Source of the DNA: Membranipora membranacea
Lineage: Eukaryota > Bryozoa > Gymnolaemata > Cheilostomatida > Membraniporidae
Direction of reading: 5' to 3'
Assembly (NCBI GenBank): GCA_914767715.1
Contig: OU612068.1
Location: 4,960,001-5,024,000, forward strand
Length of the DNA: 64,000 bases
Below the pieces are notes generated by a model. It ran no database searches. It had not been told where the DNA came from and saw only the letters and a program-made list of their open reading frames with translations. The position numbers and the translations under genes were made by a program. Below are positions 1 through 64,000 of this stretch, piece by piece (within the stretch, counting starts at the first letter, position 1; the number at the start of each line of letters is the position of its first letter).

Positions 1-3000
1 TTGTAATTTGTAATCCCATTTCAAAATGATTCCTACAGCAACTCTTGTGCAGTCCAAATAATTCATTGCACAGCTCAAAGCAATCACACCGAAGCTTTCA
101 TCAAGATAAATACCTGGCGGCCTGTCTTATACGTTTTCCAGCTCTACGGAAACGCCCCAGTACTCCCCTCCTCCTTCGTGTCCTGGGCTGGTATGGCTCC
201 ACCCTAAAATATAATTCAGATACAATGTGTATTATTGGGGTTTAAGTATTGGTGGAAAGCTCCGTGGATGAAAGTAAAATATTGTAATTAGTAATAAACT
301 TAATTGTGCAGCGCTCTCCAACACTCAAAAAACTCATGGTGAATTGATTTCTTATCAGCACTGCTTTCATCAATTCTCCTATCAGTAAATTTACTGCACA
401 GATTATAATTAAACTGATAATAGTCAACTCACTCCTCAATGTATGAAGGGACGGACTCAGTGGAATACGATATCCAACAATAACGATAATAAAGCGTTGT
501 CTTCTCATCTAACAAGTGGGAACAACTCTTGACATATAATCACATCCGCATTTAAATGCACCCTGCAGTACAGCGGAAGTCTTTGCCTCATAGTCATAAC
601 TCAATGCTCCAAGTTATGTAGCAAAGAATGGTGGACTGCAGGTCAATTCATCAGGTCGAACAGATCAGTGACCGTGTAGGTTTTTAAGATATTGGGTGAG
701 ATACATGTATAAGTGATTTTACTGCAATATGTACTCGAGACTCTTTCCAGCTTACCTCATCAAAAGAAATGTCTGATAAACTTCCTGTCTGGCTGTCCTC
801 AGGTGTAGGTACACAAAATTCTGTTATTAGACTGTATAAAAAACGTCAGCGAGATAAGTATTCTGAAGGATATCAGACATTAGAAGCTAAAGAACATATT
901 CCTAGTGGTAAGAGCATGAGACCCCATAAAAAACCGTAATCCTAGGTATTACTGACCATTTGTTGGATTATTCTGAAATAATAGTGGGGTGCGAGCAACT
1001 CTAAAACTTCCAATATTGGGTATTGAAACTCTAAAAGAAATTTAATTCCATCATTCATTTAACTGTGGCAACCAAAAAAGACTCATGGATCAAGCACATG
1101 GTTTGTTATTGGGTCTATCGGATGGTTCGGGAGAGAAAGAAATTTGCCTTGATTTCGGAATCGGTAGAACAGCAAATTGCATGAATGCTGTATCATATAA
1201 CATTGTATAGTTGCATTAAGATAATCAGATTGGACATGAAGACAATTATTTATCTGATAAAACTTACCTCTGGATCGTCTCTCTGTTGTTTGCTAGATAG
1301 TGAATAATGGTTCTTAAGCGCTCTCGCTGTAAATATATGATAATGATATAATATATTACACACACATATATATATATATATATATACATACATAATATGA
1401 TCTAAGATTTGTATCATTGGTACTGATTTGACCTTAGCTGAACGAGTAATGTGGCCAGGGGGGGTCTGTATGGGGGGGGGGGGGAGAGTTTGGGAGGCTC
1501 AAACTATTAGTGTGATAATTAAGAGGTTTACATTGTACATATTCTCCTTAATATAAGAAACTCCCACTATACTCAAATGAAAGAATTGAAACAAGATAAG
1601 AAATTGCCACGATTGTGGATGCTCTATCTCAAAGAAATTGTCAATAGATGAGGTCAAAACGTCACTTACTGACATAAATCAGATAGAAACACCAATAATA
1701 CCAGTGTCGTCTGCAGAGAGCAGTAGGATGACTTTAACCAATGAGTAGATTAATGTTATCGCTGTTTCAACTGGGCATATCATGCCAAATAATCTAAAAA
1801 ATATCAACAGAAAGTTTGTGATAGGGGATATCAGATTTCAATTGCTATTGAACATGGTGCTAGTGGTAGAAGCAATGAAGGGAGTTCATCAGTATAGAAG
1901 CATGAGACCCGAGAAAATGTTGTTATGTTATGTTAGAATTTGTTATAATTTTATGAAGTGTCTCGGACTGTAGCAGCAATTTTAATATTACTAATATAGG
2001 GTACAGAAACATTGTAATTTGTAATCCCATTTCAAAATGATTCCTACAGCAACTCTTGTGCAGTCCAAATAATTCATTGCACAGCTCAAAGCAATCACAC
2101 CGAAGCTTTCATCAAGATAAATACCTGGCGGCCTGTCTTATACGTTTTCCAGCTCTACGGAAACGCCCCAGTACTCCCCTCCTCCTTCGTGTCCTGGGCT
2201 GGACTGGCTCCGCCCTAAAATATAATTCAGATACAATGTGTATTATTGGGGTTTAAGTATTGGTGGAAAGCTCCGTGGATAAAAGTAAAATATTGTAATT
2301 AGTAATAAACTTAATTGTGCAGCGCTCTCCAACACTCAAAAAACTCATGGTGAATTGATTTCTTATCAGCACTGCTTTCATCAATTCTCCTATCAGTAAA
2401 TTTACTGCACAGATTATAATTAAACTGATAATAGTCAACTCACTCCTCAATGTATGAAGGGACGGACTCAGTGGAATACGATATCCAACAATAACGATAA
2501 TAAAGCGTTGTCTTCTCATCTAACAAGTGGGAACAACTCTTGACATATAATCACATCCGCATTTAAATGCACCCTGCAGTACAGCGGAAGTCTTTGCCTC
2601 ATAGTCATAACTCAATGCTCCAAGTTATGTAGCAAAGAATGGTGGACTGCAGGTCAATTCATCAGGTCGAACAGATCAGTGACCGTGTAGGTTTTTAAGA
2701 TATTGGGTGAGATACATGTATAAGTGATTTTACTGCAATATGTACTCGAGACTCTTTCCAGCTCACCTCATCAAAAGAAATGTCTGATAAACTTCCTGTC
2801 TGGCTGTTCTCAGGTGTAGGTACACAAAATTCTGTTATTAGACTGTATAAAAACGTCAGCGAGATAAGTATTCTGAAGGATATCAGACATTAGAAGCTAA
2901 AGAACATATCCCTAGTGGTAAGAGCATGAGACCCCATAAAAAATCGTAATCCTAGGTATTACTGACCATTTGTTGGATTATTCTGAAATAATAGTGGGGT

Positions 3001-5199
3001 GCAAGCAACTCTAAAACTTCCAATATTGGGTATTGAAACTCTAAAAGAAATTTAATTCCATCATTCAATTAACATTTAACTGTGGCAACCAAAAAAGACT
3101 CATGGATCAAGCACATGGTTTGTTATTGGGTCTATCGGTTGGTTCGGGAGAGAAAGAAATTTGCCTTGATTTCGGAATCGGTAGAACAGCAAATTGCATG
3201 AATGCTGTATCATATAACATTGTATAGTTGCATTAAGATAATCAGATTGGACATGAAGACAATTATTTATCTGATAAAACTTACCTCTGGATCGTCTCTC
3301 TGTTGTTTGCTAGATAGTGAATAATGGTTCTTAAGCGCTCTCGCTGTAAATATATGATAATGATATAATATATTACACACACATATATATATATACATAC
3401 ATAATATAATCTAAGATTTGTATCATTGGTACTGATTTTACCGTAGCTGAACGAGTAATGTGGCCAGGGGGGGGGGGGAGAGTTTGGGAGGCTCAAACTA
3501 TTAGTGTGATAGTTAAGAGGTTTACATTGTACATATTCCCCTTAATATAAGAAACTCCCACCATACTCAAATGAAAGAATTGAAACAATATAAGAAATTG
3601 CCACGATTGTGGATGCTCTATCTCGTAGAATTGTCAATAGATGAGGTCAAAACGTCACTTACTGACATAAATCAGATAGAAACACCAATAATACCAGCGT
3701 CGTCTGCAGAGAGCAGTAGGATGACTTTAACCAATGAGTAGATTAATGTTATCGCTGTTTCAACTGGGCATATCATGCCAAATAATCTAAAAAATATCAA
3801 CAGAAAGTTTGTGATAGGGGATATCAGATTCCAATTGCTATTGAACATGGTGTTAGTGGTAGAACCAATGAAGGGAGTTCATCAGTATAGAAGCATGAGA
3901 CCCGAGAAAATGTTGTTATGTTATGTTAGAATTTGTTATAATTTTATGAAGTGTCTCGGACTGTAGCAGCATTTTTAATATTACTAATATAGGGTACAGA
4001 AACATTGTAATTTGTAATCCCATTTCAAAATGATTCCTACAGCAACTCTTGTGCAGTCCAAATAATTCATTGCACAGCTCAAAGCACTCACACCGAAGCT
4101 TTCATCAAGATAAATACCTGGCGGCCTGTCTTATACGTTTTCCAGCTCTACGGAAACACCCCAGTACTCCCTTCCTCCTTCGTGTCCTGGGCTGGACTGG
4201 CTCCGCCCTAAAATATGATTCAGATACATTGTGTATTATTGGGGTTTAAGTATTGGTGGAAAGCGCCGTGGATAAAAGTAAAATAATGTAATTAGTATCA
4301 AACTTAATTGTGCAGCGCTCACCAACACTAAAAAAACTCATGGTGAATTGATTTCTTATCAGCACTGCTTTCATCAATTCTCCTATCAGTAAATTCACTG
4401 CACAGATTATAATCAAACTGATAAGTCACTCCTCAACAAATGAAGGGACGGTCTCAGTTGAATATGATGTCCGTAAATGAGAAAAGAAATTAAGATATTG
4501 GGAAATATCGCACTTAATTAGCAAACAACAATAGCGATAATAATGCGTTGTCTTCTCATCTAACAAGTGGGAACAACTCTTGATCTATAATCAAATTTAA
4601 ATGCACCTTGCAGTACAACAGAAGTCTTTACCTCATAGTCATAACTCTATGCTCCAAATTATATAGCAAAGACTTGTGGACTGCAGGGCTAATCATCAGG
4701 TTGAACAGATCAGTGACAATGTAGTTTTTTAAGATATTGAGTAACATTCATGTATAGGCCTAAATGATTTTACTGCAATATGTACTCGAGATTCTTTCCA
4801 GCTTACCTCATCAAAAGAAATGTCTGATAAACTTCCTGTCTGGCTGTCCTCAGGTGTAGGTACACAAAGTTCTGTTATTAGACTGTATAAAAACATCAGC
4901 GAGATAAGTATTCTGAAGGATATCAGACATTAGAAGCTAAAGAACACATTCCTAGTGGTAAGAGCATGAGACCCCATAAAAAGTCGTAATACCAGGTTTT
5001 GCTGACCATTTGTTGGATCATTCTGAAATAATAGTGGGGTGTAACAACTCTAAAACTTCCAATATTGGGTATTGAAACTCTAAAAGAATTTCATTCCATC
5101 ATTCAATTAACATTTAACTGTGGCAACCAAAAAAGACTATTGGATCAAGCACATGGTTTGTTATTGGGTCCGTCGGATGGTTTTGGAGATAAAGAAATT
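1..5199. repeat. Tandem array of a ~2.0-kb repeat, about 2.6 copies
   Basis: The same sequence restarts at 1, 2012 and 4005, so unit lengths are 2011 and 1993 bp. Copies 1 and 2 are nearly identical; copy 3 is more diverged, carries a small insertion near 4470-4530 and stops matching near 5199. Each full unit holds a TA/CA microsatellite (1366-1388 and 3385-3400) and a long G run (1472-1484 and 3467-3479), whose length changes account for part of the period difference. Open frames inside are short, lack recognisable domains and recur only because the unit recurs. The array may extend beyond the left edge. No terminal inverted repeats or transposase were seen, so I call it a satellite-like or segmental repeat. 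Confidence 0.95.
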
Positions 5200-5498
5200 A
5201 TTACTGTATCACTACCACTACTAAGGTAGCTTATATGGTACCTTCCTGTTAGAGGAGCAAGCATTTCTTTAGCCATCGATATTGTATCACTACTCACAAC
5301 AAAAATCAACTGGTCTCTGCCATGCTTATCAGCCATAATCTTCATTGCTTGTTCGTAGAATGTTGCGTTGGTTGCTGTATATCTGTGCTTCATAAGTTTT
5401 GGATCAAGAATATCTCCAAGCCTGATATGAACCCCAACAAATTGAGGGGATGAGATTTCAGGAAATTTTCGTCTGATATCTTGAATAGTATTTTTGTT
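5145..5498 (-). pseudogene. GT11-type alpha-1,2-fucosyltransferase fragment, truncated by the repeat array
   Basis: Reading right to left, an exon opens after a plausible acceptor (TTTAG, complement near 5499) and encodes a segment with FVGVHIRLGDI. This matches the HxRxGD donor-binding motif of glycosyltransferase family 11 (GDP-fucose to beta-galactoside). It is followed by a YEQAMKIM...LIFVVSSDTISMAKEML stretch typical of the next conserved block, where the family has a YxxAM...FIVFSDD pattern. The frame then enters sequence shared with the 2-kb repeat at about 5199 and ends at a stop at 5145, before the family's second conserved block. No exons upstream or downstream were found. It is best read as a gene remnant cut by the repeat; a live exon of a larger gene is possible but less likely. 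Confidence 0.65.
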
Positions 5499-5499
5499 C

Positions 5500-7780
5500 T
5501 AAATGAAGCTCAAAATCTGTCAGCTTTTATTTATTATGAACTTTTATTAACCACCGATCAATGCATGAAGCAAATACGACCATGTGAAAACAAAAAAAAA
5601 CAAAAGAAGCAATAAGAAGGCATTGACGTATTTATGAGTATTTATAAAAAAGGCTTTTTCTGCAAAGAGCAGTATTGGATTTAGGGAGGGTTGTGGTTTT
5701 ATGATGGTGCCTGTCATTTGTTGCTATATGATGGGGATGTGGATGGCTGGTGTTCTTTCTCACTTTATTGAAATACTTTAGGCAGCATATGTCCAGATAA
5801 ACACTTAGTTCTGTTAAATTTAATGCTACAAGACGCTCATCATAATGATTGATTGACGTTGTGCATTGATTGACTTCCGAGTAACAACCTTCAAAAACTC
5901 AGGCAAGCTTCTTAACAAAAGTTTATAAGGGTCAGCTATTCGATTCTGAACTTGTGGACCAATCAAAGATGAGAAATGCGGTCCAGCAACCATATAGAAA
6001 AGCCATAAGCTTGTTCAGGGGCAGACAAGTTCCCCTCATCCATATAATGTATATCAGTGAATTAGTATTATTTTCTGAAGTGACTGGGATTTTGGGGGCA
6101 TTTCCAATTCACCTTATAAAGGGGCACTGAAACACTAATTGTAATTTATATTTCCATTTCATTATGATACATACAACAACTCTTGTGATGACAACCGCCT
6201 CCCTAGACAGCAGCCCAATGGTGATGTTTTCTTTTAAGAGGGGGGAACATAAGCAGAATGATCTTGGGTCAAATTAGATATATCTTGGGACCACATAAAT
6301 TTGTTCTAATTAAGCAAAGTTTGAATTAAGTGACATTAGAATGCATTGAAATCTGGCTGAAGGGACCAATTTTCATTGTCTGAATTGACAGGAGTTTTGA
6401 ATTATAGAGTTTGAATTAACCAGCTTACACTGTATCAGAGCAAAAACCTGTTGTTGTATATCATTTACAATGTAGAATATACATATACTTATACCATTCC
6501 TCTGTAAAAACAATCAGTTATGTCATATACAATCGATCGTAACAAATCAACATGATGAGTTATTATTGTACCCCTGCAAAATATTGCATAGCAGTAATGG
6601 GTCATGGTACATTTATGAGTTAATTTAGTGTTCGTATCGTTCATGTGTCAATGTAACAGAATTCATGAAAAATTGACAAGCTTTTGAGAACCTTCATACG
6701 TGCTATCAACAATGACATAACAAAACTCAAAGCCTCATCTCTTATTAACTCTATCCCCATGGGCGCGATAAAAAATTTCATTTAAATATGTAGTTTATAT
6801 TAATATAAAAATAAAAGATATAAGTCTGCATAGCAGATTCTTATGAAACAAGGAAATTTATTTACGGAATGTCATCATACTCGCATTTAATGAAGTGTTG
6901 CTTATGGCCAGATAGCTGCATGAGCGGATTGCTAGCTCTGACATTATGGCCTTAAAATGAAATTTCCTTAGTTTTATAACACATGCTATAGAGAAATTGT
7001 AATCAAACTGGACCCATGCGACTGCCATGGAATCACTGTGGCCTCTAATCACATAAGCAGCATGCGAGAGACCTGTGGCAGCCATCACACCTTGAATTGG
7101 AAGGAGACGCTGTGGTTTCTCTTCAGCTCGTAGCTGCATTCTCGATGGACAAGTGGAAATATATATATCGGGCTTTATTTATTGATCACAAATCTTTTGA
7201 TAATAAAATAAAAAAATCTACTAATAATCTTCAATCAGAAAAATGCGAAAAAAGTTTGCACTATTTTGCATATTGAAATTTAAAAGAGAAACAAAAGCTC
7301 ACATGTAACATAAAAATGGAGAGTTTGCCCTCAGTGCGGTGCGTGCCCTTGGTCTTGGTTTCTGGGCCAGTCGAGTTGACCTTCGAGGAGCAGTTGTTGG
7401 TTTGTAACTTGCCATCACACCATGAAGGCAGTGCTCTGTGTTATTTTCTATATTACACATGTACTCTTGGCTCGTCTGGTTTTTTTTTAATTTAATGATT
7501 TGACAGCATCATCTACTGTCATCCCCTGTTTAACCAACCTCTTAGGATTTTTATATTCCACAGCAAAGTTACTGGGCAGTTTGGAAAAAACATAGATTAC
7601 AGCATATATGATGCATATATGATACAGCATGATATGATGTCATCAGGAGCAGGAGGTGCGGCTAAAACACTTTCCCCTTGAACTCCCACAAGGCCCCGAT
7701 GGCTCGCAGATATCTCTCATGCTCCCTTTGACATTGGCCACTCAACAAATCTGATCTCCGCCTGGCCCTCCTGCTCTAAC
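5500..7780. other. Gene-poor interval, no supported gene
   Basis: A+T-rich sequence with no exon chain I can defend. A 93-codon minus-strand frame at 6858-7139 has a reasonable amino acid composition (an AATGLSHAAYVIRGHSDSMA stretch) but no recognised family, acceptor or donor, so it is left uncalled. It could be part of the decayed element to its right. Confidence 0.5.
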
Positions 7781-7782
7781 TT

Positions 7783-8566
7783 CTATGCTGCCACAGCACT
7801 GCCTCTGAATGGTGTATATAAAAGTGATGTTTTAGTGTTTTTTGGTGAAGTTTTAGTTCTCATCTTACATATTGTTCCAAAGTCGCTGGCTGTTAGTCTC
7901 TGCCGTCTTTCTTCTAGCCAAGCCTCCCTTCCTTGAATGCTGGTGTGTAAGTCTTTCAACTGAGTAATATATTCCTCCATTTCAGATCATTTTAGATCAT
8001 CCATTCCCAAGTCACAATCTTTGGCTGCCTGCTTGCCGTATGTATCGTCTGAAACATTTAAAAGGTGGCATGGTTTTCAATTATGAACACTGAGTCAATA
8101 GATGCACGTAAAGATCTGAATTTTCGTATCAAAAATGTGCTTTATTCCATTATTCTGAATATTACAGGTGAATCTGTGCTGAGGATATTCTCAGTTGTAA
8201 AATGTTCATAATTGACTGTGTATCTTATTCTTGACTATAAAAGGTTAGCTTTAGCAGAATCAATGTGAGACACACGAGCTATCTTTCCCCAATAACCTAA
8301 GTGGAAGTGGTTTGCATGAAGCTTCATATCAGTATAAATAACTTGTTGCGGGTTTCTTAATTTACATACCATCTGGAGACTTGACTTTTTCCTTTGTTCT
8401 CTGTCTTTTTCTCTCACTTGTGGAGTAGAATGATGCATTGTACTTCCGTTTATTAACACATGCATCCAAAAAATTTGTCCCTATGTTGTTGATTATTCTT
8501 TCGACCCATCTCTGGCATCTCTGGCCGACATTGAACTGCAGACCTGCAGCTAAAAGGTGGTTTCCT
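7783..8566 (-). pseudogene. Decayed YqaJ-type exonuclease/recombinase-domain gene relic
   Basis: Two minus-strand blocks. 8370-8566 is a well-formed exon (acceptor TTACAG, donor GTATGT) with a GNHLLAAGLQFNVGQRCQRW segment and a basic tail. 7783-7980 encodes WLEERRQRLTASDFGTICK, which fits the start of animal YqaJ-like domains (WxxERRxRxTASxFG), nuclease domains usually found in transposon-linked genes. The second block has an in-frame stop just before it (near 8004) and more stops soon after SAVAA, so the reading frame is broken. The first block's membership in the same gene is inference from strand and spacing. I see no terminal repeats bounding it. Confidence 0.45.
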
Positions 8567-8569
8567 CTG

Positions 8570-9790
8570 TAATAAAATAAATGGGGCACAGACAGTCAAA
8601 TGCGTTATTACTAGTTTAGAGTTACTCTTTGTTGCATCTAGGTTATACCCTCGCATTGGAAAATGAAAGTTGGTGTAGGCTCATACTTGGAGAGGCTGTG
8701 CTTAGTTAAGTTTTCAAGCTTTCTTGTTAAACAAACCAAACGATTTTGAGGAACTATATTTATATACCAAGTGTTGAAGGATACCATATATGTCGCAACT
8801 TTTTTTGGCATTCTGATGTTTGTGGGCCTCACAAGGTCCCGGTCTGAATTGTTCTGCTGTCAACTAGATACTTGTTTAGGGTGCTATGTTGTCCATGTAA
8901 GCGTAGTAGTTGTCACCATTATCTGGTATCTTGAAGAACCTGGAAATATTTTAAGTATACTGGGATCAGTGGCACACCCTATTCATGAATACCGGTCTAA
9001 ATTGGTTCTACTGTGAGGTGTTGAAGTTATGCACCTCTCGTGTGGAAGGGGGCAACCCCTCACATAATCACAGTTCAGGGATGCTGTTCTTCAGAGAGAT
9101 AAGGGCTCAAACTGAAGCGGATGCTAGAGTGTATATGCAGTTATGAGGTCGGATATATAAAAAATGTGTTCCAGCATTATTTGATGCATTGATGTGAAAT
9201 GTGTTGCATGTACACAAGCTATCGAGCTTAATCCTAGTAATTATCCATTGTGTTTTGTGACCAATCTGGTGCAAATAATATATCCAAGTAAGATAGCTTC
9301 GAGCTTTGCATCAAATCTGGTTAGGGAAAGTGGTTGATATAATGAAATTCCTTAAACAGCATCCCGCCACCGTTTGAGCGCTCAAACTAAGTCAAACCTA
9401 TTGTGATGTGTGATGAATGTGTGCTAAAATTAACTGTGACAAAGCCAAAGTAATAGACAGCTTGCAAGCTAACCCTTTGTTCAGAGTATGGCTATATTTG
9501 GTTTGTACTAAAATTTGATTTGAACTGAAAATTTGTTCCAGATCTAGGTTTGAATTCAAAAGTTTATATCAATATCCCCAATTTTGAGTGATCATCAGTT
9601 AGTCTTGATCGACACTTTTGTGCATGCTACTTAGCTGATGTCAAACGAAATCGGACAGTCTAAATGCCAGGATTAACAGTAGGCGTTTAGAACTTGAAAT
9701 TTCACAGTATGAGTCTCTTCTTTAATGTGGACCTTATTTCTGCTGTCTGTTTATTTATTTTTCTCTCATGAGCGCAACAGCTCTCTGATG
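8570..9790. other. Intergenic interval with a palindromic repeat end
   Basis: No gene supported. Around 9369-9397 there is CACCGTTTGAGCGCTCAAAC, whose right part is a 16-bp perfect palindrome; it is closely similar to one end of the 110-bp palindrome at 39264-39373. The rest is unremarkable A+T-rich sequence. Confidence 0.4.
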
Positions 9791-9793
9791 AAG

Positions 9794-10538
9794 CTAATAT
9801 ATGTCTGTCTTCTGGCCTGCTTGTTTGAACTGCTGTACAATAGCATCAATATAGGCACCTCGTTTAGCAAATCCATCTCTCATTGTAGGCAGGAGAAGCA
9901 TGGTGTGTGCTTAGCCTGTCTTGACAAGCTTGTCAAGACAGGCTAGGTGTGTGCTCTATTTAGTACAATGTGGTTATTCTCCTTGGAAGAGCAACTCATA
10001 GCCATATCATACTCTTGAAAACTTAACACTGATCCCGACTGCTGACAGGCTTGTATCATCATCACCTGATAAAATCAGCAAAATTAATAATCTCATCACT
10101 AATTGTGGGATTTGACTCACAATCTGATTAATAATGGATTGAAAAAGTCACTGAATATGTGTCATGCCACACAAATTGAGAGAGGAGCAATCAACTAATA
10201 TTTTGCCAGGTATGACAATAATCTCACCATCGGTAAATCTGTAGGAGGTTTTGTTTTGAACTTCAGGAGGATATCATTGATAACAATGAAGCTGTCCCCA
10301 CCCTCACAGTGAGGCTCACATTTCAGGTTTCCTGCTCGACCATGTGACATGATACACACCATCAGAAGTGACCATCCGACTGCTGCCTGTATTGCATTAT
10401 CTATAAGGGCACTAAGCTCTGGTTTGGTTGCCCATTCCTCTCTAATGACCTTGGAACCAACAGCTTCTAATCCTGACTGCAGATTGTCTGCTTCTTCTAC
10501 GGCTCCATCACGAGATGCTGGATTGTACAGGATCAGAG
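9794..10538 (-). pseudogene. Caspase-like cysteine protease (C14), last exon interrupted by a palindromic insertion
   Basis: Two minus-strand exons. Exon 10228-10538 (left limit a good GTGAGA donor; right limit probable, acceptor ATATAG) encodes LILYNPASRDGAVEEADNL, a caspase p20 start, and LLMVCIMSHGRAGN with the catalytic His of the SHG motif. Exon 9794-10065 joins in phase 0 and begins VMMIQACQQSG, with the catalytic Cys in the QACxx position (QACRG in classical caspases). It continues into a p10-like segment (LPTMRDGFAKRGAYIDAIVQ) that ends at a TAG at 9794. A 34-bp palindrome plus one copy of a 10-bp direct repeat (9902-9955) interrupts this exon. The palindrome's first three bases are an in-frame TAG, so the frame stops early; removing the 44 bp restores a continuous frame. 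No prodomain (CARD or DED) exons were found upstream. In this haplotype the protein would lack most of the p10 part. Caspases cleave after Asp in cell-death or inflammatory pathways; whether this one did is not shown. Confidence 0.78.
9902..9955. mobile_element. 34-bp perfect palindrome with 10-bp flanking direct repeats
   Basis: 9912-9945 is perfectly self-complementary: TAGCCTGTCTTGACAAG followed by its reverse complement. It is bounded on each side by the same 10 bases, GGTGTGTGCT (9902-9911 and 9946-9955), as expected for a target-site duplication. It lies inside coding sequence of the caspase-like gene. Related whole or half copies occur at 16613-16631, 37468-37485, 39774-39809 and in the duplicated segment, so it is a small dispersed family. 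Confidence 0.8.
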
Positions 10539-12017
10539 CTATATGTTTGTGGGTTGTTGTAATATAAGATGGTCATATATTTCTATTTTAGCAGAGAAAA
10601 GATGATAGTCAATAGGTCGCCTCACAAGACTCCATGTAATGTCTCTGTCTCTATCTGTCTCTGTCTCTATAGGACGTATCGGTGAAGACCTAGTTATTCA
10701 CCATACAAGTATGACAGATTTCAAGTTCAGTCTGGTCAACATGACTTTGAATGAATACAATCACTCATAGAACTCGAGTAGAAGGCTAAAATCTTTCAAC
10801 CTAAATGGCCCTGCATGCTCCGCAGGTACCATTGTGTGATTTTTTTGTGCATTTAGTCAAGCATTAAATACCCAAATATTTTATTTGGACCAATAATAAC
10901 ATATCGGATATGTTATCCGATTGAATTTATTTTGTATTATACCTTATTAGACACGTTAAAAATGAATAATTTAGTTTCAAAAAGGGCATTTGACTAATTT
11001 TGTCGGGGATTGGAATGAACGTCGGCTGGACCGAACGTCGATGGGAATGAACGTCAAAGGGAATCATGAAATGAACTTAGAAAGTGCTGGATTGAACGTC
11101 GACTACATTAGTTGGTATATAGATATATAGATCAATGGGTATGCAACTCCCAACATAATTGTGTAAATTGAAGATGATCATTCACAAAGGCACTCACATC
11201 TGTTATGATGATGGTTACCAAATTTCTGTTGGCTTTATGGAATCAAGCAGTTATGTTGTGCATAAACTGAAATGGTAATGAAATACTGTGAGAGAAACAG
11301 GGCCCCTTTGTATAATTTTATCAGGATACGATGATCAAGCATCAACGAAATCAAGTTTTTTACCTCCAGCGAAATCGGCGCGACTAATGAATCATAGTTT
11401 ACTTTAATTTACTTTAATTTATTTTTTGTAATGGTAGTTATAACAGTGCACAATTTTTTCCTACGCCCTGTCCACCAGTCGTAATTTATCCAACTGGCTA
11501 ACTCGTATCACGGATGCTTGATAGTTATCACATCCGTTATGTCTGTGACAAGAACATCAAAAATTCTGCTGGAGGCAAGCACAGTGATCACGCTATATAC
11601 TATTGCATGTATATCTCTGAGCGATAGAGAGCAAACTAATTCACTGACCATAAAACCAACAGAAAAAATTTGGTGTGAAGACCCACAGTCTTAGTCATTA
11701 ATTAAGTATTAACTTGTTATGTTGAGGCTAAGTCCATTAATAATAAATCATCTTCTTATTAAGAAGATCCTGGATGTCCAAAATCAGTCAAAAAGGGAAG
11801 GCCCAACAACACCTCATAAATAATAATATAAGTATATTGGTGTCAAACGTCAATGTGGTGGCATTTTGGCCTATTTTTGAACATAGGCAGTGATAAATGG
11901 AGCTATGAAATAAAGTTATCTCTCAAAATGCAATCTGCTGAGGCACATTATAGTTGCGTGAAGTGTTGAATCCTACATAGACCAATTTTAGTAGTCAGAA
12001 TAGTGCAATTACCACAA
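10539..12017. other. Intergenic or upstream interval without a called gene
   Basis: Lies upstream of the caspase-like exons (minus) and of the lyase gene (plus), so a divergent promoter region is likely somewhere here. A cluster of GAACGTC words at 11019-11100 (five occurrences with mixed spacers) is the only local pattern seen. I could not find prodomain exons for the caspase-like gene. Confidence 0.4.
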
Positions 12018-15000
12018 ATGATTGCGAAAAAGGTATCTTCTGGCTTACTGCAGTCTGCAAGAATCGTAATAGGTCCGCAAAGAGGGAGGTCAGCAAGCAG
12101 TCTGGTAAGTATCAATAACTTTGATAGGATCTATACAAATGTTATAGCAAGTTCCCCGATGAAAACTCCATCCAAAATTTTTAAGGTTGACAGAGACATC
12201 AGAATGAGTTGAAAATTGATGACTTTCGAGATGTCAAGATCATTGTTTCATTTGTTATTTAGGTTTGAGAACATTATCTTTATTGATTATGGTTTTGGTT
12301 TTTCAACCTCTTTTTTTCCTTCTAGTCTCAGGGATTCAAGCCCCAGGGAAGCATTGCAGCTCCATTCACGCCTTTCAAGGCCAATGGGTGAGTGAGACCT
12401 ATCTTCTCTGTGTGGATGTTGAAATAAAGCTTTCATTTCAAATTCCTTGGTGAACTGAAAACAGTAAATTTTTATCTGTATTCTATCTGTCTGATGGCAA
12501 GCTTGCAAGATGTGCCAGCATCTACAGGAGGGGTAATCCAACGCTCTGTCTCTTCATTGCAGAGATGTAGACAACGGTAGAATATCTGACTATTGTGATC
12601 ATCTGAAACTATTTGGTGTACCCAGCACCTTTGGTGAGGATAAAACCTGTTTGAGAGATTAAGCAGTTCCAACCGGGATTTTGTGCTGCGAAATCCGACT
12701 TGGGCGCATGTGCCATAGACAGCTGTGACAGCACATCCTGTATAAATGAGCTTGTCTCGAACCCATCAAGAGTGCAGTTGTCACTCAATTAATTAATTTA
12801 TGATGCAAGGTATATTTTACGCCCCTTTATGCATTAATACAGCGACTTTAAACCAGGAATAGGTCAAAGAAATGGTACTTGGGAGTCAAACAATTTCCTA
12901 CATTTCCTAATTCTCCCCTTGTATCTAGTTCAGTTTTTCTACAACTTGTGAAATTTTTAGTGAATGGAACAGCAGGCGAGGGCTTGTCAATGACAGTGAC
13001 AGAGAGGAAACAACTTACTGAAGCTTGGATGGATAACAAACATAAATTTGAAAATCAGATATTTCATATTGGGGCATCAAATCTTAGAGACTCCCAGGAG
13101 CTGGTGAGAATAATTCATACATAGCAGCCTATCATTATTTATACATATACCTATTATTTTCTGTATAAATGACTAACATTTTGATCTAGATTTGACATAT
13201 CAATTTGGTTGAGAAGACAAGTGCAGCACATGTGTATCAAGAAAACAGAAATTAAATCCCCTGCGTTGTAAAAGATTGTTGTCAATGATTAAGATTAGCT
13301 GGCGAGGCAGTTAGGAAGAGTGGAGGTAACCAATTGCCCCATCCCTTGTCATATGCCATGACTTGGGAGACATATTCTTTATGACCCAAGATCAAACATA
13401 TCTAAGTATTAATCTGCGTAGATGCTTCCATGGATTGGCCACACCAGGACTTCTCTTTAGGGGAGCGCCTTCGAAGGCCGTATGAGTGCAGCTTATCCTC
13501 ACTCTGAAGTGTTAGACTTTTGGGAGCCAGGTGTTCATGATAAACCTACATGTATGTATTTTTTCTACTCGTAGGCAAGACATGCCGAATCGACAGGAGT
13601 GGATGCTATAGCATGTATCACACCAAACTACTTCAAGCCTCAGAGAGTGGAGGATCTGGTTGAATATATGAAACTTGTTGCTGCGGAGGCTCCTAACACC
13701 CCTTTTTATCTGTATGATATCAACTTTATGACTGAAGTCTACTGTAAGTGTACATATTCCACCGCTCTCATCCTTATCTATCAAAGTGATGAAGGTCTAG
13801 ACGCCACAGTGTGTCATTTTGCACCCACTGTCATTGCTCTTGAATTATTAGAGTTGCATGTCTGAACATAATTGTTATAAACTTCCTGTCATTTGACATA
13901 AATATTAAATGTTGTCGGAGCCTGTGCTCCAAGGGCATGCACTCTAAATTCCTAACTTATCTTCTTTCCCTGAATCCGTCACCCTGCTTTAACGGGCTCT
14001 TTAGATTAAAACAGTGTCCAATGAAAACCGCTAATTTGAAATGGTCAAGATATAGGAATGAGTTACTTTGCAATTATCCAGATGGCTTAGAAAATATCTA
14101 TCTTTGTTATGGATGGTATAGTGGATAACGTACGATTTCTGGATCTGGCAGAGAAAGTCATACCTACACTAGTCGGAATAAAACATTCATCACCGAATCT
14201 GAACAGCCTGATGAGATGTCACAGATACGGGGGAGGAAAATACCAAATTTTACGTGGCAGTGATGATGTGAGTAGACAGCAATATGGCAAAGTTTCTGCT
14301 GCAGACAGAATCTGACAGCAGTCATGCTCAAGAATAGAAACCACTGCTGCCACAGCTGGGCTTTGCACGGCATAGCCACCAGTCAAAAATTTTAATAGAG
14401 AGTTGTGGCATCAAAACATCTAGCCAGTAGCTTTGAATGGAGTTATATGAGCTCTCAAAATGTAGGGTGTATCTTCTTCCCCAGCCATCCACCATTAGTG
14501 AGTGATGACTAATGTTGTTGTTGACCAATCAGGTGCCTTTAAAATCTAGCTGAGATCCAACACTAATAAGAACAACATGTGTCATCACTAATGGTGGATA
14601 GCTGGGGAAGAAGATACTCCCTACGGTTTGAGAGCTCAGCTCATATAACTCCATTCAAAGCAAGGAGTAACCCTGTTACTCCTTGATTCAAAGCTATTGG
14701 CTAGATGTTTTGATGCCACAATTCTCTATTTAAATTTTTAACTGGTGGCTATGCTGGGCAAAGCCCAGCTGTGTCAGCAGTGGTTTAAGCATGGCATTTA
14801 AGAAAATCCCGCTGCATGATTTTTTGTGGCTGTGATGAGCAATGAATAAGTTGTAAAAAGTCCCATTGCAGGTATTATATTATTTATTATGATCTCATTA
14901 TTCAATTCTACCTGCTGCGTTATGATAAAAGCTCACCAGCTATGGTAGCCTGAAGTTTTGGTCATGTTTCACAGATAATGTTACCAGCTCTTGCTATGGG

Positions 15001-15681
15001 TGTGAGTGATGGCATATCCAGTAGCATCATGACTCCTCTACATAACAAGATGAGAGAGGCATATAACTCGGGAGATATGCAATCAGCTCAACAAATTCAG
15101 GTATGCACATTGACTTAATGAATTCTTTTCAGTCTGGGTATGTACTACTTACTTCTTTTATAATTAACAGTGATGCCAGCAGTGAAAGCAATGATGATTC
15201 AGTGCGCAGAAATCAAACCCCCAGCAAAACTTAAAGATAGATTTTGGTTTGATGAATTAAAACTTAAAAATTATACTATAATATTTAGGATGTCCTTTTC
15301 CCTCCCTTGTATACAAACTAAACCAGCGGTCACGGTCTGGTCGGTGGTCACGGTCTGGTCGGTGGTCACGGTCTGGTCGGTGGTCACGGTCTGGTCGGTG
15401 GTCACGGTCTGGTCGGTCGGACAGACTAGTCACGTTATGTTGTCTAACACCAGATGTCGTTATTGATTACACAGTTGAGATGTATGGAGATTGTAGCCAT
15501 TAGATCAAAGTATGCCACCGGTGCTGGTTTATTTGCTGTCTCTAAATGTATGATGAGAATGATAGGCTTTGATCTTGGACCACCAAGGTTGCCACTTGTT
15601 CCGCTGTCAGCAGATAAATACACAGCATTAGAACGAGAACTTCAGCAATACGGCTTCTTTGATATTCTGCCAAGAGCATAG
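12018..15681 (+). CDS. NPL: N-acetylneuraminate lyase (sialic acid aldolase)
   Basis: Cleaves N-acetylneuraminate to N-acetylmannosamine and pyruvate through a Schiff base. Eight exons with consistent phase: 12018-12104, 12332-12387, 12563-12633, 12961-13103, 13575-13743, 14122-14267, 14975-15100, 15475-15681, giving 334 residues (vertebrate enzyme about 320). Family features: GSIAAPFTPF at the barrel start; VNGTAGEG (72-79), the GTxGEG carboxylate-binding loop; Tyr166 in FYLYDI; Schiff-base Lys196 in VGIKHSS; and a LGPPRLPL segment near the C-terminus that favours lyase over 4-hydroxy-2-oxoglutarate aldolase. Exon 1 supplies 29 residues rich in Arg, Ser and small hydrophobics with no acidic residue, which looks like a mitochondrial presequence, although the family is usually cytosolic. 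Exon 2 could instead begin at 12326, adding two residues. Intron 6 contains a foldback element and intron 7 a minisatellite. Confidence 0.93.
14324..14792. mobile_element. Foldback (inverted-repeat) element in lyase intron 6
   Basis: The left arm from 14324 to about 14515 and the right arm from about 14575 to 14792 are imperfect reverse complements of each other. Both ends carry ATGCT..AA, ACCACTGCTG, CACAGCTGGGCTTTGC and CATAGCCACCAGT in the same order. No coding capacity. It sits wholly inside an intron and would form a long hairpin in the pre-mRNA. Flanking target duplication not resolved. Confidence 0.8.
15328..15421. repeat. 18-bp minisatellite, about 5 copies
   Basis: GGTCACGGTCTGGTCGGT repeats head to tail from 15328 for five near-identical copies, ending with a partial one. 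It lies in the last intron of the lyase gene, about 55 bp before the final acceptor. Near-identity of the copies suggests recent expansion. Confidence 0.95.
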
Positions 15682-16612
15682 AATTATATAATATTATATT
15701 ATCTTATACATATTATATTTTTTCCAATGACTGATGCTCTTTATTTTTTTTCAGTAATTATTTTTGGCTCTGGTATTTTATTTTAATTCATAAATAATTG
15801 GATAAACTTTGCAATAAAAATTTATTAAAACATGCAATTAATTATTTGTGCTTATCTATATACTATTATTATCCATCTACAATTGTGAAAATGACTTTTG
15901 CATGTAGTAACGATAAAAATAGCATAAATAAAGTGCAGACAAGGAACAAAGTGTATCTGTGGGTCAACAGTCTTTGGACTTAAGATTCATTGTTTCTCTT
16001 ACACCAGATCCTGAGAAGAGATCGGTCTTCCTATGACGCATGATGCTATACTTTGTGTCCTGGTGGTTTGGCTGGATAATAAATTTGGGTTTCGATTTGC
16101 TGAACTTAATGCTGTTGATTTTTTCTACAATGAAAGGTCCAAAGCCTTCGTTTAGTGATTACGCCTGATGTTATGATTATAGTTACTGTATGTGCTGACC
16201 AATGAACTCCCTCTCCCCTCTAGGGTTGTGCTGTCTATGAGTCTTGTTTAATTTCTATGCCAAGATCGGATCAATAAGGCAGAAAGTGTTATTTTTAGGG
16301 TTGTGATCAAAGGATGTGGCTAACTGTTTAATGACTTTCTCTGCCCATCCCATACCTTTGAATTTCAAATCTTGTACTTGGTTAAAAAAGAATATAAAAA
16401 AAATGAAAATAAATCGAGATGAAATGAGGCAACCATTCTTATGATTGGGATAACTGAAGAGTTATCTGTTGTCCTAGTGAGAGTTTGCTACTTATTCTAT
16501 CTGATTGCGGTAAATCCTATGTTTGGAGTCCTATTGTTTTTCCGCACATATTTCAGCCCATATTCCAGCTTTGTTCGCTGGGTTATACCCGCTCCCCACA
16601 CCCAACAAAGCA

Positions 16613-16631
16613 AAGCTTGTCAAGACAGGCT
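16613..16631. repeat. Half copy of the 34-bp palindrome family
   Basis: AAGCTTGTCAAGACAGGCT matches the right half of the palindrome at 9912-9945 but lacks the left half. Confidence 0.6.
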
Positions 16632-16756
16632 GCAGTTTGAGATGACGGAGGTGCCGATGAGAGTTACATTTGATTGTTTTTGGCTTTTGTATGTCATGAC
16701 ATGTCCACTTAAATAAACGTTCTCAATAGTATGCCTGGCCATGCCTTGTCTACAGG

Positions 16757-17088
16757 TCTACAGGCAGTGGTGGAAATGGGCCTATACGGGCCTATACGGT
16801 GTATAGGAAATTCACATCAATGCCTTTACACCTTCAATAAGTGTATAGGCACTTATAACCTATCACTGCTGTGCACTTTGTATGCTTGGATAAGTTTGTT
16901 TATGTTTTACTGTAGGGTTTGTTTACTTTTACCTTACGAATTTATAATCTGAAATATATAGAAATTATTTCATATGATTAGCATTAGCACCACCTGGACC
17001 CACCCGGCTGACAAACGCTACGGGTGGATTGATCTCAATGTTTGGTGTATAGGCACTTATTTTTTCCATTTCCACCGCTGTCTACAGG
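16757..17088. mobile_element. hAT-type non-autonomous element (MITE) with 8-bp target duplication
   Basis: The element spans 16765-17080 (316 bp). Its ends are CAGTGGTGGAAATGG and, on the complementary strand, CAGCGGTGGAAATGG, i.e. 15-bp terminal inverted repeats with one mismatch. Both sides carry the identical 8 bases TCTACAGG (16757-16764 and 17081-17088). CAG-starting inverted repeats with an 8-bp target duplication are the hallmark of hAT transposons. Inside are repeated GTATAGG words, including GTGTATAGGCACTTAT twice, a subterminal-repeat layout. No transposase is encoded. Confidence 0.92.
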
Positions 17089-17172
17089 TGTAATGATGAC
17101 AGTACTATTCTATTATATTATAACAGTTCTAAAAAGAAAACTCTCTGATTCTGGGTCTTTTCAGTGGTTCTT

Positions 17173-18344
17173 TTAAGGTAGAGGGTCAGCAAATATCAAC
17201 TTTCTATACACCGTTGGAAAGCTGCCGAGCTACTGATCGCTAACAGATCATCAAAAGTTTGATTGGATGACTTTGCGCCATTTTATCAAAGAAATGAGTC
17301 CAAAAAGGCTGTTTGTAGCAAAGTGGATGGCTGAGCTAATTTGATTGCTAGAAATTTCAAAACAGGTTATATTCATTCTTAGAGATATAGTTCATCCTTA
17401 TTTTTTGTTTAAAATAATATATGATGAGCCCAAGCAAGCTTTTTGCGTCGCGTCATGATGTGTGTGATTTTTGAAATTTGATGAAATAATGTGAAATTTT
17501 AAGCATCGATTTGAGATAGATTTAAAAAGTAATAACCAAATTTGTTGCTATTTTCCACTGGACTGGTCAGGACTGATTAAATGACACACGTTTCAATTTT
17601 CAGCAATAAAAATTTTTTATCAAGATCAGCAGAGACCGTCAAAGGCAGATAAATTTGGTGTCATTTTTCCAAAACGCCAAACATGCTGTCAAAATGACCA
17701 TTACTTAATTCAGAAAAATTATTTTTGAAAATTCTCACATACGAAGCCGCTTTGAATAAGCATAGTAAAAACAGGAAATGCCAAAAGAAAATGGCACTGC
17801 GTATAAGTAATGGTCATTTTGACAGCATGTTTTGCGTTATGGAAAAATGACCCCAAATGTAACAACCTTTGACGGTCTCTGCTGATCTTGATAAAATTTA
17901 TATATTGCTGAAAATTGGAGTGTGTGTCATTTAATCAGTCCTTCAGTAGAAAATAGCAACAAATTTGGTTATTACTTTTTAAATCTCTCTCAAATCAATG
18001 CTTAAAATTTCACATTATTTCATCAAATTTCAAAAATCACACACATTATGACGTGACGCAAAAAGCTTGTTTGGGCTCATCATATATTATTATTTTAATC
18101 CAAAAATAAGGATGAACTATAATTATCTCTAAGAATAACTATAACCTGTTTTGAAATTTTTAGCAATCAAATTAGCTCAGCCATCCACTTTGCTAAAAAC
18201 AGCCTTTTTGGCCTCATTTCCTTTATAAAATGACGCAACGTCATCCAATCAAATTTTTGATGATCTGTTAGCGCTCAGTAGCTCAGCAGCTTTCCAACGG
18301 TGTATAGAAAGTTGATATTTGCTGACCCTGTGTCTCTACCTTAA
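17173..18344. mobile_element. 1.17-kb foldback element bounded by TTAA
   Basis: The left arm (17177 to about 17710) and right arm (about 17805 to 18340) are near-complete reverse complements: the order GGTAGAG...GGTCAGCAAATATCAAC, CTATACACCGTTGGAAAGCT, ATGGCTGAGCTAATTTGATT and so on is mirrored at the other end. TTAA flanks both ends (17173-17176, 18341-18344), the target duplication used by piggyBac-type elements, but the terminal bases do not look like a standard piggyBac terminus. No protein is encoded. Transcripts across it could fold into roughly 530 bp of double-stranded RNA. Confidence 0.85.
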
Positions 18345-20100
18345 AGTGCAACCAAGGTTTCAAACAACTTCTCATTGATGGCCATTGATTAATAGCAGAT
18401 TGCAACTTCTGCATGGGGAAAAAGACAAAATATAATTCGGATGATTATTCAGCCAGAATTCTTGTGAAACATTTCTTCCATCAGGTACTCAAACTCAGCT
18501 AAAAGAGAATACCACATAGCAGTTTCCTGTTCCTGTTAGTATTTAGCCTGTGCTCTATAATTATTACAGCAAAGTCTTGGAACCTCCCCTAAACTGAAGT
18601 GTTACCCAGCTTAGAGTCAGCAACTACTTTGAGTTTTGCATCGCGTAATGCACAAAGCTGATGCTGCCCAGCACATTATTTGCTACCCATTAATGCATTG
18701 CTGCGAAACCTTGGTTGCCCTTTAATATTAGATTAGTAGTTGTCTTACTTTGGTAAAATAATTAAATCATATGATTACTTCTGTATTACCACACACAGGA
18801 AACACTTTGATAGAGTTGAGGTTTTATATACACAATTTCATTAGCAGCAGAATCAATAAGCTGTCATTGATTCAGCTGCTCTTGTGACAGATCATAGTTG
18901 CATATTACCAATAAACTAGGTTTGTGGTGAATAGGCATATGTTTATTGATTAGTTTGTAGGCGGCTTCAGATACTGCATCCCTTTTGTTATAGGTTTACT
19001 TAACAGTAGCATCTATTTGGCTTTGATTTTACCTTCCAGCTGTTGCAATTCTCTCCTCACATTGATTACTACTACTCTCCCAGGCTCAGTCAGTCATATC
19101 AGTCAGTGAGTAAGAGAACAGCAGACCACACACACAGTTAGTCATCCTAGTGTTTTGTTGACTCTTGTTGAGACTCACACTCTTGTCTGTCTGTTGATCA
19201 CCAATCTCTCATACCTATATATTTGTATACCTCTGGTAAGGCTTTCTTTTAGTAATTTATATAACAATACAATTATAATAATATCAAGTAGGCCTACTTT
19301 GGACCAATAATTTCTTCCAATCAGAGGTTCAAGTGAAGTTCTTTGAGATAACTTCACTATCCTTAACTTTAAGAAACTGCTAATCCTACGCAGATTGTAC
19401 GTTTGTGCCGTGCCTTGTATGTCAAACTGATGCTCACTGAAGCAATATTTCCATCTTACAACCAGTCCAATGCCTTGGGTAGGCAAATGTTACATGTAGT
19501 CATGGTATATTTGTAACACTGAGTTGACGTGTAGTTCGCTAAGTGTCAATTGTCTGCCAAGAATAAATTATGTTATGGTCATCGGTTGTACATCTGTAAT
19601 CAATTGGTTCTTCACTTTCAGCTAGATTATCGCAAATTGACCCTGAACGATAGAGTCAAGCAATTGACAAAGCAAATAGCCTAGCGTAAATGAACCTGTT
19701 ACTATTTCTCCATCCCTTAGGAATTAGGTAACCCCCAAGGGAAATTACATAAATTGGAAAAGCTACAGCTAATCTACAAAATTCACAATATTTCTGCGGT
19801 TCTAGAGAAGAGGGCGTCACTTTTGGATAGTTCTTTGGCAGTTTCGTTGGAAATGCAAAAATAATTAAAATTACAAGGTGCTGACATCATCAAAATTTGA
19901 GCTAAATTATGTGGGGAGTTTGTAGTGTCATTTGTAAACACATCATTAATAGATTTGGGTACAGGGTAATGAGGTTGTTCTGTGCTCTTTAATCCTCAGA
20001 TAATAATAATAATTGCACCATCAGTGTCTATTTGTGGCAAACATTCATGTAATTTTTGTTCCTTCATTGTCAGGTGGTCCTTAATACATCGTCATCATAA
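18345..20100. other. Interval upstream of Rab3 without a called gene
   Basis: No coding exon supported. The frame at 19175-19486 (minus) has no recognisable family or splice context. Some of this stretch may be 5' untranslated or promoter sequence of the downstream exons at 20118 or 21162. Confidence 0.4.
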
Positions 20101-20117
20101 TCTAACCGGCAGTCAAC

Positions 20118-20303
20118 ATGTTTTCTAATATACCCGGTGGTAGTATGCTGAATAACATAGGTGGTAATATCTCCAACCTCGGAGACAAGGTACCTGGCGC
20201 AGGTACTCTGGGTAATCTTGGTTCTAAGCTTCCTGGCAACCTAAACAGTTTGAACCCAACTAATCTAGCAGGCAATTTTACTGGAGCAGCTGGTGCTACT
20301 GCG
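20118..20303 (+). CDS. Candidate first coding exon, Gly/Asn/Leu-rich, gene unknown
   Basis: An ATG at 20118 opens a 62-codon stretch that ends at a donor-like GCG|GTAAAT (20304). The product is low in complexity with a recurring G-N-I/L-x-x-L-G pattern (NNIGGNISNLGD, TLGNLGSKLPG), almost free of charge. If unspliced, the frame reaches a stop at 20330 (70 residues). The donor leaves phase 0, which would match a cryptic acceptor inside Rab3 exon 1 (CCTCAG at 21196-21201), but that acceptor has no pyrimidine tract, so an alternative Rab3 N-terminus is only a possibility. I do not recognise the protein. Confidence 0.35.
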
Positions 20304-21161
20304 GTAAATGAAGTATTTTCTCTCACCTAGGGCATAGCTCACCATCATGCTTTGCTGAGTTTTGTTTGCTGTGGTACACTTTATTTCTACACCTCTATTA
20401 TTCCAAAAAGATTATAGATTAATCACAATAGCCATGTTGTAGCACCTCTATTATCTTGTGTTCTTTTGGTTTATCGGCTCTCGCTTCAATATCAAAGGTA
20501 TAGTTTGGTTCATTGGACTTTTTTCACAAAGCATTGTTGTTGTGTGAAGAGAAGGGTTAATTTCGATGAACATGGTAACTTTTAACTCTTGTATTTCTGT
20601 TCTGGATCATTGGAATCTTATTGTTGTGCTAATATTGATGACGCTTCAGTTTTTATGTATGACCTCCACATCTTCTACACCTCAAAGATTGGATTCATCA
20701 GTGACGTCTAAATTATTGCTTAAACTATACATGAACTCTCTCACTCTAACATGTGCACTCACTAAAACAATTCAAACACATCACGTTGTGAATTTTATTA
20801 CATTATTCCGTTACATCTAGTTGAATCCAATTACTTCTAAATAGACGTATTTATTGTTCACATATGTTATTTATACTTCTAAATTCGATGTGAACTCGGC
20901 ATAGGATTGGAAAATGTCAATAATATTTAGTCATGTACATTATTTTAACATGTGATGGCCATTATAAGCTTCCCGAGCTCTACTATTTGTGACATGCCAA
21001 TCAATAAATTAGCTTACACTGCCACAAACCTTTTGTGATTGACTTGCCTTGAAAGAGTGCGGATGTTGATCATGTTTCCGGTTTGTCGAGCAGCTGTATA
21101 GTTTTGTGAGGGTTGATGTGTGAGCAGCTCACTATTAATCTGTAGATAGCCTAACAGTGAC

Positions 21162-24100
21162 ATGTCTTTGAATCGTGAGCAGGGCGGTCCAGTACCTCAG
21201 GCAAGATCAGCAGGCGGATTCACTGCTGCCGGGGATATGAGTGGTAACAGTACGCAAGCCGACGGGAAGTGGCAGAAAGATGCTGCAGACCAGAACTTTG
21301 ACTACATGTTTAAGCTGCTGATCATAGGAAACTCCAGTGTAGGAAAGACTAGCTTTTTATTCAGATACGCTGACGATTCATTCACGTCTGCCTTTGTCAG
21401 CACGGTAGGCATTGACTTCAAAGTGAAGACAGTCTTCAGAAATGAAAAGAGAGTCAAGCTTCAAATTTGGGTAAGTTTGATATCCAATAATTCAATTCCT
21501 AGTTCCTATTTGCATCACTTAATATCACTTTGAACTAGTATAAACCTAATTGATTTATCAGACAAAAGCTGACTTTATCAATGGTATCCTACCTTGGACT
21601 AACCATTACCTTTTTCCTGAAATTAAAAAAATGGCATTAGGGGCTGCTTCCACTATAGGACTACAGCAGAACGATCAAGCTCCCAAGGGCGACAGTACAA
21701 AATTAACTCTAGTTATTAAACACTTGTATGTCTGTCAGAGGCTCAGATATGAATTTATACTATGTTGTATCTGATTATTACAGGATACAGCCGGCCAGGA
21801 GCGATACAGAACTATAACCACAGCTTACTACAGAGGAGCTATGGGCTTTATACTCATGTATGACGTGACTAACGAGGAATCGTTCAACGCTGTTCAAGAT
21901 TGGTGAGTAACATCAGCAAAGCAGCTCATTTGAGAATGTTCGACTTGAAATTTGATATTTTTTACCGACCCCAATGTTTTTCTTTGTGATAACTCAGTGC
22001 AACGACTTTGCGTCTAAAAATGGAAAAGGGAAGCACAGCATTGAAACTTGTTTGCTCTTGATGTGTGAAAAAGCTTTCTATTTTCCAAACGTTGTGTGCT
22101 GTTGCTTGGAACTAATATTCAATTAATCTATCCCTTCCTACCCCTTGATATATTGATGTCAGCATAAGCGCTAAGACCTACACAAAGAGTAGATGTCATC
22201 TTGCTTTATAAAACTGTGGGATTGTCGAAAAAATATGATGGGGTCTGAACTCCGCATATAAGCTTTGGCATCAAAACCATTGAAATGACACCTCCAAGTG
22301 TGAAACTGACAGGTGTTCAAATCTCTCCTCTCGTCACAGGTTAACTAACATAGAACAACACGCAGTGTATAAAATTCCAGTCATTTTATGTGGAAATAAA
22401 TCTGACCAGGAAGACAAACGCCAAATTCCTCTCAGCATCGGGTCAAGCCTAGCCGACAAATTAGGTAAAAAACCCGTCTCTGCCTCTGAAACTTGATGTA
22501 TGCTGGGCTAGATTTGTCTGGTCTGTTTGCGGTGAAGGGTTTGGCACATATTCATCTGTGACTTCATCTTTCTCACAATTGTCAACCTGAGACTTGGCTA
22601 TGACGGCCAACCATGACCAAAATCATTTTTCAAGGCACCTGAGTATCGGTATACAACCTGGATAGTTTTGAGCAAAATTTGCTGTAGATACTGATATGAG
22701 AAAAGTATTGCGTAGCATTTGCCATTTGGCCAATGTCACTAATTAACAAATATCCCTGGATCACACTTTTCAAAAGTTCTTCAAATTAGAATGTGTGTCT
22801 TGTCTTCTGAACACGCCAGATAGTAAAGACTCAAATTCAGTCATATGTGGCAACTCATTTACTGTACTCATAATATAGATACTCTAAATAATATGTAGGT
22901 AAAATAAACAATCCTACACATTCCAGCCGGTCGGAGGGTGACGAAATTTACAGGTACCCTCATTTTCTAAACAACCACCTTAATCAATATGGTGCATTCA
23001 TAACAACAAGAATGGTTATAATAGAGAGAGGTTAGGTATGTAAGAACACCAGCGTAACACCACCACCACAAATAGCTGAACCACCCAACAGATGATTAAT
23101 ACCATATATTTGTGAATCACAATACCCATAGGGAGTTGTTTGGTAAATAATAAATGCTGTCAGCCACAGCTGCTCAAGTGACATGACTTATAGAGCACTA
23201 ACTTATGATCATTGATTAGACTTATTGTAATATATGACACTTGAGATGGTTATCTTATCTCTGACCGGCTCTCTGGGTGTGAATGGACCAGATGCTTTTG
23301 CTAAAATCCTAACTCATGGTGCTTCGCACACCAAAACACGCTTCTAGAATCAGGTCTGTGAAATGCCTGAGTAGAATACCACCTGAGCTCTTGCAGGCCC
23401 TAGCCTAGCAGATCTCTAGATTAGACCTTAAATCAGGGCCTGTGATAAGCAGGTGCTAGTTATAGCCTCAATCCACTCAGATTCAAAAGGCCTACTCACT
23501 TAATGTCAGATCAGAAATTTACAGCAAGTCAATGACCCTTTAGTCTTCTCTGTCTCACTTGACCTCCATCCATAGTGCCCAGTCCGAATGGATGCCTTAT
23601 ATCCCAATCTTTCGATGGTTTGTCGTACATTTTTTTGTCAGCAATGTTGGCCGTTGACACATTTCTTGAAACTGACAGCTTGTTAATTTGAATACTTATC
23701 ATCTGTTAGGTGTACACAGATAAAGATGTATTCATGGGATAACGCACAGGTGGTGCTAGTAGGTAATAAATGTGATCTAGAAGATGAACGAGTCGTTACT
23801 CAAGACAGAGGACAGAAATTAGCCGAACGATTAGGTATTCTACATGTTGTAAGCTTGTAGTCAGCCATCTCTATATATCATAATAACACCGGTCACTTCT
23901 CTCTATATGCATCTATATTTTGTTCTTATGCTTTCCTTTCACAATGATTTGCTACAAACATCATGATATTGGTTAGAGGATAATATCTTCATGTTGTCTG
24001 GGTTTGATGACATCGCCTGCTAAATAATGGATACGGGCTTACAATATTGTTTGAGAACTGTGCCATTAGCTTGATTTGGTTAGCAAATGTATCTTTGCTG

Positions 24101-25699
24101 ACACATTAGCTATTGATTTGGCTATTTGAATATTAGGGCATTCTCTGCAAAACAAATTTCTGGACATTGTTGTAGTAATGCTAATGGACAGCCTTGTTTC
24201 ATCAGCTCTCAATAGGCATGTGTATGTTAACTGGATGGGTATATCTGCTGACTCAGTGCAGGGATAGTTCAAGGTCCTCAGCATCATATTTCTCATTATT
24301 AATACTGCACAATAAGCTGGCTTCAGGATCAATAAAATTGCAAATTCTAGATAACCTAATTCATTGACGCAGGCTAGCTAAGCTTTGAATCATTCTGTTT
24401 AGCCTGCCTGCCATTTAACACCCAGTAACATTTCATGAGAAATTATTGACAAAAATAATGATCATAAGCTTAATGTTAACTGGCAGTAAGTAATATACAT
24501 GAATAATCAATTATCAAAACTAGTAATGCTCAGCATCATATTGACAGCAGCTCATTTTGGCAGCACTAGATTTATGATGACTATTAGATAAGTGAAAGTT
24601 TTCTTGACATATCCTCATAGATACTTACTATCTAACTGGTCCAACCTCATCCCATCGGTACTGTGCATGCTCTTAGAGTTTGTCTTTTCTTTCTATAATG
24701 TAAAAAGTGCCCCGCGTAGTTAGTATACATTCTATGTTCCGTTTCCTCTGGTTTAGTTTCTATATATACTTTTTCCTGTTTTACCTACAGTCAGGTATTC
24801 TGACATCACAGCCCAACTTTAATTATAGGTTTGTGTAGATCAAGTTTGATCCAATATGCTGCTTTCCGGTAGCTCCCATTCTACTGATGAGCTGGCGGCT
24901 CAAACACTAATAGCAGACATATTGAATCATGCTTGATCTAACATTTGTGCACCCGGATTGCTATTCGACAAACCATTGCCATGTGGCTCAAAAAGCATCA
25001 GAGAAAGAATATTTCTGTCTTATTTTGTAATATCTGAGACTAAAGACTTCATTTTACTGATTGCTAGTCAGAAGATCAACACTTCTTTTGACTTTTCTAC
25101 GATAAATATCATTGAAAAATCTGAGAAACTGTAGATACAACATACAGCGGTGCGCGTCTGAGAGTATTTTGCATTTGCCTGATACCGTAAGGATTACATC
25201 ATCTCTGTTTCCTTTGCTACAGGTCTTGAATTTTTTGAGACATCAGCAAAAGACAACATCAACGTGAAAGCTGTGTTTGAGCGCCTAGTGGATATCATCT
25301 GTGACAAGATGGCTGAAAGCCTGGACTCTGATCCAAACATGATTCCCAATCAAACTAAAGGTAATAATTATACTCAATCATGTTACATAGTGAGAAACTA
25401 AGATTCCATGATAACTCCAGATAATAGCCTAGGCACCAAATATTTCTGAGCGTTGATGACTAGCACATGCATCTATTAACAGTTTTCTGCTGAAGGTAAC
25501 CTCAGAACCATTGATTCTAAATTTTACTAAAACAAAGCATGTCAATCAGTCGTAATTGCTGTTGAAAGTACAATTGAAACATAATATGTAGCTGAGACGA
25601 ATACTTTCTAGAGATTATAAATTTTGTTTCATCATTTTATAAACAGGGCAAAGATTAACGGAGCAGCCGGGCCAGCCTAAGCAGGGAGGATGCTGTTAG
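21162..25699 (+). CDS. Rab3: Rab3 small GTPase with two mutually exclusive exons
   Basis: Synaptic and secretory vesicle GTPase. Exons: 21162-21470, 21784-21902, then either 22340-22464 or 23710-23834, then 25223-25360 and 25647-25699. Either choice gives 247 residues. Visible motifs: P-loop GNSSVGKT (56-63), switch [10 protein letters not shown] around Thr81, [19 protein letters not shown] (104 onward, a Rab3 hallmark), NKCD or NKSD (162-165) depending on the exon, ETSAK (190-194), and a C-terminal Cys-Cys for double geranylgeranylation, where vertebrate Rab3 mostly ends in Cys-x-Cys. The N-terminus before the P-loop is about 25 residues longer than usual. The first alternative exon departs strongly from Rab3 while keeping every framework residue needed for nucleotide binding. 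Intron 4 carries a foldback element (24836-24940). Confidence 0.95.
22340..22464 (+). CDS. Rab3: Rab3 alternative exon 3a (divergent G4 region)
   Basis: 125 bp, acceptor CACAG, donor GTAAAA, entering in phase 2 and leaving in phase 1, exactly as the second alternative does. Encodes [22 protein letters not shown] and a following helix ending SSLADKL. Forty-one residues, the same number as exon 3b, with NKxD at the same position. Helix alpha-3 and loop residues differ from all Rab3 I know and are closer in style to Rab8/Rab10 (WLxNIExHA). Because 125 is not a multiple of three, using both exons would shift the frame. Confidence 0.88.
23710..23834 (+). CDS. Rab3: Rab3 alternative exon 3b (canonical G4 region)
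   Basis: 125 bp, acceptor TGTTAG, donor GTATTC. Encodes [20 protein letters not shown] followed by [21 protein letters not shown], the canonical Rab3 sequence ([20 protein letters not shown] in other animals). Aligns residue for residue with exon 3a, 1.25 kb upstream. Confidence 0.95.
24836..24940. mobile_element. Foldback element, TAGATCAAGTTTGATCC family, in a Rab3 intron
   Basis: Starts TAGATCAAGTTTGATCCAA and ends TTGAATCATGCTTGATCTA, which are near reverse complements. The interior is also partly mirrored. Relatives lie at 57065-57172, 60755-60867 and, more diverged, 63401-63568. Confidence 0.75.
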
Positions 25700-26750
25700 T
25701 ACCCCAGATTATATCAAGCCAAAGATCACTCAGCCAGATGCAGATTTTTGGGTACACAGGACCTGAGTAGTACTATCAGACACAACATCTCGTACAACAA
25801 AATAACTGTTGATAGAAATGAATAAGTTGGAAGTTATCCTCACACGTATAAAAGGCTGACAACTTTTGAACATAATATGTCTGCGTTGGCAATAAGTTCA
25901 ATTGATGGAAGCTCCTTCTTTTTCATTGTAATGAGTACATGTATTACTTTCACACTGAAGTGTAGTTTAGTTACTTTATGCTATTAGGGTGATAGAATTT
26001 ATTTCTTTAATGCCAGCTGCTAAGTGAATATCAAGAATTATTTGGCATATCAGTCTGCTATTGTGCAATCATTTGTGAAGACTTTGGTTTTGGTATACCT
26101 GAGATTTTCAGTTTGGCACGAAAAGTTTGTATGGTATTATTTATTGAATATAACAAGCAGATTTGTCTCTTATATTTTGTTGTACAGCCAATGCATTGAT
26201 TTTTGATTTGTTGACGTAGAGTTATTTTTATTTAAGAGTGACGAGTTAGATATTTGATAAAGGACTGTAAACATTAATTTTGGATAAGCAAATTTATGTA
26301 TTCATATCAACCTATTTTTATTTAATAATTGTCTAAATATATATTTAAGGTAAATAGAGATTAAAAATAGCGAAAATTTTCTATTCCATTACAATGGGTA
26401 TAAACATATAGTATATGAAAAAATTGAGCGAAAGTAGAAATACCAAGAAAGGAACAAAAATAAAATGGATTAATCTCAGGATCAGATCATATGGTGCAAT
26501 CAAATGACTTATCAAAAATAAAAATTTAGTTAAATTTAAATAATTTGAATGGAGGGAATCAGTGTTGAGCAATATGATTTTGTTTTACACATGCTGGTGT
26601 TTCTGCTTGCAGTTAAAAAAAATCTGTGATGAGTATAGTGAGGCAAATCATTCAAATAAAAGGAGTTGGGTCTAATAAAATGGGCTTAATACCACGCACT
26701 GCATAGTAATGAGCCACTTGACTCAATGTAAACATAGGTATTACAAGAAT
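25700..26750. other. Rab3 3' untranslated and intergenic interval
   Basis: Very A+T-rich sequence between the Rab3 stop (25699) and the tail of the convergent membrane-protein gene (stop at 26755). No coding exon seen. The likely cleavage region for Rab3 is here, but I cannot pick one signal. Confidence 0.5.
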
Positions 26751-26754
26751 ATGA

Positions 26755-29700
26755 TCAGACGGCCACATTTGGTTCTCTGTTTGAGCCTTGTGATGCAGTA
26801 GCTGAAGGTGGCCTCTCACTTGCTGCTCTTGGCTCGGTGCCAGATGATGCTGGTCGAGACCTGCTCGACTTCGCTGGCTCTTCTGGAGTAGCCTGACCTG
26901 GCTGATGAGTATCTTCTGGCTGAGTAATGGTGGCTGAGGAAAGCCTTAGACGTCCTGACCTACAAAAATTATTTTCAGAAATGAAGTTATATGAGTTCCT
27001 AAAACAGAAGAGCTACATAAATAACTTGATAGCCCTTTTATGCCAAATATTATAGCTGCCAAAAAGTCTGATTTCTAAAGTTATAAGTAGGAAATAGCCA
27101 TTTTCTAACCTGATTGAGTGATCAGCAGAAGCTTGTCTGCTGGACGTTACAACAGCTGAGACTTCCGCTCCAGAAGTTCCCAGGTCGCTGTCATCTAATA
27201 TCAACGAATCCTAAAATAAGCATGTAACTATTGTTATTAATCTACATAGACTGGTTGTGTGGACTGTTTATATAAAAGAAAATTATCCTGGTTTCTTGAG
27301 GTACCAAAATATGTTGAATCAAAGTTGGACTTGGAAGCTCACCTGATTTAGAAGGAAAGCCAGTAGCCATCAGTGACAAAAACTGATATGAAAACTATCA
27401 GTGGATCTTGGCTATGCTAGAGGAGTAATTATTATTAGTATTCACTTATAATCAATGCTTCAACTTGAGATATTAAAAATTAGTGCTAACATTAAGCCCA
27501 AGACTAGCTGACCTAAACTCCAGGAAAAATCATTAAAATAATTTTTAACCTTCAAAGGTTGATTAGAATCAGATGTCATATCACTAGCCACATCCTGAAG
27601 TATGGGCGCAATGTCTGCACCAGTTTGCTCGCAGTTTGCACACCTGGGGGCCAACCAAACCCAGTAGTCGATGGACTGCAGTGGGATTCGAACCCACGAC
27701 CTTCATCGCTTGTAAGCTGAAGGACCGGCGCTCTAACCGACTGAGCCACCTCCTACTCCTACACCTACAGTGAACAGTATATTTGCAATTACCTCATCGC
27801 TGAACTCGTCGATGTCAATGAGGGGGTTGGTATAGTTGCCCTGAGCAGCAGCGACTCGTGGTCCTAACTCACTGAACTCTCTCTCCGGCTGTAACACACC
27901 GATGTAGTTCATAGTCTGAGTGGTGATAGCTCTATCCTCATTCCACAGCTTCTTCATCGCCTTCTTATTCATCTTCTTCAGCTCTACTTTCTTAGCTCGT
28001 CCATTCAAAAACATTCCTGAATAGAAGAAAATGAAAATTTACGCAATCGCAATGGATCATTTGTAAATAATTCAATACTATCACATCGATACCTCAGTCA
28101 GATCATGGTAGCATTCGCAATGTTTCTCACATACTATCATCAGCTTTATTTGGAGTGAATAAGTTAAAGCATATTGGCTACTTACTTACAGTTACTTATG
28201 GCAGTTAGAAGTTTGTAGTTACTAAATGCCTCATAGTGAAAACCTTCCCGCGATGCAGATTCACAAGCACTCAACAAAATCGCTTGGAATGACACTACTA
28301 TAAAACCTGTTAAATAACACCAGGGAGGGTGGGATATACCCCCTCTCCCATCCTCCCTGAGAACACTTACCCATACAGAAAAGTTTGAGGAGTATTCTCC
28401 TCTTGAGTGGAGATATGAGTAACAGGTCATACTCTCTCTGAGCTAAGCGCTTGACAAACATGGGCATTATTCTCATGAGGTCAGCAGCTGTAGTTCTGAT
28501 ACTCTCCTTCACACTCTCAGAGAAGAGAGACCTCGGAGCGATCTGTGCATGTACCTATAAAACAGACAGCAGTAATTGATAGTCATAGAGGCATCGCACA
28601 AGATGTACCATACCCATATTTTGCGCACTGATTTTTATTCTTTGCTGTATGATAAAACAACTCCTCCTACATTTACTGAGAAGACCCTCAACAGATACCG
28701 TGAAGAAGACATCAGAAGTAAATGCGAAACAAATTTTGTCTATTGATGGATGTCCAAAACAATAGTGCAAAAATTAACCCACGTTAAGTGTATACACAAA
28801 AGATACAGATAAGGCTTGCATATACTATCAAATTGACATAATTCAGAGTTAACTCCCCTTGTGAGTCTCAGGAACAATAATATGTAATATAAATGCCGTT
28901 GTTCTGATTGCAAATAGGTACTGCTTGCTGAATCTACAATCAGTCTCACCTCGATGAGCTCATCCAGCAGGTGCCAGAGAGTGTCCTGTAGAGGATCGTC
29001 CAGTAGTTCAGCCTCTCGACAGTAAGCGTTGATTATCTGTATCTGTCTGGAGAGCTCATGGGCTGGAGCGAACAGGGCAGGTAAACTCATCGATCGCTCT
29101 GTATAAGAGCATCAGATCGTTATCACTCCAGAATTTACAATACAACATAACATGCACATGATTGGCTTAAACTTACATGGCTGTAAAATATTGCACAGAG
29201 AGTTTGCATAACTATACTAATAAGGCAGAAAAAAAAGAAGATGTTGGCCTTGTAGGGTATAAGGAGCTAGCTTTGTGGTTTGTGAGTTAAAATGAAAAAT
29301 TTTTATGTCAGCAAGAAATATTTAAAAAAAAACACCACATATTCCATGTTATGATCAAACTCTGATCAGGATTTATCACCACCACCTCCATGGTCAATGT
29401 AAAAAGCCTGTATGCAAGCATATGACTTTGTCGCTGTCGTCCCAAACTCAGTTCAGCAGCACTCACCTACAATATGACGAGCTCTTAGGACAGCTCTCAT
29501 GAACTTCTTGGTGTTCTCATCAAGCTTTTCTACTCCCTCAGAGGTGAGGGAAGGCCAAATGGGCTGGCGTATACAATTAAACTGATGGAGTAGGAGATAA
29601 GCTAATACTGCCAGCGTGAACACAAGCCATCCTCCATTCACTATCAGTAGAACACTTGTGGTATAACTAGGTGTGAACCAAACCGACCTGACACTGCAAA

Positions 29701-32310
29701 CAGATGAAACATAATATTTTGATAAATTCACATCCAAATAGACATAATGAACAGTAAATTGATGATGGTTTAGCCTGAAACGCCGGCATTTTGCTATGTT
29801 AGCTATAATCTTCTCCAGCTAAATAAGAGGAATGCCTAGGATGGTATGTATGTCTAATGATCGAACCAAAACGAGTCAAATAAAGTGAAATAAACAACAA
29901 CATTATAGTTTCTCGCATAATTTAAACCTGACTGATATTGTAATCACATCCTCAATCAGTTACATCAACAAAGTTAGGCAGCCAATCAAAACGCTTAACT
30001 AAACCCAACCTACCTGTACACGTCAAATGACGTTCTCAAGGCTCCTGTCAACATATTAGCCATAAGACAGAAGGTGTTCACCATCAGAACACCATTGAAG
30101 ACCTTCACTCTGAATGGTCTCAGTATAGCAAATGCGATGAAGTATATTAATATGACTATGGTCATCATCATTGTCTGCAAAAAAACGTCTAATTAATCAA
30201 GGTAAAATAATAAGCAATGAGTATCTGTGCAAGACACGGATTTGTAATAATCATAGACTTTATATACATCTATGTATATACCAAACGACAGTGGCTCCCA
30301 TAAGTTTTTCCATCTTTATTTTGCTATACTTGTAATTTGAACATTTAAACTGAAATCAGGGAATTTAGTCGGAGTTCTCAGGTGCAATTAGGCAGAGATT
30401 TTGTGGTGCATCCCTCTCAACGAGTAATGCCACAAGATAACTCCACAAATGACCACCTAAGCGCTCAAATTAGTTGTTTTCAGAGATGACAAGTGAGTGA
30501 TGCTCACCTGGTAGAGGCTGTGGTTAAACAAACTGGCATAGAATAAGACAAGTACTAGTTTGAGAAGGTGATTGGCCGCTCTGAAGTGTGCTGCTCTGAG
30601 TTTGAATGAGGAGAAAATATGGAATCCACTGATGATGTACACAATATCAAGCCCCTGGGCGTACTCTGTCTCCTTCAGCTGTAAGTACGCTTCATGACCT
30701 GGAAGTATACGAAAGTAAAACAGGAATAATCGTATACCAACCAAATTTAAAAGCATGCAGATATTGGTTGAGTTCAGGGCAACATGTTCCAGAAATTGAT
30801 GTTGTTGAGTTCAGGACAATGTGATTCTGAAAGATCAAAAATTACTGCAGCTGAGAGTTTTGTCTGGAAAGTACATTATATAACTAAAGAATGAATCATC
30901 ATGTAGACAGGTAGCGAAGCTGAGTATTTGTATCATCGATAAACGAAGAGGGTATGTAAACTGACCACTAGCATGGCTGAAGATGAGCTCCTTTTTGGTT
31001 TTCTTTATCAACCAGAAGGCAAATCCTTTAAAGGTTAGAATTGCAAAAGCAAAACATCCAGCAGCATAGGCCCACTGTACATCTCCATAGCACTGCTGTG
31101 TGTTGTCCACATACATAATGAAGGATTCTTGCTGCGGGTCCAGTACACAATGGAAGACTTTGCCAATCGCTAAACCAATTGGAAGCGCAAGAATCTGGAA
31201 TCAAATAAGGCTCAAATGAGAATGTAGAGAATGATATCAGGGGATACAACTGGATGGGGCTTTCAGAACACATGAATATAGAATCGGACCTCAAAACGTT
31301 ATTGTTGAGTTCCAGCACTGAGCTGATAATGACACGAATTATGAAAAGAATTAAATTTACCTGTATCATGATGATGTAAACTCTCTGGAGATTTGATATT
31401 TTGATCATCATAAATGGATCATCTCTCTTTGACAGGACGATATATGCCACAACGTAAGCCAGAGCTAAGCAGAATAGGAGCGTGCCCAAGGCAACAAGAA
31501 AATGCCAATAAGAAAAGAGCATCAGGGTTGAATCAGATGAGAACTCTTGAACGCTCTTGTATGTCATGTTACTTGACACTTTGCTGATTTCCCACGCATC
31601 TAAGTTGAAGGCAAATAGCCATGACATGTATTTTATCCAATTCTCCGGCCATGGCCATCTCAATGCCAATGACTGCACCTAAAGTCGTAAAATTGAAGAT
31701 GATATTTATATCATGAAGGGCAAACAACTGATGAACAGCTATATCTGACAATGAGGTTGAGTACTGTTTGTCTGATTGGGTGACTCAGATAAATCAGGTA
31801 AAATGATTCTTTAATTGGTCAATATTTGTGATAATATGAAACGAACCAGTGCAAGGTATTGAATATACTCCACAGTTAGAATGCAAAAGTCATTCCATAT
31901 AAGCATTGTGCCCCTCTTCTTGTCATCCGCAAATAAGACGCGATCTTCATCAAAGTCATCTTCCCAGTATTCCTTTTCACGTACCACATCCTCCAGGTCG
32001 GTATTGAAGGCAGGATTGTACAGCCTACATGGAATGGGAATCAAAGTATATGTTTATTTTGCAGAATAATTGAATAAACAGGTTGCCGTCTTGTCAACAT
32101 ATTCAGCACAAAATGGGTTCAAGTTCCTATATGATTGTAACTTCTGGGCCTGTATCCCATTATTTCAACCAAAACCATGAAAAGTATCATGGTTATGAAG
32201 TTATAGATGAAGCCATTTGTGATGGTACAGAAAGGTTCCAACAGCTAGTATGAGAGACAAAGGTGTAATCATCCAACTCACCCTGACTTTTTCTTGCCTG
32301 TTGAAGTCAT
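26755..32310 (-). CDS. Multi-pass membrane protein of unknown function, 746 residues
   Basis: Thirteen exons join in consistent phase on the minus strand: 32282-32310, 31847-32024, 31361-31678, 30966-31194, 30508-30698, 30014-30174, 29467-29693, 28950-29098, 28371-28554, 27793-28016, 27550-27594, 27110-27210, 26755-26959. The short first exon encodes MTSTGKKKSG and joins in phase to LYNPAFNTDLEDVV. An acidic cytosolic-looking N-terminus is followed by eight or nine hydrophobic helices (for example around WHFLVALGTLLFCLALAYVV, TMMMTIVILIYFIAFAIL and VNGGWLVFTLAVLAYLLL). A soluble, partly helical domain with many Leu/Glu/Arg follows, then a Ser/Pro/Glu-rich tail ending EPNVAV. No transporter, receptor or channel signature I know. 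The WNDFCILTVEYIQYLAL...LRWPWPENW opening is distinctive. It starts 469 bp from DNAAF4 in divergent orientation. The donor after 31847 (GTTCGT) is weak. Confidence 0.8.
27640..27753 (-). mobile_element. tRNA-derived SINE
   Basis: On the minus strand it begins GGAGGTGGCTCAGTCGGTTA (A-box) and contains GTGGGTTCGAATCCCAC (B-box), then a conserved non-tRNA tail (CATCGACTACTGGGTTTGG, then TTGGCCC). The acceptor ends do not pair as in a functional tRNA. It lies in an intron of the membrane-protein gene, about 40 bp beyond the donor of the 27793-28016 exon. A second copy is at 58874-58969. Confidence 0.85.
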
Positions 32311-32779
32311 TCTATTATTATGGCTGAGCAAAGGAACAGCCTCCTTTTTACCTCTCATTTTCTCTGAAACGTGGAACTAGACTTTGAAAACAAGCTATAA
32401 AGCAGTGCTTGTGTTTTACTGAGATTGTGGACAACCCAACATTCCTCTGATAGATCGGTACACAAGTAAAAGCAAGTTTTTTTTAGCTGACAAATGATTG
32501 CAGGTGCTACTTGGCAGCCATTTGTAAACAAACTGGGTTTCCCTTCTCGTAGTGTCAGGGAATAATGCGAGATTTCATAGACACATTAAAAATTATATTT
32601 CATTAAAACTATTATTCATCATATGTCAATGATATTGACCTTGAACTAGGTGCCTAGAGCTTTGTAAACAAAATTAAGATTTTTCACTCTGTTAGAGTGA
32701 CACTTTGAGACCCAAGTTCATTCATCACTTCTCTACCACACCAACGCAGAACTAACACTTGATTGACATACGGATAAAA
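32311..32779. promoter_or_regulatory. Divergent promoter region, membrane-protein gene and DNAAF4
   Basis: 469 bp separate the two start codons in head-to-head orientation, so a shared bidirectional promoter is likely. No TATA box stands out. The right-hand copy of this interval is 41042-41510, where the left-side gene is reduced to an orphan exon. Confidence 0.5.
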
Positions 32780-35700
32780 ATGCCTTTAGTTATCAAGGAT
32801 TACAGCTGGGAGGAAACACCAAAGACAGTAGCAATAAGTGTTCCTTTAAAAGGTGTAAAAAAAGACAAAGTGAATATTCTATCATCAGATGAATTTTTAA
32901 AGGTACATAACATACACAGGGTATATATTGTATGATCTGATAGTAGGGTATGTTTCTGACTGTCCATACAACATCATGAGTAGGCTAAATTTGTTGATCT
33001 TGTTTAGCATAGCCATGATCTACAGCATAGAAGATCTGCTTTTAACTAGATTATAATCAATAAAATAAACTATCATGTTCTTTATATATAAAACATGTCT
33101 GAGTGTATACTTAAAATATTTGATAGCTGAACAAGGTAATCCACTTATTTGCAGGTGAGCTTTCCCCCATACATTTTTGAAGTTTTACTATTTGATCTGG
33201 TGGACGACTCTTCCAGTACAGCGCGAATCGACAATGGAATGGTGCTATTTACCCTGAGCAAACTCACAGAACAAACATGGGGTCGACTCTGCTCTCCTGT
33301 TATGGGTAAGAAATCTTACCTTCCGAAACCTCAAAACCCTGATTGCCAATGTCAAATAGGTGATGAAATCAATTTGGTTCTGTTCTCCTCAGAGGTTTAT
33401 TATCATCTAAATAATTGCCTGAGGAATGCAGCTGAAAATGCCTTCCATGTATGTTAATCCAAGAGGTAATCCCATTGGCTTTTTTCTGAAAACAAAAGAC
33501 CTACAAGAAGTTTTAAAATTCTGATATGAAAAAGGCGAATAATTTAAGTCTATCACTATCTTTTCGTACAGAGAATAAACCAGCATATAGACTAAAAATA
33601 GAGGAGAATCTAGTCAAAATACAACAAAAGGCCGAAGAAGAAGACAAGAAAAGAGTGGAGAAGAAAAGGGAGAATGAAAAGCATGCCTTACACAAAGCTA
33701 TGGATGTAAGTTACTTCGCTACCTGAGCTGAAATCAATAGTGATGATTTAAATAATTTGAGTTGGGAGCATGGATGAATGTGCTGTTCATGGTTTGATCT
33801 ATTTTCAAGTTTCTGTGCATTACAGTTTGTAAATAACTCCTTATTTATTCTTCTAGCATGATCAACAAGAACGTGAGAGAATTATTGCTATCAAAGAATC
33901 AGAAAAAAAGAGAGCAACAGATGAACTAGAAAAATGGAAAATGGAACAGCGTCAAGCAGCATTGGTAGTAAGTTAATGTCTTTATCTTCAGTTATTTTGT
34001 TTTCAACCTGTGGCTGTGTGAGGGTCATAATAGCTGCTAGACACTTTGGTTACTAGTTGATAATGAGAAAATGATATACGCAGATAGATATACACAGGTA
34101 TTAATTTTTAGATTCCTCAGAGTTGTACATGCTGTTACTTTTTTGCGGCATTTAGTACATGCATCTTTCTCATTGCAAATTTTGGTAGGATATGCCTTTC
34201 AACTAAATTTCGGACTCAAACCAAGAATAGTAGTATCAAAGAGCTGTCAATCATTTGGCTGACCATTTTGTTACTTATATGTTGAAGCACAAGGCTTGTT
34301 TGCTATTTAGGAGAAGGCTATGCTTGAAGAGGTAGCAAGAAAAGAAAGAGAACTCCGAGATGCAGAGCATAGACGCGAGAAACTACTGGAAAAAGCCAAA
34401 CGCAAGAGTAAGTTGGATTATTTGCATAAACATAATAATCTTAATCAGAACCATGGAATATATGATTATGGTCAGAAAATGGAAAACAACAGGATATGCT
34501 TTCCGAGAACATGAACACATAGGTACATATATACTTGATTTGTTGCAGACAATGTGTTTGAAGCTAACTCTGAGGACTCTGTGAGAGAATCAGGAAAAAT
34601 AGAAGTGAAATTTACTCCTCGTGTTTTTCCAACTGCCATGAGGGAGTCAACAAAACATCTAGAAGATGAGGTAAATCATGGTGAAACATTCTCTGAATGA
34701 AGCTTCTGATTTGTATGAGCAGGTTAAGCTCGTTCAGCTACAATCAATATACAATCAATGTACACCCATGGGTATATCTTATATAATTTCTGTTTGGAGT
34801 GTGCTTCTTTACCACATCTCCATATGTACAACAGCTATTACTGATTTTGATCAGCTGATGGCAGTAGGGAATATGTCCTTTTAACATCCTGGCATTTGCG
34901 AGAGAAGTCTGATTTTTGGGATGGGCTTTTTTCTCTATGAATTGGGTCCTGCCATCCTGAGCTGAGACCTCAAATCATTACAGTGAGAATTTTTAGCATT
35001 CCATTTTCAAACCCTCCATTCGCACCTACTGCCATCTTAGCTTTATACTTATATTAGCTACTAGGACACTGATACCTCAATATAACTTATTTCTGTTTCC
35101 AGTGGTTGAAAAAGCAAGCGGAAGCTTCCAGAACGGCTGATATTGCAGACTCAGATTTGTCTGAAGAGGAGAGAAATCCGCTATTCATGAAAGATAAAGC
35201 AGAGTAAGTTTCTTGTGGCCGTACTTTCAATGCAGTTCAGTTTAAACCAAATGTTTGGAACTTTCCATGAACAGAATTGATTAAAATTGCGGAATAACTT
35301 AAAGTGAAAACAAGTCACACTGATCTGAGGGAATATTCTATACATTGAGCTTTTACGTTTTATTTTGTAAACTAAATCAAGAGTTTATTCATGTTCAGAA
35401 AAGAAAATATTTCAAATTAATTTTCATTTTGCAGCAAGTTTTTCAAAAACGGAGACTTTCAGGCAGCTGTGAATGGATATACACATGCAATCAGACTGTC
35501 GCAGGGCAAGATGCCATCGTATCCTTTTCATACCTCAGATGCAAGAAGATCTGTAACTTTGAGTTGGGGACAGCTTGTTCATATTACCGTTAAAACTAGG
35601 AAGTTGTAGAACAGCCCTACCCTTTTTCCTTGGGAAAATTGCATGAAGCACAAGTTGTTTAGAACTTCGATTCTGCTGTCTTTCATCGACTACAGCATCT

Positions 35701-36970
35701 CTTGGCAACATCTGAGTTAAATCTGTTGATTAGTTCTGCTCTTTGACGCTGATTAAACTGCGAAAGAGGACGAGCATTTACAAATCTATACCATCTGGTA
35801 CTGTTATTGTATTGTTTCCTTAGCTTTGCGTATTTCAGATTGTACTCCAATCGAGCAGCGTGCCATCTCAAGTTAAGGAATCTCATCAAGTCTGTAGAAG
35901 ACTCCTCTAAAGTAAGTCGGTCTGATTAAAAAATTATGAAAGATATTGAAGATAGCTGCAGGCTTTCCATGTTACTCCTCAAAATAGGTTACATTAAATG
36001 CAAGCTTTCTCCAGTCAAGACAAACACGCAAGCTAAACTCTAGCTTACCCTTTGTCCGCGCCCCCACCCCTCCGAAACATATAGATTGTCAATACAAGTT
36101 AGCCAGAGCCTGACACTGTAATAGCTAGTATTAACCAGTGATTAAGTAGTCAGGTTTGATTGGGTTAAACATCTGTCATCCACTGCATGTGATGAACACA
36201 CTAAATACCCTCTTCTGTCTGCCAATTTGCAGCCATAAAGTTATTCCGCAATACTGGCCTTTGGCCTCCAGAGTTTTCATTGCTATTCAGTTACAATTTC
36301 TATAATCACCTGCATTTAAAGTCTATGCCTGCATTATATAAATATATTGACATATATCTGAATTTACTTTAGGCACTGGAGTTGCTGACTCCTGCAGTAC
36401 CACAGAATGCTTCTAGTAGAGTTAAAGCCCATGTGAGAAGAGGTACTGCTTTCTGTGAGCTGGAGCTATATGTGGAAGGTAATTCAACTGTTCAAATTAT
36501 GTTCAATAATTTGTCTGTTGTAATGAGTATTTTATCCCTGTTTAACCAGGAACTTTGGGACATATGCATTGAACTCGCTGGTTTATCTTCTTTGTTTTGA
36601 AAACATTATACATCAAAAGGTGTGAGAGTCGTCTCTACTTATTTAAAGGTATCACAACTTCAACATCAGTTTTTGTGTTTTTCATGTTCCAAACTCCCCA
36701 GTGTCAGCTTTGGCATATCAAGCACAAATTTAATTTTATTTTCACTATTCTCTAATCTATATCGTTTGATCTTGATTAAAGCAATTTAAAACACTTGGTA
36801 TGGTAAGAATAGTTTGATCCTGGATGATGAGATGATACATTATCTTGAATTACTATCTGTTTACAGGTCTACTCGACTACCAGGCAGCTTTAAAAATAGA
36901 CCCTGAGAACCAGCAGCTGATTAAAGATGAAGAAAATATCCGTCAGATAGTCCAGAGCAGCGAGGGGTGA
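32780..36970 (+). CDS. DNAAF4: Dynein axonemal assembly factor 4, copy 1
   Basis: Cytoplasmic co-chaperone (DYX1C1) needed to pre-assemble axonemal dynein arms for motile cilia. Eleven exons: 32780-32902, 33155-33305, 33572-33705, 33857-33967, 34311-34407, 34549-34670, 35103-35203, 35435-35518, 35839-35911, 36373-36478, 36867-36970, giving 401 residues (human 420). An N-terminal CS/p23-like domain ([20 protein letters not shown], about 1-90) is followed by a long Glu/Lys coiled coil (about 95-215), the family signature [15 protein letters not shown], and C-terminal TPR repeats ([52 protein letters not shown]). All phases agree and no frame damage is seen. Confidence 0.95.
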
Positions 36971-37467
36971 TACTAAACTAGGAAGTGAAATTATTGCCCC
37001 CTGTTTCGCTTCTGTCAGGTACAACGAGGATTTGTGACCTAAGGAGATAACAGCCTGCCTTCTGGGTGAAACAGCATGAGTCGGGTTTTTTTTGCCTGTT
37101 TCACGAATATTAATTTCCACAATTCATTTATTAGCTCTTGGTGAGTTTTTGTCTCTTTAGTGCCTATATGTGGACAAGGTTTATCAATAAAACTCAGACA
37201 CCTCACTTGATGGGGTTCAGCATCTATATAAGAGGAAAATGTCAATATGTATATGAATCAGTAAATAGCCAGCAATTTAATTTTCTCAATAGGAGCCAAA
37301 AAGTTGTATTTTGTCAGGTATTCAAGAAAACCAGGTTTAATCTAAGCAACAAAGAATTATGACATCAAACCCCCACTGCCAAAGGTACTAGAAAATGTGT
37401 AGTTTGTCTACCAATCCTTTCTACCTCTTGTGTGTAGGTAAAAACAACCATTGCAGGTTTTAAATTA

Positions 37468-37485
37468 CCCTGTCTTGACAAGCTT
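37468..37485. repeat. Half copy of the 34-bp palindrome family
   Basis: CCTGTCTTGACAAGCTT matches the left half and centre of the palindrome at 9912-9945. It lies between the convergent DNAAF4 and PHM 3' ends and is repeated in copy 2 at about 46200-46217. Confidence 0.55.
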
Positions 37486-39263
37486 CACTGTTACGGGCAC
37501 ATGGAGAAAACCACATAGTAAAACCTATCCTGTTGCTTCCTCAAACTTCAGCTGCACTTAAAGCATAGCTTACACCTCATGTGTCAGAACTTCACTATTT
37601 GAGATTGCCACAAGAAGCTATTCCAGTTAGCTTTGGCTTAAAATAAAGCCCAACAGTACTGTGTAAAGATAGTCGACTCTATGCAATCATTTTTATTGAA
37701 AATAAAACCTTTTCCAGCAAAAATGATTTAGCTCATTGGGCTTTGAAGCTGTCTTCACGGTTTGTACTCTCGCTTTTGATAATCGGGTTCCATCATAGGT
37801 CGTACGAGGTTCACTCTATCATAAGAACTAGCATCTGCAGGTATGTCTGAAAATATATAGTGATTATAATATAAATATGTAGCCATTTAATATAATATAT
37901 TCGGTCAATGACAGTCTCGCTTTTTTTGGGATTTAACGGCACGAAGCGAGAATTTGTGGCATTCCATATTCAAACTTCTAATTGAACAGATGCTATTCAG
38001 TGCCATTGAATCTTGTTTGCAAACTCTTGAGCCTGTTCCACTGATGTCCCGAATATTTTTGTAGTCTGACTATTGTCACTGATATTCTTTTATCTTACCT
38101 TCTTCAGCATAGAAGTCAGTCCAGTGGAATGTCTGGGCATCTTTGAAACAGTAGCCATCATCTAAGTTTTCCTCGGCGTCGGTGTAATACATGAAATAAA
38201 AATTGCACATCTCATCTTTGTTGGTAGCTCTAAAAAGAGGAAACGGACTGTAATTTCCGTGACAAATATAGTATCCCCATGTTTTTCATTGGGCAAGAAC
38301 AAATCACAGTACTAATAAAGTTACAAGTCATAGAAGGATCTTTCTGTGTTGTCATGGAAAACATTGGCCAGGCAATATCCTTGTGCTTGTTTGCCCTCAT
38401 TAAAACCATGTTGCTAAATCCGTATTACACCAACTACTGCGCTTTTTAAATTTTATATTAACAACTAAACATAGTAATAATGACAGCTAGGGGCAAACAC
38501 TTGTATCATAAATCTGGTCACTTTAGAAGCTTTATAGATTTGCATCATGGCTGTGTGTTGGTTAATCAAACCCTCTGTTGTAAGAGTATAACTTACCCAA
38601 TGTTGGTATTCTCCGTCCGATTCATACTGCTCATCATACATCTCCCCGCCAATACGTCGCCGTTTCTGATATCCATCCCAGGGTGTGTGACATCATAGAA
38701 CATCTCGGGCTGCTGCGGAGACATACGACCAATCTCAGTCCATTCCCCATCTCTTATTCTGTAACCTGATGTTATTCTACCTGTGGGTCATGGACAGAGA
38801 GCTTTAATATGAAGAATATATATTATGATGGCTGATGACAACCATAGCGGGTATACATTTATATTGTGAATCTGGAATGCAAAATTATAAATGAAAAGCT
38901 GTGAACCAAAGTGTCAAAGCTCGTACTTGATTTTTGTAATTTAACTCCGTCACCAAATGGGAACAAGAAGATAACCATTGGCTTGCATATGAAGATCATG
39001 CAAACATAAATCGACAAGATTTGCGTTACAGTTTTGCTGTTCCATAATACATAATCATACCTAGATTGTGTGCGTGGGTTCTGTATCCGAAAGGGTATAT
39101 GGTTCTATTCTCATTATAAGGACAGGCAGATTCTAAGTGGAATGCTGAAAATAGGAAATAGGAGCTTATATGCCAAGTTATCTTTGATTTACTTGACAAT
39201 TGAAGGAAATGATTGATTAATTGGTATTATATCGATATTGTTTTAGAACATGTGGTACACATT

Positions 39264-39373
39264 AGTTTAAGTGCTCAAACGGTGCCAGATGCTGGTAGAG
39301 GCATTTCATTATCAACCATGGTTGATAATGAAATGCCTCTACCAGCATCTTACACCGTTTGAGCACTTAAACT
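39264..39373. mobile_element. 110-bp near-perfect palindrome in PHM intron (copy 1)
   Basis: Begins AGTTTAAGTGCTCAAACGGTG and mirrors itself around CCATGG at its centre, with GATGCTGGTAGAGGCATTTC on the left and its complement on the right. One small mismatch zone near each shoulder. Related to CACCGTTTGAGCGCTCAAAC near 9369. The duplicate is at 47996-48105. Confidence 0.85.
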
Positions 39374-39773
39374 AGGTCACGTTAGAACGGCAAATTCGGA
39401 GCTAATGTTCTATCAAAATGAGAGACTGCAACAGGACCTGGTAGTAGAAGGGTAGGTAAAAGGAAATGTTAACACATTATAACAAGCTTCTTCCTTCGAC
39501 AAAACATGTACTTTGATAAATAAACCAAGGACCAGAGGAACCTCTAACTCCTGTGATAAACTCACCTGGTTGCTGTGGTGGAATGAATCCCCAGTTTCCA
39601 AGAATATAGAAACCCATCTGATTTGGCTGCCTTTAAAATTGGAAAGGGTGGTCACCTGGATTCCCGGTATTGCATTTGGACAATTGGAATAATTAAAAAG
39701 TTCTGCTGATGTAGCAATTGGGATTATCCTAGTACAATATGTTTCAGTCATTATTAAATGCACAGACTTCAGT

Positions 39774-39809
39774 TAGCCTGTCTTGAAAAGCCATGTTGAA
39801 ACAGGCTTA
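39774..39809. repeat. Diverged full copy of the 34-bp palindrome family
   Basis: TAGCCTGTCTTGAAAAGCCA followed by TGTTGAAACAGGCTTA has the same ends and length as the element at 9912-9945 but with several changes. It lies in a PHM intron; the second copy is near 48506-48541. Confidence 0.55.
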
Positions 39810-41012
39810 AAAACTTTTACTCCTTGCTATAACTACAGTGAAAACACACATATGGCCAAGTGGATCCCGAATTGGTGGTAGTTGAACTGAATCGTAAGTT
39901 ATAACTCACTTTTCATCGGTGATTCTGAGCGTGACTCCACTATGATCATAATGTCCCTCTGAAAATTTTAAAAGCCAGCATTATAACAATTATTCACAGT
40001 TTACTGTCCATGAAGCTAGCCTAGTACACTCATACAGGTTCCCTTATTGCGATAAATCACAATCCGCAAACCTTTTTCAGCGCTTTTAAAATTATTGTTT
40101 CCCTGTTTCCCCAGTAATTTCATGCTGGTTGATTATGTCAAGGAAGAAAAACTCAATTACACTCGTTTTTACTCTACATTTGTGGTTACTACTTGCGTAG
40201 AATAGTTTTAAATTGATGATCATACCACAGCCAGCCCTTAATGGTGTTCGGGAAAGCGATCGTGGCCGTAGGCAGCCTTTGAGGGCTGGCTTCGGATCAG
40301 ACCAGTGTAGGGCCACTCTTGCATCTCATTAGGCAGTTCGTACCTGGAAACTGTTTTTTGTAGTGGAGCTGAAGTACCATGTATTGGATGTCTGTATCAC
40401 CTCCGACTCTCAGTCCCACTCCTTCTGGCATTTTCTTACTGGGCGCGTCATTTGCCCATGCGTAGACAATCCTCTTACCCATCTGACCTTTGCCCTTTGG
40501 GACCTGGCCACAGACGTCTAATTCTTCCCTTTCTTTACCTCCACATTGCCTATTATTTCATAAATAAAATGTCAGGATACTCATGGTGGTACCGAGTGCC
40601 GCCTTTGTACACTAGCCTTGTCAAAGTGCCACAAAAAAGGGGCCGCACAAAAAGGCTACTTTAGTGAATACATTGCAGAATAGACTCTTTGACATAAATG
40701 TCTTTGTAATAAACAGATTTCAACAAAATCGCAATTACCTGCTCTCTTCACCTTTACGCATAACCAATCAGATAAAAGCGACACTCCGAAAATAAAAACA
40801 TATCACAACCCATGAACAGGTTGTCCAACCTGAGCGGTTGATTATGTGGACTGCCCACACACATGTTCTGTGGCTGCAATGGGAGCTTCCACCACTCTGA
40901 TCGAAGCAACTGATGGCTGTTGAAAATGTCATATACAGAAATGTATCTACATTTGACTAGTGACACTAATAAAACAAAGGCACTAAGCCAAAGGTGTAAT
41001 CATCCAACTCAC

Positions 41013-41041
41013 CCTGACTTTTTCTTGCCTGTTGAAGTCAT
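41013..41041 (-). pseudogene. Orphan duplicate of the membrane-protein first exon
   Basis: Identical to 32282-32310, including ATG and the GTGAGT donor. The left duplication breakpoint (32259) lies 23 bp inside intron 1 of the membrane-protein gene, so copy 2 kept exon 1 only. Reading leftward, the next sequence is a PHM intron and then PHM exons on the same strand. Confidence 0.8.
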
Positions 41042-41510
41042 TCTATTATTATGGCTGAGCAAAGGAACAGCCTCCTTTTTACCTCTCATTTTCTCTGAAA
41101 CGTGGAACTAGACTTTGAAAACAAGCTATAAAGCAGTGCTTGTGTTTTACTGAGATTGTGGACAACCCAACATTCCTCTGATAGATCGGTACACAAGTAA
41201 AAGCAAGTTTTTTTTAGCTGACAAATGATTGCAGGTGCTACTTGGCAGCCATTTGTAAACAAACTGGGTTTCCCTTCTCGTAGTGTCAGGGAATAATGCG
41301 AGATTTCATAGACACATTAAAAATTATATTTCATTAAAACTATTATTCATCATATGTCAATGATATTGACCTTGAACTAGGTGCCTAGAGCTTTGTAAAC
41401 AAAATTAAGATTTTTCACTCTGTTAGAGTGACACTTTGAGACCCAAGTTCATTCATCACTTCTCTACCACACCAACGCAGAACTAACACTTGATTGACAT
41501 ACGGATAAAA

Positions 41511-44500
41511 ATGCCTTTAGTTATCAAGGATTACAGCTGGGAGGAAACACCAAAGACAGTAGCAATAAGTGTTCCTTTAAAAGGTGTAAAAAAAGACAAA
41601 GTGAATATTCTATCATCAGATGAATTTTTAAAGGTACATAACATACACAGGGTATATATTGTATGATCTGATAGTAGGGTATGTTTCTGACTGTCCATAC
41701 AACATCATGAGTAGGCTAAATTTGTTGATCTTGTTTAGCATAGCCATGATCTACAGCATAGAAGATCTGCTTTTAACTAGATTATAATCAATAAAATAAA
41801 CTATCATGTTCTTTATATATAAAACATGTCTGAGTGTATACTTAAAATATTTGATAGCTGAACAAGGTAATCCACTTATTTGCAGGTGAGCTTTCCCCCA
41901 TACATTTTTGAAGTTTTACTATTTGATCTGGTGGACGACTCTTCCAGTACAGCGCGAATCGACAATGGAATGGTGCTATTTACCCTGAGCAAACTCACAG
42001 AACAAACATGGGGTCGACTCTGCTCTCCTGTTATGGGTAAGAAATCTTACCTTCCGAAACCTCAAAACCCTGATTGCCAATGTCAAATAGGTGATGAAAT
42101 CAATTTGGTTCTGTTCTCCTCAGAGGTTTATTATCATCTAAATAATTGCCTGAGGAATGCAGCTGAAAATGCCTTCCATGTATGTTAATCCAAGAGGTAA
42201 TCCCATTGGCTTTTTTCTGAAAACAAAAGACCTACAAGAAGTTTTAAAATTCTGATATGAAAAAGGCGAATAATTTAAGTCTATCACTATCTTTTCGTAC
42301 AGAGAATAAACCAGCATATAGACTAAAAATAGAGGAGAATCTAGTCAAAATACAACAAAAGGCCGAAGAAGAAGACAAGAAAAGAGTGGAGAAGAAAAGG
42401 GAGAATGAAAAGCATGCCTTACACAAAGCTATGGATGTAAGTTACTTCGCTACCTGAGCTGAAATCAATAGTGATGATTTGAAATAATTTGAGTTGGGAG
42501 CATGGATGAATGTGCTGTTCATGGTTTGATCTATTTTCAAGTTTCTGTGCATTACAGTTTGTAAATAACTCCTTATTTATTCTTCTAGCATGATCAACAA
42601 GAACGTGAGAGAATTATTGCTATCAAAGAATCAGAAAAAAAGAGAGCAACAGATGAACTAGAAAAATGGAAAATGGAACAGCGTCAAGCAGCATTGGTAG
42701 TAAGTTAATGTCTTTATCTTCAGTTATTTTGTTTTCAACCTGTGGCTGTGTGAGGGTCATAATAGCTGCTAGACACTTTGGTTACTAGTTGATAATGAGA
42801 AAATGATATACGCAGATAGATATACACAGGTATTAATTTTTAGATTCCTCAGAGTTGTACATGCTGTTACTTTTTTGCGGCATTTAGTACATGCATCTTT
42901 CTCATTGCAAATTTTGGTAGGATATGCCTTTCAACTAAATTTCGGACTCAAACCAAGAATAGTAGTATCAAAGAGCTGTCAATCATTTGGCTGACCATTT
43001 TGTTACTTATATGTTGAAGCACAAGGCTTGTTTGCTATTTAGGAGAAGGCTATGCTTGAAGAGGTAGCAAGAAAAGAAAGAGAACTCCGAGATGCAGAGC
43101 ATAGACGCGAGAAACTACTGGAAAAAGCCAAACGCAAGAGTAAGTTGGATTATTTGCATAAACATAATAATCTTAATCAGAACCATGGAATATATGATTA
43201 TGGTCAGAAAATGGAAAACAACAGGATATGCTTTCCGAGAACATGAACACATAGGTACATATATACTTGATTTGTTGCAGACAATGTGTTTGAAGCTAAC
43301 TCTGAGGACTCTGTGAGAGAATCAGGAAAAATAGAAGTGAAATTTACTCCTCGTGTTTTTCCAACTGCCATGAGGGAGTCAACAAAACATCTAGAAGATG
43401 AGGTAAATCATGGTGAAACATTCTCTGAATGAAGCTTCTGATTTGTATGAGCAGGTTAAGCTCGTTCAGCTACAATCAATATACAATCAATGTACACCCA
43501 TGGGTATATCTTATATAATTTCTGTTTGGAGTGTGCTTCTTTACCACATCTCCATATGTACAACAGCTATTACTGATTTTGATCAGCTGATGGCAGTAGG
43601 GAATATGTCCTTTTAACATCCTGGCATTTGCGAGAGAAGTCTGATTTTTGGGATGGGCTTTTTTCTCTATGAATTGGGTCCTGCCATCCTGAGCTGAGAC
43701 CTCAAATCATTACAGTGAGAATTTTTAGCATTCCATTTTCAAACCCTCCATTCGCACCTACTGCCATCTTAGCTTTATACTTATATTAGCTACTAGGACA
43801 CTGATACCTCAATATAACTTATTTCTGTTTCCAGTGGTTGAAAAAGCAAGCGGAAGCTTCCAGAACGGCTGATATTGCAGACTCAGATTTGTCTGAAGAG
43901 GAGAGAAATCCGCTATTCATGAAAGATAAAGCAGAGTAAGTTTCTTGTGGCCGTACTTTCAATGCAGTTCAGTTTAAACCAAATGTTTGGAACTTTCCAT
44001 GAACAGAATTGATTAAAATTGCGGAATAACTTAAAGTGAAAACAAGTCACACTGATCTGAGGGAATATTCTATACATTGAGCTTTTACGTTTTATTTTGT
44101 AAACTAAATCAAGAGTTTATTCATGTTCAGAAAAGAAAATATTTCAAATTAATTTTCATTTTGCAGCAAGTTTTTCAAAAACGGAGACTTTCAGGCAGCT
44201 GTGAATGGATATACACATGCAATCAGACTGTCGCAGGGCAAGATGCCATCGTATCCTTTTCATACCTCAGATGCAAGAAGATCTGTAACTTTGAGTTGGG
44301 GACAGCTTGTTCATATTACCGTTAAAACTAGGAAGTTGTAGAACAGCCCTACCCTTTTTCCTTGGGAAAATTGCATGAAGCACAAGTTGTTTAGAACTTC
44401 GATTCTGCTGTCTTTCATCGACTACAGCATCTCTTGGCAACATCTGAGTTAAATCTGTTGATTAGTTCTGCTCTTTGACGCTGATTAAACTGCGAAAGAG

Positions 44501-45702
44501 GACGAGCATTTACAAATCTATACCATCTGGTACTGTTATTGTATTGTTTCCTTAGCTTTGCGTATTTCAGATTGTACTCCAATCGAGCAGCGTGCCATCT
44601 CAAGTTAAGGAATCTCATCAAGTCTGTAGAAGACTCCTCTAAAGTAAGTCGGTCTGATTAAAAAATTATGAAAGATATTGAAGATAGCTGCAGGCTTTCC
44701 ATGTTACTCCTCAAAATAGGTTACATTAAATGCAAGCTTTCTCCAGTCAAGACAAACACGCAAGCTAAACTCTAGCTTACCCTTTGTCCGCGCCCCCACC
44801 CCTCCGAAACATATAGATTGTCAATACAAGTTAGCCAGAGCCTGACACTGTAATAGCTAGTATTAACCAGTGATTAAGTAGTCAGGTTTGATTGGGTTAA
44901 ACATCTGTCATCCACTGCATGTGATGAACACACTAAATACCCTCTTCTGTCTGCCAATTTGCAGCCATAAAGTTATTCCGCAATACTGGCCTTTGGCCTC
45001 CAGAGTTTTCATTGCTATTCAGTTACAATTTCTATAATCACCTGCATTTAAAGTCTATGCCTGCATTATATAAATATATTGACATATATCTGAATTTACT
45101 TTAGGCACTGGAGTTGCTGACTCCTGCAGTACCACAGAATGCTTCTAGTAGAGTTAAAGCCCATGTGAGAAGAGGTACTGCTTTCTGTGAGCTGGAGCTA
45201 TATGTGGAAGGTAATTCAACTGTTCAAATTATGTTCAATAATTTGTCTGTTGTAATGAGTATTTTATCCCTGTTTAACCAGGAACTTTGGGACATATGCA
45301 TTGAACTCGCTGGTTTATCTTCTTTGTTTTGAAAACATTATACATCAAAAGGTGTGAGAGTCGTCTCTACTTATTTAAAGGTATCACAACTTCAACATCA
45401 GTTTTTGTGTTTTTCATGTTCCAAACTCCCCAGTGTCAGCTTTGGCATATCAAGCACAAATTTAATTTTATTTACACTATTCTCTAATCTATATCGTTTG
45501 ATCTTGATTAAAGCAATTTAAAACACTTGGTATGGTAAGAATAGTTTGATCCTGGATGATGAGATGATACATTATCTTGAATTACTATCTGTTTACAGGT
45601 CTACTCGACTACCAGGCAGCTTTAAAAATAGACCCTGAGAACCAGCAGCTGATTAAAGATGAAGAAAATATCCGTCAGATAGTCCAGAGCAGCGAGGGGT
45701 GA
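41511..45702 (+). CDS. DNAAF4: Dynein axonemal assembly factor 4, copy 2
   Basis: Second complete copy, exon for exon: 41511-41633, 41886-42036, 42303-42436, 42589-42699, 43043-43139, 43281-43402, 43835-43935, 44167-44250, 44571-44643, 45105-45210, 45599-45702. The coding sequence is identical to copy 1 by inspection; the differences I found fall in introns or non-coding sequence. It retains the same 470 bp upstream, so both copies should have the same core promoter, but copy 2 has PHM sequence further upstream rather than the membrane-protein gene. Confidence 0.93.
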
Positions 45703-46370
45703 TACTAAACTAGGAAGTGAAATTATTGCCCCCTGTTTCGCTTCTGTCAGGTACAACGAGGATTTGTGACCTAAGGAGATAACAGCCTGCCTTCTGGGTG
45801 AAACAGCATGAGTCGGGTTTTTTTTGCCTGTTTCACGAATATTAATTTCCACAATTCATTTATTAGCTCTTGGTGAGTTTTTGTCTCTTTAGTGCCTATA
45901 TGTGGACAAGGTTTATCAATAAAACTCAGACACCTCACTTGATGGGGTTCAGCATCTATATAAGAGGAAAATGTCAATATGTATATGAATCAGTAAATAG
46001 CCAGCAATTTAATTTTCTCAATAGGAGCCAAAAAGTTGTATTTTGTCAGGTATTCAAGAAAACCAGGTTTAATCTAAGCAACAAAGAATTATGACATCAA
46101 ACCCCCACTGCCAAAGGTACTAGAAAATGTGTAGTTTGTCTACCAATCCTTTCTACCTCTTGTGTGTAGGTAAAAACAACCATTGCAGGTTTTAAATTAC
46201 CCTGTCTTGACAAGCTTCACTGTTACGGGCACATGGAGAAAACCACATAGTAAAACCTATCCTGTTGCTTCCTCAAACTTCAGCTGCACTTAAAGCATAG
46301 CTTACACCTCATGTGTCAGAACTTCACTATTTGAGATTGCCACAAGAAGCTATTCCAGTTAGCTTTGGCT

Positions 46371-46440
46371 TAAAATAAAGCCCAACAGTACTGTGTAAAG
46401 ATAGTCGACTCTATGCAATCATTTTTATTGAAAATAAAAC
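46371..46440. terminator. Facing polyadenylation signals between DNAAF4 copy 2 and PHM
   Basis: On the minus strand AATAAA (complement of 46424-46429) lies about 58 bp after the PHM stop. On the plus strand AATAAA words at about 46374 and 46433 lie 670-730 bp after the DNAAF4 stop. The two genes converge here, so their 3' untranslated regions may overlap. The same arrangement exists in copy 1 around 37639-37708. Confidence 0.45.
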
Positions 46441-46486
46441 CTTTTCCAGCAAAAATGATTTAGCTCATTGGGCTTTGAAGCTGTCT

Positions 46487-49400
46487 TCACGGTTTGTACT
46501 CTCGCTTTTGATAATCGGGTTCCATCATAGGTCGTACGAGGTTCACTCTATCATAAGAACTAGCATCTGCAGGTATGTCTGAAAATATATAGTGATTATA
46601 ATATAAATATGTAGCCATTTAATATAATATATTCGGTCAATGACAGTCTCGCTTTTTTTGGGATTTAACGGCACGAAGCGAGAATTTGTGGCATTCCATA
46701 TTCAAACTTCTAATTGAACAGATGCTATTCAGTGCCATTGAATCTTGTTTGCAAACTCTTGAGCCTGTTCCACTGATGTCCCGAATATTTTTGTAGTCTG
46801 ACTATTGTCACTGATATTCTTTTATCTTACCTTCTTCAGCATAGAAGTCAGTCCAGTGGAATGTCTGGGCATCTTTGAAACAGTAGCCATCATCTAAGTT
46901 TTCCTCGGCGTCGGTGTAATACATGAAATAAAAATTGCACATCTCATCTTTGTTGGTAGCTCTAAAAAGAGGAAACGGACTGTAATTTCCGTGACAAATA
47001 TAGTATCCCCATGTTTTTCATTGGGCAAGAACAAATCACAGTACTAATAAAGTTACAAGTCATAGAAGGATCTTTCTGTGTTGTCATGGAAAACATTGGC
47101 CAGGCAATATCCTTGTGCTTGTTTGCCCTCATTAAAACCATGTTGCTAAATCTGTATTACACCAACTACTGCGCTTTTTAAATTTTATATTAACAACTAA
47201 ACATAGTAATAATGACAGCTAGGGGCAAACACTTGTATCATAAATCTGGTCACTTTAGAAGCTTTATAGATTTGCATCATGGCTGTGTGTTGGTTAATCA
47301 AACCCTCTGTTGTAAGAGTATAACTTACCCAATGTTGGTATTCTCCGTCCGATTCATACTGCTCATCATACATCTCCCCGCCAATACGTCGCCGTTTCTG
47401 ATATCCATCCCAGGGTGTGTGACATCATAGAACATCTCGGGCTGCTGCGGAGACATACGACCAATCTCAGTCCATTCCCCATCTCTTATTCTGTAACCTG
47501 ATGTTATTCTACCTGTGGGTCATGGACAGAGAGCTTTAATATGAAGAATATATATTATGATGGCTGATGACAACCATAGCGGGTATACATTTATATTGTG
47601 AATCTGGAATGCAAAATTATAAATGAAAAGCTGTGAACCAAAGTGTCAAAGCTCGTACTTGATTTTTGTAATTTAACTCCGTCACCAAATGGGAACAAGA
47701 AGATAACCATTGGCTTGCATATGAAGATCATGCAAACATAAATCGACAAGATTTGCGTTACAGTTTTGCTGTTCCATAATACATAATCATACCTAGATTG
47801 TGTGCGTGGGTTCTGTATCCGAAAGGGTATATGGTTCTATTCTCATTATAAGGACAGGCAGATTCTAAGTGGAATGCTGAAAATAGGAAATAGGAGCTTA
47901 TATGCCAAGTTATCTTTGATTTACTTGACAATTGAAGGAAATGATTGATTAATTGGTATTATATCGATATTGTTTTAGAACATGTGGTACACATTAGTTT
48001 AAGTGCTCAAACGGTGCCAGATGCTGGTAGAGGCATTTCATTATCAACCATGGTTGATAATGAAATGCCTCTACCAGCATCTTACACCGTTTGAGCACTT
48101 AAACTAGGTCACGTTAGAACGGCAAATTCGGAGCTAATGTTCTATCAAAATGAGAGACTGCAACAGGACCTGGTAGTAGAAGGGTAGGTAAAAGGAAATG
48201 TTAACACATTATAACAAGCTTCTTCCTTCGACAAAACATGTACTTTGATAAATAAACCAAGGACCAGAGGAACCTCTAACTCCTGTGATAAACTCACCTG
48301 GTTGCTGTGGTGGAATGAATCCCCAGTTTCCAAGAATATAGAAACCCATCTGATTTGGCTGCCTTTAAAATTGGAAAGGGTGGTCACCTGGATTCCCGGT
48401 ATTGCATTTGGACAATTGGAATAATTAAAAAGTTCTGCTGATGTAGCAATTGGGATTATCCTAGTACAATATGTTTCAGTCATTATTAAATGCACAGACT
48501 TCAGTTAGCCTGTCTTGAAAAGCCATGTTGAAACAGGCTTAAAAACTTTTACTCCTTGCTATAACTACAGTGAAAACACACATATGGCCAAGTGGATCCC
48601 GAATTGGTGGTAGTTGAACTGAATCGTAAGTTATAACTCACTTTTCATCGGTGATTCTGAGCGTGACTCCACTATGATCATAATGTCCCTCTGAAAATTT
48701 TAAAAGCCAGCATTATAACAATTATTCACAGTTTACTGTCCATGAAGCTAGCCTAGTACACTCATACAGGTTCCCTTATTGCGATAAATCACAATCCGCA
48801 AACCTTTTTCAGCGCTTTTAAAATTATTGTTTCCCTGTTTCCCCAGTAATTTCATGCTGGTTGATTATGTCAAGGAAGAAAAACTCAATTACACTCGTTT
48901 TTACTCTACATTTGTGGTTACTACTTGCGTAGAATAGTTTTAAATTGATGATCATACCACAGCCAGCCCTTAATGGTGTTCGGGAAAGCGATCGTGGCCG
49001 TAGGCAGCCTTTGAGGGCTGGCTTCGGATCAGACCAGTGTAGGGCCACTCTTGCATCTCATTAGGCAGTTCGTACCTGGAAACTGTTTTTTGTAGTGGAG
49101 CTGAAGTACCATGTATTGGATGTCTGTATCACCTCCGACTCTCAGTCCCACTCCTTCTGGCATTTTCTTACTGGGCGCGTCATTTGCCCATGCGTAGACA
49201 ATCCTCTTACCCATCTGACCTTTGCCCTTTGGGACCTGGCCACAGACGTCTAATTCTTCCCTTTCTTTACCTCCACATTGCCTATTATTTCATAAATAAA
49301 ATGTCAGGATACTCATGGTGGTACCGAGTGCCGCCTTTGTACACTAGCCTTGTCAAAGTGCCACAAAAAAGGGGCCGCACAAAAAGGCTACTTTAGTGAA

Positions 49401-51029
49401 TACATTGCAGAATAGACTCTTTGACATAAATGTCTTTGTAATAAACAGATTTCAACAAAATCGCAATTACCTGCTCTCTTCACCTTTACGCATAACCAAT
49501 CAGATAAAAGCGACACTCCGAAAATAAAAACATATCACAACCCATGAACAGGTTGTCCAACCTGAGCGGTTGATTATGTGGACTGCCCACACACATGTTC
49601 TGTGGCTGCAATGGGAGCTTCCACCACTCTGATCGAAGCAACTGATGGCTGTTGAAAATGTCATATACAGAAATGTATCTACATTTGACTAGTGACACTA
49701 ATAAAACAAAGGCACTAAGCCAAGTTGTCATGTTTCGTAGTTGGGACCATTGATTTAATATACTAAGTTGGTACACACCACATAGGAGCAAGCGTCGCTG
49801 GGTTGCTGCATCCATAGATCATCATATGATGAGCTATCATACGCGAAGCTTTAGGGATATACTCAGCTGTAAAAAAATGAAAAAAAAGTTGAACGTGTTT
49901 ACTATTTAGACAAAAGAAATTGCCATAAGAAGACCTATGTATATGTGACATGTGACATGTCACATATACATAGATAAAAAGGAAGGTCTTATTAAGTATA
50001 TTACATGCCATATCCTTTTGCCCTTTATTGGTGTCACATTTCTTCAATCTCCGCTTTGAGTGGGGTTTTTAGCAAAAACTGTCACAATTATTTCCATCAT
50101 CTCTCCAGATGATATTGGACACAAAAATAAAACCAAACAAACTATACAGGTGTAGCAGTATCACACAGAGACCAGCCGCGTGACAAGGTGAATATGATGT
50201 ATCCTTATACGAACTTGAGTAACGGTCTCCATTTCGCTATCCAGTTACTTACTTACTACATATAATTTATAATTTCTTACTTATGTATTGGTGATAGGAG
50301 GAATTGAGCTGTATCGAGTGACACACAAGTTCATCAGGCTGAAAATAAATAAATACAAATATTACAACGAGATCAAGGCCTTCAAATGACCCTCACCAAT
50401 TTTTGTAATCTAGGATAAGATTTATGAGTAGATACATTTGAGATCAGATTAAAAATTGCTAAGGAATTTTCCTTTCCGGGGTGGGGGGGGGGGGGGGCTA
50501 GGCAAATGATATTTAATTAATAATTATAGGTCATAATTGATTTTACCACACAAAAAGTAGCATAACCTCACTCTAGAAAAAATGTGTATGATGGCATAAT
50601 GGTATTATATTATTATTCATTCCCGTCAGCTTTCCATGTGAAGAAAAGAGACAAGAACGTAACCCTTTGCCAATTTTACTCAAGAAGAAGAGCACCTGTC
50701 ATCACCAAACAAGTGTTAGCAGTTTTCATCAAATATAATATTGTTCAACTTTTTCCTGGCTGCTGAAAGATAAATATTGGTCGCGACTTCTGTCATGTTT
50801 GCGCAGTGGTGTGTTTGTCCTATGTCTGATAGAAGCGTCCCGATAGGAAAATTCTCTACTGAAAAATTCGAGATCCACTGATGTACCGATAAGATGTTGC
50901 CGTATATTCGTCAAGTCTTACCTTAGTCGAGACAGCACCCGGCATCAATAGGTCCACTTCTTTGACAACACATACGGAGCAGGTTATTAAAGTCGCAATT
51001 ATCAACAGCCAACCAAGCTTTAGCCCCAT
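46487..51029 (-). CDS. PHM: Peptidylglycine alpha-hydroxylating monooxygenase, PHM-only
   Basis: Copper- and ascorbate-dependent enzyme that hydroxylates glycine-extended neuropeptides, the first step of C-terminal amidation in the secretory pathway. Ten exons: 50922-51029, 50281-50338, 49777-49866, 49076-49249, 48642-48690, 48298-48362, 47793-47876, 47329-47512, 46831-46961, 46487-46578, giving 344 residues. MGLKLGWLLIIATLITCSVC is a clear signal peptide; an in-frame ATG 19 codons upstream is possible but would mask it. All copper ligands are visible: His68-His69 (IAHHMMIYGC), His137 (LQLHYKK), His205 and His207 (RTHAHNLG), Met278 (KDEMCNFYFMYY). The protein ends soon after FHWTDFYAEE with no lyase (PAL) domain or membrane anchor, the monofunctional layout seen in insects and some other invertebrates. 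Exons 4-10 lie in the tandem duplication. Confidence 0.94.
49935..49973. repeat. 39-bp inverted repeat in a PHM intron
   Basis: CTATGTATATGTGACATG, a 3-base loop, and its reverse complement. Outer bases (AAGACC...GGTCTT) are also partly mirrored, suggesting a small MITE. It lies between PHM exons 2 and 3, outside the duplication. Confidence 0.7.
50483..50497. repeat. G15 homopolymer
   Basis: A run of 15 G in a PHM intron. A comparable G run is at 52583-52597, and shorter ones lie in the 2-kb repeats. The exact length is probably unreliable in the assembly. Confidence 0.8.
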
Positions 51030-51475
51030 AATCCGCGTATATGATAAATCCAAGTCGACCGAAAAATAAGTTAACTGTATTCTCAAAACACCCGACCAGC
51101 TAGGCGACTGTACGATAAACTAAAAGTGACAACAAATTTTAGAGGAAGAGACTGACAGTTACTATTTTGGCTACATCATTAGAGTCATATATAAGCATAC
51201 CATATCCCAGTGACAATTATTATCAAATCAATCAACATGATAATCTCGAACTATAATACTCATCAGTTGTGAACAAGCAGGTGCCCTCATGTGAAACTTG
51301 AGTGGTCTGCTGTAGCTGATGACGTCTTGGGCGCCAAAACTTGTAAGCAATGTGTTTAGTTCTGATTACATGACTGCAGGTAAAATACTTGAAAAATTTA
51401 TACAATATAAAAACCATTCTGCGCATGCTCAGCTCTGGGCATGAGCTGCCCAGTCAGATCACGAGAGTCAGTATG

Positions 51476-51688
51476 TATAAAAACAAGGCACAAAAAGCTA
51501 ATCTTCTTCAATAACATAATTTTTGTTCTCACGCATCTGTTCAATCTAGAGTTGAAGCAAGTTGGTTGAAGTTGAGCAAGAGCATAGCTTCTTCAAGGCT
51601 CCTTGGCTTCTCTATTTACTTCCCATATCTCCATGCAGGCATTTATCTTTGAGGCTTAGAAGGCCAAGATAACAACAGCAAAGGGCAG
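51476..51688 (+). promoter_or_regulatory. TATA box and likely non-coding first exon of Gene C
   Basis: TATAAAAA at 51476-51483 is followed about 30 bp on by the presumed start, and a perfect GTAAGT donor occurs at 51689. No long open frame lies between. The next plausible acceptor leading to a start codon is at 55575, giving a 3.9-kb first intron. It faces the PHM start (51029) head-to-head at about 0.45 kb. This is inference from signals only. Confidence 0.45.
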
Positions 51689-51689
51689 G

Positions 51690-54600
51690 TAAGTAAACTA
51701 GTAATGGAAAGAAAGTTAAGAGTGTCAAGTTGTTGGTTGTGTGTGTTACGTGTAGTTATTTATGACCCACACTTTTCACTAGCTCAAAATTGTGAGAGCC
51801 CAAATAAATAAGACTGAATGAATATATGTTGCTTAGCATGCTGCATTAATCACTTTTTCTCACAGATTAAGCATCACAATGTCCACTGAATAATGAGAAT
51901 TACAAGATTGTTGCAATGAAGTGTCGTGTCACCTGTAACAAGTCAGACAGGTAGTTGCGATCCCTCCAGGTGTTTGGGTTAAAGTGCCACGGATAGCCTG
52001 TCCTCGTGATCAAATTTTCTCCTTGCAGCCTTTGTTTTTCAACTCTTCCTACTCGCCCCATCGTCTCACTAATATCTTGTTTTAGTCTGAATAATTAAAC
52101 TATGTGGCAAGCTCGTGCCATTATTTATTGGTTGGATTCGTGCGAAGGTTTGTTAGGCTGGACCCCTTCATCACTTCCCATCTCTACACCCATTTCTCTG
52201 CTCAATCAAGTAATCTCTCCACCAACAATGCCTCCCCACTCTGTCATATCGGTCAAAAAAGGACACTTGGTCGCGCCTTGGAGAGGTGGGAATTCATGCA
52301 ACTTATTCAAAGCAAGAGACAGTTTTGATGTTAAGATATTTCTTCTGCTCTCCCATGCCAAAACCCTAGTAGGTAGTTCTAAGTAGGATAGACAATGACT
52401 ATAGTGCTACACAGATGGATGGTGAAGCCTACATGTAAATTCATGAAGTTTGTGGAATATCTCAAGATTATTTTTCTAAGCTATCTTTATTGCTACCATG
52501 AAACTCGAAAGCTATTGTCACAACAGCCAATACTTTCATCGGACTGAAATAACGTTACGTTGTGACAAATCATGTGACCTGCGGGGGGGGGGGGGGGTCA
52601 AAACAAGCAAATTAACAAAATACAGAGGAGCTTTTTATACATGGCTGTATTTCAGGAAGTTATGGCATCCATCCTCAAAACTATACAATGTGTAATTTGT
52701 GAAAGTAGGAAGGTCGTTGACCAATTAGCCTAGAAGTTATGAGTGAAAACCATGCAGAGAAGCATGATGGTTCTACGATAGTATCTTTGTGTTCACACTA
52801 GATCTCTAGTTTTGATCTTGTCCGGGTGAGTGCCCAGTCAAAAAGTTAGAAATTGTAAATACACGCATCAGACAGTTTTGCGTTATTGATATGCAACGCT
52901 GTGCTAACATGAGTAAGAAATCTTTGTATTCCGCCCAGAATTATTATGCAAAATCCAGCCTCTTTGTTGAGATCTGTTTTGGTTTTATTAAGCCAACACC
53001 CTTGGCGATTCTTGTCTGTAGATGGCTATCATATGTCTCCATCAATTCTCCCAGAGGAAAAGGCCCAGAGGTCATAGGTGTCACCTCTTGACATGAGCGA
53101 TGATCCCTGAAACCATATCTATACCCATATAATTGCACAGTGTCCTGTGACAGATACTAATTAATGATCAGTTCTTGGCATTCCAGTTATCAATGTCCAT
53201 TGTCTGGCTCCATAAATGGTACTTTTACAGATTTATGTGGCTTCAACTCTAGTAGGCGTAAAACTATTATATTCCTGGTATCCAAAAAGTAATATAAGTC
53301 ATACTTGGTACCAGTAGTTATGTTGTGAAAAACTATAGATGTGAAAAAATCAGCGATAGAGATCAGAGATACATGCTGATTTGGTCAAGGAGTTCTTCAT
53401 ACCCTTGATGCAATGCTGACATTGGGCTAGTTTTAATCTTTTTCTTTGCTTGGGTGACACTGACAGTTGAAAAAAATTGATATATTGATAAGTTTCTTTT
53501 CAGGTATAACCATTACCTCAATGTTTTCTTTTGCTGTTAGGTTACATAATAAGCGCAGAGTTTTGTTTGTATGACTGTCTCCAATACCTACTTAAACCTG
53601 AGATTAAATTTCTTGATAGCATGAATAACTACTGCATTTCATAACTTAATATCCGACCCACACATATTTGTACGTGTTAACTTGAAGATTGCGTGCTAAG
53701 GTTTGAACTTCATATTCATATTTTCCATTCTAGGATTGTGCGTGTTATCCCTGGTTTTCTTGGCTATTGAAACTCAGTTGTTTTGATTGTGTTTACCTGG
53801 GGTTCTGTACAATTATCGCTGGATGTGATTTTTTGATTGACATATCATAGAGCTCCATTCTTCTCTGGCTCTGAGATGAGAGCAGTCTAATTACGGGTGT
53901 CTCTTGCAGGCACTATGTGATTTCCTCTATAATCAGGTCAGGATAATTCACCTGCAGTGATCTTTGCCTCCACCTCCCTATAATTATCTTATCATGGATT
54001 ATAGCATTTGCCTCACTCTAACCAGATCTTCATGTTGATACAGTTAGATAGCCATCGTGCCTTGAAAGGCTGTCACCATTCAGCCTGACATATCACCAGA
54101 GGTTTGTAGTGACAGTATTATTGCGTCACAGACCATTTTGTATCTTGAAAGCTAATCTAGACATGCGATGGGGCTCATCTGACGTACATGGCACAATGGA
54201 TTTTGAGTGTGTAATTTTGTAATTTCTCAGCTAATGTGCCAGTCCTGTGCTCTGACTCGAACTAATTTACAAAATTGATAACAATGTTATTGTTGTGTTA
54301 CATAACACATGGAAAGGTATGGAATGTGTAAACAGTTGCCTGTCATTTGTTGTGATACTCGGTAGTGTAAAAGGTGTGCCTTGTCTCTCAGCTGGACATT
54401 TGAGTTTACACCACAGTTGTCATTTTGGCTAGGAGGGCTGTCTGTCAGATCGGGGAAAAAAGTTGTACGAACTCATTTACATTGAACAGTCTTTGACACA
54501 CGTTTGCGTCAGGTTGGGTATGTACTTGCAGGCTGGCGTAGTTGGCTCATTATCGTCAACGCTAGCATGCTATGACTATATATGGTATTTTGTCATCATT

Positions 54601-55575
54601 TCATACTTGCTGAGTGGTTTTTGGAGAATTATGTGAACAATGAATGCTTGTGATGAAGACTCACAAGTTGCACTCATAAACACAATGAAATGTTTTGTTT
54701 CTTTCAACAGAACACTGTTATGTATTATCGATTATAGGGTTCTAGGGCCATTGTTTGTCCACTTAAATCTGTCATGAAAACAGTCAGTATTTTACTATAC
54801 ACTCTCACCGGCAAAACTATTTTTGGGCTGTCAGGGTAGGGACTGGTCATGCTACAGGTATCTCTGGGTGCATTTTTCTCTGGCAAATAATTCTACTCAG
54901 GTAGTTTTTTTCAACAAAGTTCATCAGATTTTTCTTCTGTTTTCAGACTAAGTTTATCTCTCAAAATCTTACTGGGAATGACTGATAACGGATATTAAAG
55001 TGGCCAGCAGATTTGCAGACAATCGACAGCTGTGTATGAGTGTACACTGACTTACCCACAGAAACAAAGCGATGGAGGTAAGTGTATGATATCAAATCTT
55101 TATTCAGCTGTGTGAATGAATAGCCATGATTTTGCTGTTGATGTAGGCAGACAGGATTAGTCATCCTTGAACAGTGGAAGATAAAAGCATGATTTTCATC
55201 TTTTTTATAGCATGCAAACATTGCCTTATTGTCATCTTAGCATACTAGATTAGATTTATGAATATAATTAGGCATATCAGTGTTTAATATCAGCAGTCTT
55301 ATAGCATGACCTGCCTGATATACCAAACTTCTGAGATAGTCCTATTGGCTGACAATGCATACTTCTATGATGGATAGGTTATCAGCTAATTTATGGCTAT
55401 TATGTGAGATGATAATCAGCTGGGCAAGTGAAAATAAGTAGGCAGAGAAGCCAATCAGACATCATCTCAGCAGTCAGAGTGAGATTGGCCGCCCGTAGGG
55501 AAAGGACATTCGTGTCACTGATTACATATTATCAAGTCTACCTAGCTTCTATCACCTCACTATACTAACTCGTAG
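51690..55575. other. Presumed first intron of Gene C
   Basis: 3.9 kb without a supported exon. Contains a G15 run (52583-52597). Open frames near 52102-52386 and 52891-53091 have no splice context or recognisable family. Confidence 0.45.
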
Positions 55576-55587
55576 GCAAGTCTTGCA

Positions 55588-58500
55588 ATGTCACTGACAG
55601 AAGAGGAAAGTTTGGATTCACCTCACTGTCTGGATGGAGAGGATCAATGTGTCAGCGATGAGTCAGCTAACGAGGATCAGGGCGCTGACTCAGATTCCGG
55701 CAGCAATGGAGTTAAATCTGACTGCAGCAGCGGCAGCGACTCTGCAGCTCCAGATGTGATTATTGATCATGCTACAGATTATTGCCAGGAGGTAGATTAT
55801 TGTGTGGTGGTGTTAGCCTTTATAGTGACCTCAAACACATCGTTAGCTAGCTTAGTTTTATTGTTATATGTTTATGTGGTTTTGTGAGGCTTTCTCATCT
55901 TTTGGCTTGCGGGCAGACTGTGGGCTGACTGTACTGGGTACCACCACAGTGGCTACCAACTAATCTTTCTGAAACATTTTGCACATTATTATCATCACTT
56001 ATTTCGGTGCTTTGGTATCTTGGTCATATCATCTCATATGTTTGCTATTTGTGATCAGAATTCTCTTCTTGCACAGTGTGAAGGGTAAGACATGATAGAT
56101 AGCATCGATGATCTTTGATAGCATGTTACCTAGCCATAACTTTTTAGAACTTGAAGATAGATGAAAGGGTTGTTGTTTGCTTGGGTTTTAAGTTTGCTGT
56201 GCTTACGACAAAATTCAGGTAGTAGATATGGTCTAACAAAATTACTGCCCTACTTTGGTATTTATAACTGTGGTGTACTGTTATGTATGAAATTTATTTT
56301 CCGGAATGGCTTTCTAACATTTTTATCTTGTTGAATGTTTTTATAGATGAAGATCGCTTTTTGCAGGAGACAAATGTCTTGGCGCTGTTGTGTTTATAAT
56401 AATCTGAAAATTATAGATATTTTATCTGTCTGGCTTTCCAAAGTTCATAAAATTGTTTACTTTTAAAAGAATCCTGCTTGTGATAGTAATAGACCTACTG
56501 CCAAACATAATATGGGGTTGTTGCCTCTGGAAAGTAAACTTTGTCTTTTGTTGAAGAATGTTGAGAACAAATAATTCCTCTAAAGCCTCCATGATAGCTG
56601 TCACATGGATGTATCAATAGATCCCTCAAATGCTATAACTTATAGTACATCCAAACAAGGAGCTACCTACATGCAGTAACACTCATCATCAATGTATGGA
56701 GGTGTAGTAACAGTTTGCCAGGACTGATGATGATAACTTCCAGTAATCTGCAAATCTACATAATATATTTTGTCCACTTCCCAGCACGGTACTATGGTGC
56801 CAACTCCTCCTCCTCGTACTCATATTCATGCCTTTGTCAGATTGTCATTGTGTGATGTGATGTATGACTGTAGGACTGTGAGAGCAGCCCAGATGAACTT
56901 ATGGAGATACCTGACCAGCTTCCTGACCAGCTTCCTGACCTCGCCAAGTTACCAGTAAGTCTCCACCGGATTCTTGCTGTTTCTCTATTTAGCCTACCAA
57001 GGTGGTAAGGTATTTTTGACGTGCTGACAGTGATTGCTATCTATCTATCTATCGATGGCAATCACTAGATCAAATTTGATCCAATTTGCCGCAGTCCGGT
57101 CATCCCAATTCTACTGATGAGCCGACTGCGACTCAAACGCTAAATACATGCAAGTTGGATCATGCTTGATTGAGACCTTCACTGTGTCATTTGATAGTTA
57201 TGTTGTCCCGTCAATTCAACAACTACTAAACTTTGTCATAAATCCAACTTAGGCTAATTACAGACAGTAATTAAATTATCATCTCTGCATGTGAATCCAT
57301 GATTGTGTAGTACTTTTGTCTGTTTTTATTCTGTAGCAAGCGACCATGCTGGGAGGTTTGCATGGTAAGGATAAAGTCTCGGTGATGAGACGAAGTGTTA
57401 AGATGAGGAAGAAACCAACAAGACAAGGACTGAGGGACAGTCTGTTCAAATCGCTCGAGGAATCAGGTTAGTAGGTTTATATGTTTCAACTTCTCACCCC
57501 TCACAATTTACTCCCATAATGCAATATTCTGGAATTCCAAGATGCTGACAAGATCAGTGAAAACGTAATGATTAACATGTTGGACATGATCACATCTAGA
57601 ACTATGGGTAAAATTTTCAACATTCATTTAATGAATTTCATCACAAACAAATAAGGAAACTCGCTAAGTAAAAACTAGGACATAAATTGCTTTGCTATTT
57701 GGTAATGAAAGTACAAATGGCAATGTTCTCTACATTGGGAGTAAAATTTGTTGACAATATTTCAATAATCTGTGAGTGCCATTTCACTAAGGACGCTATC
57801 TCTCCTGCGGGATACTTCACAATTTATTATCTGCCGAATAGACATTTCTCGAAGACTTGGTCAACAAAGTGTTCATTGATAAAGTACATCACTTTATCGA
57901 TATTACTTTATAAACGATATCCTGTTTCAGTATATTTAAAAATTATCACATAATTCTGTCCTGACCTCAACTCTATTATCAAGCTACAGATTTTTCGCAG
58001 ATATGTCATGTTTCACAAGCAGGCTGTTCAATATTCGCTGCATGTCATGGTCACGTCTGATTCCCACTTCTGAGCATATGTTGCCTTTTGTACAATTTTG
58101 TAAAAATATGTTGGCAACCTTAGTATAAATGCTGATTGCTTTTAATGATTTTTCAAGACCAGCTATTATCACATAGGGCCGTGTCTAGACCAATGCTACT
58201 GCCACCGAAATGGTCAAGTTAATACAAGTTGCTGGTATTTACTGTAGTACGATGTCGTGCAGGGCCTCTAATTAATGGTATGATTGGTCGGGGCTATGCC
58301 CTCTGGTGAAAGCATATAAACCTCATAGCTGTTAACGTCTGATATTTTGCAGATTTAGAGGCTTTGAGTGGTGAAAATCATGGGCATATCGATGAGGATG
58401 AGAATTCTGGGCGTATGCCTGTCGTCAAATCTACAACAAGACACAACGGGGTAGCTTTACCCGGTATCTCACCGCTAGCTGTGTCACCTCGACCTGTGAG

Positions 58501-61500
58501 TCTGTTTTCTTAGTATTGTAATTTTTGCCTGTTCACTTGTATATAAGGGTTACTGAAAAATTTATGTTCTTTTTCAAAAACATGAATTAGTAATGATTTT
58601 TTTTATAGTCTCCTCCATTTTCTAATCTGAGCTAAGGTGGGCTGTGAATCGAGACTTACTTTCGACTTGTATGTTGGAACCGTTTTGCTTATATAGGCTC
58701 CCAGAGATCAGAAACATATGGACCTGACTAATGACTTGGCTAATATGCTGAAGAAGAGACAGCCAAAATCCTCACAGAAAATGCCAGGTAAGCTTGCCCA
58801 AAATATAAAACCCATTGACTAGTTTTTCTGACAATCATGTGAAACCAGGGTGTTTGGGTCAAATTATGGGTTAGGAGGTGGCTCAGTTGGTTCGAGCGCA
58901 TTAAATACTGAAGGTCGTGGGTTCGAAACCGACTGCGGTCCATCGACCACTGGGGTTTGGTTGGCCCAGATATTTCATATATGGCGTGTGACAAGACATT
59001 GTATGTTATTAACAAGCTGAAATATACAGAGTTATCCTCTCATCTATAAAAAAAAGACAATGCCTCCTAATCCCCCTAAATCTTATCCGTCACGCATCTT
59101 GTATCAGTTATTTATCCATACATTTTATCAAAACACTTCTTTTCAGTTCCGTTGAATATGAAAATTTTATATTGTAATGGAGCTCTGTTGCATTATTTTA
59201 GTGAAAGGCTAATAAGTAAATCTGTAATATGTAATTTTTATTTTACAGACTCCGCACACAAGATGAACGGCTCACATTATGAAGAGACTAAGAATGACAG
59301 ACTTAAAGCCAGTGAAGAACAAATGCCCAACGATCAACAGGTTAGTGGTTGTAAAGTGATGAGATGCGCACATTATAATCAGAGTTGATTTCTATATGGG
59401 TGTGCTGCTACAAACATGTGGTTCACATTCACCTCATATTATGTGAACCAATTATCACGAAGCTCTTCAGATTTGTCTTTCAATACTCTAGTGTTCAGGT
59501 CATGAATGGCTTTGACAACCTCACTGAAAGCAAGACGACTGGACCTCATGGCGGATTTCTTATCCGTTCTAATAGGGCCTACCACCAATCTGATATACTG
59601 ATTGTACCTGGTTACGCGTATTGATTCTAACATATTCGGCTATATTTGCAGATGAAGCCAGTAATGCCAGATGTCGTTCCACAAATCAGTCCTCGAAAAA
59701 TACCAGACTTACCAATAATCAGTCATAAAGAAGATAAACCAGAGAGTATGCAGATCAGCCCTGATCAGAAACCTGAGAAGTCACCTCTACCCATGGTGTA
59801 TAAGAAACCAGAACTAAAGCCAGTTATACCTAACATAAAAGCAAGTACCTCGAGCTCAGACCCTCAACAGGATAGCTCATCAGCCGAGGCCAGTGAAACT
59901 GTAAATGCTCCGTGGAAACCAAAACTTAGGAAAGTTGAGCGGCCAGCTAAAGCAGCTAAGCCTGACCCACCACCTGCTCTGGCTCCTAAACCAAAACTCA
60001 AACCAGTGACTAATCGACTCTCTCAAGCTCAGCTTATTCCCGAGAGCTCATCAACTGAGACTATAACCAATAATAAACCATCATTACCTCACCTGGAGAG
60101 CATTGATAAGTCAAGTCTAGAAGAGAAGACTATATCACCTCCTAAACAAGAGAGTAATTCAGTGTCAGTGTCATCACTACCTCAGAAATCTATGGTGCCC
60201 CCGTCAGATCACTCCAATAACAAACCTGTCAGGCTAAAACCGATGCCCAGCAAAAAACCTTCACCTCCACAGGGTAAGATAATTCAAAGGCTAGCGCCAA
60301 AATTCAGAGAATATTTTTCAACCATGTGATCTGTCAAATAGATGACTCTGTGAAGAGTTCTCAACTCTCACGTCATCAGTCCAGCTAACAACTTAGTAGT
60401 CTCTGAGACACCTGTAATGTTGCTGTGCCTTGTCAACAGACAGGGTAAGGATTTTCTTATGTTTTTCCCTTACTCATAATCTCAAATAATTGCAGTATTT
60501 CATTTTCCATACCACAGAGAATGGTGAGGGTGGAGACAGCAAACCTCTAGTTACTCTCAGAGCTAAGCCAGCTACTGCCAGGAAACCAACTGTAGAATCC
60601 GGTAAACCAGACTGGATAAAACAAGCTGCTGAGAAGAGAAAACGTGCCTCTCTACTCATAGAACAAGGTAAGAGAAAACGTGCCTCTCTACTCATAGAAC
60701 AAGGTATGTTCTCCTGCTCCTGATGCCTTTTTATTGACTGGAATGAGATAACTGTAGATCAAGTTTGATCCAATTTGCCTGCATTTCAAATTACTCCAAT
60801 TTAACTTGGAACAGGGTGGTTCAAGGGAGTAAATCGAAATACAAGCGAATCGGATCAAACTCGATCTGATCGGTGAGTTTGGAACATGTCTCAAACTCCC
60901 TGATCTAATATATGCTGTATGTTGTTGTGGATGGATTATTGCTTGACTTGACATGTATGTGACTTACAACTTAATAGGCGTTGTTTTTGACAGGCTCTCT
61001 ACAAAGTAAAGGTATGATGCAATTAGATTTGCTCAGTTTCTTGTTGATGCTGTCTTACCAGCCATACAATGCCTCTCATTGTACTGTAATTAAAATGTGC
61101 AGCTCTAAGCATAGATAGCAACCCAAACTATAACTCCATGATGTAATGTCTAACACCATCTACCAGTAAAACAATTTCGGATTGATTTTAGTTGTTTCAT
61201 TAAAATGCGACAGACGCCTGTGTAATAGGTTGTTTTCTGCTCAATGTTGATTTCCACACCATGTCCTTAGGGTTCAAGATGTATGCTTCTGATGTCTCTA
61301 TTATGTGTCGGTTTGTAGTCCGAATGGATTTTTCACACCATGTCATTTTGTCACAAAATACTTCCGATCAAGATTAGAAAGATAGCTGATAGTCGTTGGC
61401 AGACATTACTATTTACACAATAAATCATAAAGTATGCGTTCTCACTAATTTACAGATGAATCATTGAAGTCTGTAGATGTAAAGTCTCCGGAGGCTGAAC

Positions 61501-63764
61501 TTACATCACCACCATTTCGTAATCAGGGTAAGTCTGAGACGCGGCCAGAGTTTGTCTGGAGGCGTTTGTTTGTATCACATTCACGTCATGTCATATTGCA
61601 TCATTTATTATCAAATTTACTGATCTTAGATGATTTTCTTGAAGCTGTAGAAAATTTGCCACAGTTTGGACCAGATCAAAGACTTCATGAAAATGATTAT
61701 CAATTTAAAAATTTGATAAAAAATGACAGTATGGACCAAATTTTCTCTACCTAAGTTGTGTTGTCTTTATTCTCATGTATACTATGTTTTCAGTGAGTCG
61801 GACTAGAAGAAGCTCAAGTATAGATTCTAACTGCTCAGACTCTATCGCTCAGCCAGCCGTTATCCCTGCATGGAAAAGAGAATTAAACAAACAAAACTCC
61901 AGACGAATGATGGACCGGTAAGTTGTGTGCCCTTTTCTATTGTTGCTCATAATATCTATATTTATGTTTGACCAAGATTAGAAATGATAGCAATATTCAA
62001 GGATGATTGAAAAAAAAACCCAGTGCTGTTCAACAAGTTGGATCTTGAGGAACCAATATAACCCACCCAAGAAAAGATGGTGTTGCAATTTTTAGCAATT
62101 TAATTACTAAGGAACACTGATTTCTTTGCATAATACATATTTCTTATTACTGACAGCCAGGAAAAGTTGCAAAGGTAAAAGTATAATCAAGAAGAAAAGA
62201 TATTTAGTACTCACTATTAGCCCCACCAACAATGATTCTTCCAAACGCCCAAACTATTATAGCTTATAAGTCGATTTCCTTTCTCCCGCGGAAAGCTGCT
62301 GTATGTAAATAAAGCTGCTCATCTAATCACATCACATAGCCCTATCCTATCTTACAATTCTGATCCGATCCGTGTAGAAATAAATCATATAAAGGGATTC
62401 TGCCGTGACTGACCAGGACGATTGATAACAGGCGTACCTTAAACACCTTACCATTTGGACTAAAGATTGTCCCTATCTAAGATCCTCAATTTTTCCCTCC
62501 TAGCTCTCTGCCTATTCCTGTCACATTGGCCACATTTTCCTTGCGCTAAAACTATCCAGGGTAACGGTTCTGATGCTTCCATTTTCCTGTAATAACCTAA
62601 CCTAAGGTCAAATCATAAGCTTTATGAGGAAACCTGCTTGGTGCTTAGGAGGGATAAGATATCTGTCTAAGTTCTCGGGAGTTTAAAGCGACCAATGGTG
62701 ACCCTGGTGTTAAAGCGACCAATGGTGACCCTGTCTAAGTTCCTGGGCGTTTAAAGCGACCGATGGTGACCCTGGTGTTAGGTCATTCAGATCACGCCCT
62801 AACACTTTGCCTCCCTCAGTAATTGCCTTCCATTTAACTGGAAAAATTCTAATGGAGGCAAAGTGAACCTAACATGATCTTCTGAGTAAATAATATTGTC
62901 TTTATAACTAAGTTTGTTCACTATACCAGTGTTTGGTGTTGCCCCCTCCCCAAACCCAACTCCAAATACTGTTAGAAAGGAGAGAAAAACATGGTTTCTA
63001 TATGAGATGGTGTTTGATTGATCGATAATATTACAGGTATAGTAAGGTGGATCCGATAGCAGAGAAATCAGATACAGTGCAGACGGATAAGGAGAATAAT
63101 GACACTGTCGATGAGAAGGTGCCAGTCTGGAAACGTGAACTCAAGAGGCTCTCAAGTCGAAGTATGTGTCTGTTGTCATGTTACGCATACCCTAGCTGAA
63201 CTAATACAGGCCTGTATCAGGTGTTATGTGTGGGCGGTGATATGTTTGGTAGGTGTTACAAATAGGGAGGTGATTTGCAGGAAGCGAAGTAAGAGTAGGA
63301 TGAATCAGGTCCACGTGACTTTGTGGCCAACCTTTCATCAGCAGCTTGAGAAAGGATTCATTTTCATTTCATTGATGTACACACCATAATTATTGCTGTT
63401 GAGCTTCGACCAAGTTTGGTCCATTTGCCTGCATCCCAAGTCGCTCCCAATCTACTGGTCACGCCGCAGGCAAAGCTTTTGCCTTTGCCGCTTTGCCTGC
63501 AGCGTGACTGGTGGAAAGGAGCAACAGGAATGCAGGCAATTGGATTAAACTTGTTCTTGGTTGAGCTTAATAATATCTCATATCATAATAAATGTTATAT
63601 TGTATCTTGTATTGCTGATTAAACTAATGATTTTTGTTTGTCTACAGATTCTATAGTAGTTCCAGAAGAGGGAACTGAGGAATCCACCAAAGATTCCGGT
63701 GTTGGTCCTGAACCAGAGTTTATAAAACTTTTCAAAAAGAGGCAAGAAAGGCTTAAAAAGTCAG
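55588..63764 (+). CDS. Gene C: disordered Pro/Lys-rich protein with Trp/Phe-basic motifs, 3' partial
   Basis: Exons in consistent phase: 55588-55791, 56874-56954, 57337-57466, 58353-58495, 58697-58787, 59249-59340, 59652-60273, 60518-60667 (or to 60703), 60994-61011, 61456-61527, 61794-61917, 63037-63161, 63648-63764, continuing past the window; about 655 residues so far. It has an acidic Ser-rich start (MSLTEEESLDSPHC), a basic segment VMRRSVKMRKKPTRQGLRDS, and a long proline-rich exon. Then come spaced motifs of one style: APWKPKLRKVER, PDWIKQAAEKRKRA, PAWKRELNKQNSR, PVWKRELKRLSSR, PEFIKLFKKRQERLKK. The P-x-W/F followed by a basic helix resembles motifs in actin-capping regulators such as CRACD/KIAA1211 (DUF4592), but that is only a resemblance and I give no symbol. 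Exon 2 contains an internal 12-bp repeat (DQLPDQLPD). The first donor (GTAGAT) is weak. Confidence 0.72.
57065..57172. mobile_element. Foldback element, TAGATCAAGTTTGATCC family, in Gene C
   Basis: Begins CTAGATCAAATTTGATCCAA and ends TTGGATCATGCTTGATT, the reverse complement with a few changes. It lies in intron 2 of Gene C. The interior (GATGAGCCG.CTGCG.CTCAAACGCTAA) matches the Rab3-intron copy at 24836. Confidence 0.75.
58874..58969 (+). mobile_element. tRNA-derived SINE, second copy
   Basis: GGAGGTGGCTCAGTTGGTTC (A-box), GTGGGTTCGAAACC (B-box) and the same tail as the copy at 27640-27753 (CATCGACCACTGGGGTTTGG, then TTGGCCC). A further A-rich stretch ends near 59055 (AAAAAAAA). In a Gene C intron. 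Confidence 0.85.
60634..60705 (+). repeat. 36-bp tandem duplication spanning an exon-intron boundary
   Basis: AGAGAAAACGTGCCTCTCTA...GAACAAGGTA is present twice in a row. Each copy includes the exon end CAAG and its own GT donor (60668 GTAAGA, 60704 GTATGT). Since 36 is a multiple of three, use of the second donor adds 12 residues (GKRKRASLLIEQ) in frame. Confidence 0.9.
60755..60867. mobile_element. Foldback element, TAGATCAAGTTTGATCC family, in Gene C
   Basis: TAGATCAAGTTTGATCCAAT at the left and ATCGGATCAAACTCGATCT at the right. It begins only about 50 bp after the doubled donor of Gene C exon 8. Confidence 0.7.
60994..61011 (+). CDS. Candidate 18-nt microexon of Gene C
   Basis: TTTTTGACAG precedes and GTATGA follows an 18-base stretch encoding GSLQSK. 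Entry and exit phases (1 and 1) match the flanking exons, so it can be included or skipped without changing the frame. Supported only by splice signals and phase. Confidence 0.5.
62682..62776. repeat. Three-copy direct repeat in a Gene C intron
   Basis: TTAAAGCGACCAATGGTGAC(CCTG) occurs three times with short spacers containing CTAAGTTC and GGTGTTA. Immediately right, CTAACACTTTGCCTCC (about 62801-62816) and GGAGGCAAAGTGAACCTAAC (about 62853-62872) form a loose inverted pair. Confidence 0.75.
63401..63568. mobile_element. Larger foldback element related to the GATCAAGTTTGATCC family
   Basis: GACCAAGTTTGGTCCATTTG at the left and CAATTGGATTAAACTTGTTC near the right are diverged mirror images. 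The centre is a tighter inverted repeat (CACGCCGCAGGCAAAG... against CTTTGCCTGCAGCGTGACTG). In the last Gene C intron of the window. Confidence 0.65.
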
Positions 63765-64000
63765 GTATATACAATGTGTAGTTTGCAGACTTCTAGAAGC
63801 GATGAAGATGTAGTTTCTCCACAAGAATCGCTTGCTGATGATCATGTTTCCGATGCTATTTCGCTCGACATATTACTAATGTGCTACTGGCAATCTTTGT
63901 TGAGATATGGTGCATAGTTACCACATTATTACAATAATATCATTCTGGTCTGCTCAACCAACATCGTGAAGGAGTTCATTGGTGAGAAGACAGGAATATT

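Follow-up and report, generated by a model that had tools for sequence, protein, structure and literature searches.

The Rab3 gene of the bryozoan Membranipora membranacea contains two homologous alternative exons of 125 nucleotides each, here called 3a and 3b, which to judge from their sequences are very probably mutually exclusive. Both exons lie in the stretch of 64,000 nucleotides analysed here (the window), and the predicted features of the gene are listed in Table 1. Each exon has the same phases and comprises 41 whole codons and, at either end, a single base from a codon divided between exons, and the G4 motif NKxD is kept by both at the same position (NKSD in 3a and NKCD in 3b). An AG acceptor or a GT donor is present at every edge from the end of exon 3 to the start of exon 5. 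The exon coordinates, the equal lengths and phases, the 41 residues and the placement of NKxD had been proposed in a sequence-only reading of the window, and all of them proved right when the sequence was read again. We consider it quite probable, on the strength of the gene structure, that this is a single Rab3 gene with a tandemly duplicated exon pair whose members are used one at a time.

The likeness of the two exons is far above what shuffled sequences give. Their bases are identical at 67 of 125 positions, whereas shuffled sequences average 33.3 and never exceed 52 (0 of 20,000 shuffles reach 67), and 15 of the 41 residues within the exon are identical (maximum 10 in residue shuffles, with 0 of 20,000 reaching 15). 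With the shared W included, 16 of 42 residues are identical and 26 differ. A chance match of 3a to 3b is ruled out by these shuffles together with the conservation described below. On the plus strand of the window there are 229 cassettes of the form AG-125 nucleotides-GT, 14 of which are open in this phase, and NKxD is found in 3a and 3b only. When the two isoforms were searched against the window, each exon was matched once and no third copy of the exon was found. In the window, the intron sequences next to 3a are not significantly similar to those next to 3b. Across the genome (339,339,785 bases in 18 contigs), 3a has a single DNA match; at the protein level it scores 83 bits at the Rab3 locus and 31 bits at the next best place.

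Table 1. Predicted features of the Rab3 gene in the window (positions are those of the window)
Feature	Position	Strand	Basis
Putative first coding exon (extends the N-terminus with Gly/Asn-rich sequence; predicted with least certainty)	20118..20303	+	Open frame and GT donor, in-frame join to exon 2
Exon 2: P-loop, switch I	21183..21470	+	Ras family match of 55 bits; aligns to Rab3 chains; frame
Exon 3: DTAGQE, switch II and first part of helix alpha-3; W codon split at its 3' edge	21784..21902	+	Splicing frame; alignment to Rab3 chains
Alternative exon 3a (diverged), 41 residues	22340..22464	+	Splicing frame; shuffles; conserved in P0001-P0004
VYK codons of 3a at RabCDR-2 (alpha3-beta5 loop) position	22365..22373	+	Alignment to Rab3; CDR-2 residues from the accessible text of PMC4552854
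NKSD of 3a (G4 guanine-specificity motif)	22395..22406	+	Sequence reading
Alternative exon 3b (canonical Rab3), 41 residues	23710..23834	+	64.0-67.2 bits to nine distinct PDB Rab3 sequences
WDN codons of 3b, equal to RabCDR-2	23735..23743	+	Alignment; accessible text of PMC4552854
NKCD of 3b (G4 motif)	23765..23776	+	Sequence reading
Exon 5: ETSAK (G5), helix alpha-5	25223..25360	+	Splicing frame; alignment to Rab3 chains
Last coding exon, Cys-Cys-stop at end	25647..25699	+	Splicing frame

Splicing in silico points to a choice between the two exons. When the coding exons in Table 1 are joined through 3a alone or through 3b alone, a Rab3 protein of 302 amino acids results. When both are spliced in, the frame is shifted, as the sequence-only reading had claimed, and a stop is reached a few codons into 3b; when both are skipped, the frame is shifted as well and a stop lies right past the junction. 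Nonsense-mediated decay generally removes mRNAs with stops upstream of exon junctions. Since more exon junctions follow the stops of the double-inclusion and skipping forms, decay of such mRNAs would be expected. The stop so close to the start of 3b would also suit a poison exon, that is, an exon 3a that yields no protein and that, when included with 3b, throws the transcript out of frame and so reduces the dose of Rab3 via nonsense-mediated decay. We regard this explanation as improbable. A poison exon requires neither a length of 125 nucleotides nor an open frame nor a Rab fold, but 3a has all three, and it further keeps NKxD and has a protein sequence conserved in four other sequences.

In some mutually exclusive exon systems the choice is enforced by competing RNA structure. 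An inverted repeat spans the 3b acceptor, and the best upstream pairing with this acceptor reaches -19.7 kcal/mol, with 7 of 100 shuffles as good; the ordinary acceptor of exon 3 does better in the same pairing test (2 of 100 shuffles as good).

It is also evident that the gene is a Rab3 gene with either exon. The 3a isoform matches 22 PDB sequences at E ≤ 1e-60; the nine best of these are Rab3, one of which (1zbd_A) carries the entry name Rabphilin-3A, and Rab8A comes next. The full Pfam Ras domain is matched at 202.3 bits by the 3a isoform and at 211.5 bits by the 3b isoform, and from NCBIfam a general small-GTPase model alone is matched by the Rab3 isoform. Together with the scores of 3b against the Rab3 chains (Table 1), these values agree with the earlier view that one exon is canonical Rab3 and the other is diverged with the GTPase framework retained. 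Both predicted isoforms end in CC, a double cysteine of the prenylation type; the C-terminus of Rab3 is usually CXC, which is absent from the Rab3 of this window. At the other end, the predicted protein carries an N-terminal extension of ~80 residues, among which Gly, Asn and Leu are abundant (window 20118-20303 and 21183-21250). This extension may belong to an alternative first exon instead of the main isoform, and a Met in exon 2 may be the true start of Rab3.

The sequence-only reading had suggested searching for the diverged exon in related genomes. We have found 3a in four database ORFs (P0001-P0004), which share 84, 77, 55 and 59% identity with 3a of the window when the edge residues are included, and their edges match; this conservation of 3a beyond the present gene, as far as these ORFs represent it, is new in this analysis. 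P0001 was found by a protein search restricted to 3a, P0002 and P0003 were added by a short-query search, and P0004 by a profile search. All four are ORFs on contigs of 2-8 kb that read straight through the exon edges, and the edges are those deduced from the translated ORFs alone. The conserved part always begins with R-LTNI, where the arginine at the acceptor edge fits AG/G, and always ends with DKLG followed by K or N, which fits G/GTAA. Among the five 3a sequences, 22 of 44 columns are invariant, including N, K and D of NKxD, and P0004 has ANKCD instead of GNKCD. P0005 (E 0.24, another Ras-like protein) was left out of this alignment.

The exon scores exceed those of all 200 shuffles in 10 of the 10 pairs formed by the five 3a sequences. 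For the upstream flanks, three pairs (window/P0001, P0001/P0002 and P0002/P0003) have P values of 0.04-0.06, two of them at 0.04-0.05 and the third at 0.06, and the seven other pairs are not significant; the likeness of these three pairs perhaps reflects shared pyrimidine tracts or close kinship. None of the six scorable pairs of downstream flanks is significant (four of the ten pairs could not be scored). A conserved exon with mostly unrelated flanks is, in such alignments, the pattern of a functional coding exon. It is thus very improbable that exon duplication left 3a behind as a copy that has decayed or is not used. Such a copy would account for the strong divergence of 3a from 3b and for the 3a donor, TAG/GTAAAA, which departs from the usual consensus after GTAA, but the frame of 3a is open, its splice dinucleotides are intact, and its sequence is conserved in four other sequences in which the flanks have mostly diverged. 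When the 302-amino-acid query was searched with matches restricted to 3a, a single-exon ORF was the sole match and no spliced Rab3 with 3a was obtained, and the 3a alignment gave 39 pattern matches in a genome-contig database, none of which was confirmed. No match of P0001 was found among the NCBIfam models. A search of viral contigs gave a single match, 17 residues long (L002).

We then consider the origin of 3a. The likeliest origin, given its place and its profile, is an old tandem duplication of the Rab3 exon, after which 3a would have changed faster than 3b. This is the simplest explanation because 3a lies between Rab3 exons and has the same length and phases as 3b, and it is also favored by a profile of the five 3a sequences, which matches Rab3 best among the PDB chains (41.3-52.2 bits, where Rab10 reaches no more than 34.4 and Rab27A no more than 33.7 bits, among the best 60 of 133 matches). 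Alternatively, 3a could have been captured from another Rab gene of the Rab27 or the Rab8/10 type, which would leave its mutually exclusive use unchanged. With 3a of the window alone, the PDB chains of Rab10, Rab27A and Rab3 score about equally (26.1, 25.9 and 25.7 bits), as capture would allow. The five 3a sequences and four Rab3 exons differ by fixed residues at four sites (N/Q at position 3, H/Y at 7, A/S at 8 and C/V at 17) and have no residue in common at nine further positions, whereas thirteen positions are invariant in both. At three of the fixed sites, H7, A8 and C17, 3a equals Rab27A in the alignment, and H7 and A8 equal Rab10 too.

A maximum-likelihood tree of the 42-residue exon (11 rows and 42 columns, with the Rab27A row shortened by one residue through removal of a loop insertion and the Rab10 row without its last three residues) rejects none of the three placements of 3a, but it prefers the Rab10 side (AU test, P = 0.72) and the Rab27 side (P = 0.51) over the Rab3 side, which fits worst and is near rejection (P = 0.057). 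The Rab27A and Rab10 rows were trimmed likewise in the exon alignment from which residues are compared here. Within the genome, 3a scores 21.2 bits against its own 3b and up to 31.0 bits against several other Ras-type genes, whose matches extend into the shared ETSAK tail at the end of the query whereas the match to 3b does not. Against capture stand the advantage of Rab3 in the five-sequence profile (~18 bits at best), the W of Rab3 at position 9, which is kept in P0003 and P0004, and the exon limits of possible donors. Two Rab27 genes and one Rab8 gene of this genome, partly read and named by their best PDB matches, have exon limits that differ from those of 3a, so that there is no obvious donor among them: both Rab27 genes read through the DW position within one exon, and in the Rab8 gene the frame is closed by a stop directly ahead of the residue that corresponds to 3a position 7, which means that the exon of this gene starts elsewhere. 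On balance, we consider capture unlikely and retain tandem duplication of the Rab3 exon as the likelier origin. The two Rab27 genes are located at C6:21513660 and C8:2849316 (loci L038 and L042; best PDB matches Rab27A), and the gene on C8 resembles the 3a exon at corresponding positions in having THAY and VLCGNK.

The block exchanged between the isoforms presumably comprises the late part of helix alpha-3, the alpha3-beta5 loop (RabCDR-2), beta-5, G4 and alpha-4, if the general layout of Rabs is taken for all but RabCDR-2. The two switches are coded by exons 2 and 3 and are common to both isoforms. According to the accessible parts of two papers, the alpha3-beta5 loop of Drosophila Rab3 consists mostly of WDN124-126 and is the second of the three RabCDRs through which Rabphilin is contacted (PMC4552854; PMC3327705), and these WDN residues correspond to exon positions 9-11. 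At this position 3b has WDN and 3a of the window has VYK, and the four other 3a sequences have VYK, VYQ, WSN and WPN. Without the WDN of RabCDR-2, the 3a isoform would represent a variant Rab3. The published RabCDR-2, as given in the accessible text of PMC4552854, thus falls inside the swapped block, in keeping with the earlier proposal that the varied surface includes regions of effector contact, and an effect of the swap on partner choice is plausible from the alignment. On the other hand, Drosophila Rab3 with WDN changed to AAA is described in the same accessible text as normally localised and as fully rescuing active-zone patterning (PMC4552854), which speaks against a large effect of 3a on at least that function of Rab3.

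We propose that the spliceosome would select one of the two exons per transcript, and that transcripts with double inclusion or skipping would be cleared by nonsense-mediated decay. Inclusion of 3b would give ordinary Rab3, and inclusion of 3a would give a Rab3 with the same P-loop, switches and Cys-Cys tail but a different block around G4. The 3a protein would be expected to bind GTP as Rab3 does and to retain GTPase cycling, with a shifted preference for effectors or regulators. Since CDR-2 and its surroundings change and the switches do not, altered affinity would be expected for effectors that read CDR-2 (Rabphilin type) rather than a loss of Rab3 function. More tentatively, the exon pair might be old and common to several lineages, one Rab3 gene giving two vesicle GTPases. 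In that scenario the surface of the 3a form might have become more like that of Rab27 (H-A in late alpha-3 and C in beta-5), and splicing instead of gene duplication might tune which secretory effectors are recruited in neurons versus other secretory cells; we hold this wider idea to be possible, though rather doubtful. If both isoforms are made, they constitute a natural experiment in which RabCDR-2 and its surroundings have been swapped by evolution with both switches untouched, and a single gene would then allow a direct test of the role of the RabCDRs in effector choice, in an animal phylum in which synapses have received little study.

Few synaptic proteins have been studied as much as Rab3, which is generally taken to have one fixed GTPase core. 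A limited search of the open-access literature, by titles and the starts of abstracts, found no description of such an exon pair for Rab3, in agreement with the sequence-only reading, which knew of none for Rab3. The 3a isoform may stand unremarked in a database of genome annotation. Among presynaptic proteins, SNAP-25 has a duplicated mutually exclusive exon pair (5a/5b) like that of Rab3, but SNAP-25 is a SNARE and not a GTPase, and the divergence of 5a from 5b is far below that of 3a from 3b. Vertebrates resemble the present case in having several versions of Rab3 per animal (Rab3A-D), which however are separate genes. Exon 3b and the Rab3A, B and C chains share 31-35 of the 42 exon residues mutually, 3b keeping 31 of 42 with each of the three chains, as compared to the 16 shared by 3a and 3b. 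To our knowledge, the closest Rab case to the 3a/3b swap is that of RAB6A and RAB6A', a pair that reportedly arises from a duplicated exon. As described in the accessible part of one paper, these are likewise two alternatively spliced isoforms of one Rab, but they are only three amino acids apart (PMC5474736), whereas 3a and 3b differ across the block alpha3-CDR2-beta5-G4-alpha4. Similarly, rab-3 of Caenorhabditis elegans is a Rab3 gene with variants, for which the accessible text of PMC3504004 gives two annotated proteins of 233 and 219 amino acids. Unlike 3a and 3b, these proteins are 14 amino acids apart in length and cannot result from an equal-length exon swap alone.

A second Rab3 gene is present in the genome on the minus strand of contig C3 (C3:13850000-13865200; loci L045 and L046). 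Its exon corresponding to 3b is also of 125 nucleotides, with length and position identical to those of 3b and 69% identity with it, and the 19.8 kb that were read yielded no exon resembling 3a. This animal may therefore have three kinds of Rab3, as predicted from these genes, namely the 3a form, the 3b form and the product of the second gene. The switch II and G4 exons of the second gene are present twice, ~11 kb apart, in 1.3 kb at 98% identity, and a further duplication of 3.1 kb at 94.6% identity lies nearby.

Several other features of the window and the genome were observed. The window contains an 8.7-kb tandem duplication (32255-49723) with copies at 32255-40991 and 40986-49723 that are 99.95% identical, which is either very recent or an effect of assembly. 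Tandem repeats of ~2 kb, 87-94% identical, occupy positions 1-5199. A fragment of Glycosyl transferase family 11 was found on the minus strand at 5145-5498, an exon with a Caspase domain on the minus strand at 10195-10572, and an exon of the Dihydrodipicolinate synthetase family on the plus strand at 13575-13865, the last of which perhaps codes for N-acetylneuraminate lyase. On a separate contig (C13:4168-4689, plus strand) there is a nearly whole Ras-family domain, intronless and with one in-frame TAG; as a guess, this stretch could be a retrocopy or else contamination, the latter perhaps from an organism whose genetic code differs.
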